Below are positions 1-64,000 of a DNA stretch of 64,000 bases, piece after piece. The DNA comes from Oscillospiraceae bacterium (GTDB taxonomy: Bacteria; Bacillota; Clostridia; Oscillospirales; Oscillospiraceae). The position numbers were made by a program, and so were the translations under genes. Positions within the stretch are counted from its first letter, which is position 1. Each line of letters begins with the position of its first letter. A model generated the notes under the pieces. The model did not search any database and was not told the DNA's origin. It was given only the letters and a program-made list of their open reading frames with translations. The stretch spans positions 1-64,000 of the forward strand of contig CADBKO010000007.1 of NCBI GenBank assembly GCA_902795345.1. Direction: 5' to 3'.

Positions 1-253
1 CTATTTAGAGCGCCCAACTGGACGCTCAGGTTAGGTGTATCATTTTTCAGTTTCCAACCAATCCGCATCTTTTGCCTTGACATTTCATAGTTAGTCTTTT
101 ACGTCAAAAGAAATGGGGTCGCGCCGCAGCGCGAAAAGCTCTCGTCCAAACCTTCGTCCCCGCCGCTGCGGTGAGCGGCGAATCCGCAGAGGGCCGGTGT
201 ATTGCTGCTGCGGCGGGGAGGGGACTCTGATAGGGAACGAGGATTGCCTTAAC
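1..253. other. Non-coding left edge with a decayed repeat copy
   Basis: No credible gene is visible between the window edge and the aspS terminator. A short hairpin-like stretch (GAGCG...CGCTC) lies at 8-27. From about 128 to 235 the sequence carries pieces of the dispersed repeat family found elsewhere in the window, including the 'GCGGCGAATCCGCA' stretch and the 'CTGCGGCGGGGA' stretch that recur near 53745-53795. Short ORFs here have repeat-derived, arginine/proline-rich translations and are not believed. Confidence 0.6.
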
Positions 254-294
254 ACAACAATCCCCGCTGTGCCCATCGGACACAGCGGGGATTC
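254..294 (-). terminator. Rho-independent terminator of aspS
   Basis: A perfect 13-bp inverted repeat (AATCCCCGCTGTG at 259-271 with its complement at 281-293, 9-nt loop) lies just past the aspS stop. Read on the minus strand it is followed by a T-rich tail (TTGTTGTGTT). It should end the long minus-strand transcript. Confidence 0.85.
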
Positions 295-306
295 TGTAAT
301 CTGGTA

Positions 307-2073
307 TTATTCCTCTTCCTTCATTGTCACGGCGATGTGCAGCTCATCCAGCTGCTTCTGGGTGACTTCGCTGGGGGCGCTCATCATCAGGTCCTGGGCG
401 TTCTTGTTCAGGGGGAAGGGGATGACCTCCCGGATGGTGTCGGCCCCGGCCAGGAGCATCACCATGCGGTCCACGCCGGGGGCGATGCCCGCGTGGGGCG
501 GCGCGCCGTAGCAGAAGGCGTTATACATGGCGGGGAACTTGGCCTTCACATCCTCCTCGCCCAGGCGCACGAACTCAAAGGCCTTCACCATGATCTCCGG
601 GTCGTGGTTCCGCACCGCGCCGGAAGAGAGCTCCACGCCGTTGCACACCAGGTCATACTGGTCGGCCATGATGGTCAGGGGGTCGATCTCCCCCCGCTCG
701 GCCTTGAGGAGGGTCTCCAGCCCGCCCTTGGGCATGGAGAAGGGATTGTGGCAGAATTCCAGCTCGCCGCTTTCCTCCCCGATCTCATACATGGGGAAGT
801 CCACGATCCAGCAGAATTCATAGCGCTCCTTGTCCATGTGGCCGGGGCAGGCGGGGCCGAAGGTCTTGATCATCACGCCCGCCATCTTCACCGCCAGTTC
901 CCCGGCGGCGAGGACCACCAGGGTGTTGGGCCCGAGGTCCAGCAGGGCCTTTGCCTTGTCCGCGTCCACGAACTTCGCCACGCCGCCGGCGATGGCGCCC
1001 TGCTCGTCCGTCTTGAACCAATAGCCCTTGGCGCCGCTCTGCACCTCGCAGTCGGCCAGCAGCTTTTCGATCTGCTTGCGGGTGAGGCTGCAATCCGTGA
1101 TGGGCACGGCCTTCACCGTCTGATTCTGGAAGGGGGCGAACTCCGTTCCTTCAAAGAGGCTAGTCACGTCCTTCGCCGTCAGGTCGATGCGCAGGTCCGG
1201 CTTGTCGGAGCCGTAGGTCTCCAGGGCCTCCCGGTAGGCGATGCGCCGGAAGGGGGGCTGGGAGGCGATATCATAAGTGCCGTATTTGGCGAAGATGGGG
1301 GGAAGGACCTTCTCGATGACGTCAAACACGTCCTCCTGGGTGGCGAAGGCCATCTCCATGTCCAGCTGGTAGAATTCGCCGGGGCTCCGGTCCCCCCGGG
1401 CGTCCTCGTCCCGGAAGCAGGGGGCGATCTGGAAATAGCGGTCGAAGCCCGCGGTCATCAGCAGCTGCTTGAACTGCTGGGGCGCCTGGGGCAGGGCGTA
1501 GAACTTGCCGGGGTGCTTCCTCGCGGGCACCAGATAGTCCCGGGCCCCCTCGGGGGAGGAGACGGTGAGGATGGGGGTGGTGATCTCCAGGAAGCCCTCC
1601 GCCGTCATGGCCTGCCGCAGAGCGGCCACCACGTTCACCCGCAGGAGGATATTCTTCTTCACATCGGGGTTCCGCAGGTCCAGATAGCGGTATTTCAGCC
1701 GGGCGGATTCGTCCGCCTCCCGGCTGCGGTTCACCTCGAAGGGCAGCTCATTATACCGGCAGCGGCCCAGGACGGTGACGCTCTCCGGCACCACCTCGAT
1801 GTCGCCGGTGGCCTGCTTGGGGTTCTTGGAGTCCCGCTCCCGGACGACGCCGGTGATCTGCACCGTGCTCTCCTTGTTGATGCTGCGGAAGGTCTTCAGC
1901 AGCTCCTCGTCCTCGATCACCGCCTGGGTGGTGCCGTAGAAGTCCCGCAGGACGGCGAAGCCCAGCCCCGCGCCGACAACGCGCAGGTTTTCCAGCCAGC
2001 CGCAAAGGGTCACTTTCTCGCCCGCGTCCGCCAGCCGCAGCTGGCCGCAGGTATGGGTCCGCATCTGTGTCAT
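307..2073 (-). CDS. aspS: Aspartyl-tRNA synthetase
   Basis: Class II aminoacyl-tRNA synthetase that charges tRNA-Asp in the cytoplasm. The 588-residue length is normal for the bacterial form. An N-terminal OB-fold anticodon-binding domain (about 1-110) is followed by the catalytic core with motif 2 (FRDEDARGDR, about 220-229), the bacterial GAD insertion (about 290-420) and motif 3 (GIAPGVDRM, about 530-538). It starts 5 nt after the hisS stop, so the two are co-transcribed, a common hisS-aspS pairing. An antisense frame is open along almost the whole gene, which is a codon-bias shadow. Whether it also charges tRNA-Asn cannot be told from this sequence. Confidence 0.97.
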   Translation of the reverse strand: MTQMRTHTCGQLRLADAGEKVTLCGWLENLRVVGAGLGFAVLRDFYGTTQAVIEDEELLKTFRSINKESTVQITGVVRERDSKNPKQATGDIEVVPESVTVLGRCRYNELPFEVNRSREADESARLKYRYLDLRNPDVKKNILLRVNVVAALRQAMTAEGFLEITTPILTVSSPEGARDYLVPARKHPGKFYALPQAPQQFKQLLMTAGFDRYFQIAPCFRDEDARGDRSPGEFYQLDMEMAFATQEDVFDVIEKVLPPIFAKYGTYDIASQPPFRRIAYREALETYGSDKPDLRIDLTAKDVTSLFEGTEFAPFQNQTVKAVPITDCSLTRKQIEKLLADCEVQSGAKGYWFKTDEQGAIAGGVAKFVDADKAKALLDLGPNTLVVLAAGELAVKMAGVMIKTFGPACPGHMDKERYEFCWIVDFPMYEIGEESGELEFCHNPFSMPKGGLETLLKAERGEIDPLTIMADQYDLVCNGVELSSGAVRNHDPEIMVKAFEFVRLGEEDVKAKFPAMYNAFCYGAPPHAGIAPGVDRMVMLLAGADTIREVIPFPLNKNAQDLMMSAPSEVTQKQLDELHIAVTMKEEE

Positions 2074-2078
2074 GGTTC

Positions 2079-3425
2079 TTACTCTGTCCTTTCCTGAACG
2101 GGAGCGCCCACAGGGGGCAGCCCCGCGATGATCTTCCCGGCGGCTTCCTCCGCCGTCAGGGTCTCCTGCTCGCCGGTGGCCAGGTTCTTCAGGGAGACCG
2201 TCCCGGCGGCCTTTTCATCCTCCCCGATGACGACGGCGAAGGGGATGCGCAGCCGGTCGGCGTAGGCGAATTTCGCCTTGGCCTTTTTCTGCTCCATATA
2301 GATCTGGGTCCGCACCCCGGCGGAGCGCAGGACCGTGGAGGCGGCCACCGCCGCGTCCAGCACGTCCCCCATGGGGATCACCAGCGCGTCGCAGGGGGCC
2401 TTCGCCGCCTCGCTCCGCAGCAGGCCCTGGTCCTGGAGGATGAAGAAGAGGCGGCTGACGCCGATGCTGACGCCCACGCCGGGCAGCTTTTTGTCTGTGT
2501 AGTATTCCGCCAGGTTGTCGTAGCGCCCGCCGGAGCAGACGGAGCCCACCTCGGGATAGTCCAGCAGGGTGGTCTCGTAGACGGTGCCGGTGTAGTAATC
2601 CAGGCCCCGGGCGATGGTCAGGTCCAGCCGCCACTTATCCGCCGGGACGCCGAAGGAGCCCAGGAGCCCCGTCACCTGCCGCAGCTCCGCGATGCCCCTG
2701 TCCAGGGCCTCGCACTTGCCCAGGAGGGAATCCAGCATGGCCTCCGGGTCCGGGGCGGATACGACGTCCATGAGCTGGCCTGCCTTGTCCGCGGGGATGC
2801 CCAGGGTATCCGTCAGGATCTCCTGCACCTTGTCCCTGCCGATCTTGTCCAGCTTGTCGATGGCCCCCAGCACGGCTCCCGACTGCTCGCTGAGGCCCAG
2901 GTATTCAAAGAGGCCGTTGAGGAAACGGCGGTTGTTCATGCGGATCTGGAACCGGCTCAGGCCCAGCCGCCGGAAGGTCTCGCAGATGACGGCCACGATC
3001 TCCGCCTCGTTGGCGGGATCCAGGCTGCCGTCCCCGATCACGTCCACGTCCGCCTGGTAAAATTCCCGGAAGCGGCCCCGCTGGGCCCGCTCGCCCCGGT
3101 AGACCTTGCCGATCTGACAGCGGCGGAAGGGGAAGGTGAGGCTGCCGTAGTTCATGGCGACGTATTTCGCCAGGGGCACGGTCAGGTCGAAGCGCATGCT
3201 GAGATCCGTATCGCCCTTTTCAAAGCGGTAGATCTGCTTTTCCGTCTCCCCGCCGCCCTTGGCCAGGAGCACCTCGCTGGCCTCCAGCACGGGGGTGTCG
3301 ATATTGGTGAAGCCGAAGAGGGCATAGGTGGCCCTCAGCACGTCCATCACGGCGTCCATCTGGCTCTGCGCCTCGGGCAGCAGCTCCATGAAGCCGGACA
3401 GAGTCCTTGGTTTGATCTTTTCCAT
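2079..3425 (-). CDS. hisS: Histidyl-tRNA synthetase
   Basis: Class II synthetase that charges tRNA-His. The 448 residues include the HisRS signature motifs: RGLDYYTGTVYE in the middle and the SGGRYDNLAEYY glycine-rich motif after it, then a C-terminal anticodon-binding domain (about 345-435). The N-terminus (KPRTLSGFMELLPEAQ) fits the usual 'GTRDILP' region but is degenerate. It starts 18 nt after the mgsA-like stop, with aspS 5 nt downstream. No T-box leader fits in that 18-nt gap, so control must come from further upstream in the operon. Confidence 0.96.
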   Translation of the reverse strand: MEKIKPRTLSGFMELLPEAQSQMDAVMDVLRATYALFGFTNIDTPVLEASEVLLAKGGGETEKQIYRFEKGDTDLSMRFDLTVPLAKYVAMNYGSLTFPFRRCQIGKVYRGERAQRGRFREFYQADVDVIGDGSLDPANEAEIVAVICETFRRLGLSRFQIRMNNRRFLNGLFEYLGLSEQSGAVLGAIDKLDKIGRDKVQEILTDTLGIPADKAGQLMDVVSAPDPEAMLDSLLGKCEALDRGIAELRQVTGLLGSFGVPADKWRLDLTIARGLDYYTGTVYETTLLDYPEVGSVCSGGRYDNLAEYYTDKKLPGVGVSIGVSRLFFILQDQGLLRSEAAKAPCDALVIPMGDVLDAAVAASTVLRSAGVRTQIYMEQKKAKAKFAYADRLRIPFAVVIGEDEKAAGTVSLKNLATGEQETLTAEEAAGKIIAGLPPVGAPVQERTE

Positions 3426-3443
3426 TTTGCGCAGTCCTTTACC

Positions 3444-3848
3444 TTAATTCTTTTTGGGATTCACGATGTCCCGCCAGGCCAGGTCGCCCCGCTGCAGGCC
3501 CAGGATCAGCATTTCCCCCGTGGCCACATTGGAGGCGAAGGGGATGGAGTACTGGTCGCAGAGGCGGGCGATGAGGCCCATGTCCTCCATGTACTCCGGG
3601 CTGCCGGGGTCCGCCAGGAACAGCACCAGGTCGATCTCGTTGTAGGCGATCTTGGCGGCGATCTGCTGGATGCCCCCCTGACTCCGGGTCATGTATTTCT
3701 CCACGGCGAGGCCCGTGGCCTCGGAGATGAGCTGCGCCGTGGGGTTGGGGGCGCAGAGGGCGTGGGGGGCGAAGATGCCGCAGTAGGCGATGCACAGCTG
3801 CACCATCAGCTCCTGCTTGTTGTCATGGGCAATGAGGGCGACGTTCAT
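3444..3848 (-). CDS. mgsA: Methylglyoxal synthase-like protein with altered active site
   Basis: By length (134 aa), fold-wide similarity and position after minD this is the MgsA family, whose members convert dihydroxyacetone phosphate to methylglyoxal. The N-terminal LIAHD and the C-terminal NVAT...GLQRGDLAWRDI match the Clostridia form. The key catalytic stretch, GGDQQ in active enzymes (Asp71 in E. coli numbering), reads GGIQQ here. The phosphate-binding ATGTTG reads APNPTA, and SGPLGG reads TRSQGG. Asp20 and Asp101 equivalents look kept. The gene is intact and sits between minD (52 nt upstream) and hisS. I infer that it has lost synthase activity and may have another role; an altered but active enzyme cannot be excluded. 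Confidence 0.8.
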   Translation of the reverse strand: MNVALIAHDNKQELMVQLCIAYCGIFAPHALCAPNPTAQLISEATGLAVEKYMTRSQGGIQQIAAKIAYNEIDLVLFLADPGSPEYMEDMGLIARLCDQYSIPFASNVATGEMLILGLQRGDLAWRDIVNPKKN

Positions 3849-3900
3849 TTCATTCTGTCCTCCTATTTATGGCAATGCCGCGAATAGGCGCGGGATTGCC

Positions 3901-4629
3901 TTATCGAATGGGCACTCTCTGCCCGTCCAGTCTCCTTGCGATCCGCCGGAAGGCGGCGGCTGCGCCCCGGCGGGGCCGCTTGTCCGCTTCCAGCAGGGGC
4001 TTCCCGGCGGCCAGGGCCAGGGAAACGCGCTTGTCCTCCGGCACATAGCCGATGATCCGCAGCCCCACCCGGTCCATGGAATCATCCAGGGTCAGGCCCA
4101 TGGCCTTCAGCAGCGGGGGGCTCACCCGGTTCATCAGCAGGAAGGTTTCCGGGCTTCCGCCCGTGCGCAGCAGCTGGGCCGCCCGCTCCGCATCCCGGTG
4201 GCTGCAGGGGTCCGCCGTGGCCACCACCAGGACCCGGTCCGCCAGGCGGGAAGCCTCCTCCACGCCCGGCTTCAGGCCCCCGGGGTAGTCGAGGATGCAG
4301 TAGTCAAACCGCTCCCGCAGCTGGGCGCACAGGTCCGCAAGACCCTCCTCCGCCGGTTCCTGGGGCGCGGGCAGCAGCCGGAGAGAGGGAAAGCCCGCCG
4401 GGGCCGCCAGAGCCTTGTCCAGGCTGCACCGGCCCGCCAGCACATCCCCGTAATCCAGCAGGGCTTCGTCGCTCAGTCCCAGGCAGAGGTCCAGGTTCCG
4501 CAGCTCCGCGTCCGCGTCCACGCAGACGACGCTGCGCCCCAGCTCGCTGAGGCCGCAGGCCAGGGCCGCGGCAGCGGTGGATTTTCCCGTCCCGCCCTTG
4601 CCGGACAGAATGGCGATCACGGTGCCCAT
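3901..4629 (-). CDS. minD: MinD-like ParA-family ATPase
   Basis: A 242-residue P-loop ATPase with the deviant Walker A motif GKGGTGKST (residues 10-18) and the MinD-type signature DAELRNLDLCLGL, where typical MinD has DIGLRNLD. MinD dimers bind the membrane through a C-terminal amphipathic helix and position the division septum. The tail here (AFRRIARRLDGQ) can form such a helix but is more basic than usual. Length is slightly under the usual 260-270. Genes for MinC and MinE, its normal partners, are not next to it. It follows mrdA by 89 nt and precedes the MgsA-like gene, the Firmicutes mre-min-mgsA order. Confidence 0.85.
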   Translation of the reverse strand: MGTVIAILSGKGGTGKSTAAAALACGLSELGRSVVCVDADAELRNLDLCLGLSDEALLDYGDVLAGRCSLDKALAAPAGFPSLRLLPAPQEPAEEGLADLCAQLRERFDYCILDYPGGLKPGVEEASRLADRVLVVATADPCSHRDAERAAQLLRTGGSPETFLLMNRVSPPLLKAMGLTLDDSMDRVGLRIIGYVPEDKRVSLALAAGKPLLEADKRPRRGAAAAFRRIARRLDGQRVPIR

Positions 4630-4718
4630 GCTTTCACCTCCGGTAGCGAAATATTATACACTGGGTTTTCCCCGCTGGCAAGTAGCCTTGCGCTCTACAT
4701 GGGGGGAGGAGACCCGTC

Positions 4719-6758
4719 TCAGGGGATGAGGGTGTTCTCCGGTATGGGAGCGGCTTCCGGCTCCCGGGTGAAATACCAGTCGAAGATATCCCGGGCCACC
4801 TCCGCCAGATAGTAGCCGTTGGCGCCGTTCTCCACCACCACGGCCAGGGCGATCTCCGGGTCCTCCATGGGGGCGAAGGCGATGAACACGGCGTTGTTCA
4901 CCGTGTCCTCGCTGACCTGGGCTGTGCCGGTCTTGGAGCAGACGGGGATGCGGTAGTTGCCGAAAACATAGGATGCGGAGCCGTAGCGGGAGGCCATGAG
5001 CATGCCCTCCCGGAGGACGCCCCAGGTGTCCGTGTCGGCCTCCACGGTGCTGAGCACCTCCGGCTCCCGGCGGAAGCCGTCGTGACCGGAGACGGAGTAG
5101 AGCAGATGGGCGGCGTAACGCTTCCCGTCGGCGGCGATGGTGGCGGCGTAGGAGGCCAGCTGCAGGGGGGTGAAGAGGTGGTAGCTCTGGCCGATGGAGG
5201 CCTGGAGCGTGTCGCCCACATACCAGTCCTCCCCGACGACGGATCTCTTGTAGTCGGCGGAGGCCAGGATGCCGGTGTTCTCATAGAGCTCCACGCCCGT
5301 GCTCTGGCCCAGCCCATAGGCGGCGGCGTAGCGGTCCAGGGCGTCGATGCCCACGCTGCGCCCCGTGATATAGAAGAAGTAGTTGCAGGACATTTGCAGG
5401 GCTTCCTTCACATTGATGGTGCCGTGAGAGCCGGGATAGGTCCAGCAGGTGAAGGTGTAGCCGTCGTATTCGTCGATGATGCCCCGGTCATAGATGGTGG
5501 TGTTGGGGGTGATGACCCCCTCCGTCAGGGCGGCGGTGGCGGTGACCACCTTGAAGGTGGAGCCGGGGGCGTAGCGCCCCTGGAGGGCCCGGTTGAACAT
5601 GGGCCGGGTGGGGTCCGCCAGCAGCAGGGCATAGTTTTCCAGAAATTCGCTCAGGTCATAGGAGGGGTAGGAGGCGCAGGCCAGGATGTCCCCGGTGCCC
5701 ACCTGGATCACCACGGCGGCCCCGCCCTCGGCCAGCTGCACCGTCTCGCCGGGCTTGGCCTTTTTGACCCGGTCCCCGTTTATCTTGGCGATCTCGGCGC
5801 TGAGGGCCTCCTCCGTCACCTGCTGGGCGCTCAGGTCCAGGGTCAGGGTCACGTCGGCCCCGGCCCGGGGCTCCTCCGTGAAATAGGAGCTGAGGATCTC
5901 CCCGTCCGCGCTGCGGACGGTGACCCGCTTGCCGTCGGAGCCGTGGAGGTATTCCTCAAAGGCGCCCTCCGCCCCGTCCTGGCCCACCAGGGCGTTCATG
6001 GGATAACCCAGGGCGGTGTACTTCTCCACCTGGTCCTTGTCCATGGGGCCGATGCGCCCCAGGAGGTGGGCGGCGTAGGGGGTGCGGTAGGCCCGCCGGG
6101 AACCCACGGTGATGCTGACGCCGGGGTAGCAGCGCTCCGAAACGGCGGCGATCATCTCCTGGTCCAGGCCGGAGGCAAAAACATAGTCCACGATGCCGAA
6201 CAGGGTCCGCAGCTCCAGCTCCCAGCGGACGCCGATGGCCAGCCTCGCCTGGGCGGGGGTGTAGTCCTCGGGGACGGAATAGTGGCTGCGCATCCAGTCC
6301 ATGACCTCGGCGGCGCTCTTCTCCTCCAGCTCGAAATGCGCCAGCCAGTCCGCCATGCGTCCGGCCTGGATGTCGTCCATCTCGGTGAATTCGAAGGGGG
6401 CGTCGGAAGTGATGGGCAGGGTGTCCGTGTGGCGGATGCCCGCCTTTTCCGTCATGTCGATCAGGGCCAGCAGGATGCCGTTGGGGTCCGCGTCCGTCAC
6501 CAGGGCGCTGCGCTCGATCTGGATATCGTAGCTGACCACGTTGGTGACCAGGACCCTGCCGTAGCGGTCCAGGATGTCGCCCCTGGCGCCGGGCACCGTT
6601 TCCACCCGGGTGACGGTGTTCCGCCCCAGCTCCCGATAAGTCTCCCGGTTCACCACCTGCAGGCTGTAAAGCCCCAGCAGGAGGGCGCAGGCCAGCAGGA
6701 TGGGCAGGGCGATCAGGACGACGGCGCGGATGGGACGGATGCCGGAACGTAGCTTCAA
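4719..6758 (-). CDS. mrdA: Penicillin-binding protein 2 (elongation transpeptidase)
   Basis: Class B PBP that cross-links peptidoglycan during cell elongation with MreC/MreD and a SEDS polymerase. The 679 residues contain one N-terminal membrane segment (about 12-33), the non-catalytic pedestal domain (GARGDILDRYGR at 57-68) and a transpeptidase domain with the three active-site motifs: S400-T-F-K, S457-C-N and K609-T-G. The start overlaps the mreD stop by 4 nt, showing translational coupling. The order mreC-mreD-mrdA favours PBP2 over a septal PBP. Confidence 0.93.
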   Translation of the reverse strand: MKLRSGIRPIRAVVLIALPILLACALLLGLYSLQVVNRETYRELGRNTVTRVETVPGARGDILDRYGRVLVTNVVSYDIQIERSALVTDADPNGILLALIDMTEKAGIRHTDTLPITSDAPFEFTEMDDIQAGRMADWLAHFELEEKSAAEVMDWMRSHYSVPEDYTPAQARLAIGVRWELELRTLFGIVDYVFASGLDQEMIAAVSERCYPGVSITVGSRRAYRTPYAAHLLGRIGPMDKDQVEKYTALGYPMNALVGQDGAEGAFEEYLHGSDGKRVTVRSADGEILSSYFTEEPRAGADVTLTLDLSAQQVTEEALSAEIAKINGDRVKKAKPGETVQLAEGGAAVVIQVGTGDILACASYPSYDLSEFLENYALLLADPTRPMFNRALQGRYAPGSTFKVVTATAALTEGVITPNTTIYDRGIIDEYDGYTFTCWTYPGSHGTINVKEALQMSCNYFFYITGRSVGIDALDRYAAAYGLGQSTGVELYENTGILASADYKRSVVGEDWYVGDTLQASIGQSYHLFTPLQLASYAATIAADGKRYAAHLLYSVSGHDGFRREPEVLSTVEADTDTWGVLREGMLMASRYGSASYVFGNYRIPVCSKTGTAQVSEDTVNNAVFIAFAPMEDPEIALAVVVENGANGYYLAEVARDIFDWYFTREPEAAPIPENTLIP

Positions 6759-7273
6759 TGGGCGCTCCTTTCCCTGCCCCGCCGCCAGGCCCGAAGGGCG
6801 CGGCGGACGCAGAAATAAAGCGGAAGGATGAAGAGGGCGGAGGCCAGGCTCTGCATTAGCCCCGTCCGAATCAGAAGCCAGACGGGGGCGCGGTCAAAGA
6901 CCAGCAGCCGGAACATCTGGATGAAAGCGGAGAGCAGCAACACCCCTGCGCTCAGCATGAGATAGCTGGGGAAGCCCCGGGCCAGGATGAAATCCCCCAG
7001 GAAGCCGCAGAGAAAGCCCATGACCGTCAGCGCCACGGTGAACAGGAGCCCGCCGCCCCCCAGGGCGGCGTCGCAGAGGATGCCGCAGAGGAGGCCGAAG
7101 GCCCCGCCCCAGCCGGAGGAGCCCAGGAGCCCCGCAGCCGCCGCCACCAGGGGCAGCAGCAGCGGCGCCACGCCGAAGATATGCAGCCGGGAAAAGACGG
7201 CGCTTTGCAGGAAATAGCACAGGAGCATGATGAGGATGAGCCCCAGGGTGCTCCGCAGCGTTTCAGCCCTCAT
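6755..7273 (-). CDS. mreD: Rod shape-determining protein MreD
   Basis: A small integral membrane protein (172 aa, about five or six hydrophobic segments) with the MreD pattern and the expected position between mreC and mrdA. MreD is part of the elongasome and binds MreC. The family is poorly conserved in sequence, so the call rests on size, topology and synteny together. It overlaps mreC by 11 nt and mrdA by 4 nt. A leucine/alanine-rich membrane start (LGLILIMLLCYFLQS) is visible. Confidence 0.88.
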   Translation of the reverse strand: MRAETLRSTLGLILIMLLCYFLQSAVFSRLHIFGVAPLLLPLVAAAAGLLGSSGWGGAFGLLCGILCDAALGGGGLLFTVALTVMGFLCGFLGDFILARGFPSYLMLSAGVLLLSAFIQMFRLLVFDRAPVWLLIRTGLMQSLASALFILPLYFCVRRALRAWRRGRERSAH

Positions 7274-8108
7274 GCTGCGCCTCCCCGTATTCCAGGATCA
7301 GGAAGACCTGGCTGAGGCTCTCCAGTTCGGCGGAGGGAGTGACGATGCCGTACTGCCCATAGCCCCCCTCGTCGCTGGCGATGCCGCTGATCTTGCCGAT
7401 CACCAGCCCGGCGGGATAGACGCCCCCCGCGCCGGAGGTCAGCACCGTGTCCCCCAGCTCCAGGACGCTGTTTTCAAAAACATAGGTCAGCTTCAGCTGG
7501 CCCCCGGCCAGGAGGCTGAAATCCCCCTCCGCCACGGCGGTGAGGCCGTTGGAATGGACCGTGGCGCCCATGGCGGCCCGGGGGTCGATGAGGGTGCGCA
7601 CGGAGCAGCTGTAAAGCCCCGTCTCCGTCACCACGCCCACCACGAAGCCGTTGGACGTGATAACGCAGTCGCCCACCTCCACGCCGGAAAAGCTGCCCTT
7701 GTCCAGGTCGAAGGTGCTGCTCCAGTTACTCGAGCCCCAGGAGATGATGGAGGCGTCCAGCAGCTTGTAGTCCGTGTGGCTGCGCTTCAGCTCCAGCAGC
7801 TGCCGGAGCCTGTCGTTTTCCGCGTTGGCCCCCTGGCTCTGGCGGACCTCCGTCTCCATATCCGCGATCTGGGCTTTCAGAGCCTCGTTCTCCGCCTTCA
7901 GCTCGTCGTAATCCCGCAGGGCGGCGCGCAGCTCCTCCAGCTTCCCCGCGCCGGAGGAAAACAGCTTCTCCACCGGGGCGGTCAGGGACTGGAAGCTGCG
8001 GGTGAAGATGTTCTCCCTGCCGGCCAGGCGGCCCAGCACCGTGAGGGCCAGCACGATCACCAGAGCGGCCAGCAACGTGAGCCCCACCGTTTTCAGTACC
8101 TTACGCAT
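7263..8108 (-). CDS. mreC: Rod shape-determining protein MreC
   Basis: Bitopic elongasome protein: one N-terminal membrane helix (about 8-28), a coiled coil (about 60-100, ELRAALRDYDELKAENEALK) and an extracellular beta-rich domain ending near 281. MreC scaffolds PBP2 and MreD outside the membrane. The 281-residue length is typical. The gene overlaps maf by 8 nt upstream and mreD by 11 nt downstream. Unlike the common arrangement, no mreB lies before it; maf is directly coupled instead. Confidence 0.93.
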   Translation of the reverse strand: MRKVLKTVGLTLLAALVIVLALTVLGRLAGRENIFTRSFQSLTAPVEKLFSSGAGKLEELRAALRDYDELKAENEALKAQIADMETEVRQSQGANAENDRLRQLLELKRSHTDYKLLDASIISWGSSNWSSTFDLDKGSFSGVEVGDCVITSNGFVVGVVTETGLYSCSVRTLIDPRAAMGATVHSNGLTAVAEGDFSLLAGGQLKLTYVFENSVLELGDTVLTSGAGGVYPAGLVIGKISGIASDEGGYGQYGIVTPSAELESLSQVFLILEYGEAQHEG

Positions 8109-8691
8109 CGTTCCCCCAGATCTCCGTGCCGAAGGCGTGCATCATCCGGCCCAGACGGCAGATGGGCAGGCCCACCACCGTGTAGAATTCTCCGTCGATC
8201 CGCTCCACGAAAAGAGCGGCCATGTCCTGGGCCCCGTAGGACCCGGCCTTGTCCATGGGGGAGCCGGTGGCGATATAAGCCCGGATCTCCCGGTCCGTCA
8301 GCACCCGGAACCAGACGTCGGCGCTGGCATAGTCCGTCATGCTCCTGTCCCCCCGGCGGAGGGCCATGCCGGTGTAGACCGTGTGCTTCCGGCCCGAAAG
8401 GGCGCGGAGCATGCGAAAGGCGTCCTCCTCGTCCCGGGGCTTCCCCAGCACCTCGCCCTCCAGGGCCACCACCGTGTCCGCCGCCAGGATCAGACTGTCG
8501 GGCCCGGCGCGGCGGGAGGCATCCAGGGCCTTCCCCGCGGCGATGTGCTGGACCGCCTCCCATACCGGCGTGCCCGCGGGCACCGGCGCTTCACCGGCGG
8601 CGGGCAGGATCGTCAGGTCGAACAGACCCAGCATTTCCAGAAGCTCCCTTCTTCGCGGGGAAGCGGAAGCCAGAATGAGTTTCGTTTTCAT
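8101..8691 (-). CDS. maf: Maf family nucleotide pyrophosphatase
   Basis: The Maf family hydrolyses non-canonical or methylated nucleoside triphosphates and is often encoded beside mre/min genes. The N-terminal motif ILASASPRRRELL (residues 4-16) is diagnostic; the conserved LAADTVV and the later GSYGAQDMAA region (usually DKAGSYGIQG) are present. I start at the ATG giving MKTKLILASASPRR, 196 residues, because the motif normally lies right at the N-terminus. A longer in-frame start at 8763 would add residues unlike the family. The start lies 101 nt inside the 3' end of the U32 gene. The C-terminus overlaps mreC by 8 nt. Confidence 0.93.
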   Translation of the reverse strand: MKTKLILASASPRRRELLEMLGLFDLTILPAAGEAPVPAGTPVWEAVQHIAAGKALDASRRAGPDSLILAADTVVALEGEVLGKPRDEEDAFRMLRALSGRKHTVYTGMALRRGDRSMTDYASADVWFRVLTDREIRAYIATGSPMDKAGSYGAQDMAALFVERIDGEFYTVVGLPICRLGRMMHAFGTEIWGNDA

Positions 8692-10729
8692 AATAGAGTC
8701 CCTTAGTCTTGAAATTGGGCTGATAGCTGCCCCGGCCCAGATAGCGTTCCGCCACGGAGACACATTCCCCGGGGTTTTCCGTGGTGAAGCTGAGGTGCAG
8801 GCACCAGAGGCCCAGCTTTTCCAGGTCCTTCAGCTTTTCCCCCAGGAAGAGCTTGTCCGGGCTGTATAGGCGGCTGCGCCCCAGGGTGTTCAGCACCGGG
8901 AACTGCCGTCCCCGCCGGTCCCGCAGGGTGTCGGAGCGGGCCTCCGGCGCCGTCAGCAGCGCTTCCGAGGTGAGCAGGGGGAGCCGCCCGAAGGCATAAA
9001 GCTCCGTGTCCATGCATTTGGCGACAGCGCCGATCTCCTCCAATGTCAGCTCCGGGGAGAGAAGGGCGGAGGCGGTGCCCAGCTCCTTCAATACCCGCAG
9101 GCTCCAGTCGTTCCAGACCTGGAGGCCCAGGCCGCAGCGGACGCGGAAGCCCAGCATGCTGACCGGGACCAGGGCGTTCCAGCTGTTCACCATCACCTCC
9201 GAGACCTCCAGCTCCCGGAGCTGCTTGAGGCGGGTGAAAAGCTCCGAGGCCTCCTCGGCGGTGTAGCGTTCCGGCAGTACGGCGCAGACGGAGGTGATCC
9301 CGTTCTCCCAGAAGGGGGTCACGGCCACGGGCTCCTTCAAAAGCTCCTCCAGGGGCACATAGAGCACCTTCGGCTTCAGGGCTGCCAGGGCTTCGGAGAG
9401 CTGGGCCGTCTTGGTGACGGAGAAATTCAGGTCCGGCTGGGGATGGACCGCCTCCGGCCGCAGCAGGGGCGGCAGCTCTCCCACCCGGAGGATGGGGGGC
9501 TCGCTGCGCTTTTCCGCCAGCCGGTTCAGGGCTTCCCGGCGCATATGGCCCACGTCGGCGCTGCCCAGGTGCAGGCCCGGGTCCACCAGGGCTTCCGCCG
9601 CCGTGCAGAGGAAGGGGGTGCCCAGGGTGTTGAAAAGCTGGGTGCGCAGCAGGGCTTCCGTCAGCTCCCGCTTCCCGCCGCCGGCGTTCACGGGGATGGG
9701 GCCTGTGGCCCCGGCGCTGTTGCCCTCCTCGTCGGCTGCCAGGATGCGGCTGAAAGCGCCCCGCCGGAGCTCCGCCGTGATGTGCACCGGCACCCGCTGG
9801 AATTCGCCGCCCCCGGTCTCCGCCCGCACCGAGCCCAGGATGGCGCCCTTGGCAAGGCTGGGCAGCTTCCACTCCGACTGAGCGGGGAGCAGGGCCTCCG
9901 CCGGGTCCCCGGCGTAGAGCGCGTCGGTGACGCCCTCGGAGAAGAAGGAGCGGGTGAGCAGCTGGATGTCCCGCTGGGAGGGGGCTTTCCCCTCCTGGAT
10001 GGCCCGGTGGAAGATGTCCGCCGTCATGGCGGCGCACTCCGGCCTCTGCCCCTCGCAGCGGATGCTCAGGGCGCTGAGGCCCATGGTGAGCAGCTCGCCC
10101 AGTTGCCCGGCCAGCAGGATATTTTTCAGGGCGGGACGCTTCTCCGCGTTCAGCCCGAGACAGACATAGTGTTCCCGACATTCCCGGCCGCAGCCGCTGC
10201 CCTCCCCGGCAAAGGCACTGAGGCGGCAGGGCCCCAGGGCGGGACAGACCCGGCCGCAGAGCACGGCCTCGGTCTCCAGCTCCGTCCGGCGGCAGAGATA
10301 GCGCATTTCGCCGCTAGATAGCTGGGGCGGCAGGAGCAGGCGCTTTGCCCCCAGGGCTTCCAGGACCCGCACCCCCGCCGCGTCCGTGATCTGAAAGCTC
10401 TCGGCGGCCTCCAGCGTCAGATCCGGAAGCAGCAGCCGCAGGGCCCGGAGCAGGCCCGGGTCCCCCACGCAGATGGCGTTGACGCCGGTCCGCGCCAGCT
10501 CCAGGGCCGCGTCCACCGCAGCGCGGAAGCGCTTGCCGGAAGGGGGGAAGTCCATGCCCGCGGAGATGCGTACGCCCCGCACCCGGCACCAGGTCACGGC
10601 CTTTTTCAATTCCTCCAGCGGCAGTCCGGCAGTGCTGAAGTCCCTTAGTCCGATCCGCACCGCGTCCGCCCCGGCGAGTACAGCCGCCTTCAGCGCCTCT
10701 GCGGTGGAAACGCAGACGATCAGCTCCAT
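8591..10729 (-). CDS. U32 family peptidase (collagenase-like)
   Basis: The N-terminal domain is the U32 peptidase type (LIVCVSTAEALKAAVLAGADAVRIG, cysteines around RCEGQ...CG.VCPALGPCRLSAFAGEGSGCGREC). Family members include RlhA/TrhP-type tRNA or rRNA hydroxylation factors and secreted collagenases, so exact function is open. Total length is about 712 residues with two tandem TIM-like halves. The ATG at 10729 is chosen because GGGAGG sits 7 nt upstream; a GTG/ATG at 10750 would put that site inside the gene. U32 proteins usually end near the 'TKGLYY' seen at about 8697, but this frame continues roughly 34 codons into maf. That overlap may be genuine or a lost stop codon. Confidence 0.85.
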   Translation of the reverse strand: MELIVCVSTAEALKAAVLAGADAVRIGLRDFSTAGLPLEELKKAVTWCRVRGVRISAGMDFPPSGKRFRAAVDAALELARTGVNAICVGDPGLLRALRLLLPDLTLEAAESFQITDAAGVRVLEALGAKRLLLPPQLSSGEMRYLCRRTELETEAVLCGRVCPALGPCRLSAFAGEGSGCGRECREHYVCLGLNAEKRPALKNILLAGQLGELLTMGLSALSIRCEGQRPECAAMTADIFHRAIQEGKAPSQRDIQLLTRSFFSEGVTDALYAGDPAEALLPAQSEWKLPSLAKGAILGSVRAETGGGEFQRVPVHITAELRRGAFSRILAADEEGNSAGATGPIPVNAGGGKRELTEALLRTQLFNTLGTPFLCTAAEALVDPGLHLGSADVGHMRREALNRLAEKRSEPPILRVGELPPLLRPEAVHPQPDLNFSVTKTAQLSEALAALKPKVLYVPLEELLKEPVAVTPFWENGITSVCAVLPERYTAEEASELFTRLKQLRELEVSEVMVNSWNALVPVSMLGFRVRCGLGLQVWNDWSLRVLKELGTASALLSPELTLEEIGAVAKCMDTELYAFGRLPLLTSEALLTAPEARSDTLRDRRGRQFPVLNTLGRSRLYSPDKLFLGEKLKDLEKLGLWCLHLSFTTENPGECVSVAERYLGRGSYQPNFKTKGLYYENETHSGFRFPAKKGASGNAGSVRPDDPARRR

Positions 10730-10959
10730 CGGGCCGCCTCCCTTCCTCATGATCCCATAAGCTCTCTAACTTTACTACTATATCATACCCTGCCGCTTTT
10801 TCATAGGGGGAAAGCGGGGAATTTCAGACGGCGGCGAAAAATACGGGAAAGTGACGGAATTGACCGCTGATTCGTGGTGATTATACACGGTTGCTAATAG
10901 ACAGAATATATAGTATTATACTGTCAGCAAATGAGATAGCTGCGGTGAGACGGGGATAA

Positions 10960-10998
10960 CGGATTGCCACAGCCCCTTGCGGGGCTTCGCAATGACGG
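10960..10998. repeat. TCATTGCGA/GGCAATCC palindromic repeat
   Basis: Reads CGGATTGCCACAGCCCC, a short loop, then GGGGCTTCGCAATGACG. The outer arms match the other seven copies in the window while the inner stem differs, as expected for a hairpin under structural rather than sequence constraint. Confidence 0.75.
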
Positions 10999-11050
10999 GG
11001 ACGGAAGTTTTGCCCGCAGCGGCGGGGACGGGAGTTTGGACGGAGGTTGT

Positions 11051-11186
11051 TTCGCTCCTGCGGGAGCGACCTTCTTTCGCAGCGCGGCGAAAGAAGGCAA
11101 AGACGCGCCAGAGGGGACCTATTTCGAGGCGGTCCCCTCTGGACTCCCTCCCCGACGACCAAGGGGGCTCCGCCCCCATTGGATCC
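11051..11186 (+). repeat. Multi-hairpin repeat module, copy 1
   Basis: A run of four back-to-back hairpins: CGCTCC/GGAGCG, CTTCTTTCG/CGAAAGAAG, CCAGAGGGGACC/GGTCCCCTCTGG and GGGGGC/GCCCCC. Positions 11051-11168 match the inverse of 35023-35140 with one mismatch in 118 nt by direct reading. Partial copies lie at 14472 and 53816. Translations are frame-independent low-complexity, so it is not coding. Confidence 0.8.
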
Positions 11187-11276
11187 CCCACTTTTGGACG
11201 AGAGACGGGGGTTTGGACGGGGAGACGGAGGATTGTCCGCTGCGGCGGGCATTTCGGGTCCGCGGCGAAATGCTTC

Positions 11277-11305
11277 TTGCAGGTAAGCCTCTCCGGCGGT
11301 ATAAT
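11277..11305 (+). promoter_or_regulatory. SigA-type promoter of the dnaD-like operon
   Basis: TTGCAG (11277-11282) and TATAAT (11300-11305) separated by 17 nt, 41 nt before the start codon at 11346. The -35 box lies at the very edge of the repeat island. Confidence 0.75.
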
Positions 11306-11345
11306 ACTAAATACGACGGATTTCGGCAGAGAGGAGGGAGAGCCC

Positions 11346-12320
11346 ATGGCGGAGGAATACATCCTGACACAGAGCGTGACCCTGACTATCCGCACCGAGG
11401 ACGCGGACCGGCTGCTAGCCTTGGGCAGCGGCGACGCCGCCCTCCTGTATCTTTGGCTGCTGCGCAACGGCGGGCGCTTTGACCCGGCCCGGGCCGCCCG
11501 GGAGGTGAAGACCGCCGGGCCCCTTCCCGCGGCCATGGCCCTGCTGCGCCAGGCCGGGCTCATCCGGGGAGAAGCGCCCCCCGCCATACCGGCCCAGGCC
11601 CCCATCCGGGAGGAGCGGCAGGAATACACCGCCGCCGAGATCGTGGGCTTCACGGAGCGGGACCCGGAGCTGAAACGGCTCATGGACGAAGCGCCCGAGC
11701 GCCTGGGCCGGGTGCTGACCGGCGGGGACATGAAGATCCTCTTCGGCATCTATCACGACCTGGGCCTGCCCACGGGGGTCATACTGCTCCTGCTGCAATA
11801 CTGCTGCGAGGAGATCGCCAGGCGCTACGGCGAGGGGCGGAAGCCCACCATGCGGCAGGTGGAGAAGGAAGCCTATATCTGGGGCAACCGGGAGCTGTTC
11901 ACCATCGAACTGGCGGACAAGTATCTCAAAGAGCGGAAAGCCAGAAGCGGGCAGGTGGGCGAATTGTGCCAGCTCCTGGGCATCCGGAACCGGGCCCTGG
12001 CCCCCACGGAGGAGAGATACCTGCACAGCTGGCTGGAGATGGGCTTCGGGAAGGAAGCCGTGATGCTGGCCTATGATAAGACCGTGGCCAAAAAGGGGGA
12101 GCTGGCCTGGCCCTATATGAACCGCATCCTGGAGAACTGGCACGCCAAGGGCCTCCATACCCTGCCGGAGATCGAGGCGGGGGACGCGCCCCCCCGGCGG
12201 GGCGGGCGGGGCTCCGGAAAAGCGGGGCAGAAGGAACCAGCGGGGCCCACGGAAGAAGAATATCTAAGGATGCAGAAATACCTGCGGGAACTGGACGGAG
12301 GCGGAGACCATGGCACTTGA
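11346..12320 (+). CDS. DnaD-domain replication initiation protein
   Basis: A 324-residue protein with an N-terminal winged-helix-like part (about 1-90) and a DnaD/DnaB_2-type C-terminal helical domain (about 110-200; ILFGIYHDLGLPTGVILLLL, then YIWGNRELFTIELADKYL). DnaD-type proteins help load the replicative helicase with DnaI. The ATG at 11346 follows GAGGAGGGAG with correct spacing, and the upstream extension is repeat sequence. A Gly/Arg-rich linker (about 278-292) precedes a short acidic end. The dnaI/dnaC-like gene overlaps its 3' end by 11 nt, which supports a helicase-loading role. Confidence 0.88.
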   Translation: MAEEYILTQSVTLTIRTEDADRLLALGSGDAALLYLWLLRNGGRFDPARAAREVKTAGPLPAAMALLRQAGLIRGEAPPAIPAQAPIREERQEYTAAEIVGFTERDPELKRLMDEAPERLGRVLTGGDMKILFGIYHDLGLPTGVILLLLQYCCEEIARRYGEGRKPTMRQVEKEAYIWGNRELFTIELADKYLKERKARSGQVGELCQLLGIRNRALAPTEERYLHSWLEMGFGKEAVMLAYDKTVAKKGELAWPYMNRILENWHAKGLHTLPEIEAGDAPPRRGGRGSGKAGQKEPAGPTEEEYLRMQKYLRELDGGGDHGT

Positions 12321-13305
12321 CGGGAAGATCCTGCGCCGGGCGCTGGACCGCTTTGAGGAGACGAACCGGCTCCGCAGCGAGAATACGCGCCGCCTGCGGG
12401 AAGAGATATACGGGAAGGACCCCCGGGTGGAGGAGCTGGACCGGCTGCTGCGCGCCACCGTGGCGGAGGCGGCGGCCCTTGCCCTTCGGGGCGGCGGGGA
12501 CCCGGAAAGGGCCGTCGCGGCCATCCAGGAGAAGAACCTGGGCTGGCAGGAGGAGCGCTCTAAGCGCATCGCCGCCCTGGGCTACCCCAGGGGCTGCATC
12601 GACGAAGAGCCCGCCTGCCCCCTGTGCAATGACCGGGGCTATGTGGGCACGAAGCCCTGCAGCTGCCTCATGAAGCTCTACAAGGAGGAGCAGCGGAAGG
12701 AGCTGAGCCGCCTGCTGGACCTGCAGGGGGAGACCTTCGACGCTTTCCAGCTCCGGTACTACGACGCTTTTGACCCCGTCACGGGGACGAGCCCCCGCAG
12801 GCATATGGAATCGGTACGGCAGGTCTGCCGCAAATTCGCCGAGAATTTCACCCCCGGCAGCGGCAGCCTCTTCCTCACCGGGGCCCCCGGCCTGGGGAAG
12901 ACCTTCCTCTCCGCCTGCATCGCCTCTGTCGTGGCGGAGAAGGGATACAGCGTGGTTTATGATACGGCGGTGAACGTGGTATCCTATTTCGAGGAGGCCC
13001 GCTTCGGCCGCCGGGGAGAGCAGGAGGAGGCGGAGGCGGACGTACAGCGAAGCCTGCGCTGCGACCTGCTGATCCTGGACGACCTGGGCACGGAGATGAA
13101 CACCAGCCTTTCCGTCAGCGCGGTCTATGAAGTGCTGAACACCCGGCTGCGGGAGGGGCGGAGCACCGTGGTCTCCTCCAACCTCGGCACCGAGGAGATC
13201 GCCCGGCGCTATACCCCCCAGATCGCCTCCCGCCTGGCGGGAAGCTATAAGGAACTGAAATTTTACGGCAGGGACATCCGGCTGCAAAAGAAAGAGGAAA
13301 GCTGA
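12310..13305 (+). CDS. DnaI/DnaC-like helicase-loader ATPase
   Basis: AAA+ ATPase of the DnaC/IstB family, 331 residues. Walker A is GAPGLGKTF and Walker B is LLILDDLGTE, followed by the family's SSNL and a C-terminal R-rich part. The N-terminal third is helical with a zinc-type cysteine cluster (CPLC ... CSC, about residues 101-118), as in helicase-loading DnaI. No IstA transposase is adjacent, and overlap with the DnaD-like gene makes the primosomal role more likely than a transposon helper. It ends with TGA directly before the next ATG. Confidence 0.88.
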   Translation: MALDGKILRRALDRFEETNRLRSENTRRLREEIYGKDPRVEELDRLLRATVAEAAALALRGGGDPERAVAAIQEKNLGWQEERSKRIAALGYPRGCIDEEPACPLCNDRGYVGTKPCSCLMKLYKEEQRKELSRLLDLQGETFDAFQLRYYDAFDPVTGTSPRRHMESVRQVCRKFAENFTPGSGSLFLTGAPGLGKTFLSACIASVVAEKGYSVVYDTAVNVVSYFEEARFGRRGEQEEAEADVQRSLRCDLLILDDLGTEMNTSLSVSAVYEVLNTRLREGRSTVVSSNLGTEEIARRYTPQIASRLAGSYKELKFYGRDIRLQKKEES

Positions 13306-14217
13306 ATGAGCATTATCGTGGCGGGCAGCGTGTTCGTGGACATCAAGGGCCACCCGGAGGGAGCCTATATCCCCGACGGGCGCAACGCCGGAAGGGTGGA
13401 GCAGGTCCACGGGGGCGTCGCCCGGAATATCGCGGAGGACGTGGCGAAGGCAGGGGGCAAGGCCCTGTTCCTGGGCCTCGCGGACGACGACGCCCTGGGC
13501 CGGGAGGTGGCGGCCCACCTGACGGAGGTGGGCGTGGACGCGAGCCGCGTCCGCTTTGTGAAGGACGGCATGGGCATCTGGCTGGCCGTCTTCGACGACA
13601 AGGGAGACGTGGCCGCCTCCATTTCCAAGCGGCCGGACCTGGCGCCCCTCCTGACCCTGCTGGAGGAGGAAGGGGACGAGATTTTTGCCGGTGCGGACAG
13701 CGTCCTGTTCGAGCTGGACCTGGAGGAGAAGACGGTCTCGAAGCTCTGCGCGCTGGCGGAAAAGCATCATGTCCCGGCCTGCGCCGCCGTGAGCAACATG
13801 ACCATCGCCGCCGAGCGGCGGGCGTATCTGCCGAAGCTGCGCTGCTTCGTGTGCAACGACCAGGAGTGGGGCATGCTGGACCCCGGACCCTGGGATGAAA
13901 TGGACCCGGGCCAGATCGCCGCAGCCCTGCCCCGGCGCATGGAGGCCCTGGGCCTGAAAGCACTGGTGGTGACCCTGGGGAGCCGGGGCGCGGTGTGGGC
14001 CGAGGGGAAGGAGAGCGGCTTCTGCCCGCCGGAGCCGGTGCCCAGGGTGGACGCCGCCGGAGCGGGGGACGCCTTCTTTTCCGGGGTGGGCCTGGGTCTC
14101 AGCCTGGGAAAGAGCCTGGCGGAAGCCTGCCGCCTGGGAAGCCGCATGGCGGGAAAGGTCATCGGCACCACCCAGAGCGTCTGCCCGCCCATGACAAGAG
14201 AAGAATTGGGATTGTAA
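13306..14217 (+). CDS. PfkB-family carbohydrate kinase
   Basis: Ribokinase-like sugar or nucleoside kinase, 303 residues. The N-terminal VAGSVFVDIKG, the GGVARNIAEDVAKAGG substrate/signature-1 region (about 35-50) and the C-terminal signature 2 DAAGAGDAFFSG with the catalytic Asp (about 247-258) are all present. The substrate cannot be predicted; resemblance is to the pseudouridine/ribokinase side of the family. The ATG abuts the stop of the ATPase gene with no gap, so it is part of the dnaD-like operon although the functions look unrelated. A terminator follows. Confidence 0.88.
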   Translation: MSIIVAGSVFVDIKGHPEGAYIPDGRNAGRVEQVHGGVARNIAEDVAKAGGKALFLGLADDDALGREVAAHLTEVGVDASRVRFVKDGMGIWLAVFDDKGDVAASISKRPDLAPLLTLLEEEGDEIFAGADSVLFELDLEEKTVSKLCALAEKHHVPACAAVSNMTIAAERRAYLPKLRCFVCNDQEWGMLDPGPWDEMDPGQIAAALPRRMEALGLKALVVTLGSRGAVWAEGKESGFCPPEPVPRVDAAGAGDAFFSGVGLGLSLGKSLAEACRLGSRMAGKVIGTTQSVCPPMTREELGL

Positions 14218-14231
14218 AGAAGAAATGAAGC

Positions 14232-14271
14232 ATCCCCGGAAGGAACTGCCATTGTTCCTTCCGGGGATTTG
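14232..14271 (+). terminator. Terminator of the dnaD-like operon
   Basis: ATCCCCGGAAGGAAC and its complement flank a 7-nt loop 15 nt after the PfkB stop. The T tail is short (TTTGCT), so it may be a weak terminator or a processing hairpin. Confidence 0.65.
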
Positions 14272-14471
14272 CTATGCAGGCTTTTCAGCGTCCACGCACC
14301 CCCCCGTCCCTCGTCCAAAAGCGGGGGATCCAATGGGGGCCGCGTATTGCAGGATTTTTTGACAAAATCAGGCGACGGGACGTGAGAACGAATCGCAGAG
14401 ACAAGCGGCGAATACGTAGAGAGGTGGAGGATTGCCCGCTGCGGCGGGGACGGGGGTTTGGACGAGGGATG

Positions 14472-14535
14472 TTTCGCTCCTGCGGGAGCGACCTTCTTTC
14501 GCAGCGCGGCGAAAGAAGGCAAAGGCGCGCCCGGG
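14472..14535 (+). repeat. Multi-hairpin repeat module, copy 2 (interrupted)
   Basis: The first two hairpins match copy 1. The third has only its left arm (CCCGGGGAACC) before a different element begins. The tail of the module ('acccttcctcacggcc') resumes at about 14727. Compare 53816-53946, where the third hairpin is whole. Confidence 0.7.
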
Positions 14536-14537
14536 GA

Positions 14538-14727
14538 ACCTCGTCAGAGCGCACGTCGCTCGCTCCGTTTCCGCAGAACCGTGATACTGCGAAAACTTCG
14601 TATCGCTCGGTGGCTCCTCCTCATCAAATCGAAACGATGCGTTTCGATTTGAGAAGGACGTTTCGCCGGAATCTTCCAGCTGCGACCAAAGGGAGTTGCG
14701 CCGTATTCCGGCGAACAAGGACGTGGA
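14538..14727 (+). repeat. 190-nt element nested in the multi-hairpin module; contains two-hairpin element copy 1
   Basis: Begins CCTCGTCAGAGCGCACGTCG and ends near AACAAGGACGTGG. An inverted copy lies at 53521-53710. The right half (14624-14724) has hairpin A (CAAATCGAAACG/CGTTTCGATTTG) and hairpin B (CGCCGGAAT/ATTCCGGCG), which recur alone elsewhere. Confidence 0.75.
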
Positions 14728-14786
14728 CCCTTCCTCACGGCCACGGGGGGAACCCGAGGTTCCCCCCATTGGATCCTCCCTCCTAG

Positions 14787-14835
14787 GGGACGGGAGACGG
14801 GAGACGGGAGATGAGGGACGGGGGAGGAAGGACGG
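14787..14835. repeat. 7-bp tandem repeat run
   Basis: Seven consecutive heptamers of the form GRGACGG (GGGACGG, GAGACGG, GAGACGG, GAGATGA, GGGACGG, GGGAGGA, AGGACGG). Comparable runs lie at 35366-35407 and 35468-35490. Confidence 0.8.
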
Positions 14836-14851
14836 GAGTTTGGATGGGGTA

Positions 14852-14894
14852 ACGGATTGCCACAGCCAGTGTGCGCACTGGCTTCGCAATCATC
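14852..14894. repeat. TCATTGCGA/GGCAATCC palindromic repeat
   Basis: CGGATTGCCACAGCCAGT and ACTGGCTTCGCAATCAT flank a GTGCGC loop. One outer base differs from the TGACG form of the other copies. Confidence 0.75.
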
Positions 14895-15106
14895 ACGTGT
14901 ATACACACCACGATGAACGAAATAGCTTTGCCCCCATCGTGGGGTGTGGCGAATAACTCTGACTCCTTCCGTCATCGCCTCGCGGCGATGCACCTCCCTC
15001 AAGGAGGGAGGCATTTCATGACAATGACGAGGGACGGGGGACGGAGGAGGTGGGGTTTCCGCAGCGGCGGGGACTGGGGTGAGCTTTTCCGCTGAGGCGG
15101 AATTGA

Positions 15107-15152
15107 CCTCTCAGGCGCTTCGCGCCAGCTCCCCTGAAAGGGGAGCCTTTTT
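15107..15152. repeat. Double-hairpin repeat (CTCAG...CTCCCC type)
   Basis: A GGCGC/GCGCC hairpin followed by CTCCCC/GGGGAG. A copy in the other orientation lies at 34803-34856 and a variant at 54132-54178. The sequence resembles double hairpins I recall from many gut Firmicutes; that recollection is not checked. Confidence 0.6.
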
Positions 15153-15185
15153 CGCCCTGCGGCGGGAAGAGGGACCGGACGAGGT

Positions 15186-15210
15186 GGGGCGCTGCATTTT
15201 GCAGCGCCCC
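15186..15210 (-). terminator. Hairpin downstream of the serpin gene
   Basis: GGGGCGCTGC/GCAGCGCCCC with a 5-nt loop, 5 nt past the serpin stop. There is no T tract on the minus strand, so termination would be weak. Confidence 0.5.
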
Positions 15211-15215
15211 ATGAT

Positions 15216-16511
15216 TCAATCCAGGCTTTCCACTATGCCGATGAAGAGAGGGATATTCGTCTCCGTGTCCAGGAGAAGATAGACGAAGGGGCGGTCCAGG
15301 ACGACCCGGGGAGGGGGCTCCCGGAGGGCGCTGGCCGCGTAGATGGTGACGCCCGTGGCGGCCCCGGCGCGGGTGCCCTTCTCGTCCAGCTTCAGGAAGG
15401 TCTTGTGGACCACCTGGCCGATGTATAGGTTATCCCCGTCGTCGCAGAAGCCGAGAGCGGAGAAATCCCCCAGTTCCGCGTCGAAAGCGTCGGTCATCCC
15501 CATCGCCATGAGCGCGTCGTTCAGCTGGACGGAAAACTCCGTCTCAAATTTGGGGGTGACGGTCTCCACCTTGGTTTCCTTCGCCCCCGCCAAAAGGCCC
15601 CGCAGCTTTTCGCCGCTGAGGGAGGCGACGTATTCCTCCAGCGCCATCCCCTCCGCGGGCAGCAGGGCGGCGAAGGCGTAGCGCCCGCCTGAATAGTACT
15701 TCAGGAAGCCGGTGGTGTTTTCATCCTTCAGATACACGTTTTCGCCGCTGTGAAGGAAGGTCGCCTCCTGCTCGCCGCCGTTCTCGGGATGGAAGACGCC
15801 GGGGCGCACCTGATCCTCCCGATAGGGGGTTTCCCAGTCCGCCTCGAAGGCCAGGGCGTTGACCAGCACCATCACCGCCTCCGGGGGCAGCGCGTCCAGG
15901 AGCTTTTCGATCATGCCCTGGGTATTGCGGTTCACGAAGTCGTTGATCCGCTCCACGGCCGCGGCGTCAAAGGGGCACTGCTCCACGGCCACGCCGTAAT
16001 AAGCCCGGTTCCGCTCCAGGAAGTCCTCGGAGATATGCAGGTCCGGCCTGTCCGAGATCCAGATGCCGTCGGCCACCCGGAGGGGGCTTCCCTCCTCCCC
16101 GGCCAGGGCGGACAGCCAGGGGCCGAGGAAGGCGTCCAGCGCTTCGCCGGAGACGCCGAAGGCCGCCTCCATCTGGCTGCGGGTCTCGCCCCCGGCGCCC
16201 TCCAGCACCATGCCCAGGGCACAGAGAACGGAGAGAGGGGAGAGCAGGCGGTTATTTCCCTCGGTCCGGCGCAGGAGCTGGGCGGCGAAGCCCAGGGCCG
16301 CGGCGGAGACTTCCTCCCGGCGGGCCGGGTCCGGCGTGGTGACGACAGAGAGCATTTCCGCCGGCGGCAGAGGCGCGCCCTGGGCCGGTTTCTGCGCCTC
16401 CGTCTGAGATCCGGGCTGCGCCGGGGGAACCTTGCTCTCGCAGCCGCCCAGAGCGGGCAGAGCCGCCAGCATCGCGGCGCAGAGCAATAGGGCTATCAGT
16501 TTCTTTCTCAT
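15216..16511 (-). CDS. Serpin-family protease inhibitor, lipoprotein
   Basis: Serine-protease inhibitor fold, 431 residues, exported and lipid-anchored: a signal peptide with lipobox ALGGC and acyl-Cys24, then a low-complexity linker to about 50. Serpin landmarks include the SPLSVLCALGMVLEGAGGET region, NRNTQGMI (helix F area), LVNALAFEADWETPY and the hinge EKGTRAGAATG before the reactive loop. The C-terminal DRPFVYLLLDTETNIPLFIG is the breach/strand signature. Counting from the hinge puts P1-P1' at Ala-Ser (...TIYA-A/S); counting back from DRPF puts P1 at Arg. Bacterial serpins can inhibit host or self proteases. The small 16574 gene lies 62 nt upstream on the same strand. Confidence 0.92.
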   Translation of the reverse strand: MRKKLIALLLCAAMLAALPALGGCESKVPPAQPGSQTEAQKPAQGAPLPPAEMLSVVTTPDPARREEVSAAALGFAAQLLRRTEGNNRLLSPLSVLCALGMVLEGAGGETRSQMEAAFGVSGEALDAFLGPWLSALAGEEGSPLRVADGIWISDRPDLHISEDFLERNRAYYGVAVEQCPFDAAAVERINDFVNRNTQGMIEKLLDALPPEAVMVLVNALAFEADWETPYREDQVRPGVFHPENGGEQEATFLHSGENVYLKDENTTGFLKYYSGGRYAFAALLPAEGMALEEYVASLSGEKLRGLLAGAKETKVETVTPKFETEFSVQLNDALMAMGMTDAFDAELGDFSALGFCDDGDNLYIGQVVHKTFLKLDEKGTRAGAATGVTIYAASALREPPPRVVLDRPFVYLLLDTETNIPLFIGIVESLD

Positions 16512-16573
16512 GGTTTTTCCTCCTGCTGAGGTCGTTTATCTGCTTAGACGCATGACGGGAGGAAAAGTTCCGC

Positions 16574-16819
16574 TCAGTTTCCCTGCTGGCCGGTGATCTG
16601 GGCGGCGATCTCGTCCACCAGCTTTTTCAGGGCCAGGAAGCTGCCCCGGTTCATGACGATGCAGGCCTCCTCGCAGACCACCGGCATGCTCACATCCGTC
16701 ATGCTGCCTCCGGTGACGCTCATCTTGTGCTCGTTGTAGATGTGGGTGAAGGAGATGCTGACCTCCCCGGACTTCTTGTTGTTGGTGATGGAAGCGGTAT
16801 TGCAGTAGATCGGCTTCAT
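16574..16819 (-). CDS. Small uncharacterised protein, 81 aa
   Basis: I do not recognise the family. The 81-residue protein has no signal peptide or membrane segment. An ATG with a strong AGGAGG site 6-7 nt upstream and a good promoter support it as a real gene. The sequence mixes polar beta-like stretches (GEVSISFTHIYN, KMSVTGGSM) and ends in a helix (SFLALKKLVDEIAAQITG). It may be co-transcribed with the serpin gene 62 nt downstream. A longer frame starting at 16883 is a shadow. Cytoplasmic location is inferred from the lack of targeting signals. Confidence 0.7.
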   Translation of the reverse strand: MKPIYCNTASITNNKKSGEVSISFTHIYNEHKMSVTGGSMTDVSMPVVCEEACIVMNRGSFLALKKLVDEIAAQITGQQGN

Positions 16820-16854
16820 GGCCTATCCTCCTTATTTCGGCAAGTTTCCCATAT

Positions 16855-16883
16855 ATTGTAGCCGCCGGGGAGGAAAAGCGCAA
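16855..16883 (-). promoter_or_regulatory. Promoter of the 81-aa gene
   Basis: On the minus strand TTGCGC and TACAAT are separated by exactly 17 nt; the -10 is 35 nt before the start codon. Confidence 0.65.
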
Positions 16884-17140
16884 GAGCCTCGCGGTGTCAT
16901 GTGAAAATCGTCATATCTTTTCGGAAATAAGTAATCAGTTTTTAGAAAAGTATGGCGCAGAAGGGGAAAGTGTGGTATGATGCGAAACACCTTAATATAA
17001 TGCCATTATAGACATTGCATCTGTGGAAGATGTACAGTTTCATCCTTTTCCAGATGTTTCCGGGAACAAAAGCGCCCTGCCCGCGTCCAACTGGTGGGGA
17101 CCGAACAAGGAATAAGAAAAATAAAGATATGGAGGCAACC
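16884..17140 (+). promoter_or_regulatory. Leader region of the solute-binding/HlyD operon
   Basis: AT-rich compared with its flanks. TATAAT at 16996-17001 is the best -10 candidate, but no good -35 lies 16-18 nt upstream, so an activator may be needed. An imperfect palindrome covers the -10 (AATATAATGCCATTATAG). The 5' leader is about 130 nt. GGAGG at 17131-17135 precedes the ATG at 17141. Confidence 0.4.
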
Positions 17141-19684
17141 ATGAAAAATCGGAAGCGCATTTTGACGATCCTCGTGATCGCGGTCCTCTGCCTCGGCCTG
17201 CTTGCCGGATGCGGCGGCAAGAGCGGCGGCGGCAGCGACAAGCCCGGCACCGCTACGGCCAACCCCGGCGGCAGCGGCTCTAATCCCAGCGCCGCGCCTG
17301 CGCAGGATACATATGTTTACACCGCGGAGTATGTGCCCCTGCAGGGGGACGTCGGCTTCCTCAGCTCCCTGACCTATGTTGACGGCCGCCTCCTCGCCAG
17401 CACCTACGGCGTCATCGGGGACAACACTCCCGAGGGCGTGACCCCGGAGTATGAGGGGCAGTATGCGGTCTACGGTAACATCTTCTATTGGATCAACCTG
17501 GACGGCATCACGGAAAAGCTGGACAAATATGAGCCTCTGGATTACGAGACCGACATCGAGAACGCAACGATCACCAGCTTCTCCATGGGCTTCGACGCCG
17601 CTCCCGACGGCACCCTCCGCAACCTGGAGGAGGTCTTCGTCAGCTGGTACGACGGACCCGAAGACGAGGACGTGGAGATGTACTCCGACGAGTGGTACTC
17701 CAAGGGCTACTATGCCTATCAGCACAATGAAGAGCATTTCTTCCTCCGCACCCTGGCCAAGGACGGCTCCGAGATCTCCCGGGTCGATCTGACCGCCCTG
17801 GAGGAGGACAGCGGCGCGGGCGGCGGCATGTTCGGCGGCTTCGGCATGTCCGGCTTCACCACCGACGCGGCGGGCAACATCTATATGAACACCGGTTCCT
17901 CCGTGGTGGTCCTGGACGCCCAGGGCGCCAAGAAGGGGGAAGTGAACCTCAGCGGCGGCGGCTTCGCCTGGATCTCCAACCTGCTGCGCCTGCGGGACGG
18001 CAGGGTCGCCGCGACCTACAACGTGGGCGGCGGCGACCGGCTGACGGTGGTGGACCTGGCCGCCATGGAATTCAGCAAGACCGACAGCTGGCCCGTGGTC
18101 AACGCCACGAATATGACCGTGGGCAGCGCGGAGAGCGAATACGATTTCTATTACACCAACGGCTCCAACTTCATGGGCTATTCCCTGGCCGGCGGCAGCA
18201 GCGAGAAGGTCCTCAACTGGATCAATGCCGACGTGGACCCCAGCAACATCAGCACGGCCCTGCTTCTGCCCGACGGGCGCATCGCCACCGTGGAGACCAC
18301 CTGGGCCAGCGACTTCAGCTCCTCCACCAGCGAGCTGGTGCTCCTGAGCAAGGTGCCCGCCTCCAGCCTGGCCCAGAAGACGGTGCTGACCCTGGCCACC
18401 CAGAGCCTGGACTACAACATCCGCAGCCAGATCGTGAAATTCAACCGCACCAGCCCCGATTTCCGCATCGAGGTGGCGGACTATTCCGAATACAACACGG
18501 AGGACGACGCCTCCGCCGGTCTCACCAAGCTGAACACGGAGATCCTGGCGGGCAACGTGCCGGACATCCTGGATCTGCGCGGCCTCAATGCCGACCAGCT
18601 GGGAGCCCGGGGCCTTCTGGCGGACCTTTATCCCCTGCTGAATGGGGACAGCGAGCTCAGCGGCCATGTGTTCGACAGCGTCCTGAAGGCCCTGGAGAGC
18701 GACGGCAAGCTCTATCGCACCGCCGCCAGCTTCAACCTCTATGCCGTCACCGGCGCGGCCAGCGTGGTGGGGGACACCCCGGGCTGGACGCTCAAGGATT
18801 TCAACGCCGCCCTGCAGAGCATGCCCGAGGGCTGCAAGCCCTTCGCGGACAGCATCACCCGCAGCACGATCCTCAACGCCTGCCTCAACATGGAGATGGG
18901 GAACCTGATCGACTGGAACACCGGCGAGTGCCATTTTGACAGCACCACCTTCACGGACATCCTGGAGTTTGCGGCCATGTTCCCCGCCACCTCGGAGAGC
19001 AGCGGCTTCGGTTTCGGCTTCGGCTTCGGCGGCGACAACGGCCCCACCGAGGAGGAGCGCATCGCCTCCGGCCAGCAGATGCTGGCCCTGAGCTGGCTCA
19101 ACAGCTTCGACAGCTTCCAGACCTACAACAACATGTTCGGCGGGGACGCCACCTATATCGGCTTCCCCACCTCCCAGGGCGTGGGCAACGCCCTCTGGTT
19201 CCAGGACAGCGGCTATGCCATCAGCGCCAAGTGCGCCTACAAGGACGCGGCATGGCAGTTCCTGCGCCTCCTGTTCTCCAAGGATTACCAGAGCGGCGTG
19301 ACCGCCTTCGGCAGCTTCCCCACCAACAAGGACCTCTTCCAGGAGAAGCTCACCCAGGCCATGACGCCCGAGTACATGAAGGACGAAAACGGCAACTACC
19401 TGCTGGACGAGAACGGGGAGCGCATCGAACAGCCCCGCAACAGCGGCTTTGGCTTCGGCTTCGGCTTCGGCGGCGGTGCGGAGATCTATGCGCTGACCCA
19501 GGAGCAGGGGGATGAAGTGATGGCCCTGGTGGAGGGGACGGACCGCATCTGGAATTCCGATTCCGCGATCATGGACACCATCACCGCCGAGGCTGAGGCC
19601 TACTTCGCCGGGCAGAAGACCGCCCAGGAGGTTGCCAAGCTCGTCCAGAGCAAGCTGACGATCTATGTAAACGAACAGAGATAA
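17141..19684 (+). CDS. Lipoprotein with propeller-like N-domain and solute-binding C-domain
   Basis: Secreted lipoprotein of 847 residues. Signal peptide with lipobox LLAGC (Cys24), then a Gly/Ser linker. Residues about 55-420 read as a repeated beta-rich domain (for example SFSMGFDAAPDGTL, GFTTDAAGNIYMNTG, LLRLRDGRVAATY, ALLLPDGRIATVE), consistent with a beta propeller. Residues about 425-847 resemble extracellular sugar-binding proteins (ILAGNVPDILDLRGLNADQLGARGLLADLYP is typical). Family solute-binding proteins are about 400-450 aa, so the N-domain is extra. Two near-identical GFGFGFGFGG tracts sit at about 19004-19033 and 19445-19474. It is followed by two sugar-type permeases. The ligand is unknown. 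Confidence 0.85.
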   Translation: MKNRKRILTILVIAVLCLGLLAGCGGKSGGGSDKPGTATANPGGSGSNPSAAPAQDTYVYTAEYVPLQGDVGFLSSLTYVDGRLLASTYGVIGDNTPEGVTPEYEGQYAVYGNIFYWINLDGITEKLDKYEPLDYETDIENATITSFSMGFDAAPDGTLRNLEEVFVSWYDGPEDEDVEMYSDEWYSKGYYAYQHNEEHFFLRTLAKDGSEISRVDLTALEEDSGAGGGMFGGFGMSGFTTDAAGNIYMNTGSSVVVLDAQGAKKGEVNLSGGGFAWISNLLRLRDGRVAATYNVGGGDRLTVVDLAAMEFSKTDSWPVVNATNMTVGSAESEYDFYYTNGSNFMGYSLAGGSSEKVLNWINADVDPSNISTALLLPDGRIATVETTWASDFSSSTSELVLLSKVPASSLAQKTVLTLATQSLDYNIRSQIVKFNRTSPDFRIEVADYSEYNTEDDASAGLTKLNTEILAGNVPDILDLRGLNADQLGARGLLADLYPLLNGDSELSGHVFDSVLKALESDGKLYRTAASFNLYAVTGAASVVGDTPGWTLKDFNAALQSMPEGCKPFADSITRSTILNACLNMEMGNLIDWNTGECHFDSTTFTDILEFAAMFPATSESSGFGFGFGFGGDNGPTEEERIASGQQMLALSWLNSFDSFQTYNNMFGGDATYIGFPTSQGVGNALWFQDSGYAISAKCAYKDAAWQFLRLLFSKDYQSGVTAFGSFPTNKDLFQEKLTQAMTPEYMKDENGNYLLDENGERIEQPRNSGFGFGFGFGGGAEIYALTQEQGDEVMALVEGTDRIWNSDSAIMDTITAEAEAYFAGQKTAQEVAKLVQSKLTIYVNEQR

Positions 19685-19689
19685 AGGAA

Positions 19690-20667
19690 ATGCGTTCGAG
19701 AACGAAAACAACCGAAAAGCTGAGCCCGGGACCGAAAAGGGAAAAAAGGGCGAAGCGGAAAGCGGGAAAACGGGAACGGTTCAAGTCGGTGACGGGAAGG
19801 CGGGAAAGAACAAAGGATTTCCTGCGGAGCCTGTGCTTCCTCAGCCCCAGCTTCCTGGGGGTCTGCCTGTTCTTCATCGTGCCCTTCGTAGTGGTGGTGA
19901 AGTACGCGGTGACGGATTCCTCCGCAGCCGACGCGGTCTTCGTGGGGATTGACAATTTCAAAAAGCTCATGGCCAACGCGGCCTTCAAGCTGGCGGCGAA
20001 GAATACGCTGACCTTCTCCGCCCTGGCGGTGCCCCTCAGCGTGGTGCTAGCCATCGTGCTGGCCCTGATGCTGGAGAGCCGCATCCCCATGAAAAGCGCC
20101 TTCCGCTCCTTCTTCCTCAGCCCCATGATGGTGCCGGTGGCCTCCATCGTGCTGATCTGGCAGGTGCTGTTCAACTTCAACGGCAGCTTCAACGTGCTGA
20201 TCGAAGCCACGGGGGGCAAGGCCATCGACTGGCTCAATTCGGACTATGCCCAGCTGGTGGTCATCCTGCTCTTCCTCTGGAAGAACCTGGGCTACAATAT
20301 GATCCTCTTCATGTCCGGCCTCCACAACATTCCCAAGGAGCTGCTGGAATACGCGGACGTGGAGGGCGCGTCGGAGTGGTATAAATTCTGGGCCATCAAG
20401 CTGCGGTATCTGAGCCCCACGGTGCTCTTCGTCACCATCCTGAGCCTCATAAACTCCTTCAAGATCTTCCGTGAGGTCTATCTGCTGGCGGGCAACTATC
20501 CTTATCAGGGACTCTATACCCTGCAGCACTTCATGAACAACATGTTCAACTCCCTGGATTATCAGAAGCTCTCCGCCGCAGCCATCATCATGGCCCTCGT
20601 TATGATCGTTCTCATCGCGCTGCTCTTCATCATCGAGAACTGGTTCGGAAAGGACGTGGAGGGATGA
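19690..20667 (+). CDS. Sugar-type ABC transporter permease (MalF/UgpA-like)
   Basis: Integral membrane subunit of a CUT1-type importer, 325 residues with about six membrane segments after a very basic N-terminus (first 40 residues rich in Lys/Arg). The cytoplasmic EAA loop reads EYADVEGASEWYKFWAIKL, the segment that docks on the ATPase. It starts 5 nt after the lipoprotein stop and overlaps the next permease by 4 nt. The substrate is not predictable. No ATPase is encoded in the operon; a shared MsmX-like ATPase encoded elsewhere is the usual solution in Firmicutes. Confidence 0.92.
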   Translation: MRSRTKTTEKLSPGPKREKRAKRKAGKRERFKSVTGRRERTKDFLRSLCFLSPSFLGVCLFFIVPFVVVVKYAVTDSSAADAVFVGIDNFKKLMANAAFKLAAKNTLTFSALAVPLSVVLAIVLALMLESRIPMKSAFRSFFLSPMMVPVASIVLIWQVLFNFNGSFNVLIEATGGKAIDWLNSDYAQLVVILLFLWKNLGYNMILFMSGLHNIPKELLEYADVEGASEWYKFWAIKLRYLSPTVLFVTILSLINSFKIFREVYLLAGNYPYQGLYTLQHFMNNMFNSLDYQKLSAAAIIMALVMIVLIALLFIIENWFGKDVEG

Positions 20668-21557
20668 AGAAAAAGCGCATCAGGAAAAAACAGAAATACT
20701 TCAGCCGCGGGGTCATGTTCCTCATCTGCGCCATTTTCGCGGTCTTGTTCCTGGCCCCCACGGTGCTCACCATCACCAACTCCTTCATGACCGAGTCGGA
20801 GATCAACTCCAACTACGGCATGGTCTTTTCCACCACCACCGGCGGCTACGTCTCCGAGCACGTGAACCTGAAGTTCATCCCCGACAAGGTGACCTTCAGC
20901 CAGTACATCACAGGTCTGGTCCGAAGCCCGGAATACCTGATGAAATTCTGGAACAGCGTGATCCTGACGGTGCCCATCGTCTTTCTCCAGGTGGCGGTGG
21001 CCTCCGTGGCGGCTTACAGCTTCACCCGCTGGCGGGGCAAGATACGCAGCGGCATCTTCTTCTTTTATGTCATCCTGATGCTGATGCCCTACCAGGTCAC
21101 CCTGGTGCCCAACTACCTGGTGGCGGAGCGGCTGGGGATCCTGAACACCCGATGGAGCATCATCCTGCCGGGCATGTTCGCCCCCTTCAGCGTGTTCCTG
21201 CTCACCAAGTATATGCGGCGCATCCCCTATGCCCTCATCGAGGCCGCCAAGATCGACGGCTGCGGCGAGTGGCAGACCTTCACGAAAATCTGCCTCCCCC
21301 AGTGCAGGGCCGCCCTGTGCAGCATCGCCATCCTGGTGTTCATCGACTACTGGAATATGGTCGAGCAGCCCCTGGTGCTGCTGAACGACGCGGAGATGCA
21401 GCCCTTGAGCGTTTATCTCAGCACCATCAATTCCGGCGAGATCGGTCTCGCCTTCGCCATGGCCACGGTCTATATGTTCCCGTCCCTCCTGATCTTCCTG
21501 GCCGGAGAGAACTATCTTATGGAGGGCATCACACATTCCGGCAGCATTAAGGGGTAA
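20664..21557 (+). CDS. Sugar-type ABC transporter permease (MalG/UgpE-like)
   Basis: Second permease subunit, 297 residues, six predicted membrane helices, basic N-terminus (KKKRIRKKQKYFSRG). The EAA loop reads EAAKIDGCGEWQTFTKICLP. A long extracytoplasmic segment between helices 1 and 2 (about 35-90) is normal for this family. It overlaps the first permease by 4 nt (ATGA) and is followed after 6 nt by the HlyD-like gene, so import and adaptor functions are translated from one message. Confidence 0.92.
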   Translation: MKKKRIRKKQKYFSRGVMFLICAIFAVLFLAPTVLTITNSFMTESEINSNYGMVFSTTTGGYVSEHVNLKFIPDKVTFSQYITGLVRSPEYLMKFWNSVILTVPIVFLQVAVASVAAYSFTRWRGKIRSGIFFFYVILMLMPYQVTLVPNYLVAERLGILNTRWSIILPGMFAPFSVFLLTKYMRRIPYALIEAAKIDGCGEWQTFTKICLPQCRAALCSIAILVFIDYWNMVEQPLVLLNDAEMQPLSVYLSTINSGEIGLAFAMATVYMFPSLLIFLAGENYLMEGITHSGSIKG

Positions 21558-21563
21558 CGAATC

Positions 21564-24008
21564 ATGGAAGAAGAAAAAAAGAAAAAAAGAGGTTGGGTCA
21601 AGGACGCCGCCATCATTTTCCTGGCGGTTCTGCTGGTGCTGACCTTTTTCTCCAATACCATCCTCAACCGCTCCCTTCCCGAGGTGGCCACGGTCTACGT
21701 CCAGGAGGGCACCATCACCAACAAGGTCCGGGGCACCGGCACCGTGACGGCCCGTGAGAACTACGACGTGACCATCGACCAGACCCGCAAGGTCCAGAGC
21801 GTCCTTGTGCGGGTGGGGGACGAGGTCAGCGTGGGCGACGTGCTCTTCACCCTCCAGCCCGGGGACTCTGACGAGCTGGAGAATGCGGAAAAGCAGCTCA
21901 AGACCCTGGAGGAGAACTATCAGCTCTGGCTGCTGGACCTGACCACCGCGGACTATTTCGACCTGGACCGGAGCATCTCCGACGCCAGGGAAGACCTGGT
22001 GGAGGCACGGGAGGACCGGGACAAGGCGGAGATCACCGCCGACGACCTCCGGGAATATGAGGAGAAGCTGGCGGAGCTGGAAGCGAAGCAGGCAGAGCTG
22101 GAAGCCGCCATCGAATCTCAGCAGGCCGTCGTGGACGCCGGCAGCGAGAGCGTGGACGAGCTGGGCGACCGCTCCGGCACCCTTCGGGAGCTGGAGCTGC
22201 AGATGCGCGAGCTGGAAGAACTGCTCCAGGAAAAGAAGGTGCTGGTCCGTGAACTCGGCGAGAAAGTCGATGCTGCCAAGGCGAGAGTGGACGCCGGCGT
22301 GCCGGATAAGCAGGAAGATGTAGACAAGGCTACGGAAGAATACAATACCGCCAAGGAAGAACTGAGCAAGGCGTCCAAGGGAGACGCCGATTACGAGCGG
22401 GACGTCCGCCCGAAGGAGGAAGCCTATGAGGCCGCCCAGGAGGAGACAGCCAAGGCGGAAAAGGAATTGCAGGTAGCCGAGGTTGTCTATAAGGACGACT
22501 ATGACGAACTGGTCCGGGAAGCCACCTTCATGGAGTTCGATTACAAGGTATATGCCATCCTGGATGATACGGAGGTCAAATACCGTGCGGACAATAAGAT
22601 CCCCAGGAATGACGAACTGACGCCGGAGCAGAAGGAGGAAGTCCAGAAGCTGGCCCAGCCGGAGATCGACAAGCTGGGAAGCCGCAACTCTTATGAACCC
22701 AAGCGGCTGAACGTCTATCTGCCCGCGGCGGCGGAAAAATTCGCCGGTACTCCCATGGCTGCAGCCTATCAGCATATCAAAGCGGCCAGGGATAACGTAG
22801 AGACCAGGTATGAGATCGAGAGCGATGCTTACAGTGCCTACGAAGAGGCCTATAAGGATTACCGGGAAAAGAGAAGCGAAGACGACGAATACAATACCCT
22901 GAACAAAAGGCTGGAACGAGCCGAAGCCGCGCTGAAACGGGCGGAGTCTGCGCTTGAAAAAGCGATGGAGCCGCTGAACGACGCCTTGGAGAAAGCCCAA
23001 AGCGAACTCAGCAAGGCAAATACCGAGCAGAAGGACGTGGAGGACTCCATCAGCGATCTGAATTTCCGGATGAACCAGATCAGGAACGGCGAGCTGGACG
23101 ACCGCAACAAGGATCTCAGCGAGGCTGACCAGAAGCTGAAGGATCTGCAGGCCGACCTGGACAAGGCCAAGGCGGATCATGACAAACTGGAAGCCGACAT
23201 GGAAGCCCGGGAGAACGAATTTAAGCAGGCCAAGGAAAAGGTAAAGACCGCGGAGCGCAATCTGGAGGACCGGCTGCGGGACCTGGAAAAGCAGAAGCAG
23301 AACGACGGGAAGCAGCAGGTCCGGGACAATATCGCCCAACGGGACAAGCTGGAGGAGATCGAGGAGCAGCGGGCCCTGGTGGAGGAGCTGAGCGGCGCCG
23401 ACAACAGCACCGAGGTCCGGGCCAATGTCGCCGGCAAGATCCAGAGCCTCAGCGTCAGCGCAGGGCACAAGGCGGAGGCCGGCAACGTCCTGGCCACCAT
23501 CGAGGTCCCCGACCTGGGCTACGGCATGAGCTTCACCGTCACCACCGAGCAGGCCCGGCGGCTGAAGGTGGGGGACAGCGCCACCGTATCCAACTTCTAC
23601 TGGGGCAGCCAGATCGTGGCCACCCTGGCCTCCATCCAGACCGACCCCCAGAATCCCCAGGGCAGCCGCATCCTGAACTTTGACGTCACCGGCGACGTGA
23701 CCGCAGGCAACAGCCTCACCATCTCCGTGGGCGAAAAGAACGCCAACTACGACATGGTGGTGCCCAACAGCGCCGTCCGCAGCGATACCAACGGCTCCTT
23801 CGTGCTGATGGTCACCGCCAAGAACAGCCCCCTGGGCAACCGCTACTTTGCCAGCCGCGTCAACGTGGAAGTGGTGGCCTCCGACGACCAGTACAGCGCC
23901 ATTTCCGGCGCCATCGAGGCCTATGACAGCGTGATCACCACCGCCAGCCGCAACGCGCCCATCTCCTCCGGGGATCAGGTGCGCCTGGCCGACAGCAATA
24001 ACGGATGA
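21564..24008 (+). CDS. HlyD/RND-type membrane-fusion adaptor with giant coiled coil
   Basis: 814 residues, about twice a normal adaptor. One N-terminal membrane helix (about 13-33), a first lipoyl-like half (about 55-100, TVTARENYDVTIDQTRKVQ), then a long helical hairpin: arm 1 about 105-310, a non-helical tip about 310-420 (Pro/Tyr-containing), arm 2 about 420-610. The second lipoyl half (about 615-660, VRANVAGKIQSLSVSAGHKAEAG) and beta-barrel/membrane-proximal domains follow (about 660-814). Such adaptors link inner-membrane exporters to outer parts of the envelope. It overlaps the next gene by 4 nt. The coiled-coil part (about 22250-23060) has visibly lower GC and more A/T-ending codons than its flanks. 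Confidence 0.88.
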   Translation: MEEEKKKKRGWVKDAAIIFLAVLLVLTFFSNTILNRSLPEVATVYVQEGTITNKVRGTGTVTARENYDVTIDQTRKVQSVLVRVGDEVSVGDVLFTLQPGDSDELENAEKQLKTLEENYQLWLLDLTTADYFDLDRSISDAREDLVEAREDRDKAEITADDLREYEEKLAELEAKQAELEAAIESQQAVVDAGSESVDELGDRSGTLRELELQMRELEELLQEKKVLVRELGEKVDAAKARVDAGVPDKQEDVDKATEEYNTAKEELSKASKGDADYERDVRPKEEAYEAAQEETAKAEKELQVAEVVYKDDYDELVREATFMEFDYKVYAILDDTEVKYRADNKIPRNDELTPEQKEEVQKLAQPEIDKLGSRNSYEPKRLNVYLPAAAEKFAGTPMAAAYQHIKAARDNVETRYEIESDAYSAYEEAYKDYREKRSEDDEYNTLNKRLERAEAALKRAESALEKAMEPLNDALEKAQSELSKANTEQKDVEDSISDLNFRMNQIRNGELDDRNKDLSEADQKLKDLQADLDKAKADHDKLEADMEARENEFKQAKEKVKTAERNLEDRLRDLEKQKQNDGKQQVRDNIAQRDKLEEIEEQRALVEELSGADNSTEVRANVAGKIQSLSVSAGHKAEAGNVLATIEVPDLGYGMSFTVTTEQARRLKVGDSATVSNFYWGSQIVATLASIQTDPQNPQGSRILNFDVTGDVTAGNSLTISVGEKNANYDMVVPNSAVRSDTNGSFVLMVTAKNSPLGNRYFASRVNVEVVASDDQYSAISGAIEAYDSVITTASRNAPISSGDQVRLADSNNG

Positions 24009-25066
24009 AAAAGCGCAAACTCATCGTCGTCTCGCTCATCTGCTGCGGCGTATTGCTGATCCTGGCCGCCGCCTGCCTGATCGCCAGGGGGACGCTGGCC
24101 AAAACGCAGCAGAGTCAGATGCAGGCGGAGCGCTGGGCCGGGGAGAGCGGGCAGAGATTCATGCAGTTCACCTGCTTCTTCACCCAGGACCAGCTGAAGG
24201 ACCTGGAGAGCGTCTATGCCCTCCGGCAGAAATACAGCGACAAGTTCGCGGAAGCGGACCTGGAGCCCCACCCCGGCGGCAGCCTCTACTGCGACGCCTG
24301 GAGCACCACCGGCTCCGTGAAGATCGCTTCCGAGCATGGCAGCGCCACCACCTCCGTGGTGGCCGTGGGGGGCAGCTTCTTCGACTTCCATCCCCTGACC
24401 CTGCGCAGCGGCGGCTATCTCCGGCAGAACGACCTGATGAAGGACCGGGTGGTGCTGGACGAGGTGCTGGCCTGGATGCTCTTCGGCAGCCCCTATGTGG
24501 CGGGCATGCAGGTGGACATCGGGGGCAAGCCCTATATCGTCGCCGGTGTGGTGCAGCGGGAATCCGACAAAGCCACGATGCAGTTCGCGGAAGACGGGCC
24601 CATGCTCTACATCCCCTTTGAGAGCTGGCTCACCATCAATTCCAAGGCGGGCATCGACTGCTACGAGGTGGTGCTCCCCGAGCCGGTGGACGGTTTCACC
24701 CAGACCGTTCTGGAGGGGAACTTCTCCGTGGGGGACGGTATCCTGCAGCAGAACACGGACCGCTTCACCCTGGGGGCCTCCATCCGGCAGATGAAGAAAT
24801 TCGGCACCCGGGGCACCCGCACCAGCGCCGCCATCCTGCCCTATTGGGAGCATGCGGCCCGCTATGTGGAGGACTGGTGCACGCTCCTGGCGTTCCTGGC
24901 CCTGCTGCTGCTCATCTTCCCGGCCATCTGCGCCCTGGTGGGCTTCGTGTGGGGCTGGATCCTGCTGCGGAAGCTGCTGAAAAACCGCCTTCCCGGCTGG
25001 ATCGGCAAAGCCGGAGACATGCTCTACGCCTTCTCCGGAAAGTTCTACAAGGGCAAGCGGGAATAA
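24005..25066 (+). CDS. MacB-like periplasmic-core membrane protein without FtsX domain
   Basis: 353 residues: an N-terminal membrane helix (about 6-28), an extracytoplasmic domain (about 30-280) resembling the MacB periplasmic core (VVAVGGSFFDFHPLTLRSGGYL, then VVLDEVLAWMLFGS and a VAGVV strand) and a C-terminal hydrophobic stretch (about 287-320) ending in a basic tail. Complete MacB/FtsX permeases have three further helices after the core; they are missing here. It overlaps the HlyD-like gene by 4 nt. In MacA-MacB systems the core contacts the adaptor, so I infer that this protein docks the HlyD-like adaptor. It cannot be a transporter alone. Confidence 0.75.
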   Translation: MKKRKLIVVSLICCGVLLILAAACLIARGTLAKTQQSQMQAERWAGESGQRFMQFTCFFTQDQLKDLESVYALRQKYSDKFAEADLEPHPGGSLYCDAWSTTGSVKIASEHGSATTSVVAVGGSFFDFHPLTLRSGGYLRQNDLMKDRVVLDEVLAWMLFGSPYVAGMQVDIGGKPYIVAGVVQRESDKATMQFAEDGPMLYIPFESWLTINSKAGIDCYEVVLPEPVDGFTQTVLEGNFSVGDGILQQNTDRFTLGASIRQMKKFGTRGTRTSAAILPYWEHAARYVEDWCTLLAFLALLLLIFPAICALVGFVWGWILLRKLLKNRLPGWIGKAGDMLYAFSGKFYKGKRE

Positions 25067-25080
25067 GGAAAGGCAAAATG

Positions 25081-25120
25081 ACCGGCAAGGGACGCTTCAA
25101 AACGATCCCTTGCCGGTTTT
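25081..25120 (+). terminator. Terminator of the solute-binding/HlyD operon
   Basis: A 12-bp perfect stem (ACCGGCAAGGGA and complement) with a 13-nt loop, extended on both sides by GGCAAAA/TTTTGCC and followed by TTTT. It starts 14 nt after the last stop and marks the operon end. Confidence 0.85.
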
Positions 25121-25206
25121 GCCGTAAAGAACAGGCGTTGTCTCCAACAGCCGCAGGGCCGAAGAGACGACGCCTGTCCCGATTCACGATGCTATGCGCT
25201 CTTTCG

Positions 25207-26838
25207 TCAGGAGGTGATAAGTACGGTGCTGGTGGAGCCGTCCCAGCCCACGTCGCAGCCCAGAGCGTTGGCCAGGGCCCGCACGGGGAGGTAGGTGGTC
25301 CCGTTGAGAATGAACGCATCCAGCACGGTGCCGTTGGCGTCCTTGGGGATGATGAGCCTGCCGTCCAGAACGATGCGGATGCCCCGGAAGGTCAGGGTAG
25401 CCGTCTCCGTCCCGGTCTTTCCGGCCTTGGTGCGGGGTGTGGACTGCCGGGGGTAACCGGATTTCAGGGTGATGGTTCCCGTCGCGCCGTCCCAAGCCAC
25501 GTCGCAGCCCAAAGCGCCCGCCACAGCCCGGAGGGGCAGGTAAGTGGTGCCGTCGATGATGAAGGGATCGACTGCGTTGCCCTGGGCGTCCGTGGGCTGG
25601 ATTAGCTCCCCGTCGATGCTGATCTTGATGTCCTTATAAGTTAGAGTCGCCGTCTCGGTGTAGCTCTCCACAGCGCGGGTGTGCAGGCCGCAGACGGCGT
25701 CGATGTCCGCGCCGGGCCAGCTTCCGTTGTAGTCATTGTTGCCCGTGTCCGTCAGGCGGACGTAGCGGAAGTCGCTGCCCGCAGGGACCTTGCCCGCGAA
25801 ATCCAGGCCCGCCGTGCGGCCCTCGGCAACGCCGATCTCATACCAGGTCATGAGATCGTCGCTGACCTCCACCTTGGTTTCCTCCACATTGCCGCCGACC
25901 TCGAAGATATAGATGTCCTTGCCCTCCCCGTCGTAGATGCGCGCGTCAAGCATCACGGTGAGGACGCCTTTGAACCCCAGGCAGAGGTCTCCCGTGCTGT
26001 AGTCAGAGTCGTCCGCGTCGGGGACGCCCAGGGAAATCAGCGGGTCCTTGTTCGCTCCGACGCTGGTCCAGGGGTCGCCGGCCTGGAAGTCGATCACCCG
26101 GTAGGCAAAGGCGGTGAGGGGCACCGTGACCGTGTATCCGTCCCGATCCCGGAAGGTGTAATAGCCGCCGTCGATGTCGCCGAGCTCTTCACCGCCGCCG
26201 GGCGCAGGCGAGGGCGCAGGCGAAGGCGAAGGTTCGGGCTCGTCGGGGAGGGGGCGGGTGTTCAGGCCGCAGACCGTGTCGATGTCCGCGCCGGGCCAGC
26301 CCCCGCTGGGGTTTGCGCCGGTGTCCGTCAGGCGGACATAGCGGAAGCCGCTGCCCGCCGGGACCTTGCCGGAAATGTCCAGCCCCGCGGTACGGCCTTC
26401 GGCGATACCGATCTCATACCAGGCGCTCAGGTCGTCGCTGATCTCTACTTTGGTTTCCTCCACATTGCCGCCGACCTCAAAGACGTAGATGTCGTCTCCC
26501 GGCCCGTCATAGATGGAAGAGGAGAAGCCCAGCACCAGAACGCCGTTGACGCCCAGGCAGAGGTCGCCGGTGCTGCTGTTAGAGTCACTGGCGTCAGGAA
26601 GACCGATGGCGATCTGCGGGTCGGTGTTGGTTTCTCCTTCGCTGCGCCAGGGGTCGCCGTGGGTGAATTCCACCACGTAGGACGCGAAGGCGCTCACCGG
26701 CACCGTGACCGTGTTGCCCTCCCGGTCGGTGAAGGTGTAGTTGTCGCCGTCCAGATAGCCCTCCTCGGCAAAAGCCGCCGGGGCGGCCAGCAACAGGAGC
26801 GCCAGGATCAGCGCTAGGGATATAAGCCTTTTCTTCAT
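25207..26838 (-). CDS. Secreted protein with two repeat domains and two stalk domains
   Basis: 543 residues with a cleavable signal peptide (about 1-23, ...APAAFA). Two homologous ~150-residue domains (about 25-170 and 200-345) share GDPW, STGDLCLG, EVGGNVEETKVE, EGRTAGLD and RYVRLTDTG stretches; they look like a discoidin-like or cell-surface recognition fold. A Pro/Ser/Ala linker separates them. The C-terminus has two copper-amine-oxidase-N-like stalk domains (about 375-450 and 468-543; DGTTYLPLRAVAGALGCDV and its NGTTYLPVRALANALGCDV partner). No catalytic motif is seen. ATG at 26838 follows AGGAGG; the upstream extension lies in another gene. Confidence 0.85.
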   Translation of the reverse strand: MKKRLISLALILALLLLAAPAAFAEEGYLDGDNYTFTDREGNTVTVPVSAFASYVVEFTHGDPWRSEGETNTDPQIAIGLPDASDSNSSTGDLCLGVNGVLVLGFSSSIYDGPGDDIYVFEVGGNVEETKVEISDDLSAWYEIGIAEGRTAGLDISGKVPAGSGFRYVRLTDTGANPSGGWPGADIDTVCGLNTRPLPDEPEPSPSPAPSPAPGGGEELGDIDGGYYTFRDRDGYTVTVPLTAFAYRVIDFQAGDPWTSVGANKDPLISLGVPDADDSDYSTGDLCLGFKGVLTVMLDARIYDGEGKDIYIFEVGGNVEETKVEVSDDLMTWYEIGVAEGRTAGLDFAGKVPAGSDFRYVRLTDTGNNDYNGSWPGADIDAVCGLHTRAVESYTETATLTYKDIKISIDGELIQPTDAQGNAVDPFIIDGTTYLPLRAVAGALGCDVAWDGATGTITLKSGYPRQSTPRTKAGKTGTETATLTFRGIRIVLDGRLIIPKDANGTVLDAFILNGTTYLPVRALANALGCDVGWDGSTSTVLITS

Positions 26839-26881
26839 GGGATACCCTCCTTTGTTGTGATTTTGGATCGTTCTTGCTGAG

Positions 26882-26910
26882 ACTATAACATATGGAGCAT
26901 TCCCGGTCAA
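26882..26910 (-). promoter_or_regulatory. Promoter of the stalk-domain gene
   Basis: Minus-strand TTGACC and TATAGT with a 17-nt spacer, 44 nt before the start. It overlaps the stop codon of the upstream hydrolase-fold gene, so the gene can be expressed on its own. Confidence 0.7.
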
Positions 26911-27917
26911 TCCCCGCGCTGGGGAAGGAACGCTTCCGCGGCATCCCGGTATTCCTCCGAGAGCCAGAGGGCCCGGTAGGAGGCGCCGGGGACGACGACC
27001 AGCTCCTTTTTTGCAGCGCAGGCGTCGTAGACTGCCCGGCTCTGTGCCTCTCCCGGCAGGATCTCCTGGCTGCCGCAGACGAAAAGGACGGGGCAAGAGA
27101 GGTTGGCGGCGGCGGCCCGGATGTCCACGCTGTCCGGCTCAAAGCCCAGGGAAGAACGGATGCGGCTGCGGAGGAAGCGGCCCACGAACCAGTCCCCCAG
27201 GCGGTAGAGCTTTTTCAGCAGGCCCCGCTGCATCTGACCCATCTGGTCGTAGACGCTCTCCGCCACGATCCCGTCCAGACCCGCCCCGGCCAGGCTCTCA
27301 TTGGAGGCCAGGAGGATGGCGGCGGCGGCGCCGGCGCCCTTAGCGTGGATCAGCACCGTTTCCTCCGCAAGCCCGGCGGCCCGGATCAGGTCATACAGGT
27401 CAAATTCCTCATAGACCCCGTAGGTGGTGGCGATGTGGTTGGTATCCCCCGGCTCCTGATAGCCCCGCTGCTGAGGGATCAGGACTCCATAGCCCTGCTC
27501 CCACCACCAGGGCGCGGCGGTCAGGTCCGGCTCCTCCGTGCCCTGAAAGCCGTGGAGGAGGATCACCGTTTTCCCGGTGCCCCGGTCATAATAGCGGTAG
27601 TTCAGGGTGAGCTTCGCGCCTTCCCCGAACCAGCCTGCGGCGGACTCGGTGACGAAGGAACCCTCCGTCGGCGTATGGGCTTCTTCCCAGGCTTCCGCAG
27701 CTTCCCCGGCGGCGTCCAGAGCGGCCTGCTCCTCCGCCGTAACGCTCCATTCCGCCATGGTGTCCAGCTGCGCCTGGGCCCGGTAGCGGAGGAAGGCCAG
27801 CTCATAGACGGTGGCGGCGGAATTGCTCTGCCCCCAGAGAAGGAAAAAGACGCCGATCAGGATGGCCATGGCCACAAAGACGGGGAAGGGGAAGCCGTCC
27901 GAATTTTTCTTCTTCAT
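26907..27917 (-). CDS. Membrane-anchored alpha/beta-hydrolase fold protein lacking the nucleophile
   Basis: 336 residues: an N-terminal membrane helix (about 10-28), a helical stretch, then an alpha/beta-hydrolase core (VILLHGFQGTEE at about 119-130, VLIPQQRGYQEPG). The nucleophile elbow of active relatives, G-x-S-x-G, reads AKGAG here (about 189-193), so glycine replaces serine. The usual acid-loop region reads VCGSQEILPG and the His loop reads PGASYRALW, with no histidine. The fold looks intact but all three catalytic positions seem lost. RBS GGAGG lies upstream of the ATG. It may bind rather than hydrolyse a ligand; this is inference. Confidence 0.8.
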   Translation of the reverse strand: MKKKNSDGFPFPVFVAMAILIGVFFLLWGQSNSAATVYELAFLRYRAQAQLDTMAEWSVTAEEQAALDAAGEAAEAWEEAHTPTEGSFVTESAAGWFGEGAKLTLNYRYYDRGTGKTVILLHGFQGTEEPDLTAAPWWWEQGYGVLIPQQRGYQEPGDTNHIATTYGVYEEFDLYDLIRAAGLAEETVLIHAKGAGAAAAILLASNESLAGAGLDGIVAESVYDQMGQMQRGLLKKLYRLGDWFVGRFLRSRIRSSLGFEPDSVDIRAAAANLSCPVLFVCGSQEILPGEAQSRAVYDACAAKKELVVVPGASYRALWLSEEYRDAAEAFLPQRGD

Positions 27918-27971
27918 AGTTATACCTCCGGCTGCAAGGGATAGGAAGGGCGCATTGCAAAGCCTCAGCCC

Positions 27972-28040
27972 CCGTCATTCCGGGACCAGTCCGCAGACTG
28001 GCCGTTTGCCGCGCCCGCTTCGCGGGTGCGCAATGACGAG
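27972..28040. repeat. Degenerate TCATTGCGA-type double palindrome
   Basis: CGTCATT at the left and GCGCAATGACG at the right flank two short hairpins (CCAGTCCGCAGACTGG and CCCGCTTCGCGGG). It lies in the gap between rnfB and the hydrolase-fold gene. Confidence 0.6.
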
Positions 28041-28084
28041 CTGGGGGCATTTTGCAACACGCCCTTTCCCGCTGTCCTGCCTGT

Positions 28085-28915
28085 TCAGCCGATCTTTTCC
28101 TCTTTGTTTTCGATATGGGCGGGGCTGCCGGGGAAGAAGATGAGCTTCCGGGGGCACTTCTCCGCGCAGATGCCGCAGTTCTGGCACTTGGAGAAATCCT
28201 TGACGGAGAGGTTGTCCACGATATGCACCGCATTGTGAGGGCAGTTCTTCTCGCAGAGATGGCAGCCCAGGCAGCCGCTCTCGCAGACCTTCCGGGTGAT
28301 GCCGCCCTTGTCGGTGTTGTTGCAGGCGATGGTGCCCACCGCGTCGTAGGGCAGAGCCACGATGAGCTTCTTGGGGCAGGCGGAGACGCAGGCCAGGCAG
28401 CCCCGGCATTTTTCGTGGTCCACCTTCGCCACGCCGTCCACGATATGGATGGCGTCGAACTTGCAGACCGAGACGCAGTTGCCGTAGCCCAGGCAGCCGT
28501 AGGCGCAGCTGAGGGGGCCGCCGCCGGTGGAGGCGGAGGCCAGGGCGCAGTCCTTCACCCCGTCGTAGTTGTATTTGTTATGGGCTTTGTCGCCGCCGGA
28601 GCAGCGCACAAAGGCCACCTGCCGCACAAATTCCGGCGTTGCCTCCCCCAGAATGGCGGCGATGCCGTCCACGGCGGCGGCCCCGCCGGGGGCGCAGAGA
28701 TTCCTCGGCGCATCCTCCTTGACGATGGCCTGGGCATAGGCGGCGCAGCCGGTATAGCCGCAGGCGCCGCAGTTGGCCCCGTTGAGGCAGCTCTGGATCT
28801 TGGCGATCCGGGGGTCCTCCTCCACGTGGAAGACCTGGGAGGCGACGGCCAGCACCAGGCCGAACACGACGCCCAGCCCGCCCAGCACGCAGAAGGCAAA
28901 CAGTACGTTATTCAT
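28085..28915 (-). CDS. rnfB: Rnf complex subunit B (ferredoxin-type)
   Basis: Peripheral, multi-cluster subunit of the Rnf ferredoxin:NAD+ oxidoreductase; it receives electrons from reduced ferredoxin. 276 residues: N-terminal membrane anchor (about 5-26), the CxxxxxCxxCxxxxC cluster motif CLNGANCGACGYTGC (about 43-57) and, after residue 140, four further CxxCxxCxxxC-type 4Fe-4S motifs (CLGYGNCVSVC, CRGCLACVSAC, CLGCHLCEKNC, CQNCGICAEKC). It is the last gene of the rnfCDGEAB operon, 12 nt after rnfA. Confidence 0.96.
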   Translation of the reverse strand: MNNVLFAFCVLGGLGVVFGLVLAVASQVFHVEEDPRIAKIQSCLNGANCGACGYTGCAAYAQAIVKEDAPRNLCAPGGAAAVDGIAAILGEATPEFVRQVAFVRCSGGDKAHNKYNYDGVKDCALASASTGGGPLSCAYGCLGYGNCVSVCKFDAIHIVDGVAKVDHEKCRGCLACVSACPKKLIVALPYDAVGTIACNNTDKGGITRKVCESGCLGCHLCEKNCPHNAVHIVDNLSVKDFSKCQNCGICAEKCPRKLIFFPGSPAHIENKEEKIG

Positions 28916-28927
28916 CCTTCATCCTCC

Positions 28928-29518
28928 TCAAAAGACCTTCAGGCCGGAGAAGCCCATGAACGCCAGGGCCAGGAGCCCGGCGGAAATGAGGGCGATGGGG
29001 AAGCCCTCAAAGCTCTTGGGGGAATCTCCCGTCAGGTCCAGCCGCTCCCGCACGGAGGCAAAGAGCACGATGGCAACCAGGAAGCCCAGGCCGCCGGTGA
29101 TGCCGTAGACCACGCTTTCCAGGAAATTGTAATTGTTCTGGGTATTCAGCAGCACCACGCCCAGCACGGCGCAGTTGGTGGTGATGAGGGGCAGATAGAT
29201 GCCCAGGGCCTGATACAGAGAGGGGATGCTCTTTTTCAGGAACATCTCCACGAACTGCACCAAAGAGGCGATCACCAGGATATAGGCCACGGTCTGCATG
29301 TAGCCCAGGCCCAGGGGCACCAGGAGATAGGTGTTCACCAGCCAGCAGAAGACGCTGGCGATGCCCATGACGAAGGTGACGGCGATACCCATGCCCAGGG
29401 CGGTGTCCATTTTCTTGGAGACGCCCATGAAGGGACAGATGCCCAGGAACTGGGAGAAAATGAAGTTCTGGATCAGGATCGCCCCCAGGGCGATGGAGAC
29501 AAGGCCCGTAAAGCTCAT
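28928..29518 (-). CDS. rnfA: Rnf complex subunit A
   Basis: Integral membrane subunit, 196 residues with six hydrophobic helices. RnfA and RnfE are related, inverted-topology subunits that build the membrane core and bind a shared 2Fe-2S cluster. The QNFIFSQFLGICPFMGVSKK stretch near residues 20-40, with its cysteine, is the conserved cluster region. It overlaps rnfE by 4 nt. Confidence 0.95.
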   Translation of the reverse strand: MSFTGLVSIALGAILIQNFIFSQFLGICPFMGVSKKMDTALGMGIAVTFVMGIASVFCWLVNTYLLVPLGLGYMQTVAYILVIASLVQFVEMFLKKSIPSLYQALGIYLPLITTNCAVLGVVLLNTQNNYNFLESVVYGITGGLGFLVAIVLFASVRERLDLTGDSPKSFEGFPIALISAGLLALAFMGFSGLKVF

Positions 29519-30156
29519 TTCTTCTCCGCCTCCTTCTTCTCAGAATGGCGGCGCAGGAGATACTGCATCAGGGCGATGAGGCAGCCCAGGGTCAGGAAGC
29601 CGCCCACCGGCAGGATCATCATCAGGGCCCCGCTGCCCTCGGGCAGGATGCGGATGCCCGCTCCGTCGGGCCCCAGGAGGCCGCCGCCGAAGGTGCCGTT
29701 GCCCAGCAGCTCCCGGATGATGCACATGACGATCAGCACCAGGGTATAGCCCAGGCCCTGGAAGATGCCGTCCAGGGCGCTGGCCGCCACGCTGTTCTTG
29801 GAGGCGAAGGCCTCCGCCCGGGCCAGGATGATGCAGTTGACCACGATCAGGGGGATGAACACCCCCAGAGATTCACTGAGGCTGGGAAGATAGGCCTGCA
29901 TCAGCAGGTCCACGATGGTGACGAAGCCCGCCACAATCACGATATAGCAGGCGATGCGGATCTGGTCGGGGATCAGCTTCCGCACCAGGGAGATCACGAT
30001 GTTCGAGCAGGTGAGGATGATGATGACGCTGATGCCCATGCCGATGCCGTTGAAAAGGGTGGTGGTGATGGCCATGGTGGAGCACATGCCCAGCAGCTGC
30101 ACCAGCACCGGATTGTTGGTGATGAGCCCTTCCTTGAATTGCTTTTTCACGTTCAT
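29515..30156 (-). CDS. rnfE: Rnf complex subunit E
   Basis: Integral membrane subunit, 213 residues, six helices; partner of RnfA. The N-terminal half has NPVLVQLLGMCSTMA with the conserved cysteine, matching the RnfA cluster region. The charged C-terminal tail (RHSEKKEAEKK) is cytoplasmic. It overlaps rnfG by 4 nt upstream and rnfA by 4 nt downstream. Confidence 0.95.
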   Translation of the reverse strand: MNVKKQFKEGLITNNPVLVQLLGMCSTMAITTTLFNGIGMGISVIIILTCSNIVISLVRKLIPDQIRIACYIVIVAGFVTIVDLLMQAYLPSLSESLGVFIPLIVVNCIILARAEAFASKNSVAASALDGIFQGLGYTLVLIVMCIIRELLGNGTFGGGLLGPDGAGIRILPEGSGALMMILPVGGFLTLGCLIALMQYLLRRHSEKKEAEKK

Positions 30157-30725
30157 GCGCCTGCCCCCCTTATCAGCTCGTTTGCCGCGGCCAGGGCCGC
30201 GTTGACGCCCTTCGTCACGGCGGTGGAGGTGACGGTGGCCCCGGTGAGGGCGTCGATCTCGCCGCCCTGCTTGCGCAGCGCCACGCTGCCGCCCTTGCCG
30301 GTGTACTGGCTGCGGAAGCTCTCCCGCTTGGCGTTGGCCCCCAGGCCGGAGGTCTCGCTCATGGACACGATGCTGACCCCCGTGACGGCGCCGCTCTTAT
30401 CCACGCCCACGGCCATTTCGATCTCACCGCCGAAGCCGGAGGGCGTCACCATGATGACCCAGCCGCTGCCGCCGGCGTCGTAGATCTCCTTCACAAGCTC
30501 AACTTTGCTCGCGGCGGAGCCCTCCACGGGGGTGTAGCTCTCCGCAGGAAGCACCTCCCGCATGGCCGCGGCGGTCTTTTCCGCTTCGAAGGCGGCGATG
30601 CGCTCGCTGGTGATCTTGTTCACCAGACCCAGGGCGACGGCCACCACGGCGGCGAAGGCGAAGAGGATCACCGCCAGCTTCAGGGTGGCCCAGTTCAGCC
30701 GGAAGTCCTTCTTTTCTTCCGTCAT
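30153..30725 (-). CDS. rnfG: Rnf complex subunit G (covalent FMN)
   Basis: 190 residues: one N-terminal membrane helix (about 12-35) and an extracytoplasmic FMN-binding domain. The flavinylation motif S/T-G-A-T-x-T/S is TGATVTS (about 163-169); the second threonine should carry FMN through a phosphoester bond. An ApbE-type flavin transferase is required but is not in this window. Overlaps rnfD by 4 nt and rnfE by 4 nt. Confidence 0.95.
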   Translation of the reverse strand: MTEEKKDFRLNWATLKLAVILFAFAAVVAVALGLVNKITSERIAAFEAEKTAAAMREVLPAESYTPVEGSAASKVELVKEIYDAGGSGWVIMVTPSGFGGEIEMAVGVDKSGAVTGVSIVSMSETSGLGANAKRESFRSQYTGKGGSVALRKQGGEIDALTGATVTSTAVTKGVNAALAAANELIRGAGA

Positions 30726-31729
30726 GCTTTCCCCGCCTCCTTTTTCTCTTTCACGGTGCCGAAGCGCTTGTTGGGGAGGGCCTTATCCAGCAGCCACACC
30801 GCAGCGTTCATGATCAGGATGGCGTAGCTGACGCCCTCCGCATAGGAGCCGAAGTAGCGGATGAACACCGTCAGCGCCCCGCAGCCCACGCCGAAGACGA
30901 TCTGGGCCCTGGGGTTTACGGGGCTGGTGGTGTAGTCCGTGGCCATGAAGATGGCGCCCAGCATGACGCCGCCGGAGCAAAGCTGCCAGAGCATCCAGCT
31001 CAGGCGGGGGTTCCCCTTGGGGAAGAGGAAGGTCAGCACCGCGACGGTGAGCAGGAAGGCCAGGGGGATGCGGGGGCTGATGACTTTCCTGACCAGCAGA
31101 TAGCAGCCGCCCAGCAGCAGGGCAAAGGCGCTCACCTCGCCCATGGAGCCGCCCACCTGGCCCAGGAAATCCTGGAGCAGGGTGAGGCCCTGGGGCAGCG
31201 CGCCGCCCTTGAGGGCAGCCAAAGGCGTGGCGGAAGTGACCGCGTCCGCCAGATTGGGGTTGAAGAAACTGCGGTAGCTCAGCGGCGCGACCCAGCGGGT
31301 CATGGCCACGGGCCAGCTGAAGAGGAAGGCCCGGGCCGCCAGAGCGGGATTCATGAAGTTCTTGCCGATGCCGCCGAAGAGCTGCTTCACCAGGATGATG
31401 GCGAAGGCGTCGCCGATCAGCAGGATCCACCAGGGGATGGACACCGGCAGGGTATAGGCCAGGAGCACGCCGGTGACGGCGGCGCTGAGGTCGCCGGTGG
31501 AATCCGGCTTTTTCAGCAGCTTCCGGTAGCCCCATTCGAAGAAGAGGCAGCCCAGGACGCTGAGGACCGTGTTGAGGATGGCCCGCAGGCCGAACATCCA
31601 GGCCGCCACCACGAGGGCGGGGATCAGGGCGATCAGCACGTCCAGCATGATGCTCCGGGTGTCCTCCCCGGTGCGGATATGGGGCGAGGCGGAGATGGAG
31701 AGCAGGTTTTCTTTCTTTTCCGTATCCAA
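30722..31729 (-). CDS. rnfD: Rnf complex subunit D (covalent FMN)
   Basis: Membrane subunit, 335 residues, about nine or ten helices; carries a covalent FMN. The SATPLAALK motif (about residue 155-165) is the expected flavin-attachment site. The N-terminus LSISASPHIRTGEDT is the family hallmark. I start at TTG 31729 (GGGAGG site 6-7 nt upstream), because the track's longer frame enters rnfC and shows repeat-like sequence. The gap to rnfC is 14 nt. Confidence 0.94.
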   Translation of the reverse strand: MDTEKKENLLSISASPHIRTGEDTRSIMLDVLIALIPALVVAAWMFGLRAILNTVLSVLGCLFFEWGYRKLLKKPDSTGDLSAAVTGVLLAYTLPVSIPWWILLIGDAFAIILVKQLFGGIGKNFMNPALAARAFLFSWPVAMTRWVAPLSYRSFFNPNLADAVTSATPLAALKGGALPQGLTLLQDFLGQVGGSMGEVSAFALLLGGCYLLVRKVISPRIPLAFLLTVAVLTFLFPKGNPRLSWMLWQLCSGGVMLGAIFMATDYTTSPVNPRAQIVFGVGCGALTVFIRYFGSYAEGVSYAILIMNAAVWLLDKALPNKRFGTVKEKKEAGKA

Positions 31730-31743
31730 TGTTCTCCCTCCCG

Positions 31744-33075
31744 TCACGAAGTTTTTTTGATGAGCGCCTTGGCGTTGCGGAGAGACTGCACCAGCTGCAG
31801 CCTGCCGGGGCAGGAGTAGGCGCAGGAGCCGCACTCGATGCAGTCGGTGGCGTTGAGCTTCTTAAGGCCCGGCACGTCCCCCTTCCGCTCGCAGGCGTAG
31901 ATGTACAGAGGCTGCAGGTGCATGGGGCAGGCGGCCACGCAGCGGCCGCAGCGGATGCAGGCGGGGAACTCCTTGGCCCGGTTCTGCTCGGAGTGGAAGG
32001 CCAGCACCCCGTTGGTGCCCTTGAGGATGGGCACCTCCTGGCTGAAAATGGCGCTGCCCATCATGGGGCCGCCCATGATCAGCTTGTCCGCTTCGCCCAG
32101 GAAGCCGCCGGCCGCCTCCACCAGGACCTTCACCGGGGTCCCCACCCGGCACAGGAAATTGGAGGGATTGGCGATGCCGGGGCCGGATACGGTGACCACC
32201 CGCTCCACGCTGGGAAGCCCGGTGCGCACCATGCGGCAGATGGTGTAGCAGGTGAAGGCGTTCATGACGATGCACTTCACGTCTGCCGGGAGCCCGCCGG
32301 GGGGCACCTGGCGGCCCGTCACCGTCTGGATCAGCTGCTTTTCCGCCCCCTGGGGGTAGCGGACGCGGCAGACCAGGAGCTCGATGTCCGAAGTGCCCTT
32401 CAGCTTGTCCCGCAGGACGGCGATGGCGTCTTGCTTGTTGCCCTCCACCGCCAGCACCGCCTTGGGGAGCTTCAGCAGCTTCCGCACATAGCGGATGCCC
32501 GCCAGCACCTCCTCCGGGTGCTCCAGCAGGGTCCGGTGGTCGGAGGTGATGTAGGGCTCGCACTCGGCGGCGTTGACGATGAAGGTGTCCACCTTGCCCA
32601 GGGCGCTGGAGATCTTCACATGGGCGGGGAAGGTGGCGCCGCCCATGCCCACGATGCCGTTTTCTTTGATAAGCTCCAGCAGACAGTCCGGGTCCTTTTC
32701 CACCTCTTCCGAGTGGGAACGGACGCTCTCGTCCATGCGGTCCAGGTGGTCGTTGTCGATCACCACGGCCATGACCGTCTGCCCGTTGGGATGGAGCCGG
32801 GGCTCCACAGCCGCCACAGTGCCGGACACGCTGGCATGGATGACGGCGGAGACTGCTTTTTCGCTGCGCCCGATGACCTGGCCCAGCAGGACCTCGTCCC
32901 CTTTCTTCACCGTGGGGGTGCAGGCTGCGCCGATGTGCATGGACATGGGGATGACCACCTGGTCCGGCGCGGCCAGAGGGGTGATGGGGGATGCGGCGGC
33001 CAGCCTTTTCCCGTCGTCCGGGTGGATGCCGCCGAAGAAGGAATGCCGCAATGCCTTATACCTCGCTGTCTTCAC
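31744..33075 (-). CDS. rnfC: Rnf complex subunit C (NADH/FMN/4Fe-4S)
   Basis: Soluble 443-residue subunit that binds FMN and NAD(H). Key motifs: GMGGATFPAHVK nucleotide/FMN region (about 140-151), GGPMMGSAIF, and two 4Fe-4S motifs (CIRCGRCVAACP about 363-374, CIECGSCAYSCP about 403-414). The N-terminal barrel-sandwich part (PSITPLAAPDQVVIPMSMHIG) is also present. It is the first gene of the operon; the order CDGEAB is that of Clostridia. Confidence 0.96.
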   Translation of the reverse strand: MKTARYKALRHSFFGGIHPDDGKRLAAASPITPLAAPDQVVIPMSMHIGAACTPTVKKGDEVLLGQVIGRSEKAVSAVIHASVSGTVAAVEPRLHPNGQTVMAVVIDNDHLDRMDESVRSHSEEVEKDPDCLLELIKENGIVGMGGATFPAHVKISSALGKVDTFIVNAAECEPYITSDHRTLLEHPEEVLAGIRYVRKLLKLPKAVLAVEGNKQDAIAVLRDKLKGTSDIELLVCRVRYPQGAEKQLIQTVTGRQVPPGGLPADVKCIVMNAFTCYTICRMVRTGLPSVERVVTVSGPGIANPSNFLCRVGTPVKVLVEAAGGFLGEADKLIMGGPMMGSAIFSQEVPILKGTNGVLAFHSEQNRAKEFPACIRCGRCVAACPMHLQPLYIYACERKGDVPGLKKLNATDCIECGSCAYSCPGRLQLVQSLRNAKALIKKTS

Positions 33076-33136
33076 CGCTTCCGGGCTGCGGTGATGCTTG
33101 TGTGCCTGTTTTTCCCGGATCGCCTGGATGGTTCAT

Positions 33137-33167
33137 ATTATCACAGATTGCCGGCTTCTGTCTACAA
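33137..33167 (-). promoter_or_regulatory. Candidate promoter of the rnf operon
   Basis: Minus-strand extended -10 TGTGATAAT with TTGTAG 19 nt upstream; the spacing is long for SigA, but the TGn extension can compensate. The -10 is about 62 nt before rnfC. Confidence 0.4.
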
Positions 33168-33227
33168 ATCTTAGTAAATAGGGCTATAAATAATCGGAAT
33201 ACCAGGAGCTTTCTTAGCAGAAGCAAC

Positions 33228-33267
33228 AAAAAAAGGCCGTCTCCGGGAGGAAATGACCCGGAGACGC
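33228..33267 (-). terminator. Terminator of murC
   Basis: GTCTCCGGG/CCCGGAGAC stem with a 9-nt loop and a minus-strand run of seven T (the A run at 33228-33234), 36 nt after the murC stop. It insulates murC from rnf. Confidence 0.9.
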
Positions 33268-33301
33268 CATCGCATATGATTATGGCATTATAACCACAAA
33301 A

Positions 33302-34681
33302 TTATGCCTGTCGATCCAGCAGCATTTCGCCCACCTTATAGATGTCTCCGGCCCCCACGGTGAGGAACATATCCCCCTCCCGCAGCTCGGCCCGGAGCGC
33401 CGCGCAGAGCTCGTCGAAGCTGCGGCAGTAGGTGGAGCCGGGGATGTGGGCGGCCAGGTCGGCGGAGGAAACGCCGAACACGTCCTGCTCCCGGGCGGCG
33501 TACACGTCCGCCAGGTACAGCTTGTCGGGGATGGAGAGGACCTGCACGAAATCTTCAAAGAGGTTTTTCAGGCGGCTGTATGTGTGGGGCTGGAAGGCCA
33601 CCACGATGCGCTTGTAGCCCATCTTGCTCACCGCGTCCATCAGGGCCCGGAACTCGCTGGGATGGTGGGCGTAGTCGTCGTAAACGTCGGCCCCGCCGCA
33701 TTTGCCCTTGTATTCCGCTCGCCGTCCGGCGCCCCGGAAGGCGGCCAGACCCCGCTCCACGGCCCGGGGGTCCAGGCCCAGGGCGTGGGCGGCGCTGCAG
33801 GCGGCCAGCGCGTTCAGAATGTTGTGCCGCCCGCCGATGCGCAGGGTGATGCGGGCCCAGGTTTCCCCATGGAACACCGCGTCGAACTCGCTGACGCGGC
33901 CCTCCGTCAGATTTTCCGGCCGCATGTCCGCGTCGGGGGCGAAGCCATAGCGGATGCGCTTCCGGCTTATCCCCGCCAGGGTGTCCTCCGTGTTGGGGTC
34001 GTCGGCGCAGGAGATGACCCAGCCGTCCTTTTCCGGGGTCAGCTCCGCAAAGGTCCGGAAGGATCTCTTGATGTTGTCCAGGCTGCCGAAATAATCCAGG
34101 TGGTCGTTGTCCACATTGAGGACCACCGCCACGGTGGGGGAGAAATTCAGAAAGCTGTCGTAGTATTCGCAGGATTCCAGCAGGATGGTGTCCCCGCGGC
34201 CCACCCGGTAGCCGGAGCCGATGAGGGGCAGGGTGCCGCCGATCATGACCGTGGGGTCCTTCCCGGCCTCCATGAGGATGTGGGTGAGCATGGAGGTGGT
34301 GGTGGTCTTGCCGTGGGTGCCCGCCACGCAGACGCCGCAGGCATAGTCCTTCATGATAGCGCCCCAGGCCTGGGTCCGCTCAAAGACGGGGATGCCCGCT
34401 TCCCGGGCGGCCTTGATCTCCGGGTTATCGTCGTGAACGGCGGCGGTGCGCACCACGAAGTCCGCCCCGGCCACGTTCTCCGGCCTGTGGCCGATGAAAA
34501 CGGGGATGCCGTCGGCGCGGAGGCCCTGCACGGCCTCGCTTTCCGTGATGTCGCTGCCCTGCACGCGCAGCCCCCGGAGCTTGAAAACCTCCGCCAGGGG
34601 CGACATGCTGACCCCGCCGATGCCTACCAGGTGGGCCTTTTTGCCGGGTTTCAGATATGGAAAGAAATCGGATACGGTCAA
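33302..34681 (-). CDS. murC: UDP-N-acetylmuramate--L-alanine ligase
   Basis: First amino-acid ligase of cytoplasmic peptidoglycan precursor synthesis; ATP-dependent. 459 residues with the Mur-ligase order: an N-terminal UDP-binding domain (VGIGGVSMSPLAEVFKLRG), central P-loop GTHGKTTTTSML (about 119-130), DNDHLDYFG (about 186-194) and the C-terminal domain with DDYAHHPSE (about 340-348). It is a single-gene unit, far from the murE-mraY cluster at 57-64 kb. Confidence 0.96.
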   Translation of the reverse strand: MTVSDFFPYLKPGKKAHLVGIGGVSMSPLAEVFKLRGLRVQGSDITESEAVQGLRADGIPVFIGHRPENVAGADFVVRTAAVHDDNPEIKAAREAGIPVFERTQAWGAIMKDYACGVCVAGTHGKTTTTSMLTHILMEAGKDPTVMIGGTLPLIGSGYRVGRGDTILLESCEYYDSFLNFSPTVAVVLNVDNDHLDYFGSLDNIKRSFRTFAELTPEKDGWVISCADDPNTEDTLAGISRKRIRYGFAPDADMRPENLTEGRVSEFDAVFHGETWARITLRIGGRHNILNALAACSAAHALGLDPRAVERGLAAFRGAGRRAEYKGKCGGADVYDDYAHHPSEFRALMDAVSKMGYKRIVVAFQPHTYSRLKNLFEDFVQVLSIPDKLYLADVYAAREQDVFGVSSADLAAHIPGSTYCRSFDELCAALRAELREGDMFLTVGAGDIYKVGEMLLDRQA

Positions 34682-34719
34682 GGCCGGTCCCTCCTTCGGA
34701 AAACGCTTGATTCATATAA

Positions 34720-34748
34720 TTATATTCCCTTTCCCAAGGGAATACAAC
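34720..34748 (-). promoter_or_regulatory. Promoter of murC
   Basis: Minus-strand TTGTAT and TATAAT with a 17-nt spacer. The spacer is itself a near palindrome (TCCCTTGGGAAAGGGA), which may be an operator. Confidence 0.7.
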
Positions 34749-34802
34749 CGGAATTTTCACGCAGATCCCCACCGGAAACCCTCGTCCCGCCAAAGCGGAA
34801 AA

Positions 34803-34856
34803 AGGCTCCCCTTTAGGGGAGCTGGCAGCCGCCATAGGCGGCTGACTGAGAGGTCA
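34803..34856. repeat. Double-hairpin repeat, minus orientation
   Basis: CTCCCC/GGGGAG followed by GCAGCCGCC/GGCGGCTG. Equivalent to 15107-15152 in the other orientation. Confidence 0.6.
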
Positions 34857-34887
34857 CCCCGCCGCAGCGGGCAAAACCCCCGTCCCC

Positions 34888-34929
34888 GTCATTGCGAAGC
34901 CGGTGCGCACACCGGCTGTGGCAATCCGT
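34888..34929. repeat. TCATTGCGA/GGCAATCC palindromic repeat
   Basis: GTCATTGCGAAGCCGGTG and CACCGGCTGTGGCAATCCG around a short CGCA loop. Confidence 0.8.
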
Positions 34930-35000
34930 TTTCCTCGTCCCGCCGCAGCGGGCAATCTCTCGTCCCCCGTCCTTCGTCCCCACGTCCCTCGTAAACCCCT

Positions 35001-35140
35001 GGGGAATCCAATGGGGGCCACGGCCCCCTTGGTCGTCGGGGAGGGAGTCCAGAGGGGACCGCCTCGAAATAGGTCCCCTCTGGCGCGCCTTTGCCTTCTT
35101 TCGCCGCGCTGCGAAAGAAGGTCGCTCCCGCAGGAGCGAA
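35001..35140 (-). repeat. Multi-hairpin repeat module, copy 3 (inverted)
   Basis: Four hairpins in reverse order to copy 1. Positions 35023-35140 are the reverse complement of 11051-11168 with a single difference (a G for an A). The pair is 24 kb apart and in opposite orientation. Confidence 0.85.
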
Positions 35141-35365
35141 ATATCCCTCGTCTTGTTCTCGTCCCCGCCGCAGCGGGCAATACTCCGGGCTACTTCGGAT
35201 TCGCCGTTTGTCTCTGCCATTTGCAGTTCCGTCCCGTCGCCTCCGGCGGCCTACTTTCTCGCCCGTGGAGAAAGTAGGCAAAGACACGCCAAAGGGAACC
35301 TATCCCGAAGGCGGTTCCCTTTGGAATCCTTCCCCATCGGCCAGGGGGCTGCGGCCCCCTTGGGG

Positions 35366-35407
35366 GGACGAGAGACGAAGGACGAGAGACGAAAGACGAA
35401 AGACGGG
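35366..35407. repeat. 7-bp tandem repeat run
   Basis: Six consecutive heptamers: GGACGAG, AGACGAA, GGACGAG, AGACGAA, AGACGAA, AGACGGG. Confidence 0.85.
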
Positions 35408-35423
35408 AGTTCGGACGGGTGAT

Positions 35424-35468
35424 AACGGATTGCCACAGCCAGTGTGCGCACTGGCTTCGCAATGACGG
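35424..35468. repeat. TCATTGCGA/GGCAATCC palindromic repeat
   Basis: ACGGATTGCCACAGCCAGT and ACTGGCTTCGCAATGACG around GTGCGC; the inner stem equals that of the 14852 copy. A short GGGGACG heptamer run (35468-35490) follows. Confidence 0.8.
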
Positions 35469-35529
35469 GGAACGGGGGACGGGGGACGGGGGAAATCGGG
35501 TGGGCCGTATGGCCTGTGTGACTTGCTCT

Positions 35530-37026
35530 TTACCCCGCGTCTTTCCCGCTCAGCGTTTTCCCCTTCGCCAGAGCGCCGCCTACCAGGTGGCCGAAGAGAA
35601 CGGCCCGCCCGTGGTTGGAGCCGGGGCAGGTGACGGGGTAGGAGTTGGCGAAGAAATCCCCCTGCATGTTGCCCACGGCAAAGAGACCGCCGATGGGCTC
35701 GTCAGATTCCGTCAGCACCTGGGAGTCGGCGTTGACGTGGACGCCGTAGCCCACGTTCAGCAGCCAGGCGCTCACCTTGCCCGCATAGTAGGGCGGCTTC
35801 GTGACGCTGCTCAGGAAACGGGCCGGGACGCCGAAATCCTTGTCCTCCCCGGCCCTGCACCAGCCGTTGTAGCGCTTCACCGTCGCCTTGAGGGCCCCCG
35901 CCGGCACGCCTATTTTTTCCGCCAGCTCCTCCAGGGTGTCCGCCCGCAGGTAATCCCCGGCAGCCACAGCCGCCTCCATCTTCTCCTCCAGGCCGGGCAG
36001 CAGGAAGGCGGCCTTATGAGGCTCCTGCTTCTTCACGTTTTTGGCATAGCGGCTGTCGAACACCGCCCAGGCCACGTTGCCGGGGGCGTTGAGCCTGGCG
36101 TTGGTGACGATGGGCTCAAAGCCCATCTCGCAGCTGAAACGCTTGCCCTCCCGGTTCACGGTGAGCCAGCTGGTCTGGATGCCGGGGCCCAGGGGGGTGA
36201 AGTTCACGGGATGGATCACGGGCACGGCGCCGGAGCGGCTCCAGGCCGCCCCCGCCGCCTTCGCCCGATATAGGCCGCTGCCGTCGTTGCCGCCCTTGGG
36301 GTAATACTCATTCTTATCCGCCCGCAGGGCCTCGGGGCAGTATTTCTCCAGCAGCTCCTTGTTGTTCGTGATGCCGCCGGTGCAGAGGATGACGCCCTTG
36401 GAAGCCTTGATGCGCAGCTTTTCCCCCTCCGACGTCACCGCCGTGAGGCCGGTGATGCGATCGCCGGATTTCGTCAGCTTCTCCGGGGTGCAGCGGAAAA
36501 GGAACTGCGCCCCGTGGGCCTCCGCGTCCTTGCGCAGCATGCGCACGAAATAGCGGATGGCGGCCTTGTCCTCCACCGCGGCGGGCTTGTCCGCGGGGGA
36601 GAAATTGTGGGCCGTGCGGAACATGCGGAAGCGCTCGTCCAGCTCGTTCCAGTCGGGCCGGGCGGTCATGGAGTCGTTGAGCGTCACCTTCAGCCCATAT
36701 TTCCCCGCCAGGTCGATATAGTGGTCCATGACGGCGCCGCTGCGGTCCGTGTAGACCCGGATGAGCTCGTAATTTGCCTTGCTCTGGCCCCAGGCATAGA
36801 TGAGCTTCGCGGCCTCCAAGGGGTCGATTTCCACGCCGGACGCCTTTTGCAGGCTGGAGCCGATGGCCCCCACGTCCAGCCCGTGGGCGGTGATGTTCGC
36901 GGCTTTCTCCAGCACGACGACCTTCGCCCCCGCCTCGGCGGCGCTTTGGGCGGAGGCACAGCCCGCAATGCCCGCGCCGACGACGGCCACGTCACATTCG
37001 ATGGTCCCGGTCTTGATCGTTTTCAT
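35530..37026 (-). CDS. FAD-dependent oxidoreductase (fumarate-reductase-like flavoprotein)
   Basis: 498-residue flavoprotein of the FAD_binding_2 superfamily (fumarate reductase, urocanate reductase, ketosteroid dehydrogenase relatives). The Rossmann dinucleotide motif VAVVGAGIAGCASA is at about 14-27; the C-terminal FAD end GGLFAVGNMQGDFFANSYPVTCPGSNHGRA is also present. It lacks the signal peptide, heme and FMN domains of secreted flavocytochromes, so it is likely cytoplasmic. The substrate is unknown. It is divergently transcribed from the COG2426-like gene and sits near an MFS transporter. Confidence 0.85.
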   Translation of the reverse strand: MKTIKTGTIECDVAVVGAGIAGCASAQSAAEAGAKVVVLEKAANITAHGLDVGAIGSSLQKASGVEIDPLEAAKLIYAWGQSKANYELIRVYTDRSGAVMDHYIDLAGKYGLKVTLNDSMTARPDWNELDERFRMFRTAHNFSPADKPAAVEDKAAIRYFVRMLRKDAEAHGAQFLFRCTPEKLTKSGDRITGLTAVTSEGEKLRIKASKGVILCTGGITNNKELLEKYCPEALRADKNEYYPKGGNDGSGLYRAKAAGAAWSRSGAVPVIHPVNFTPLGPGIQTSWLTVNREGKRFSCEMGFEPIVTNARLNAPGNVAWAVFDSRYAKNVKKQEPHKAAFLLPGLEEKMEAAVAAGDYLRADTLEELAEKIGVPAGALKATVKRYNGWCRAGEDKDFGVPARFLSSVTKPPYYAGKVSAWLLNVGYGVHVNADSQVLTESDEPIGGLFAVGNMQGDFFANSYPVTCPGSNHGRAVLFGHLVGGALAKGKTLSGKDAG

Positions 37027-37053
37027 AGTCAGGCTCCTTTCTGATCGCCATTC

Positions 37054-37086
37054 TTGCTTTTATGGGGAGGCTGTGTTAAACTTAAC
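37054..37086 (+). promoter_or_regulatory. Candidate promoter and palindrome upstream of the COG2426-like gene
   Basis: TTGCTT (37054-37059) and TAAACT (37077-37082) with a 17-nt spacer. A GTTAA-AC-TTAAC palindrome at 37075-37086 covers the -10, as an operator might. Confidence 0.4.
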
Positions 37087-37116
37087 AATATCTGTTCGGA
37101 GGGAAGGAGGGCGCTT

Positions 37117-37584
37117 ACGAAGAACTTTTTGTGGATCGTGCTGGTGAGCATGGTCCCCATGATCGAGCTGCGTGCCTCCATCCCCATGGGCTGCGGCATG
37201 GGCCTTCCCGCCTGGCAGGTCTACATCGCCGCCGTGCTGGGCAATATGATCCCCGTGCCCTTCATCGTCCTTTTCATCCGCCGCGTCTTTGAATTCCTGC
37301 GGAAGCACTGGGCCGGGCTGGGCCGCCTGGTGGACAGGATCGAGGCCAGGGCCCTGAAAAAGAGCGGCCGGGTGCGGCAGTTCGAGATCCTCGGGCTCAT
37401 GCTCTTCGTGGCCATCCCACTACCGGGCACGGGGGCCTGGACGGGGAGCCTGATCGCCGCTTTGCTGGACATCCGCCTCAAACGCAGCATCCCCACCATT
37501 TTCCTGGGGGTCCTGATCGCCGGGGCCATCATGACTGCCATCAGCTACGGCTTCAAATTCGGGGTGAACGCACTGGCGGGCTAG
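37117..37584 (+). CDS. COG2426-like small membrane protein (putative small-molecule exporter family)
   Basis: About 155 residues, four or so membrane helices. The N-terminal VSMVPMIELRASIPMG and the internal VAIPLPGTGAWTGSLIAALLDI are the family signatures ('small multi-drug export protein', function unproven). Start choice is difficult: AGGAGG at 37105-37110 is spaced 6 nt before ACG at 37117, which would give KNFLWIVLVSMVP as in relatives; no ATG/GTG lies at that spacing. TTG 37129 is 18 nt from the site and TTG 37054 lies upstream of it. A terminator follows the stop. Confidence 0.75.
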   Translation, partial: TKNFLWIVLVSMVPMIELRASIPMGCGMGLPAWQVYIAAVLGNMIPVPFIVLFIRRVFEFLRKHWAGLGRLVDRIEARALKKSGRVRQFEILGLMLFVAIPLPGTGAWTGSLIAALLDIRLKRSIPTIFLGVLIAGAIMTAISYGFKFGVNALAG

Positions 37585-37594
37585 TACATAAGCA

Positions 37595-37633
37595 CACGGG
37601 GCTGCGAGATGCAGCCCCGTGATTCTTTTTTCG
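37595..37633 (+). terminator. Terminator between convergent genes
   Basis: CACGGGGCTGC/GCAGCCCCGTG stem, 5-nt loop, ATTCTTTTTT on the plus strand. It also lies 1 nt past the MFS stop on the minus strand, so it may serve both. Confidence 0.9.
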
Positions 37634-38830
37634 TTATTCCGCGGCAGCCGTCTTGTCCTTGGCAAAGCGGTTGCGCAGGAAAAGAATCACCGCGATCACG
37701 AAGGCGCAGAGCGCCACGAAGCGGTAGCGGAAGGCGGTGGAGTCCGGCACCAGGGCGTTGGTGAGGTTGGTGAACACCACGGGGCTCAGGAAGCCGCCGG
37801 TGGAAGGCGCGATGGCGGAGATGATGACGCTGGTGACGGCGCTGTTGGTGGGGTCGGAGTTGACGCTGGTGCCGAAGATGCACCAGGGGGTGAACAGGCT
37901 CAGGGTCAGACCGCAGACGAAAACGGCGATGAGGATGAGGGGCAGGGAAGTGGTGAGGAAGCTCAGCACCAGCAGCCCCGCGGCCAGCATGCACAGGGCC
38001 AGGACCAGGGTATCATCCTGGAGCTTGCCGGAGATCTTCTTGAACAGCAGGCCGGAGACCACGCCGCCGCCCATCTGCACGGCGGAGCAGATGCCCGCCA
38101 GAGTGGAATAGTTCTTGAAGTGGGGGGCCAGGTGGGAGGATATGTTCTGGCTCACGGTGACATAGCAGAGCATGAAGACGAAGGCGGAGACGGCATAGAA
38201 AAAGACCTTGGGCTTGATGGGGCTGCGTTTGCCGCCGTCGGCCGCCTTGGGGGTCTTGTAATTGGGGATATTGATGGCCGCGACGATGGCGATGATGACG
38301 CCCACGCTGAGCACCAGATAGCCGCCGTACCAGAAAAGGCTGGCCAGCAGGCCGCCGGTGAGGGAGCAGATGATGCCGCCCAGACTGATGCAGGAGGTCT
38401 GCAAGCCGGTGAGGCCCTGCCGCTCGTCGGGCTCAAAGCAGTCGAAGATGATGCCGAAGGCATTGGTGACGAAAAGGCCCAGGGCGGTGCCCACCAGGGC
38501 GGAGAGCACATAGACGCACCAGAAGGCATGGTGGAACAGCAGAACGAAGATCACCGCCAGGGCAAAGAGGCTCTGGCCCAGCACCACGGCATGCTTCTTG
38601 GTGAGGAGACCCCGGTTGATGAAATACATGGCGATGAGGCTGACCGCGATCTGCAAAATGTTGGTGGCGCTCATGGCGGTCTGCACCGTGGCCAGCTCCA
38701 CGCCGAAGAACTGCCGGATCTGCTCCGTGGCGGGGGAGAGGGCGACGGAGATCATGTTGGTGAGGGCCACCAGCAGCAGCGTCGCCTTCAGCGCTTTTTT
38801 CTTTTTGTCGCTCAGGTTCAAAGTGCTCAC
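37634..38830 (-). CDS. MFS transporter
   Basis: Major facilitator superfamily, 398 residues with about twelve hydrophobic helices. After helix 2 there is a short loop (INRGLLTKKHAVVLGQ), and a basic cytoplasmic loop near the middle (NYKTPKAADGGKRSPIKPK) separates the two halves. The substrate is not predictable. It has its own promoter. Its position between a COG2426-like membrane protein and a formate channel, near a flavoprotein reductase, fits uptake of an organic acid, but that is only inference. Confidence 0.9.
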   Translation of the reverse strand: MSTLNLSDKKKKALKATLLLVALTNMISVALSPATEQIRQFFGVELATVQTAMSATNILQIAVSLIAMYFINRGLLTKKHAVVLGQSLFALAVIFVLLFHHAFWCVYVLSALVGTALGLFVTNAFGIIFDCFEPDERQGLTGLQTSCISLGGIICSLTGGLLASLFWYGGYLVLSVGVIIAIVAAINIPNYKTPKAADGGKRSPIKPKVFFYAVSAFVFMLCYVTVSQNISSHLAPHFKNYSTLAGICSAVQMGGGVVSGLLFKKISGKLQDDTLVLALCMLAAGLLVLSFLTTSLPLILIAVFVCGLTLSLFTPWCIFGTSVNSDPTNSAVTSVIISAIAPSTGGFLSPVVFTNLTNALVPDSTAFRYRFVALCAFVIAVILFLRNRFAKDKTAAAE

Positions 38831-38845
38831 TTCCTTTACCGCACT

Positions 38846-38874
38846 ATATTAAACGATTTTTCCGGGGATTGCAA
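38846..38874 (-). promoter_or_regulatory. Promoter of the MFS gene
   Basis: Minus-strand TTGCAA and TAATAT separated by 17 nt, 15 nt before the start codon (with AAAGGAAG as ribosome site). Confidence 0.65.
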
Positions 38875-38894
38875 GGATTTGCCGGGGTTTGCCC

Positions 38895-38923
38895 TTGACA
38901 AACCGGGCGGAGGAAACTATCTT
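38895..38923 (+). promoter_or_regulatory. Promoter of the formate/nitrite transporter
   Basis: Consensus TTGACA (38895-38900) and TATCTT (38918-38923) with a 17-nt spacer, 36 nt before the ATG. Confidence 0.75.
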
Positions 38924-38959
38924 ATTAAAAGATTCTTTTTTGAAAAGGGGTAAGGGAAA

Positions 38960-39757
38960 ATGAATTCTCCTGCTGAAGTCGCAAAAAATTACATAGCGAT
39001 CGGCAAAGGCAAAGCTACCAACGGCTTCTGGAAGCTGCTCATCCTGGGCATGCTGGCCGGAGCCTTCATCGGCCTGGCGGGCGTGGGCGCCACCATCGCC
39101 CCCGTGGGCGTACAGGCTGCCGGCGCGGGCAAGTTCCTGGGCGCCTGCGTCTTCCCGGTGGGTCTGGCCATGGTGCTGCTGGCGGGCAGCGAGCTCTTCA
39201 CCGGCAATAACCTCATCATCATCCCCGTGCTGACCGGCGACATCAAGTTCCATCAGATGCTGCGCAACTGGATCATCGTCTACATCGGCAACCTGATCGG
39301 CGGCATCCTGGTGGCGGCCCTGGTGGTCTACGGGCATGTGGGCAACCTCTTCGGCGGCGCGGAGGGCGGCGTGGCCGCCGCCATGATCAACGCGGCCAAC
39401 GGCAAAGTGACCATGTCCTTCGGGGACGCTTTCCTGAAGGGGATCGGCTGCAACTTCCTGGTGTGCATCGCCGTGTGGATCTCCTTCGCGGCCAAGGACG
39501 TGACCGGCAAGTTCTGGGGCCTGTATATGCCCATCATGCTCTTCGTCCTCTGCGGCTTCGAGCACTGCGTTGCCAATATGTACTACATCCCCTGCGGCCT
39601 CTTCTGCAAGGCCCTCTACGGCGTGGATAAGCCCACCCTGACCTGGGGCGCCTTCTTCGTGAAGAACCTTATCCCCGTCACCCTGGGCAACATCGTGGGC
39701 GGCGCGGGCCTGGTTGGCCTGCCCTACTGGTTTGTCTACCTGCGGGAGAAGAAGTGA
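38960..39757 (+). CDS. Formate/nitrite transporter family channel
   Basis: FNT-family channel, 265 residues with six membrane helices, forming pentamers that pass formate, nitrite or similar anions. The catalytic-His signature GFEHCVANMYYIP (about 191-203) is present, as is GAFIGLAGVGATI near helix 1. Members include FocA and NirC; no pfl or nitrite-reductase gene is adjacent to decide. In a fermentative organism, formate is the likely substrate. Single-gene unit with its own promoter and strong terminator. Confidence 0.92.
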   Translation: MNSPAEVAKNYIAIGKGKATNGFWKLLILGMLAGAFIGLAGVGATIAPVGVQAAGAGKFLGACVFPVGLAMVLLAGSELFTGNNLIIIPVLTGDIKFHQMLRNWIIVYIGNLIGGILVAALVVYGHVGNLFGGAEGGVAAAMINAANGKVTMSFGDAFLKGIGCNFLVCIAVWISFAAKDVTGKFWGLYMPIMLFVLCGFEHCVANMYYIPCGLFCKALYGVDKPTLTWGAFFVKNLIPVTLGNIVGGAGLVGLPYWFVYLREKK

Positions 39758-39778
39758 TTACACGATCAAATAAGCCCG

Positions 39779-39813
39779 GCTGCCGCTGCGTTTTTGCAGC
39801 GGCAGCTTTTTTT
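39779..39813 (+). terminator. Terminator of the formate/nitrite transporter
   Basis: GCTGCCGCTGC/GCAGCGGCAGC stem, 6-nt loop and a run of seven T. Confidence 0.95.
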
Positions 39814-39821
39814 CGGATGTG

Positions 39822-39853
39822 CGTAACCGGAATGGGAAAACGTCGCTGTATAG
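39822..39853 (+). promoter_or_regulatory. Candidate ECF-type promoter of the sigma/anti-sigma operon
   Basis: CGTAACC at 39822-39828 and CGTC at 39841-39844, followed by GTATAGAG. GTAACC plus CGTC resembles Firmicutes ECF-sigma autoregulated promoters, but the 12-nt spacing is shorter than usual, so this is tentative. Confidence 0.35.
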
Positions 39854-39894
39854 AGTGAAGGGCCTTTCAAATCAGACGAAGGGGAGGTGAGGGA

Positions 39895-40452
39895 ATGACC
39901 GACGGGGAGATCGTGGAAATGTTCCTTGCGCGGGACGAAGAAGCCCTGCGGCATACGTCGGAGAAGTACGGGGGCCGTCTGCGGGCGCTGGCTCTGGGCA
40001 TCCTGGAGGACATAGCCGCGGCGGAGGAGTGCGAAAACGATACCTACCTGGCCGCCTGGGATTCCATCCCGCCCCACGAGCCGCGGGACTACCTCTTTGC
40101 CTATCTGGCGCGGATCACCCGCCACATTTCCCTGGACCGCTGCCGCGCCCGGAGCCGGGAGAAGCGGTCCGCCCATGTGGAGGAGCTGACGGCGGAGCTC
40201 ACGGACTGCCTCCCTGCCGGGGACAGCCCGGAGGAACGGCTGGACGCAAAGGAGCTGGCAGGGGCGATCAGCGCCTGGCTGCGCACCCTCCCGGCGGAAA
40301 AACGCCTCCTCTTCCTGCGGCGCTACTGGTATGGCGACGGCGTCTCCGCCCTGGCCAGGGGCCTGGGCTGGGGGGAGAACCGGGTCAAGACCGCGCTCCA
40401 CCGCCTGCGGAAGGGGCTGCGGGAGCATCTGGAAAAGGAGGGCTATCTTTGA
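39895..40452 (+). CDS. ECF-type RNA polymerase sigma factor
   Basis: 185 residues with sigma region 2 (LGILEDIAAAEECENDTYLAAWDSIP, about 38-63) and region 4 helix-turn-helix (YGDGVSALARGLGWGENRVKTALHRLRKGL, about 144-173); regions 1 and 3 are absent, as in extracytoplasmic-function sigma factors. The ATG follows GGGGAGGTGAGGG. The TGA overlaps the ATG of the next gene, which encodes the probable membrane anti-sigma factor. The signal sensed is unknown. Confidence 0.92.
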   Translation: MTDGEIVEMFLARDEEALRHTSEKYGGRLRALALGILEDIAAAEECENDTYLAAWDSIPPHEPRDYLFAYLARITRHISLDRCRARSREKRSAHVEELTAELTDCLPAGDSPEERLDAKELAGAISAWLRTLPAEKRLLFLRRYWYGDGVSALARGLGWGENRVKTALHRLRKGLREHLEKEGYL

Positions 40453-41600
40453 TGAACGCTTTGGATTGTCTGGAATACATCGACGCGGAGCTGATCGAGG
40501 AGGCGGGCCGTTTCGAAGGGCGAAAGCGGAAAAGATGGGCGCTTCCCGTCGCTGCCGCCGCCTGCCTCTGCCTGCTGCTGGGGGACGCCTGGCTCCTGCG
40601 GGGCCGGGAGGCCAAGGAACCGGGGGTGCAGAAATGGTCGCCCTCCCTGTCGGCGGCGGATTATTTCAGAGACTGCGGCAGGGACAGGGGGCCGGGACTT
40701 TCCGCTTCCGACAGCATTGCGATGCCGCCATACGCTGCGGAGCTGTCCCTGGACGGGGAGCGTCGGGAGCTGGAAGAAGCAGGCGCGCTGCCCCCCTTGC
40801 CGGACCACCCGGCCCAGCATTTTTGGGCGTATTACAACGGGAATGGCAGCCTTTACAAGCTCAGCTTCTGGTGGATGGAGCGGCCCGAGGACGAAACGGG
40901 GGGCTACAGCGACCTGCGGCTCACCGCCGCGCCGAAGGAGCTGCACGAGGTCAGCGACGAAATAGTGATCACGAAGGATGAAGCCGGGAATGTGATCCCG
41001 CCCCGAGTGACCGTGACGGAGCGGGACGGCATCCGGATCGTTGCCGAGGGGGGAGAGCATGAGGCCAAGACCCTCACCTGGCAGAGGTCGGAAGTCTGGT
41101 ATCAGCTCTACGCCAGCGGGACCGATGGGGAAGCACGGATCGTCGCCCTGCTGGACTGGTTCTGGGCCCACCCCCTGAACCTGGACCGATTCCGGGAGAT
41201 GGCGGGGGAGTGCTTTACCTGCTGTACCCGTGACGAGCAGCCGGAGGCCTTCCGGGAGCAGATACCGGACTTCGCGGCCTTGGGATATAGGGCGGAATCC
41301 GAGCTTGTGTATCTGGCGTCCCGGTTTGGGGACGGCCCGCGGGAGCCCGTGTGGTTCGACGGCGTCTACACGCGGGAGGAGACCCGCATCCGCTGGACCC
41401 TCAGCACCGGCGCGGATGCCGACGCATGGGAAGCCTGCCTGGGCCGCCCGAAGGAGGTCAGGGAGGAAAAAGTGACAGAGGCTTTGTCGGAAAAGAATTA
41501 TGTAAACCTATATGTAGCCAACTCCGTCATGGCGACCCTCCGCCTGGAGCAGGGCAGTGCCGCCGACGCCTGGAAGATCGTCCATTCGCTGGCGGGGTGA
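40452..41600 (+). CDS. Putative membrane anti-sigma factor
   Basis: 382 residues with no recognised enzymatic domain. A cytoplasmic N-terminal part of about 30 residues (NALDCLEYIDAELIEEAGRF), one membrane helix (about 31-49) and a large extracytoplasmic domain rich in Trp, Tyr and acidic residues. Topology and translational coupling to the ECF sigma gene (TGATG overlap) suggest that it is the anti-sigma factor and sensor. The start is fixed by that overlap; the longer upstream frame is inside the sigma gene. Homology beyond the anchor is not recognised. Confidence 0.7.
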   Translation: MNALDCLEYIDAELIEEAGRFEGRKRKRWALPVAAAACLCLLLGDAWLLRGREAKEPGVQKWSPSLSAADYFRDCGRDRGPGLSASDSIAMPPYAAELSLDGERRELEEAGALPPLPDHPAQHFWAYYNGNGSLYKLSFWWMERPEDETGGYSDLRLTAAPKELHEVSDEIVITKDEAGNVIPPRVTVTERDGIRIVAEGGEHEAKTLTWQRSEVWYQLYASGTDGEARIVALLDWFWAHPLNLDRFREMAGECFTCCTRDEQPEAFREQIPDFAALGYRAESELVYLASRFGDGPREPVWFDGVYTREETRIRWTLSTGADADAWEACLGRPKEVREEKVTEALSEKNYVNLYVANSVMATLRLEQGSAADAWKIVHSLAG

Positions 41601-41640
41601 ACCCCATCATCGCTATGGAATAGCCCCGGCCTCCCTTCTC

Positions 41641-41680
41641 CGTCGTTGCGAGACCGCGGAGCGGTCGTGGCAATCCGTTT
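41641..41680. repeat. TCATTGCGA-type palindromic repeat (variant)
   Basis: CGTCGTTGCGAGACCGC and GCGGTCGTGGCAATCCG; the outer arms match the other copies. Confidence 0.7.
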
Positions 41681-41727
41681 CTTCGTCCCCTTTGCTGGTT
41701 GAACGAAAACGGGAAAAGGACGGGGGT

Positions 41728-41771
41728 ACGGATCGCCACAGCCGGTGGTGGGCACCGGCTTCGCGATGACG
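41728..41771. repeat. TCATTGCGA-type palindromic repeat (variant, opposite orientation)
   Basis: ACGGATCGCCACAGCCGGTG and CACCGGCTTCGCGATGACG. The outer arm change TTGC to TCGC is matched by GCAA to GCGA on the other side, a compensatory pair relative to the other copies. Confidence 0.7.
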
Positions 41772-41814
41772 ATAGAGAGGCCTGGACTATTCCCAACAAG
41801 GACGGAAATAAACC

Positions 41815-41848
41815 GTACCCTCTGCAAAGTACGCTTTGCAGAGGGTAC
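41815..41848 (-). terminator. Perfect 15-bp inverted repeat after the TPM gene
   Basis: GTACCCTCTGCAAAG and its exact complement flank a 4-nt loop, 21 nt past the TPM stop. The minus-strand tail GGTTTATTTCC is only moderately T-rich. Confidence 0.7.
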
Positions 41849-41869
41849 GTGTATTTCGGAGTCTAAGTC

Positions 41870-42655
41870 TTAAAATTTCCCGCTGTGGTGGCTGAAGCCG
41901 CTGCTGCGGATGCTGGTGCCGCCCCGGCCCCCGCCGCTGCCCTCGCTGCGGCGCACCCGCACCACATCCTTGCTCAGGAAACGGTCGTCCGCATATTCCA
42001 GCCGCAGATCGCCGGAGAGGTAGTCGTCGGCCCTGGTCTGGAGGACGGCGCTCTTCATCCGGGCCTTCAGCACGGTGGTGACGATCAGGGCGAAGATCAC
42101 GCCCGCCACCAGGGACCAGATCACCACCGGGGCGGACAGGCGGAACAGGCCCCGGTCCACGGGCTTGCCGTCCCGGGCCCGGCGCAGATAGTCGGCGGAG
42201 AGATCCAGATACTTGGAAAAGCCGCCGTACCAGTCGTTTTTCCGCAGATACGGCTTCACTTCCTTCATGAGCTGGTCCTTGCCGAAGTCGGTGAAGGCGG
42301 TGTTGCCGAAGCCGTAGGCAGCCAGGTCATAGTCCCGCTCCTCCATGCTCAGCAGGAGGATGACGCCGCTCCTTTCCGGACCCCAGCCGAAATTATACTT
42401 GTTATAGACCCCCTCGGTGAAGGTCTCCACGTCGTAGAAGTCGGTGTCGTCCACCACGACCACGATGATGTCGCAGGAATACTGCCGGGAATACGCCTCC
42501 GCCCGCGTGTTCAGCTCCTCCGCCTGCTCCTCCGTCAGAATACCGGAGGCGTCGCAGACCAGAGGCAGCTCCCGGGCGCTGTCCGCCATCACGGGCAGGG
42601 CCAGCAGCAGGCACAGGATCAGGAGCAGCGCCAGGGAAGCCAGTCTTTTCTTCAT
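41870..42655 (-). CDS. TPM-domain membrane protein
   Basis: 261 residues: signal peptide (about 1-25, ALPVMA), a TPM domain (about 30-165; LTEEQAEELNTRAEAYSR and IIVVVVDDTDF), one membrane helix (about 175-197) and a basic, Ser/Gly-rich cytoplasmic tail (RRSEGSGGGRGGTSIRSSG). TPM domains occur in YgcG-type proteins and photosystem II repair factors; a phosphatase activity has been proposed for plant members. The start at 42655 gives a clean signal peptide. It is 14 nt after the zinc-ribbon gene, so the two are co-transcribed, a recurring pairing in Firmicutes. Confidence 0.85.
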   Translation of the reverse strand: MKKRLASLALLLILCLLLALPVMADSARELPLVCDASGILTEEQAEELNTRAEAYSRQYSCDIIVVVVDDTDFYDVETFTEGVYNKYNFGWGPERSGVILLLSMEERDYDLAAYGFGNTAFTDFGKDQLMKEVKPYLRKNDWYGGFSKYLDLSADYLRRARDGKPVDRGLFRLSAPVVIWSLVAGVIFALIVTTVLKARMKSAVLQTRADDYLSGDLRLEYADDRFLSKDVVRVRRSEGSGGGRGGTSIRSSGFSHHSGKF

Positions 42656-42669
42656 GCCGCCGCCCCCTC

Positions 42670-43767
42670 TCAAAATACGATGGTGCCCAGCACCAGCGCC
42701 GCGATAACGGCCCCCACGAGGAAACTGCCGCAGAACCAGGCCGCCAGCCTGCCCTTGTCGATGGGTAGGTCCCCCACCAGCTTCCCCGTCTGCCCGTTGA
42801 CGGCAAAGAGGTAGTTTTTCTCGTTCCATTTCGTGCTCAGGAGCCAGACGGGCAGCAGAGCATACTGGGAGCCGGTGCGGCGGTAGGAAATGTCGGCACT
42901 CTCCTTACTGACGGTGGCGTAGCCCTTCACCGTCGCCTCCAGGGCGCCCACGGTGCTCCCCTCCGCCCGCTTCCGGGCCCGCTCCTCGGCGGTGGCGGCG
43001 TCCACGTCGTATTTATCCGCCATATAGCCGGGGAGGAAGGCGGTGGAGAAGGGCTGAAGCTCCCCGAAATCATAGGGCTCGATGGCGTCCATATGCTCGT
43101 CGGGCATCTTGGTGGAGCTGTCCACGGGGATCCTTCGGAAGCTGAGGCCCCCCCGGCGCTCACACTGGAAGTGGGAGGTCTCCGTCACCCGGTACGCCCC
43201 CTGGTTCCAGCTGCGGACCTTGGTGGCGTGGAAGGTGGCGCTGCCCTCGGTCTCCCCGTCGTAGAGCCAAAAGGGGGCGTAGACGCCCTTGATCTCCTCC
43301 AGGTGGTTCTGACTGGAGAACAGCTTGGGCAGCAGGGGCTTTTTCCTGTAATGCTCCTTCAGGGCCGCGATGGCCTTCTCCTTGGTCAGCTTGAAGGGGA
43401 TGACCCAGTCGGGCCGCAGGGCGCCGCTCAGCTCCCCCGGCACGATGCTGGGATTGCCGCAATAGGGGCAGCTGGTGGCCGCCGTGGTCTGGTCGCAGAT
43501 CAGCTCCGCCCCGCAGGAAGGGCAGTTATATACCTTCAGCCCTGCCGCCTCCGCCTCGCTCCAATGGGAGCCCTCCGGCTGCGTTTCTCCGGCGGCAGCC
43601 TGGGCGGCATGGGCCGCGTTTGCGTCCGCCTGGGCGTAGAGCGCTTCGATCTCCGACGTGTCGTAGGCACTCCCGCAGTATTCGCAGACGAGCTTCCCCG
43701 TGACGGGGTCGAAGCGCAGGGGCCCGGTACAGGCCGGGCACTGATAGTTGGTGATGCTTTCAGCCAA
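42670..43767 (-). CDS. Zinc-ribbon membrane protein (TFIIB-type zinc finger)
   Basis: About 365 residues. Two N-terminal zinc ribbons: CPAC...CEYC (about 10-35) and CPSC...CPYC (about 80-103), separated by an alanine-rich linker. A beta-rich domain follows (about 120-330) and a C-terminal membrane helix (about 340-362). I choose TTG 43767, 8 nt after AGGAGG; GTG 43776 would overlap the ribosome site. The function is unknown. Coupling with the TPM gene suggests a shared membrane role. Confidence 0.8.
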   Translation of the reverse strand: MAESITNYQCPACTGPLRFDPVTGKLVCEYCGSAYDTSEIEALYAQADANAAHAAQAAAGETQPEGSHWSEAEAAGLKVYNCPSCGAELICDQTTAATSCPYCGNPSIVPGELSGALRPDWVIPFKLTKEKAIAALKEHYRKKPLLPKLFSSQNHLEEIKGVYAPFWLYDGETEGSATFHATKVRSWNQGAYRVTETSHFQCERRGGLSFRRIPVDSSTKMPDEHMDAIEPYDFGELQPFSTAFLPGYMADKYDVDAATAEERARKRAEGSTVGALEATVKGYATVSKESADISYRRTGSQYALLPVWLLSTKWNEKNYLFAVNGQTGKLVGDLPIDKGRLAAWFCGSFLVGAVIAALVLGTIVF

Positions 43768-43962
43768 TGCACGCACCTCCTTTGTATGTCTCTATGCCGC
43801 ATGATACAGGAATTATGAAAAAAACGCAATAAGAACTGCTTCGGAAGTAAATTCATCGAATCTTAATCCGATTTCTATTTCCTCTTTATCGGCATGGGAG
43901 TACAATAGGGGCACATAAGGCTGAGGGAGTTGAACCCCGGCCTTAAGAGGGGGAAGGGAGCC

Positions 43963-44661
43963 ATGCCCAATATCCTGATCTGCGACGACGACGCGGACAT
44001 CGTATCCGCATTGAAGATATACCTGACCCAGCCGGACTACCGCATCCTCACCGCTTGTAACGGGAAGGAAGCCCTGGAGATCCTGGACAGGGAGGAAGTG
44101 CACCTCATCCTGCTGGACATCATGATGCCGGTGATGGACGGGCTGAGCGCCCTGGCCGCCCTCCGGGAGCGCAGCCATGCCCCCGTCATCCTCCTCACCG
44201 CCAAAAGCGAGGACACGGACAAGGTCCTGGGCCTGAACCTGGGGGCTGACGACTATGTGACCAAGCCCTTCCAGCCCCTGGAGGTCTGCGCCCGGGTCCG
44301 CAGCCAGCTACGGCGCTATCTCAGCTATTCCGGCGCGCCGAAGACGGGGGAGACCCTGACCGCCGGGGGGATCGAGCTAAACGACCGCACCAAGGAGGTG
44401 CTGCTGGACGGAGAGCCGGTTTCCCTCACCCCCAAGGAATATGAGATACTCAAGCTGCTCATGTCCTCCCCCGGCACCGTGTTCTCCCCCAAGGAGATCT
44501 ACGCCGCCGTGTGGAAGGAGAAGCCCTTCGGCTCGGACAACACCGTGGCGGTCCACATCCGCCACCTGCGGGAAAAGCTGGAGATCGACCCGGCGGACCC
44601 CCGGCATATCAAGGTGGTCTTCGGCCAGGGCTATAAGCTGGAAAGGGGGAGAGAAGGTTGA
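43963..44661 (+). CDS. OmpR/PhoB-family response regulator
   Basis: 232 residues: receiver domain with acidic pocket DDD (8-10), phospho-acceptor Asp52 (LLDIMMPVMDG), Thr/Ser switch LLTAKSE and Lys near position 105 (VTKPFQP); then a winged-helix DNA-binding domain (about 135-230; KEYEILKLLMSSPGTVFS, NTVAVHIRHLREKL). ATG 43963 follows GGGAAGGGAG. The upstream 185 nt has TACAAT near 43899 but no clear -35. It overlaps the kinase gene by 4 nt. Confidence 0.94.
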   Translation: MPNILICDDDADIVSALKIYLTQPDYRILTACNGKEALEILDREEVHLILLDIMMPVMDGLSALAALRERSHAPVILLTAKSEDTDKVLGLNLGADDYVTKPFQPLEVCARVRSQLRRYLSYSGAPKTGETLTAGGIELNDRTKEVLLDGEPVSLTPKEYEILKLLMSSPGTVFSPKEIYAAVWKEKPFGSDNTVAVHIRHLREKLEIDPADPRHIKVVFGQGYKLERGREG

Positions 44662-46589
44662 AGCGCTTTTTCCGCACGATCGGGGGCAAGCTCAGCCTCT
44701 TTGTCTGCTGCATCGCGTGCCTCTGCCTGCTGGCGGGCTCCGCCGCGCTGGGGGTGTTCCTGCTGGAAGAACCCCAGTTCTATACCGCCTCCGAGGCGGA
44801 GATATACACGGACTATCTCTCCCGGCCCCTGCGGGGCTACGGGTACAGCCTGCTGGCCGACATCCTCCATCAGCATGCGCCGGAGGCCGATTGGGGCAAC
44901 GCCGTATGGCAGGTGCAGGACGCTTCCGGGACCGTCATATGCCGCAGCCGGAGCGCCGGCGGGGTGCAGGATTGGGGATTCCGCTTTGATTACGGTTACT
45001 TCCCGTCGAACGAAGAAAGATTCGAACTGCGCTACCTGTGGACTAGCGAGGAACGGGAGCAGGGGATGGAGGTCTACACCGTCTCCTTCGCCCTGAAGGA
45101 AGGGCTGCCCATGCTGGACGAGCTGGCCCTGACCGCCCGGCTGGTGCATGTCGGCTGGACCCTCCGCTACGCCGTGTTCTTCATCGCTTTTCTCGCCCTG
45201 GGCCTCTCCATCGCGTCCTTCGTGGGGCTGATGTGCGTCTCCGCCCGCAGGCCGGACACGGAGGAGCTTCGCCCCGGAGCCCTGTACCGCGTCCCCTTCG
45301 ACCTGATGCTGGCCCTCTGCGTAATCGGCTTCCTCCTGCTGTGCCTCCTCCTGGACGGCGCGACCTCTTCCGAAGCGGCCACCCTCGCCGCCATCGGCCT
45401 TATGGGACTGCTGGGGGCCAACCTGGTCCTGGGTCTCAGCATGAGCGCCGCCGGGCGCATCAAGGGCCATACCCTGGTGAAAAACACGGTGATCGGCTTC
45501 TGCCTGCGCAAGCTCTGGCAGCTCCTCCGCGCCCTGGGCGGGCTGCTGGGGAAGCTCCCCCTGGTGTGGCGCACGGCCCTCGTTTTCGCGGGCATCTCCC
45601 TGATCGAGGGGATCGCCATCCTCCTGTGCTGGTATGAGACGGACAACCTGGCGGTCCTGTGGGTGGTGGAAAAGCTGTTCCTCTTCCCCGCGGTGCTGAC
45701 CCTGGCCCTCCAGCTGCGGAGGCTCCAGAAGGGGGGCGAAGCCCTGGCTGCCGGGGACCTGGGCTACGTCACCGAGACCGGGGGCATGGTCCCCGCCCTC
45801 CGCCGCCACGGGGAAAACCTCAACCGCATCGGCGAGGGCATGAGCGCCGCCGTGGAGCAGCGCCTGCGCAGCGAGCGGATGAAGACGGAGCTCATCACCA
45901 ACGTGTCCCACGATCTGAAAACGCCCCTCACCTCCGTGGTGAACTATGCCGAGCTGGTGGGCCGGGAGGCCCCGACGGAGGGGAAGCTGCGGGAATATGC
46001 CGACGTGCTCCTGCGCCAGGCGGAGCGGCTGAAACGGCTGATCGAGGATCTGGTGGAGGCCTCCAAGGCTTCCACGGGCAATCTGGAGGTGGAGCTTGCG
46101 CCCTGCGACGCAGGCGTGTTCCTCACCCAGGCCGCGGGGGAATACCAGGAAAGGCTGGCCGCCGCGGGTTTAACCCTGGTGACGAAAACGCCGGAAAAGG
46201 AGCTGCGCATCCTGGCCGACGGGCGGCGCATGTGGCGCATCTTCGACAATCTCATGGGCAACGCCCTGAAATATGCCCTCCCCGGCACCCGTGTCTATCT
46301 CAGCCTGGAGGAACAGGACGGGGAAGCGGTCTTTACCTTCAAGAATACCTCCCGGGAACCCCTGGACCTGCCCGCTTCGGAGCTGATGGAGCGCTTCGTC
46401 CGGGGGGACGCGGCCCGGTCTACCGAGGGCAGCGGCCTGGGCCTCTCCATCGCCGGGAGCCTGGCGGAGCTGCAGGGGGGGACTCTGCGCCTCTTCACCG
46501 ACGGGGACCTGTTCAAGGCCATGCTCCGTTTCCCGATCGTCCTTATTCGCCGGGATGCGTCGCATCCACCCAAGGGCGAATGCTCGTAG
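44658..46589 (+). CDS. Sensor histidine kinase with repeat-encoded C-terminus
   Basis: 643 residues, partner of the adjacent response regulator. One N-terminal helix (about 13-35), an extracytoplasmic loop, then about five more helices (about 165-355), an unusual number of membrane segments. Kinase core: H-box NVSHDLKTPLTS (about 414-425), N-box DNLMGNALKYA (about 530-540), G-box GSGLGLSIAGSLAEL (about 594-608). It starts at TTG (44658), overlapping the regulator stop. From 46538 the reading frame enters a dispersed two-hairpin repeat, so the last ~16 residues (IRRDASHPPKGECS) and the stop codon come from the repeat. Confidence 0.9.
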   Translation: MKRFFRTIGGKLSLFVCCIACLCLLAGSAALGVFLLEEPQFYTASEAEIYTDYLSRPLRGYGYSLLADILHQHAPEADWGNAVWQVQDASGTVICRSRSAGGVQDWGFRFDYGYFPSNEERFELRYLWTSEEREQGMEVYTVSFALKEGLPMLDELALTARLVHVGWTLRYAVFFIAFLALGLSIASFVGLMCVSARRPDTEELRPGALYRVPFDLMLALCVIGFLLLCLLLDGATSSEAATLAAIGLMGLLGANLVLGLSMSAAGRIKGHTLVKNTVIGFCLRKLWQLLRALGGLLGKLPLVWRTALVFAGISLIEGIAILLCWYETDNLAVLWVVEKLFLFPAVLTLALQLRRLQKGGEALAAGDLGYVTETGGMVPALRRHGENLNRIGEGMSAAVEQRLRSERMKTELITNVSHDLKTPLTSVVNYAELVGREAPTEGKLREYADVLLRQAERLKRLIEDLVEASKASTGNLEVELAPCDAGVFLTQAAGEYQERLAAAGLTLVTKTPEKELRILADGRRMWRIFDNLMGNALKYALPGTRVYLSLEEQDGEAVFTFKNTSREPLDLPASELMERFVRGDAARSTEGSGLGLSIAGSLAELQGGTLRLFTDGDLFKAMLRFPIVLIRRDASHPPKGECS

Positions 46590-46644
46590 ATCCCGGCGAA
46601 ACGTCCTCTCCAAAACGCAAACGGTTCCCTGGTTTGCGTTTTGG
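46538..46644 (-). repeat. Two-hairpin element, copy 2
   Basis: Minus orientation. Hairpin B arms CGCCGGGAT/ATCCCGGCG, inner arms GCATTCGCCC/GGGTGGATGC; hairpin A arms CAAAACGCAAAC and GTTTGCGTTTTG. It covers the kinase stop codon and ends 30 nt before the glycosyltransferase start. Confidence 0.8.
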
Positions 46645-46674
46645 TTTTCATCAAACTCTCCAAAGGAGAAAGCC

Positions 46675-47952
46675 ATGCAGACGCTTCATACAGGAAATCT
46701 CATCATCACCCTGGTCTTTTCCCTCTGCTGCGCCTATCAGCTGCTGTATCTGCTGCTGCCCCGGGTGAAGAAGGAAAAGCCCCTGCCTCCCTCCGGGGGC
46801 AAGCATGACTATGCCGTGCTGATCTGCGCCCGGAATGAGGAGAAGGTGATCGGCGGGCTGCTGGAAAGCCTCCGGCGGCAGACCTATCCCAGGGAGAAGC
46901 TCCATGTTTTCGTCCTGGCGGACAACTGCACCGACGGCACCGAGGCCGCCGCCCGGGCGGGCGGCGCGCGGGTCTATACCCGGCGGGACAGGGAGCATGT
47001 GGGGAAGGGCTATGCCCTGGAAGCCCTGCTGGATCATCTGCGGCGGGATCACCCGGCGGGCTTCGACGGATATTTCGTCTTCGACGCGGACAATCTGCTG
47101 GAAAAGGACTGCATCGAGCAGATGGACCGGAGCTTTTCCAGCGGGCTGGAGATCGTCACCGGCTATCGCAACAGCGTCAATTACGACGGCAGCTGGATCA
47201 GCGCGGGCTCCGCCCTCTGGTTTTTGCGGGAGAGCCGCTATCTGAACCACGCCCGCCATCTCCTGGGGGTCAGCTGCGCCGTTTCCGGCACGGGCTTCCT
47301 CTTTGGCCGCAGCGTGGCGGAGGAGCTGGGCTCCTGGCCCTTCCACCTGCTGACGGAGGACATCGAGTTCACCGCGTATCAGATCATCCGGGGGAGAAGG
47401 ATCGGCTTCTGCGCCGGGGCGGTGTTCTACGACGAGCAGCCGGAGGGCTTCGCCCAGTCCTGGCGGCAGCGCCTCCGCTGGGCCAGAGGGTATATCCAGG
47501 TGATGTGCCGCTATGGGCCGAGGCTGGCAAAGGGCGCCCTGGGGGGTTCTTTCGCCTGCTACGATATGCTCATGAACATCCTGCCCTTTATCCTCCTGCC
47601 CGCCCTCTCCCTGGCTTCCGCCCTGGGCCTGGGCGTCTGGAGCGTCTGCCGCGGGGGGAGCTTTCTGCCGGGGCTCCTGGGCATCCTCCGGACCCTGGGG
47701 ATCAGCTGGATCATGTTCTTCCTCCTGGGGGCCTATACCACCGCGACGGAGTGGCGGCATATTTGCACCACCGCCCTGCGGAAGCTGGGCTATCTGTTCA
47801 CCTTCCCCTTTTTCCTCATGACCTACCTGCCCGTGGGCATCGCCTCCCTCTTCTACGACCCCGGCTGGAAGCCCATCTACCATGGGGCCTGCCGCACCCG
47901 GCGGGAGCCGGAGGGCCGCCGGCGGAGCCGGGTCGTCTCCTCCGGACAATAA
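46675..47952 (+). CDS. Family 2 glycosyltransferase (membrane)
   Basis: 425 residues: N-terminal helix (about 8-28), GT-A catalytic domain (ICARNEEKVIGGLLESLRRQ at about 51-70; DADNLLEKD at about 138-146; TEDIEFT at about 228-234; QRLRWARG at about 265-272, the QxxRW motif of processive GT2 enzymes), and a C-terminal block of three or four helices. Likely makes or extends a surface polysaccharide from a nucleotide sugar; the sugar is unknown. The ATG follows AAAGGAG. It might be co-regulated with the two-component system upstream but is separated by a repeat element. Confidence 0.9.
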   Translation: MQTLHTGNLIITLVFSLCCAYQLLYLLLPRVKKEKPLPPSGGKHDYAVLICARNEEKVIGGLLESLRRQTYPREKLHVFVLADNCTDGTEAAARAGGARVYTRRDREHVGKGYALEALLDHLRRDHPAGFDGYFVFDADNLLEKDCIEQMDRSFSSGLEIVTGYRNSVNYDGSWISAGSALWFLRESRYLNHARHLLGVSCAVSGTGFLFGRSVAEELGSWPFHLLTEDIEFTAYQIIRGRRIGFCAGAVFYDEQPEGFAQSWRQRLRWARGYIQVMCRYGPRLAKGALGGSFACYDMLMNILPFILLPALSLASALGLGVWSVCRGGSFLPGLLGILRTLGISWIMFFLLGAYTTATEWRHICTTALRKLGYLFTFPFFLMTYLPVGIASLFYDPGWKPIYHGACRTRREPEGRRRSRVVSSGQ

Positions 47953-47956
47953 CAGA

Positions 47957-47986
47957 GGTCCCGCTGCATCTGGCAGCGGGACCCCT
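47957..47986 (+). terminator. Terminator between convergent genes
   Basis: GGTCCCGCTGC/GCAGCGGGACC stem with a 5-nt loop, just past the glycosyltransferase stop. T tails are weak on both strands. Confidence 0.65.
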
Positions 47987-48000
47987 TATACATATTTGAC

Positions 48001-49035
48001 TTATTTATATGTGTCGAAGTCTTTGTCCTTGTAGGCCACGTTGAAGGGCATGTGGATGTCGTGCGCCTGGCCGAAGGGCATGGCGCCGGGGCCGTTGGGC
48101 TCGCTGCCCGGAGGGGGCACCGGCATATTCATCATCATGGGAGGAGGTCCGCCCGCACCGGGTCCACCCGGCCCGCCCGGTCCGCCGGGGCCGGGCCTGG
48201 GGCCTTCCCCTCCGGGAGGGGGTCCCATCATCATCATTTGCTGGGGGATCTGGCTGATGCCCAGCACGTTGCAGAGGAAGTTCCAGCAGCCCTCGAACCA
48301 ATCGTCCACGCAGGGGCCTACGGTGCCGTCCATGCCCGCCATCCGCTTGCTGCCGCCGGTCTCGCCGTGGCCGCCGAAGCCGGAGATGAAGCAGCCAAAG
48401 GGCCGCTTATGCCGCTCGTAGGAGTCAATCATGGCGATGGCCTGGTAGACGGATACCAGGGTGTCCATCCGGGCATGGTGGAAGAAGGCGGGAGGCGTCT
48501 GATCCCCCACCAGGTCGCCGTTGGGTACATAGGTCAGCTTGCCGTCGTCCACCTGCTGGCCGCAGAACATGGGGCCGAAGCCCAGGATCATGGCGTCGGG
48601 CCGGGCTTCCTCCCCGGTGCAGCCCGCCTGCTCCATCAGGTCGGGCCGGTTCCACAGGTTGCCGGTGCTCTGGCAGATGAAGGCGCCGGCGGAGTTGCCG
48701 GAGATGATGATCTGCTTGGGGTTGACGCCCCATTCCTTGGCGTGGTCGCGGACGATCTTGATGGAGCGCATCAGGTCGATGACCACCTGGGGGAAGCGGT
48801 AGTATTTGCCGCAGGGATAGAGATAGGTGCAGATAACGCCCACGCCTTTGGAGCTCAGCCTGCCGCCGATGACCTCTGTGTCCGATTCGCTGCAGGCCAT
48901 GAAGCCGCCGCCGGGCACATGGATGAGGGCGGGGGTGGGGGGAGTGGGCATGCCCATCATGGGCGGGACGTTGTGGACGCTGACGATCAGCTTCGCGTCC
49001 CCCCGCTCATTCAGGGGAAAGGTGAAAACTTGCAT
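48001..49035 (-). CDS. Alpha/beta hydrolase (esterase-like) with Pro/Gly/Met-rich tail region
   Basis: 344 residues, no signal peptide. The oxyanion HVPGGGF motif (about 39-45) and nucleophile GNSAG (about 112-116) are those of carboxylesterase/BD-FAE-type enzymes; GFGGHGE (about 219-225) holds the probable catalytic His and ARMDT the acid. Residues about 265-320 are an extreme low-complexity tract: MMMMGPPPGG, a GPGGPGGPGGPG run, then PPPMMMNMPVPPP. Such a tract is not part of the hydrolase fold. It ends with a normal-looking charged tail. The substrate is unknown. Confidence 0.82.
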   Translation of the reverse strand: MQVFTFPLNERGDAKLIVSVHNVPPMMGMPTPPTPALIHVPGGGFMACSESDTEVIGGRLSSKGVGVICTYLYPCGKYYRFPQVVIDLMRSIKIVRDHAKEWGVNPKQIIISGNSAGAFICQSTGNLWNRPDLMEQAGCTGEEARPDAMILGFGPMFCGQQVDDGKLTYVPNGDLVGDQTPPAFFHHARMDTLVSVYQAIAMIDSYERHKRPFGCFISGFGGHGETGGSKRMAGMDGTVGPCVDDWFEGCWNFLCNVLGISQIPQQMMMMGPPPGGEGPRPGPGGPGGPGGPGAGGPPPMMMNMPVPPPGSEPNGPGAMPFGQAHDIHMPFNVAYKDKDFDTYK

Positions 49036-49384
49036 GTGGTAGCCTCCTTTATGTTCATTTTACGTTTTTCCGGCACTTTGCCCCATGACGGGAGCGTTCC
49101 CGCGTCTTGGACGATACGGAATAGTTATATAAGAAATATTATACAGGAGCCCAGGGAAAAGAAAACCGGAAATCGGCACAAATCGGCGCCCGGAAAATTG
49201 TGCATTTCTCCGAGAAGGGGTCAGCGCGGCTTCCCGGCTCGGGCGGTCCGGAAGGGGGCGCGCGGCGGCTGCCCCGGCTGTCCCTCCGCCGGGGCGTCAG
49301 GGCCGGGGAAAAGGGAGCGATGGGGCTTATCAAAAGCCGCCGGATATGATACAATAACATAACTACACAGGAGGAGGACTGAGC
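49036..49384. other. Divergent intergenic region
   Basis: A 349-nt gap between divergently transcribed genes. TACAAT at 49350-49355 with TTATCA 17 nt upstream (49327-49332) is a candidate promoter for the aldo/keto reductase. The minus strand has TATAAT near 49140 with no clear -35. The middle (49190-49320) is GC-rich and contains a CCCCGGC...GCCGGGG hairpin. I see no gene. Confidence 0.5.
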
Positions 49385-50530
49385 ATGGAGCGGAGAAGAC
49401 TGGGAAAGACGGGCCTGATGGTCAGCGAGGTGGGCTTCGGCGGCGAATGGCTGGAGCGCCACAGCACGGAGGAATGTGCCTGCCTGCTGGACCACGCGGC
49501 ATCGAAGGGCATCAACATCCTGGACTGCTGGATGAGCGAGCCGAAGGTGCGCACGAATATCGGCAAGGCCCTGGCGGGCAAGCGGGAAAAATGGATCATC
49601 CAGGGGCACATCGGCTCCACCTGGCAGGAGGGGCAGTATGTCCGCACCCGGGACGCCGGCAAATGCCGGGAGGCCTTTCAGGACCTGCTGGACCGGCTGG
49701 GGACGGACTACATCGACCTGGGCATGATCCACTATGTAGACCAGGTGGAGGATTGGGAGGCCATCCAGGATTCCCCCTATCTGGACTATGTGAAGGAGCT
49801 GCGGGAGAAGGGGATCATCCGCCATGTGGGCCTTTCCACCCATAACCCGGTGATCGGGAAACTGGCGGCGGAGAGCGGCCTGGTGGAAATGATCCTGTTC
49901 AGCATCAACCCCGCCTTCGACCTGATGCCCCCCACCGACGACATCGACAAGTATTTTGCCGAGGAATACGACGGGGGACTGGCGGGCATCGACCCGGCAC
50001 GGCGGGAGTTTTACCAGCGCTGCGAGCAGCTGGACGTGGGACTGACGGTGATGAAGCCCTTCGCCGGGGGCCGCCTGTTCGACGAAAAGCGCTCGCCCTT
50101 CGGCGTCCCTCTCACGCCGGTGCAGTGCATCCACTACTGCCTGACCCGCCCGGCGGTGGCCTCGGCCCTCTGCGGCTACGATACCACGGAACAGATCGAC
50201 GCCGCCGCAGCCTATGAGACGGCTTCGCCGGAGGAACGGGACTATGCCAGCGTCCTGGCCGGAGCCCCCAAGCATGCCTACAAGGGCGGCTGCACCTACT
50301 GCGGCCACTGCAAGCCCTGTCCCGCGGAGATCGACATCGCCATGGTGAACAAGCTGTATGACCTGGCGGTGATGCAGCCGGAGGTCCCCGCCTCCGTGCG
50401 GGAGCATTATTTCGCCCTGAGCCGCAGGGCCGACGAATGTCTGGGCTGCCGCCAGTGTGAGAGCCGCTGCCCCTTCGGGGTGCCGGTGTCCCGGCGCATG
50501 GCCGAGGCCGCGGCCCTGTTCGGCAGGTGA
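49385..50530 (+). CDS. Aldo/keto reductase with C-terminal 4Fe-4S domain
   Basis: 381 residues: an AKR TIM barrel (about 1-275; KTGLMVSEVGFGGEW at the start, GLSTHNP and FAGGRLFDEK later) fused to a ferredoxin-like domain with two cysteine clusters (CTYCGHCKPCP about 301-311; CLGCRQCESRCP about 350-361). Such fused proteins may use ferredoxin rather than NADPH. In the barrel the usual D-x4-Y reads DCWMSEP, with no Tyr at the expected place, and the K position reads IIQGHIG. The catalytic tetrad therefore looks altered. ATG follows GGAGGAGGACTGAGC. The shared terminator lies downstream. Confidence 0.85.
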   Translation: MERRRLGKTGLMVSEVGFGGEWLERHSTEECACLLDHAASKGINILDCWMSEPKVRTNIGKALAGKREKWIIQGHIGSTWQEGQYVRTRDAGKCREAFQDLLDRLGTDYIDLGMIHYVDQVEDWEAIQDSPYLDYVKELREKGIIRHVGLSTHNPVIGKLAAESGLVEMILFSINPAFDLMPPTDDIDKYFAEEYDGGLAGIDPARREFYQRCEQLDVGLTVMKPFAGGRLFDEKRSPFGVPLTPVQCIHYCLTRPAVASALCGYDTTEQIDAAAAYETASPEERDYASVLAGAPKHAYKGGCTYCGHCKPCPAEIDIAMVNKLYDLAVMQPEVPASVREHYFALSRRADECLGCRQCESRCPFGVPVSRRMAEAAALFGR

Positions 50531-50535
50531 GCGAA

Positions 50536-50578
50536 AAAGATAAAAAGGCGGTTCCCCTACGCGGGGAGCCGCCTTTCC
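50536..50578 (-). terminator. Bidirectional terminator between AKR and activase genes
   Basis: AAAGGCGG..CCCC / GGGG..CCGCCTTT stem with a TACG-type loop. The minus-strand tail (TTTTTATCTTTTTC) is strong; the plus-strand tail is short. Confidence 0.85.
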
Positions 50579-50611
50579 CGTTTGCAAAAACCGGAACTCT
50601 GATCTGCTCCG

Positions 50612-51574
50612 TCAGTGGATTATGACATTTTTGACGCCCATGTCCTCCAGCTGTTTTTTCAGGGACTGCATCTGGGCGTCGGAGGGGGGGATGGCCTCCA
50701 GCGCGGGGCCGCTGCGCCCCAGGCGCTCCCATTTCACCACGCCTAGGTTGTGGTAGGGCAGAAGCTGCACCGTCTCCACCGCGTCCCCCAGCTCCAGGAT
50801 GAATTCCCCGAAGGCCCGGTAGGAATCCCGGCTGTTGTTGAACATGGGAATGGTGGGGATGCGGATCTGGAGCTTCGCCCCGGCCTTTGCCAGCTTCCGG
50901 GCATTGTCCAGGATGGGGGCGTTGTCCACGCCGATGACCCGCTTGTGCAGATCGGGATCCATCTGCTTGAGGTCATAGAGGAACAGGTCGGAATAGGGCA
51001 GAATCTGCTCCATGATCTCCCACTTGCAGTAGCCCGTGGTGTCCACCGCCGTATGGATGCCCAGGGCCTTGCAGCCCTTGAGGAATTCCAGGGTGAATTG
51101 GGGCTGCCAGAGACATTCGCCCCCGGAGATGGTGACGCCGCCGCCGCTGCGCTTGTAGAAGGGGATATCCCGCTTGACCCGGTCCAGGACCTCCTCCACG
51201 GTGTAGTCCGTGCCGCAGCGGTAGAGGGCGTTGTGGGGGCAGGCGTCGGCGCACTTGAAGCAGGAGGTGCACTTGGTCCGGTCGATCTTCACCACGGTAA
51301 ATTCGCTCTCGTCCTTGAGGGAGACCTTTTTGTCCCCCAGGGTGATGGCCTTTTCCGGGCAGGCGAAGATACATCTTCCGCAGGTCTCCACGCCCACGCA
51401 GCGGATCTCCATCCAGTTCAGCTCCGTGGGGAATTCCTGGGATTCGGGGCTGTGGCACCAGGGACAGCGCAGGGGGCAGCCCTTGAGAAAGACCGTGGTG
51501 CGGATGCCCGGTCCGTCGTGCACGGAAAATCCCTGTATGTCGTAGACCTTTCCCGTCAGCTTTTTTTCTTCCAT
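50612..51574 (-). CDS. Glycyl-radical enzyme activating protein (radical SAM)
   Basis: 320 residues. The radical-SAM CxxxCxxC motif reads CPLRCPWC (about 33-40), preceded by the activase hallmark FSVHDGPGIRTTVFLKG. A ferredoxin-like insert follows with CGRCIFACP and CTSCFKCADACP clusters, as in activases of benzylsuccinate-, glycerol- and choline-type glycyl-radical enzymes, and unlike the small PflA. GGGVTISGGE and GIHTAVDTTGYC are conserved. Such proteins install a glycyl radical on a partner enzyme. No glycyl-radical enzyme gene is in the window. Own promoter and terminator. Confidence 0.92.
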   Translation of the reverse strand: MEEKKLTGKVYDIQGFSVHDGPGIRTTVFLKGCPLRCPWCHSPESQEFPTELNWMEIRCVGVETCGRCIFACPEKAITLGDKKVSLKDESEFTVVKIDRTKCTSCFKCADACPHNALYRCGTDYTVEEVLDRVKRDIPFYKRSGGGVTISGGECLWQPQFTLEFLKGCKALGIHTAVDTTGYCKWEIMEQILPYSDLFLYDLKQMDPDLHKRVIGVDNAPILDNARKLAKAGAKLQIRIPTIPMFNNSRDSYRAFGEFILELGDAVETVQLLPYHNLGVVKWERLGRSGPALEAIPPSDAQMQSLKKQLEDMGVKNVIIH

Positions 51575-51609
51575 AGCGTCCTCCGGTCAGTTTTTATTCT
51601 TTTATCCTT

Positions 51610-51638
51610 ATTATATAAAGAAAATGAGAAAACCGCAA
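51610..51638 (-). promoter_or_regulatory. Promoter of the activase gene
   Basis: Minus-strand TTGCGG and TATAAT with a 17-nt spacer, 36 nt before the ATG. Confidence 0.7.
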
Positions 51639-51645
51639 GACCTTC

Positions 51646-51724
51646 GGCCTTATTCGCCGGGATGGCAGATTTGTCCCGCAGGCGGCCATGCCTGCAAGAT
51701 CCCGGCGAAACGTCCTCTCCAAAA
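51646..51724 (-). repeat. Two-hairpin element, copy 3 (hairpin B only)
   Basis: Hairpin B arms CGCCGGGAT/ATCCCGGCG with a GCAGGCGGCCATGCCTGC-type inner stem, then the conserved GAAACGTCCTCTCCAAAAC. Hairpin A is replaced by unrelated sequence carrying a GGGCCTCTCCC/GGGAAAGGCCC hairpin (about 51760-51785). Confidence 0.7.
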
Positions 51725-51802
51725 CCTGACCGCCTCGCCGGGCCGCTGAAACGGAAAACGGGCCTCTCCCTTTCGGGAAAGGCCCGACTATGCGGCTCCA
51801 CT

Positions 51803-51905
51803 TCAAAACGGAAGCGCTGCTTCCGTTTTGAGAAGGACGTTTCGCCGGAATCCTTCGGGTATTCGTGCTTGTACGGATACCCGCCATTCCGGCGAATAAG
51901 GACGC
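51803..51905 (+). repeat. Two-hairpin element, copy 4
   Basis: Hairpin A CAAAACGGAAGC/GCTTCCGTTTTG; conserved linker AGAAGGACGTTT; hairpin B CGCCGGAAT/ATTCCGGCG with inner arms GGGTATTCGTG/TACGGATACCC; end GAATAAGGACGC. It ends 2 nt before the aminotransferase stop codon on the other strand. Confidence 0.85.
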
Positions 51906-51907
51906 AT

Positions 51908-53098
51908 TTATCCTTTCAGGAAATGCTCCAGGCGGTCCAGGCCTCTCCGGATGTCCTCCAGGCTGGCGGCATAGGTCCAGCGCAGGTAGTTGGGTTCTCC
52001 GAAGCCGCCGCAGGGCACCAGGGCCACGTTCTCCGCCTCCAGGAAGGCCATGGCGAAATCGCTGCCGTTCCCGATCGGCTTGCCACCCAGGGTCCTGCCG
52101 ATGACGCCCTCCATATTCATCATGACGTAGAAAGCGCCTTCGGGCATGAGGCACCTGACGCTGGGGAGACTGTTGATCCGGTCGGCCATATAGGTGCGCC
52201 GCTGCTCGAATACCTTGCGCATCTCCTCCACGCTCTCCTGGGGCCCTTCCAGCGCTTCGATGGCGGCCCACTGGGAGATGGTGCTGGGGGCGCTGGTGGC
52301 GTGGCTGAGATAGTTGGACATGATCTTGCTCAGCCCCGCGTCGCAGGCGGTGTAGCCGATGCGCCAGCCGGTCATGGCATAGGACTTGCTGACGCCGTTG
52401 ACGAGGATGGTGCGGGCCTTGATCTCCGGGGAGAGGGCCGCCGCGCTCTTGAACTGCCGTCCGTCGTAGACCAGCTTGTAGTAGATCTCATCGGACATGA
52501 TCCACAGGTCGTGCTTCACGCACACGTCGCAGATGGCCCGCAGCTCCCCTTCGTCGTAGCACATGCCCGTGGGGTTGGAGGGATTGTTGAGGATCAGCAG
52601 CTTCGTTTTGGGGGTGATGGCCGCTTCCAGGGCTTCCGGCGTCAGCTTGAAATGCTGCTCCGGCGTGGTGGCGATCACCACGGGGGTGCCGCCGGCCATG
52701 GCCACGGATTCCGTGTAGGTGACCCAGTAGGGGGCCGGGACGATGACCTCGTCCCCCTCGTCCAGCAGGCAGCACAGGGCGATATAGATGCTGTGCTTGG
52801 CGCCGGAGGCGATCACGATCTCGCTGGGCTCATAATGGACGCCGATGTCCGCTTCCAGCCGCTTGCAGACCGCCGCCTTCAGAGCGGGCAGGCCGGAAGC
52901 GGGGGTGTATTTCGTTTTGCCCGCATGGATGGCGTCGATGGCGGCATTTTTGATGTTCTCCGGCGTGTCGAAATCCGGCTCGCCGGTGCCGAAATTGATA
53001 ACGTCCTTACCCTCGGCCTTCAGGCGGTTGGCAAGCGCGCTGACGGCCAGCGTGCTGGATTCGTGGATGGCGGACGCCTTCCGGGAAAAGCTCTTCAT
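51908..53098 (-). CDS. Pyridoxal-phosphate aminotransferase (aspartate aminotransferase type)
   Basis: Class I aminotransferase, 396 residues, transferring amino groups between amino and keto acids. PLP-binding lysine in VSKSYAMTGWRIGYT (about 233-247); NNPSNPTG substrate motif (about 172-179); FGTGEPDFDTPENI near the N-terminus. Best fit is the aspartate/tyrosine/kynurenine aminotransferase group Iα/β; substrate is not certain. The ATG at 53098 has GGAGGGG 6 nt upstream; the ATG at 53113 lies before that site. A consensus promoter precedes it. Confidence 0.92.
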   Translation of the reverse strand: MKSFSRKASAIHESSTLAVSALANRLKAEGKDVINFGTGEPDFDTPENIKNAAIDAIHAGKTKYTPASGLPALKAAVCKRLEADIGVHYEPSEIVIASGAKHSIYIALCCLLDEGDEVIVPAPYWVTYTESVAMAGGTPVVIATTPEQHFKLTPEALEAAITPKTKLLILNNPSNPTGMCYDEGELRAICDVCVKHDLWIMSDEIYYKLVYDGRQFKSAAALSPEIKARTILVNGVSKSYAMTGWRIGYTACDAGLSKIMSNYLSHATSAPSTISQWAAIEALEGPQESVEEMRKVFEQRRTYMADRINSLPSVRCLMPEGAFYVMMNMEGVIGRTLGGKPIGNGSDFAMAFLEAENVALVPCGGFGEPNYLRWTYAASLEDIRRGLDRLEHFLKG

Positions 53099-53139
53099 TG
53101 GGGACCCCTCCATGCTGTTGCGTTAATTTGATAAAGTGC

Positions 53140-53168
53140 ATTATACATGCACACTTGCAGAAAAGCAA
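53140..53168 (-). promoter_or_regulatory. Promoter of the aminotransferase gene
   Basis: Minus-strand TTGCTT and TATAAT with a 17-nt spacer, 42 nt before the ATG. Confidence 0.75.
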
Positions 53169-53398
53169 GGGAAACTTGGGAAGAAAAGAGAAAAAATGCA
53201 GGATGGGAAGGAACAAAAATTCATAAAAAGCGACAAAGGGGCGGACCTGCGGGGTAACGGCAGGTCCGCCTTCCATCGGTATCGCCTCCCTCGGAGAGGG
53301 AGCTTTATTCCGTTGCGGCGAGGACGGGGGGGTCCCTCATCAAGCACTTCACGCTTTTGAGGCTATGTCGTAAACTTAAACAGCAAGCCTCCCCTTAC

Positions 53399-53437
53399 CG
53401 TCATTGCGAACCCGCGAAGCGGGTGTGGCAATCCGTA
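53399..53437. repeat. TCATTGCGA/GGCAATCC palindromic repeat
   Basis: CGTCATTGCGAACCCGC and GCGGGTGTGGCAATCCG. Inner stem differs from the other copies. Confidence 0.8.
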
Positions 53438-53520
53438 TCTCCGTCCAAACCCCCGTCCCTCGTCCAAAAGTGGGGAATCCAATGGGGGCGGAGCCCCCTT
53501 GGTCGTCGGGGAAGGGGTCC

Positions 53521-53710
53521 GCGTCCTTATTCGCCGGAATACGGCGCAGCTCCTTTTAGTCGCTGCTTGAAGATTCCGGCGAAACGTCCTTCTCAAATCG
53601 AAACGAACTGTTTCGATTTGAAGAGGAGGAGCCACCGAGCGATACGGAGTTTTCGCAGTATTACGGTTCTGCGGAAACGGAGCGAGCGACGTGCGCTCCG
53701 ACGAGGCCCG
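53521..53710 (-). repeat. Inverted 190-nt element containing two-hairpin element copy 5
   Basis: Reverse-complement relative of 14538-14727, nested at the same place in a multi-hairpin module (flanks ending GGGGTCC and starting CCCGCC). Its two-hairpin part is 53521-53621: hairpin B with GCAGC/GCTGC inner arms, hairpin A CAAATCGAAAC/GTTTCGATTTG. Confidence 0.75.
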
Positions 53711-53815
53711 CCGGAGGCGACGGGACAGGGGAACGAATCGCACAGGCGAGCGGCGAATCCGCAAAGAGCCGGTGAATTGTCCGCTGCGGCGGGGACGGAG
53801 GTTTGGACGGGGGTG

Positions 53816-53946
53816 ATTTCGCTCCTGCGGGAGCGACCTTCTTTCGCAGCGCGGCGAAAGAAGGCAAAGGCGCGCCCGGGGAACCATTCCATAAAGGTTC
53901 CCCGGGACCCTTCCTCACGGCCAAAGGGGCCTGCCCCTTTGGATTC
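53816..53946 (+). repeat. Multi-hairpin repeat module, copy 4 (complete)
   Basis: Same first two hairpins as copy 1; third hairpin CCCGGGGAACC/GGTTCCCCGGG and fourth AAAGGGGC/GCCCCTTT differ in sequence but keep their pairing, so structure is retained while sequence has changed. Confidence 0.75.
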
Positions 53947-54131
53947 CCCGGCGGGAGTTCGCGGGGGACGAGAGACTTTTGGACGAAGAAATGGCTTCCG
54001 TTATCGGTGTTGCCTCCCTCCTTGAGGGAGGTGGCATCGCCGCCAGGCGATGACGGATTGAAGCACGCGCGTTGCTCACGCGCGGAATAGGGAGTCGGGT
54101 GATTCACAGCGGTTGCTAATTCGATGCTCTG

Positions 54132-54178
54132 ACTCCCTCAGTCAGCTTCGCTGACAGCTCCCTCAGAGAGGGAGCCTT
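54132..54178. repeat. Double-hairpin repeat variant
   Basis: GTCAGCTTCGCTGAC and CTCCCTCAGAGAGGGAG in tandem. Related to 15107-15152 and 34803-34856. Confidence 0.6.
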
Positions 54179-54272
54179 ATTCCGCTGCGGCGGGGACGGG
54201 GACAGGACGGGGGTGCTTTGTTATCGTTATCGCCTCCCTCGGAAAGGGAGCCTCATTCCGCTGCCCCTCCGC

Positions 54273-54375
54273 TCAAAACGGAAGCTGTGCTTCCGTTTTG
54301 AAAAGGACGTTTCGCCGGAATCCTGCGGGTATTCGCGCTTGCGCGGATACCTGCCATTCCGGCGAATAAGGACGC
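54273..54375 (+). repeat. Two-hairpin element, copy 6
   Basis: Hairpin A CAAAACGGAAGC/GCTTCCGTTTTG; hairpin B CGCCGGAAT/ATTCCGGCG with inner arms GGTATTCGCG/CGCGGATACC. Its last base is the first base of the hydantoinase-family stop codon (complement of TAG at 54375-54377). Confidence 0.85.
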
Positions 54376-56402
54376 TAAAGTACCGCGCCGCCGATGGCGA
54401 CGCCCAGGAAGCGGGTGCCCAGGTCGATGCTGAGGCCCTTGCTGTCGATGCTGGTGCGGTTCTCCTCCTCCACGGTGACGCGGATATCTCCCACCACGCC
54501 CCGCTTCCGGGCCTCCTCCTCCGCCAGCTGCGCCGCCAAAGCGCGGCAGCGCTCCTCGGCCTTGGGCCTGTCCCGGACGAGTTCCTGCCGGTCGCTGGCG
54601 CAGACGAAATAGCCGTGGATGCCGTCGGCGGTGTGGTTGGGCCGCAGCTCCACCTCCGCCTCGGCGGAGATATTGCCCACCACGGCCCCCACCGCGTTGG
54701 CCACCCCTGCGTTGGGGGGGATGATGCACTCGGCACCCAGGGCCCGGGCCACGTCAGGCAGGAAGATGTGGATGGGCGCGCCGATGCCCACCAGGGCCGC
54801 CGTGGTGGTGAAGTCCAGGTCAAAGTAGCCGGGGGCGGGCTTGCCGTTTTTCAGCTCCTCCCAGCGCCGGGCGATGATCTTTTCCAGCTGGGGCCCCAGC
54901 CCCTCCTCCCGGAGATCAGGGTAGCGGTCCATGAGGAGGATGCGGGTCAGGCTGCAATAGAGCTTTTTCTTCACCCGGTCGTAAACCTCGTCGCAGAGCC
55001 TTTTCAGCTCCTGCTCGGTGAGCTTCCGGTTCATGCAGCGCAGCAGATAATAGGCCGCGATCTCCGCCGCCTCGGGGTCATAGGCGTCGAAATCCCCCTT
55101 GAGATGCATGAAGTCCGTGGGGGTGAGGCCGCTGCGCAGCACCACGCCCTCCGCCTCCAGCCGGTCCACCTTCAGCCAGTAGATGTCCGTGCCCACCGCG
55201 GCGGCGGCGCTGCGGATGTCCAGCGGACCGTCCTTCAGCACCTCGCAGAAGGCCTTTTCCTCCTTCGTGAAGCCCGGCTGGTCCGAGATGTCCCGCACCA
55301 GGGTATAGAATTCATGGATGGGCCGGGTGTGGACATATTTGCTGTCCACCAGCTTCTGAAGCACGGGGATGATCTCCGGATGGTCCCGCCCCAGCAGGCT
55401 CAGGGGCATCACCCGGTCCGGACAGAGGATGAAATCATGGTCCTTCAGGCGGATGGCGCTGTCGCCCCCCAGACCGAAGGTGTCGATCTGCACGCCCCGG
55501 ACAAAGGTGCGCCAGGAGCCGATCTGGATGCCGCTGCGCACCCGCACCGGCTTTCCCGCCTTCACCAGGCTCACGTCCGTGGTGGTGCCGCCCATGTCCA
55601 CGATGACGCTGTTTTTCCGCCCGGCCAGCTCCACGCCCCCCAGCACGCTGGCGGCGGGGCCGCAGAGGATGGTCTCCACGGGCCGCAGGCGGCTGAAGCT
55701 CTCGCTCATGAGGCTGCCGTCGGAGCGCACCACCACGATGGGAGCGCGGACGCCCAGGGCCTGGAAGGCCCGGCTGACGGCGTTCATGAATTCCCGGATG
55801 ATGGGCACCAGCTTGGCATTCAGCAGGGTGCCGGAGCCCCGCTGCACGCTGTTGAGGCCGCTGAACAGCTCGCTGGAACAGACCGTGGGCAGGTCCCGCA
55901 GGGCCAGGAGCCGCTCCTTGGCCTCCCGCTCCGCCACGGCGCCGTTGTTCATGGCGTAGAGCTCCACGATGCCCAGGCCGTCCGCGTCGGCCAGCCATTC
56001 CCTGGCCTCGGACGTGATCTTCTCCCAGTCGGGGGAGGGGAGCACCTGCCCGTCGAAGGAGCCCGCCCCGGGGTAGGCGTGGACCTCGTCCGAGCCGTCC
56101 AGCCCGTATTTCCCGCCCACGCGGCGGATGGTCTCCCCGTCCAGGCCCAGGAACAGGAGCTTGGCCCGGCCGCCCTTGCCCTCCACGCAGGCATTGGTGG
56201 CCAGGGTGGTGCTGAGGGCCGCCACCTCCGCCTGGGGCAGCAGCGCCCGGTCCAGCTTGCTCAGCGCATTCACGATGCCGACGGACAAATCGTTCTTCGT
56301 GGTCAGCGCCTTGGCGGCGGACAGCACTTGCTTCGTTTCAAACTGATAAATAACGGCGTCCGTATAGGTACCGCCGGTGTCGATGCCGATCCCGATCTTC
56401 AA
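54375..56402 (-). CDS. Hydantoinase/oxoprolinase family ATPase-fold protein
   Basis: 675 residues of the HyuA/acetone-carboxylase-beta-like family with the ASKHA nucleotide-binding fold: IGIGIDTGGTYTDAVIY (2-18, phosphate 1) and VIVDMGGTTTDVSLV (about 266-280, phosphate 2). Members open 5-oxoproline, hydantoin or similar rings with ATP, but single-subunit forms like this are mostly uncharacterised. No HyuB partner is adjacent. It is monocistronic with its own promoter; a two-hairpin repeat abuts its stop codon. The C-terminal residues (FLGVAIGGAVL) look native, so the repeat has not obviously truncated it. Confidence 0.88.
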   Translation of the reverse strand: MKIGIGIDTGGTYTDAVIYQFETKQVLSAAKALTTKNDLSVGIVNALSKLDRALLPQAEVAALSTTLATNACVEGKGGRAKLLFLGLDGETIRRVGGKYGLDGSDEVHAYPGAGSFDGQVLPSPDWEKITSEAREWLADADGLGIVELYAMNNGAVAEREAKERLLALRDLPTVCSSELFSGLNSVQRGSGTLLNAKLVPIIREFMNAVSRAFQALGVRAPIVVVRSDGSLMSESFSRLRPVETILCGPAASVLGGVELAGRKNSVIVDMGGTTTDVSLVKAGKPVRVRSGIQIGSWRTFVRGVQIDTFGLGGDSAIRLKDHDFILCPDRVMPLSLLGRDHPEIIPVLQKLVDSKYVHTRPIHEFYTLVRDISDQPGFTKEEKAFCEVLKDGPLDIRSAAAAVGTDIYWLKVDRLEAEGVVLRSGLTPTDFMHLKGDFDAYDPEAAEIAAYYLLRCMNRKLTEQELKRLCDEVYDRVKKKLYCSLTRILLMDRYPDLREEGLGPQLEKIIARRWEELKNGKPAPGYFDLDFTTTAALVGIGAPIHIFLPDVARALGAECIIPPNAGVANAVGAVVGNISAEAEVELRPNHTADGIHGYFVCASDRQELVRDRPKAEERCRALAAQLAEEEARKRGVVGDIRVTVEEENRTSIDSKGLSIDLGTRFLGVAIGGAVL

Positions 56403-56441
56403 GGCTGGTCTCTCTCCTTTGCGTCTCCTACCTCGCGTGAA

Positions 56442-56470
56442 ACTTTACCATAAATCAAAAAAGCCGTCAA
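56442..56470 (-). promoter_or_regulatory. Promoter of the hydantoinase-family gene
   Basis: Minus-strand TTGACG and TAAAGT with a 17-nt spacer, 40 nt before the ATG. Confidence 0.65.
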
Positions 56471-56836
56471 CAGCGCGCCGGGGGGCAGAGAGGCATAACG
56501 ACATGTCAACCTCCGCCAATGAATATTCATTTTATAACAAAGCCTCCGCTCCGGCATCCCGGGGAGAAAGCCCCGAAATGCCGGAGTTTTTCACAATATC
56601 CACAAAGTTTTCCACAATGGATATCCAGAAAATCCCCTGGATATCCAGATCCGGGTAGACATAATGACACCGGAACCCGCTTTTGGGGGCCGATGTTCAC
56701 AAATTCTTGCTGCCCCGTAACAAAAAGTTTCAAAATCGCGGAAATACCTCTTGCAATTAAAAGGGGCTGCCCTTATAATGGCGGTGTAGTGGTTGAAAAT
56801 GTCACGAAATGGCCCAAAGTGGGGAGGTTCCAGCCC
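56471..56836 (+). promoter_or_regulatory. Upstream region of the dcw cluster
   Basis: An AT-richer gap. It holds two DnaA-box-like nonamers, ATATCCACA (56596-56604) and TTTTCCACA (56608-56616), each one base off TTATCCACA. A perfect 10-bp inverted repeat GGATATCCAG/CTGGATATCC with an 8-nt loop lies at 56619-56646. The promoter TTGCAA (56751-56756) / TATAAT (56774-56779) has a 17-nt spacer. No gene is visible; a long in-frame extension of mraZ through here is rejected. Confidence 0.7.
56751..56779 (+). promoter_or_regulatory. SigA-type promoter of the dcw cluster
   Basis: TTGCAA and TATAAT with a 17-nt spacer, 57 nt before the mraZ start. MraZ usually represses its own promoter by binding GTG-rich direct repeats; 'GGCGGTGTAGTGG' and 'AGTGGGGAGG' (56780-56830) are possible sites. 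Confidence 0.8.
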
Positions 56837-57256
56837 TTGACCGGCAAGTATAACCACGGCATCGACGCCAAAGGAAGACTGACGGTTCCTTCGCAGCTGC
56901 GAAAGGAGCTTGGCGACGTATGCTATGTGGTCCGGGGGCCGAAGGAATATCTCAACGTCTATTCCCCCGCGGGCTGGGAAAAATTCTGCGCCCGTTTCGA
57001 GGGGCAGAGCCAGTCCAAGGCCGGGGACCTGATGCGTTTCCTCTTCGCCAACGCCGCCACCTGCGAGGTGGACGGGCAGGGGCGCATCCTGATCCCCCAG
57101 GAGCTGCGGGACTACGCGGGCATCGGGAAGAACGCCACGGTGGTGGGCCTGCCGGACCGGGCCGAGATCTGGGACAGCGAGCGCTACCGCGCCTCCGAGG
57201 AAGCCTACTTCCAGGCCAAGACCATGGCGGAGATCTACGAGGAGCTCGGCTTGTGA
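56837..57256 (+). CDS. mraZ: Transcriptional regulator MraZ
   Basis: 139 residues with two SpoVT/AbrB-like repeats, each with the MraZ motif: KYNHGIDAKGRLTVPSQLR (about 4-22) and ATCEVDGQGRILIPQELR (about 75-92). MraZ is a nucleoid-binding repressor of the dcw operon. I choose TTG 56837, which has GGGGAGG 9 nt upstream and puts the first motif at the usual distance; no ATG fits. It overlaps rsmH by 4 nt (GTGA). Confidence 0.92.
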   Translation: MTGKYNHGIDAKGRLTVPSQLRKELGDVCYVVRGPKEYLNVYSPAGWEKFCARFEGQSQSKAGDLMRFLFANAATCEVDGQGRILIPQELRDYAGIGKNATVVGLPDRAEIWDSERYRASEEAYFQAKTMAEIYEELGL

Positions 57257-58185
57257 GCGAGTTCCGCCATGCGCCGGTGCTGCTGGCGGAATGTATCGCC
57301 GGCCTCCAAATCCGCCCCGAGGGCGTCTATGTGGACGGGACCCTGGGGGGCGGCGGCCATTCCTATGAGATCGCAAAGCGCCTCACCACGGGCCGCCTGA
57401 TCGGCATTGACCGGGACGAGAACGCTTTGGCTGCCGCCGGGGAGCGGCTCCGGCCCTTCGGGGACCGGGTCACCCTGGTGAAAAGCAATTTTGACCGCAT
57501 CGGGGAGATCCTGGACGAGCAGGGCGTCGAGCTGGCGGACGGGATGCTCTTCGACCTGGGGGTCTCCTCCCCCCAGCTGGACGATGCCCGGCGGGGCTTC
57601 AGCTACATGGCCGACGCGCCGCTGGATATGCGCATGGACCGCTCCGGGGGCCTTACGGCCCGGGAGCTGGTGAATACCTGGTCCGAAGAAGAACTGAAGC
57701 GCATCCTTTACACCTATGGGGAGGAGCGCTATGCCCCCCGCATCGCCGCCGCCATCGTGAGAAGGCGGCAGGAACGGGAGATCGAGGGCACGCTGGAGCT
57801 GGCGGAGCTGATCCGGTCCGCCATGCCCGCCGCCGCAAGGCGGGAGAAGCAGCACCCGGCCAAGCGCAGCTTCCAGGCCATCCGCATCGCCGTCAACGAC
57901 GAGCTGGGGAGCGTGGAGCGGATGCTGGCTATGGCACCGGACCGGCTGAAGAAGGGCGGGCGGCTGTGCGTCATCAGCTTCCACAGCCTGGAGGACCGGC
58001 TGGTGAAGCAGGCCATCCACAAGCGGGTGGACGGCTGCACCTGTCCCAAGAGCCTGCCGGTGTGCGTCTGCGGCTTCAAGCAGAGCCTGAAGACCGTGGG
58101 CGGCGTCGTCACCGCCGGGGAAGAAGAACTGGAAAGGAACCCCCGCGCCCGGAGCGCCAAGCTGCGGGTGGCAGAGCGGGTATAA
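57253..58185 (+). CDS. rsmH: 16S rRNA (cytosine1402-N4)-methyltransferase
   Basis: 310-residue SAM-dependent methyltransferase, formerly MraW. The motif YVDGTLGGGGHS (about 22-33) binds SAM; DLGVSSPQLDDARRGFSY and FHSLEDRLVK are family signatures. It starts at GTG 57253 within the mraZ stop (GTGA overlap). The usual second gene of Firmicutes dcw clusters. Its protein methylates N4 of C1402 in the ribosomal P site. Confidence 0.96.
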   Translation: MSEFRHAPVLLAECIAGLQIRPEGVYVDGTLGGGGHSYEIAKRLTTGRLIGIDRDENALAAAGERLRPFGDRVTLVKSNFDRIGEILDEQGVELADGMLFDLGVSSPQLDDARRGFSYMADAPLDMRMDRSGGLTARELVNTWSEEELKRILYTYGEERYAPRIAAAIVRRRQEREIEGTLELAELIRSAMPAAARREKQHPAKRSFQAIRIAVNDELGSVERMLAMAPDRLKKGGRLCVISFHSLEDRLVKQAIHKRVDGCTCPKSLPVCVCGFKQSLKTVGGVVTAGEEELERNPRARSAKLRVAERV

Positions 58186-58238
58186 GTTGATGGGGCTTGC
58201 TTCCGAAAGGGAGAAGTCCGGAGGAGGAACATCGGGAA

Positions 58239-58832
58239 ATGGCGGATTTCGCTGATCTGACCCTGGGCAGCCTGGCCTACGATCCATTCGGCACGGCTGC
58301 GCCGCAAATCGAATATCCGCCGGAAACGGAGGCCGTTCCCCAGCCTCCGATCCCGGAAGCACAGCCTGCAAGGGAGGCGCAGCCGAGGCAGCGGGTGCGC
58401 CTGGGCACGGCGGAGGACGCCGCGGCTCTGGCGGCGCAGCGGCGGCGGGGCCGCCTGATCGCCGCCGTCATGGTGCCCCTGGCCGCCGCCTGTCTGGTGC
58501 TGCTGGTGCTGCTGCTCCAGGCCTATACCCGGCTGACGGCTGTATCCAGCGAGGCCGCCCGCCTGGAGACCCGGATCGCTCAGCTGCAGGCGGCCCACGC
58601 CCGGCTGGAGATCCAGTGCGAGAGCGCCTTCAACATGGAGGAAGTGGAGCAGACGGCCCGGACCACCATCGGCATGATCAAGGCGGACACCGACCAGGCC
58701 ATCTACCTGCGCAGCACTACGGAGGATCTGGCGGTGGTCCTGGACCCCGACCGGAAGCCCGCCAATCTGCTGAAATGGCTGGAAAGGCTTTGGGACCGGG
58801 CAGCGGTATATTTGGGCGGCCCTTCCGCGTAG
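58239..58832 (+). CDS. ftsL: FtsL-like cell division protein
   Basis: 197 residues: a long cytoplasmic N-terminal part (about 1-70, acidic/proline-rich then basic RQRVR..RRRGR), one membrane helix (about 74-95) and an extracytoplasmic coiled-coil/leucine-repeat segment (about 98-130, VSSEAARLETRIAQLQAAHARLE). This is the FtsL/DivIC topology; position between rsmH and the class B PBP supports FtsL. Sequence conservation in the family is low, so assignment relies on topology and order. ATG follows GGAGGAGG with a long (about 10 nt) spacer. Confidence 0.82.
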   Translation: MADFADLTLGSLAYDPFGTAAPQIEYPPETEAVPQPPIPEAQPAREAQPRQRVRLGTAEDAAALAAQRRRGRLIAAVMVPLAAACLVLLVLLLQAYTRLTAVSSEAARLETRIAQLQAAHARLEIQCESAFNMEEVEQTARTTIGMIKADTDQAIYLRSTTEDLAVVLDPDRKPANLLKWLERLWDRAAVYLGGPSA

Positions 58833-58872
58833 GATAAAGGGACCGACAGGACTACCCGGAGAGGCGAGGGCG

Positions 58873-61218
58873 ATGGCATACAGAAAGCAGACCGGACAGG
58901 AAAACGAACCGAATCAGATGACGACGCGCCGCACAGTGATTTTGATGCTCCTGTGCGGTATCGTTGCATTTATTGTGCTGATCGCCCAGCTGGGGCGTAT
59001 CATGATCGGGCAGCACGACGAGTATGAAAGCGCCGCCGTGGAGGACCAGGTGCGGTCCACCACGGTCAATGCTTCCCGGGGCACCATCTACGACACGAAG
59101 ATGCTGATCCTGGCCCAGAGCGCCACGGTGGAGACCGTCTACATCAGCCCCTTCGAGATGGTGCGCTACGGGGAGGACAAGGAGGCCATCGCCGCCGCCC
59201 TGAGCCGCATCCTGGACGTGGACTACGACAGCATCATGCGCAAGTGGGAGGACACCGCCTCCTGGTACAAGACCGTGCGGGTCAAGGTGGAAAAGGACCT
59301 GGCGGACCAGGTGCGGGCCTATGTCAACGGCGGCTTCCTGGAGGATCCCAACTATCGCTACAAGGACACGGAATCCGCCAAGCGGGGCTATCTTTGCAGC
59401 GTCCACCTGATCGAGGACACCAAGCGCTATTATCCTTACAGCAGCCTGGGCAGCCAGCTCATCGGCTTCGTGGGGGCGGACAACTACGGGCTGGACGGCA
59501 TCGAGGCCATGTACAACAGCACCCTGGAGGGCGTCAACGGCCGCATCGTCCGCACTGCCGCCGCCAACGGCACGGATATGCTCTTCACCGGCTATGAGGA
59601 ATACCACGACGCCGAGGACGGCAACAGCATCGTCCTGACCCTGGACGCCACGGTGCAGTTCTATCTCCGGAAGAACATCGAGCAGGCCGTGGCGGACAAC
59701 GAGATCAAAAACGGCGGCATGGGCATCGTCATGGACGTGAAGACCGGGGCCATCCTGGGCATGGTCTCCGTGCCGGACTACGACCTGAACAATTACAGCC
59801 TCCTCAGCGATTACTACCAGGCGAAGCTGGACGCGGAGTGGGACCCGGTGACCATGACGGAGCAGGATTACAACGACCGCTATCTGGAGCTGCTCCAGCT
59901 CCAGTGGCGCAACCGGGCCATCACCGACACCTATGAGCCCGGCTCCACCTTCAAGATCATCACCCTGGCCGCCTGCCTGGAGGACGGGGCGGTGACGCGG
60001 GACGACCACTTCAACTGCGGCGGCGCCATGCAGGTGCTGGGGCGCACGGACCCCCTCCACTGCTGGCGGCGGAGCGGCCACGGGGACCAGACCCTGGCCC
60101 AGAGCGCCCAGAATTCCTGCAACGTGGCCTTCGCCACCATGGGCATGCGCCTGGGGGCCAAGCGCTTCTATGATTACATGGAGGCCTTCGGCCTCTTTGA
60201 CCGCACCGGCATCGACCTCTACGGCGAGTCCAGCAGCATCTGGTGGTCCCACCAGGTCTTCGAGGACCCCCGCAACCACTCCCAGCTGGCCTCCGCCTCC
60301 TTCGGCCAGACCTTCAACATCACCCCCATCCAGCTCATCACGGCCATCTCCGCCACCATGAACGGGGGCTATCTCATGAAGCCCTACATCGTGCGGCAGA
60401 TCCTGGACGAGGACGGCACCGTGGTGGCCAACGTGAATCCCACCGTGGTGCGGCAGGTGATCTCCGAGGAGACCAGCAAGACCGTCCGGGAGATCATCGA
60501 GACCGTGGTATCCTCTCCCACCGGCACCGGCAAGAACGCCAGCGTGGCGGGCTACCGGGTGGGCGGCAAGACCGGCACCTCCGAAAAGGTCGGCCAGGCC
60601 TCCGACGATTACATGGTCTCCTTCATCGGCATCGCCCCCATGGACGATCCCCAGGTGGCGGTGCTGGTGATCCTGGATTCCCCGGACCGCACCAGCGGCC
60701 TCAACATCAGCGGCGGCAGCATGGTGGCCCCCACCGTGGGCAACATCCTGGCGGACATCCTGCCCTATCTGGGGGTGGAGGAAGCCGGGGGCAGCGCCTC
60801 CTTCAATGTGGTGGTGCCCAATGTGCGCAGCGCCACCGTAGCCGACGCCAGGGCGCAGCTCCAGTCCCTAGGCTTCGCCGTCCAGGTCCGGGGGGACGGG
60901 GACATCGTGACCGACCAGGCCCCCGTGGGGAACCTGAAGATCGTGGAGGGGAGCACCGTCATCCTCTACGCCGGGGAGGAAAAGCCCACGGAGCTGGTGA
61001 CTGTGCCGGACATGACCGGCAAGAGCTTCCGGGCCGCCAAGCAATACTTTGAGGCCTTCGGCCTCTTCATCAAGTCGGCGGGCGTTATGCCCTCCGATTC
61101 CAAGACCATCGAGGTCCAGCGCCAGAGCATCAGCCCCGGCGAGACCGTGAACTTCGGCACCGTGGTGGAGATCGGCCTGATCGACACGAACCCCGACCTG
61201 TTGGAGACGCATGGATGA
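58873..61218 (+). CDS. PASTA-domain penicillin-binding protein (FtsI/SpoVD-like)
   Basis: Class B transpeptidase, 781 residues: a membrane helix (about 21-44), pedestal domain with ASRGTIYD (68-75), transpeptidase motifs S358-T-F-K, S415-C-N and K566-T-G, then two C-terminal PASTA domains (about 645-710 and 712-781). It cross-links septal peptidoglycan. PASTA-bearing copies in this position are septal FtsI/PBP2B or sporulation-specific SpoVD; only one such gene is present, so I infer the general septal role. It overlaps murE by 4 nt. Confidence 0.94.
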   Translation: MAYRKQTGQENEPNQMTTRRTVILMLLCGIVAFIVLIAQLGRIMIGQHDEYESAAVEDQVRSTTVNASRGTIYDTKMLILAQSATVETVYISPFEMVRYGEDKEAIAAALSRILDVDYDSIMRKWEDTASWYKTVRVKVEKDLADQVRAYVNGGFLEDPNYRYKDTESAKRGYLCSVHLIEDTKRYYPYSSLGSQLIGFVGADNYGLDGIEAMYNSTLEGVNGRIVRTAAANGTDMLFTGYEEYHDAEDGNSIVLTLDATVQFYLRKNIEQAVADNEIKNGGMGIVMDVKTGAILGMVSVPDYDLNNYSLLSDYYQAKLDAEWDPVTMTEQDYNDRYLELLQLQWRNRAITDTYEPGSTFKIITLAACLEDGAVTRDDHFNCGGAMQVLGRTDPLHCWRRSGHGDQTLAQSAQNSCNVAFATMGMRLGAKRFYDYMEAFGLFDRTGIDLYGESSSIWWSHQVFEDPRNHSQLASASFGQTFNITPIQLITAISATMNGGYLMKPYIVRQILDEDGTVVANVNPTVVRQVISEETSKTVREIIETVVSSPTGTGKNASVAGYRVGGKTGTSEKVGQASDDYMVSFIGIAPMDDPQVAVLVILDSPDRTSGLNISGGSMVAPTVGNILADILPYLGVEEAGGSASFNVVVPNVRSATVADARAQLQSLGFAVQVRGDGDIVTDQAPVGNLKIVEGSTVILYAGEEKPTELVTVPDMTGKSFRAAKQYFEAFGLFIKSAGVMPSDSKTIEVQRQSISPGETVNFGTVVEIGLIDTNPDLLETHG

Positions 61219-62660
61219 TGAAACTGAATGAACTTTTGCGGGATATAGAAGTGACGGGCCTCCATGCTCCGGCGGACATGGAGGTATCCGACGTGTGCTA
61301 CGACAGCCGCAAGGCTGCCCCCGGCGCGGCCTTCATCGCCGTGCGGGGCTACGAGACCGACGGGCACAAGTACATCCCCGCCGCCGTGGATAAGGGCGCT
61401 TCCCTGGTGATCTGCGAGGAGGCCCCGGCGGTGGAGACCCCCTATGTGCTGGTGAAGGACAGCCGCCGGGCCATGGCCCTCGCCGCCGCCAATTTCTTCG
61501 GGCGTCCGGCGGAGGAACTGACGGTGATCGGCGTCACCGGCACCAACGGCAAGACCACCACCACCAACCTCATCCGCAGCCTGCTCATGGCCGTCACCGG
61601 GCAGCAGGCCGGGCTGCTGGGCACCAACGAGAACATCGTGGGGGACAAGGTATATCCCGCCGTGAACACCACGCCGGAGAGCCGGGACATCATGGCTTAT
61701 TTCCGGGAGATGGCGGACGCGGGCTGCAAGTACGCCGTGATGGAGGTCTCCTCCCACTCCCTGTGCCTGGACCGGGTCTGCTGCGTGCCCTTCGCCGTGG
61801 GCTGCTTCACGAATCTCAGCCAGGACCACCTGGATTTCCACAAGACCATGGACGCCTACCTGGAGGCGAAGAAGAAGATATTTGCCCTGAGCAGGGCCGC
61901 CGCCGTGAACCGGGACGACCCCGCCGCAGATAAGATCATCCCGGAGCTTACCATCCCCTGCGTCAGCTACGGGCTGGGGGAGGGGGCCTCCCTGCGGGCG
62001 GAGGACGTCTCGCTCCTGCCGGACCGGGTAGAGTTCACAGCCTGTTATGCCGGACAGCGGGAGAGAGCCTGCCTCCATATCCCCGGAAGGTTCTCCGTTT
62101 ACAATGCGCTGGCGGCCCTCAGCTGCTGCCTGGCTCTGGGCCTGCCCCTGAAGGACCTGGCCGCCGCCCTGCAGGACTGCAAAAGCGTCAAGGGGCGCAT
62201 GGAGGTGGTCCCCACGGGGCGGGATTTCACCCTCCTCATCGACTACGCCGTGACGCCGGACGCCCTGGACAACATGATCCGCACCGTGCGGGACACCGCC
62301 CGGGGGCGGGTGGGCGTCCTTTTCGGCTGCGGCGGGGACCGGGACCGCACCAAGCGGCCCAAGATGGCCCATGTGGTGGGCTCCCTGGCGGACTACGTCA
62401 TCGTCACCTCCGACAATCCCCGCACCGAGGACCCGGAGGCCATCATCGCGGAGATCCTCCCCGGCTTCCAGGGGCTGGACACCCCCTATGTGGTGATCCC
62501 GGACCGGCGGGAGGCCATCCGCTGGGGCATCGAGCACGCCCAGACGGGGGATACCCTGGTGCTGGCGGGAAAGGGCCACGAGACCTATCAGATCGTGGGC
62601 AAGACGAAATACCACATGGACGAGCGGGAAATCGCCGCGGAGATCCTTGCGAGCCTTTGA
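61215..62660 (+). CDS. murE: UDP-MurNAc-tripeptide synthetase (meso-DAP type)
   Basis: 481-residue Mur ligase adding the third peptide residue to UDP-MurNAc-L-Ala-D-Glu. P-loop VTGTNGKTTTTNL (about 110-122). The specificity motif reads DNPRTEDP (about 399-406); DNPR selects meso-diaminopimelate, while Lys enzymes have other residues. The active-site stretch normally YAHTPD reads YAVTPD, with Val for His. Two consecutive ATG codons (61215, 61218) overlap the PBP stop. Normally murF follows; here mraY does. Confidence 0.94.
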   Translation: MMKLNELLRDIEVTGLHAPADMEVSDVCYDSRKAAPGAAFIAVRGYETDGHKYIPAAVDKGASLVICEEAPAVETPYVLVKDSRRAMALAAANFFGRPAEELTVIGVTGTNGKTTTTNLIRSLLMAVTGQQAGLLGTNENIVGDKVYPAVNTTPESRDIMAYFREMADAGCKYAVMEVSSHSLCLDRVCCVPFAVGCFTNLSQDHLDFHKTMDAYLEAKKKIFALSRAAAVNRDDPAADKIIPELTIPCVSYGLGEGASLRAEDVSLLPDRVEFTACYAGQRERACLHIPGRFSVYNALAALSCCLALGLPLKDLAAALQDCKSVKGRMEVVPTGRDFTLLIDYAVTPDALDNMIRTVRDTARGRVGVLFGCGGDRDRTKRPKMAHVVGSLADYVIVTSDNPRTEDPEAIIAEILPGFQGLDTPYVVIPDRREAIRWGIEHAQTGDTLVLAGKGHETYQIVGKTKYHMDEREIAAEILASL

Positions 62661-62688
62661 TATTCTACGAAGCTATGAGGTTTGACCA

Positions 62689-63675
62689 ATGAGTTATCTG
62701 CAGGCGTTTCTCATATCCCTGGTGGTGACGGTGCTCTGCGGCCGGGTGCTGATCCCCGCGCTGCGGCGGCTGAAGGCCGGGCAGAGCATCAAGCGGGACG
62801 GCCCCGTCTGGCACATGAGCAAGGAGGGCACGCCCACCATGGGCGGCCTCATGTTCATCGCGGGCATGCTTCTGGCCGTGATCGTCACCGCCATCCCCCA
62901 GTTCCGCGCCGGGAACTGGAGCGCCGGGGCCATGCTGGCCCTCAGCCTCATCTACGGGGCCATCGGCTTCTTCGACGATTACATGAAGGTGAAGCACCAC
63001 CACAACGAGGGCCTGAAGGCCGGGCAGAAATTCATCCTCCAGCTGGCCGTGGCCGTGGCCTTCGTGCTGCTGCTGCGCTACCTGGGCTTCCTGAGCCCCA
63101 ATCTCTATGTGCCCTTCGCGGGGGTGACCATCCCCCTGCCCGAGGCGGTCTATGTGATCTTCGCCGCCTTCGTGATCGTGGGCACGGTGAACAGCGTGAA
63201 CCTCACCGACGGGGTGGACGGCCTCGTCACCGGCGTCACCCTGCCGGTGGCCGTCTGCTTTTTCGCCCTGGCCGCAGTCTGGAAAATGGAGAGCCAGGCC
63301 ATTTTCGCCGCCGCTCTCACGGCGGGGCTGATCGGCTTCCTTATTTACAATTTCCACCCGGCCAAGGTCTTTATGGGGGACACGGGCTCCCTGTTCCTGG
63401 GCGGCGCCGTTTCCGCCCTGGCTTTCGCCCTGGATATGCCCCTGGTGCTGGTGCCCCTGGGCCTGGTGTATATCTGCGAGACACTGTCGGACATCCTGCA
63501 GGTGGGCTATTTCAAGCTGACCCACGGCAAGCGCATCTTCAAAATGGCACCCATCCACCATCATTTCGAGAAATGCGGCTGGAGCGAGATCAAGGTGTTC
63601 GCCGTCTTTTCCGGCGTCTCCCTGGTCCTGGCCGTCGTCACCTTCTTCTGCGTCCGCAGCCGCTACGGGCTGTGA
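62689..63675 (+). CDS. mraY: Phospho-N-acetylmuramoyl-pentapeptide transferase
   Basis: 328-residue polytopic enzyme (about ten helices) that transfers phospho-MurNAc-pentapeptide from UDP to undecaprenyl phosphate, making lipid I. Signatures: GPVWHMSKEGTPTMGG, FFDDYMKVKHHHNEGL, NLTDGVDGL and MAPIHHHFE. 28 nt after murE, with no murF between. The ATG has no strong Shine-Dalgarno (only AGGTT), so it may depend on coupling to murE. Confidence 0.96.
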   Translation: MSYLQAFLISLVVTVLCGRVLIPALRRLKAGQSIKRDGPVWHMSKEGTPTMGGLMFIAGMLLAVIVTAIPQFRAGNWSAGAMLALSLIYGAIGFFDDYMKVKHHHNEGLKAGQKFILQLAVAVAFVLLLRYLGFLSPNLYVPFAGVTIPLPEAVYVIFAAFVIVGTVNSVNLTDGVDGLVTGVTLPVAVCFFALAAVWKMESQAIFAAALTAGLIGFLIYNFHPAKVFMGDTGSLFLGGAVSALAFALDMPLVLVPLGLVYICETLSDILQVGYFKLTHGKRIFKMAPIHHHFEKCGWSEIKVFAVFSGVSLVLAVVTFFCVRSRYGL

Positions 63676-63702
63676 CGCGGGAACGCCAGGGAGAGTACCG
63701 TC

Positions 63703-64000
63703 ATGCCGGAGATTTATGATTTCCCCTATCAGAAGCCGGAGCAGCCGGAAGTGCTGCCGGAGCCGGAGACCCGCCCCGTCCGGCGGCGGGGCCGCCTGGG
63801 CAGGCTGGACGTACCCTTCCTGGTGCTGACCCTGCTGCTGCTGGCGGTGGGCCTCGTCATGCTCCTGAGTTCCAGCTATGCCATCGCCTATTTCGACACG
63901 GTGACGGACACCGGCGAAGCCCAGCCCATGAAGTATTTCACCACCCAGGCCATCTATGCGGGCATGGGGATCGCGGCCCTGTTCGTGGTCTCCTTCATCC
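63703..64000 (+). CDS. ftsW: FtsW/RodA/SpoVE-family protein, partial (cut by window end)
   Basis: The frame runs from the ATG at 63703 to the last base, so the 3' end is missing. The first 45 residues are acidic and then basic (PVRRRGRLGRLD), followed by a membrane helix (FLVLTLLLLAVGLVMLLSS) and YFTTQAIYAGMGI, the normal start of SEDS glycan polymerases. Position after mraY indicates FtsW. ATG follows GGGAGAG. Downstream gene content cannot be judged. Confidence 0.85.
   Translation, partial: MPEIYDFPYQKPEQPEVLPEPETRPVRRRGRLGRLDVPFLVLTLLLLAVGLVMLLSSSYAIAYFDTVTDTGEAQPMKYFTTQAIYAGMGIAALFVVSFI

Follow-up and report, generated by a model that had tools for sequence, protein, structure and literature searches.

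Why do the genes of a sugar importer share an operon with a long adaptor and a MacB-core protein of exporter type, and what drives the products if none of them is an ATPase? This question is raised by five genes of the window, which here means the whole stretch of 64,000 nucleotides that was analysed (positions 1 to 64,000 of contig CADBKO010000007.1, Oscillospiraceae bacterium, GCA_902795345.1). Reading of its open reading frames places all five genes, S, A, B, H and M, on the + strand at 17141-25066. The features are:

17141..19684, + strand: S, a lipoprotein of 847 aa with a predicted N-terminal beta-propeller and a C-terminal CUT1-type oligosaccharide-binding domain
19690..20667, + strand: A, a CUT1-type permease (BPD_transp_1, 9.6e-19; EAA-like loop EYADVEG...)
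20664..21557, + strand: B, a CUT1-type permease (BPD_transp_1, 3.7e-13; EAA-like loop EAAKIDG...)
21564..24008, + strand: H, a MacA/HlyD-type adaptor of 814 aa (Pfam HlyD_3 and Biotin_lipoyl_2)
24005..25066, + strand: M, a MacB-core protein of 353 aa (MacB_PCD, 9e-10), arranged as TM1, extracytoplasmic MacB_PCD, TM2
25072..25123, + strand: a terminator-like hairpin ending the operon (RNA fold -33.3 kcal/mol, z -6.9)

The spacings S/A, A/B, B/H and H/M are 5, -4, 6 and -4 nt. The initial annotation had described a tight five-gene operon made up of a lipoprotein, two CUT1-type permeases, an 814-aa adaptor and a MacB-like protein, and the open reading frames, Pfam matches and spacings bear this out. 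The clear terminator that it had also named stands in part. The hairpin at 25072-25123 is strong, with 0 of 200 shuffles equally stable, but it has a short T run only and is not among the matches of a terminator consensus scan. The promoter match before S, at 17009-17038, is at chance level (2 found versus 2.1 expected in the stretch scanned). The genome is a draft of 2.75 Mb in 66 contigs, and its search returned one match to M.

S, A and B carry the features of a CUT1 importer. S has the lipobox ...LLAGC, a predicted propeller at residues of about 55-410 and a binding domain at about 413-847. The latter matches SBP_bac_1 (5e-8), as expected of a CUT1 binding protein, and the best PDB fold matches of S are oligosaccharide-binding proteins. 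Because the fold searches are dominated by this sugar-binding domain, the fold of the N-terminal domain rests on the model, the profile hits and the Pfam members. The propeller matches Reg_prop, a Pfam family named for two-component regulators. A and B supply the two BPD_transp_1 permeases of a CUT1 importer, and their EAA-like loops were recognized by eye. CUT1 importers working with MsmX or MsmK in B. subtilis and C. bescii likewise have a binding lipoprotein and two BPD_transp_1 permeases, together with a MalK-type ATPase with OB/TOBE that is possibly encoded apart; excerpts of PMC11466899 tabulate MsmX systems as binding protein, two permeases and ATPase. Unlike in those systems, the importer is constantly accompanied here by an adaptor and a MacB-core protein, and S carries a propeller.

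H has one N-terminal TM helix (residues 11-33) and two predicted helical arms, 104-343 and 397-608, of about 210-240 residues each. With its lipoyl, hairpin, barrel and membrane-proximal parts it has the make-up of the adaptor in a MacAB or YknXYZ pump. Foldseek matches its AF2 model (pLDDT 83.8) to AcrA, BesA and MacA; the pTM of the model is 0.43, so that the straightness of the stalk cannot be read from it. The best PDB match in a profile search is MacA (4dk0, 3e-10). The TM helix is the most conserved part of H, with a mean top-residue fraction of 0.88 versus 0.54-0.76 for the folded domains and 0.23-0.24 for the arms, the value of the arms being depressed partly by length differences. Such high conservation is as expected of an intramembrane contact. 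M matches the profiles of MacB (3ftj, 8e-10) and YknZ (5f9q, 4e-6), yet it does not have the four TM helices of a MacB/FtsX permease. Two hydrophobic segments are found in it, at 1-34 and 286-322, where the identical script finds four in an ordinary MacB-type control (L057). According to Pfam, ABC_tran and hence an ABC ATPase domain is absent from S, A, B, H and M, and a MacB-type ATPase was found neither fused to M nor beside it. With no ATPase and only two TM helices, M would be a passive base on which H docks. The adaptor fold of H and the MacB core of M are thus those of the MacAB, YknXYZ and Spr0693-0695 pumps. The differences are that M of the window has no ATPase and two predicted TM helices, that the partner is an importer, and that the stalk insert of H reaches 518 aa.

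Conservation of the gene order shows whether the five genes belong together. A pattern scan of named genomes returned 357 loci encoding a relative of M, and the best 80 were mapped (L089-L168), with labels for six gene families (S, A, B, H, M and K). Among these best 80 of 357, H lies within 600 nt of M in 80/80, and where the contig is long enough B adjoins H in 71/71 and A is present in 66/66, the remaining 14 being cut by the contig end. S is adjacent in 50 of 63 testable loci and not beside the core in 13 (17 cut). An ATPase gene, K, adjoins in 21 of 73 (7 cut). By script, B was adjoining in 68 loci, cut in 9 and scored absent in three (L098, L101, L141); hand reading of these three places B beside split or over-long H frames. 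The count of A likewise comprises 64 loci by script plus L101 and L141 by hand, and that of S 49 by script plus L141 by hand. The three nearest of the best 80 are Oscillospiraceae MAGs, two of them from sheep rumen. The suggested check on gene order in Clostridia comes out in favor of a single system for this subfamily: A-B-H-M is kept in all testable loci of this set, and no H-M pair with enough flank is without permeases.

The orthologues also occur together. M has matches in 30 of 99 genomes at E 1e-5, own genome included, and five of the 30 are weak matches of 25-32 bits that turn out on mapping to be MacAB-like loci (L056-L060). Across 98 related genomes, 23 have orthologues of both M and B, one has M only, none has B only, and 74 have neither, with cut-offs that were set after viewing the score gaps (M, 51.7 versus 32.2 bits; B, 352 versus 202). 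The Fisher p value is 1.6e-21 if the genomes are treated as independent, which they are not. The sole M-only genome of the 24 that bear M is G009, where M stands at a contig end and no B orthologue is found. Within the H subfamily of the window the five genes are one conserved system, although shared presence and a common operon are no proof that the products touch.

The system extends beyond these relatives. In a sample of the class, 61 of 391 genomes match M at 1e-10, and flanks were mapped for 20 of the 22 matches that score above 100 bits and lie outside the own genome. A-B-H lies upstream of M in 19 of the 20, counting L232, where M was hidden by the overlap filter and placed by the M search; the remaining locus is truncated inside H by the start of its contig. 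Of the 20, 14 have a labelled S, and all six loci without it belong to genus g147. In a sample of the phylum, 38 of 398 genomes match M, and besides the own genome and the previously mapped G124 there are two strong loci, both S-A-B-H-M-K (L247, L248). In a second, short-stalk branch of 12 loci (L251, L253, L254, L284-L292), complete H proteins have 388-433 aa with a stalk insert of 92-138 aa, and M has 448-481 aa; M shows more than two hydrophobic segments in the three loci checked (L251, L253, L254). Contig starts cut the A-B-H-M core in two of the 12 loci, and the other 10 have it whole. A MalK-type K is present in 10 of 12, and in 9 of 12 S is 459-498 aa long with no recognised propeller. 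This branch is patchy, found in 4/10 genomes of one family, 4/82 of one class sample and 3/398 of the phylum sample. A tree of A+B (51 rows, 10 of them short-branch) separates the two branches at 100/100. Across the mapped loci of both branches, A-B-H-M is therefore the part that stays constant, and the positions of S and K vary around it.

Where, then, is the ATPase? The statement that the operon is without one is true for the five genes of the window but not for the family, as K adjoins in the 21 of 73 testable loci among the best 80 and in 10 of 12 of the second branch. The further idea of an ATPase-free machine has to be abandoned. Many homologous clusters carry a MalK-type ATPase beside M or A; the linked ATPase examined, K of L254, has ABC_tran, OB_MalK and TOBE_2 in Pfam. 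A candidate is encoded in the window's own genome, unlinked to the operon: another contig, C20, carries an MsmX-like gene of 377 aa whose product shares 64% identity with the linked K of L046 across 252 residues. Its neighbours, as we take them to be, include a CdaR/PucR-like regulator and a pseudouridine synthase and no transporter. An MsmX-like gene is present in 11 of 11 tested relatives, three of which also have a linked K. In an ATPase tree of 39 rows, which excludes K of L253 and L254, the MsmX-like gene of the own genome groups with the linked K of L045, L046, L124, L158/L247 and L248, apart from the larger group of linked K. "No ATPase" is thus a local state, given the linked K and the unlinked MsmX-like gene. 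The ATPase most likely acts in trans, because the own genome and all tested relatives have an MsmX-like gene and because an ATPase common to several CUT1 systems is known, as described in parts of PMC8579813 and PMC11466899. ABC ATPase genes not of the MalK type were also seen, just upstream of the core in L051 and upstream of A in L120 and L136, the latter two read from sequence starts.

The reach of the system is bounded by distant relatives. Weak matches to M (L026-L030, L055-L060 and most of L195-L228) were considered as members and rejected, being mostly MacAB-like with a short ATPase beside M, and they are excluded from the member counts. Five weak-match loci without an adjacent short ATPase (L297-L301) were mapped over longer flanks. 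In L298, L299 and L300, from other families of the phylum, H lies beside M, and the 5-8 kb upstream of it contain none of the importer genes that the maps label. The sequence of L297 breaks off upstream of the H-M pair, and L301 has a different order, M then H then an ABC ATPase. H of the five loci scores 24-75 bits versus 174-265 for complete H of the short branch, whose sequences were not in the training set of the H profile. M of the distant pairs scores 44-58 bits versus 59-65 for the short-branch loci L204 and L205, so M alone gives no clear separation. Owing to the gap in H scores, the single-system claim holds for the H subfamily of the window and does not extend to the distant HlyD/MacB-core pairs of other families. 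Two outcomes had been named that would speak against a single system. One was homologues with their own ATPase and an unconserved gene set; many homologues do carry the ATPase, but the gene set is conserved. The other was an adaptor and a MacB-like gene elsewhere without an importer, and this occurs in distant relatives only. An ancestor without importer genes may have been the source from which the H-M pair was recruited.

The long stalk and the propeller vary together. With loci of identical H C-termini merged, the propeller profile matches S in none of the 11 loci whose H insert is 138 aa or shorter and in 67 of the 71 whose insert exceeds this length, an association that is mostly one deep split. 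The four long-insert exceptions are L147 (S of 462 aa on a short contig) and three g147 loci, L242, L244 and L250, where S has 706-842 aa with an N-part unseen by the propeller profile. In two of the 11 short-insert loci (L251, L291) S measures 703-730 aa and has an N-part in which the propeller profile finds no match. Both features are absent from L051, in a genome of the window's own genus. H there has at most 251 aa with no readable lipoyl or hairpin part, S has 478 aa and no propeller, and the order is S-H-M-A-B. In the tree its A and B nest among the long-stalk loci, next to L231 (95/95), where stalk and propeller are both present. That both are missing from L051 speaks for a joint function of propeller and stalk, although this is a single derived case in a genome rated 72% complete. 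The shared presence and absence point, indirectly, to H holding the binding lipoprotein S.

We favor the reading, at a probability of about 0.6, that the genes encode one conserved module in which a CUT1-type importer likely stands in a single envelope complex with H and M and is predicted to be driven by an MsmX/MalK-type ATPase encoded elsewhere in the genome. Since the stalk of H is predicted to extend deep into the wall, the parts likely form one uptake machine and not two separate pumps. A and B would be the import channel, their EAA loops taking the shared MalK-type ATPase. H would sit on M as a ring, in the manner of MacA and MacB, with its very long hairpin extending into the peptidoglycan, where it would dock or space the propeller-carrying S. 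Sugars would be caught there by S and then passed to A and B. Two related adaptors lend themselves to comparison: in excerpts of PMC5768738, Spr0693 is a hexameric tube that docks on its transporter, and in those of PMC5985334 YknX is reported to bind peptidoglycan.

A more far-reaching version is tentative. An adaptor ring on the ATPase-less MacB core, bound to the permeases, might send its stalk some 30 nm or more through the peptidoglycan to carry or feed S. Large glycans would then be bound within the wall or outside it and guided to the membrane. If true, this trans-wall importer would be a Gram-positive counterpart of a trans-envelope uptake machine, made from an efflux scaffold turned round. 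To our knowledge, the passage of large glycans through the thick Gram-positive wall to membrane importers is poorly understood. A module that is widespread in Clostridia, with many rumen and gut samples, and that joins an importer to a long exporter-type adaptor is a concrete candidate for it. It also suggests that adaptors and MacB cores serve outside efflux and that some HlyD/MacB genes may be misread as drug pumps.

Alternatively, H and M could report the state of the wall or a bound polymer to the A/B-ATPase pair, as sensor or force transducer, like the type VII ABC mechanotransducers FtsEX and Bce. MacB-type proteins are described as mechanotransducers in parts of PMC5985334 and PMC11466899, no MacB-type ATPase lies between H and M in any of the best 80 of 357 loci, and the Reg_prop match of S would suit a sensor. 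Nevertheless, A, B and S keep their importer features, and we consider such a role unlikely. Export of a glycan by the CUT1-like pair and MalK through the tube of H would agree with the resemblance of H and M to an exporter family, but it is quite improbable, because CUT1-type binding proteins such as S are known to serve import and A and B match importer permease families. Least probable is that two independent systems are housed in one operon, one an ordinary importer of sugars and the other a MacAB-like pair that has decayed or lacks an ATPase. Related genomes do contain normal MacAB loci with the order H, short ATPase, four-TM M (L056-L058), and importer-free H-M pairs occur in other families, yet A-B-H-M is kept across families and branches while S and K move, the orthologues co-occur almost perfectly, and the highly conserved TM helix of H is not decaying.

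The importer with H and M thus remains the preferred reading, and no description of its gene set was found in the open PMC full text, a scope without subscription papers or preprints. Papers on C. bescii and B. longum were considered as accounts of it and set aside as unrelated to this gene set. A beta-propeller protein is likewise paired with an ABC binding protein in AztD-AztC zinc import, according to the abstract of PMC6689063; the propeller of AztD is a separate zinc-binding protein, whereas in S it is fused to a sugar-type binding domain. The neighbouring genes give no steady clue to the substrate among the loci inspected. L240 and L245 have GH9-CBM3 cellulases close to the core, but its neighbours also include pyruvate kinase (L240), a transglutaminase-like protein (L241), glutamate synthase (L249) and GDPD (L250).

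The sugar-binding lipoprotein S (17141-19684, plus strand) carries two GFGFGFGFGG-type repeats, at residues 622-631 and 769-779. These are located within or next to low-confidence loops of the sugar-binding domain, and in the alignment they occur in 4 of 46 S proteins, namely that of the window and those of its three closest named relatives. At L229, L235 and L238, loci mapped in related genomes, a single core of permeases A and B, adaptor H and MacB-core protein M is flanked by two or three S paralogues, as if one transporter were served by several binding proteins.

The S-A-B-H-M operon is adjoined by a serpin gene on the opposite strand. The neighboring features are:

15216-16511, minus: serpin with a lipoprotein-like signal (PF00079, 5e-77)
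25207-27096, minus: protein in which two stretches match PF07833 (copper amine oxidase N-terminal domain), and F5/8-type C similarity is weak
28085-33075, minus: Rnf electron-transport operon (NCBIfam: RnfB, A, E, G, D, C)

The stalk-less variant L051 has an ABC ATPase gene upstream of it (L051:8132-8836; ABC_tran, 5e-21), and this gene received no MalK label from the profile used. In genome G867, the M of the second branch, that with shorter H, may have decayed (L258-L260), since its sequence match is split into three pieces, one of them with an internal stop.
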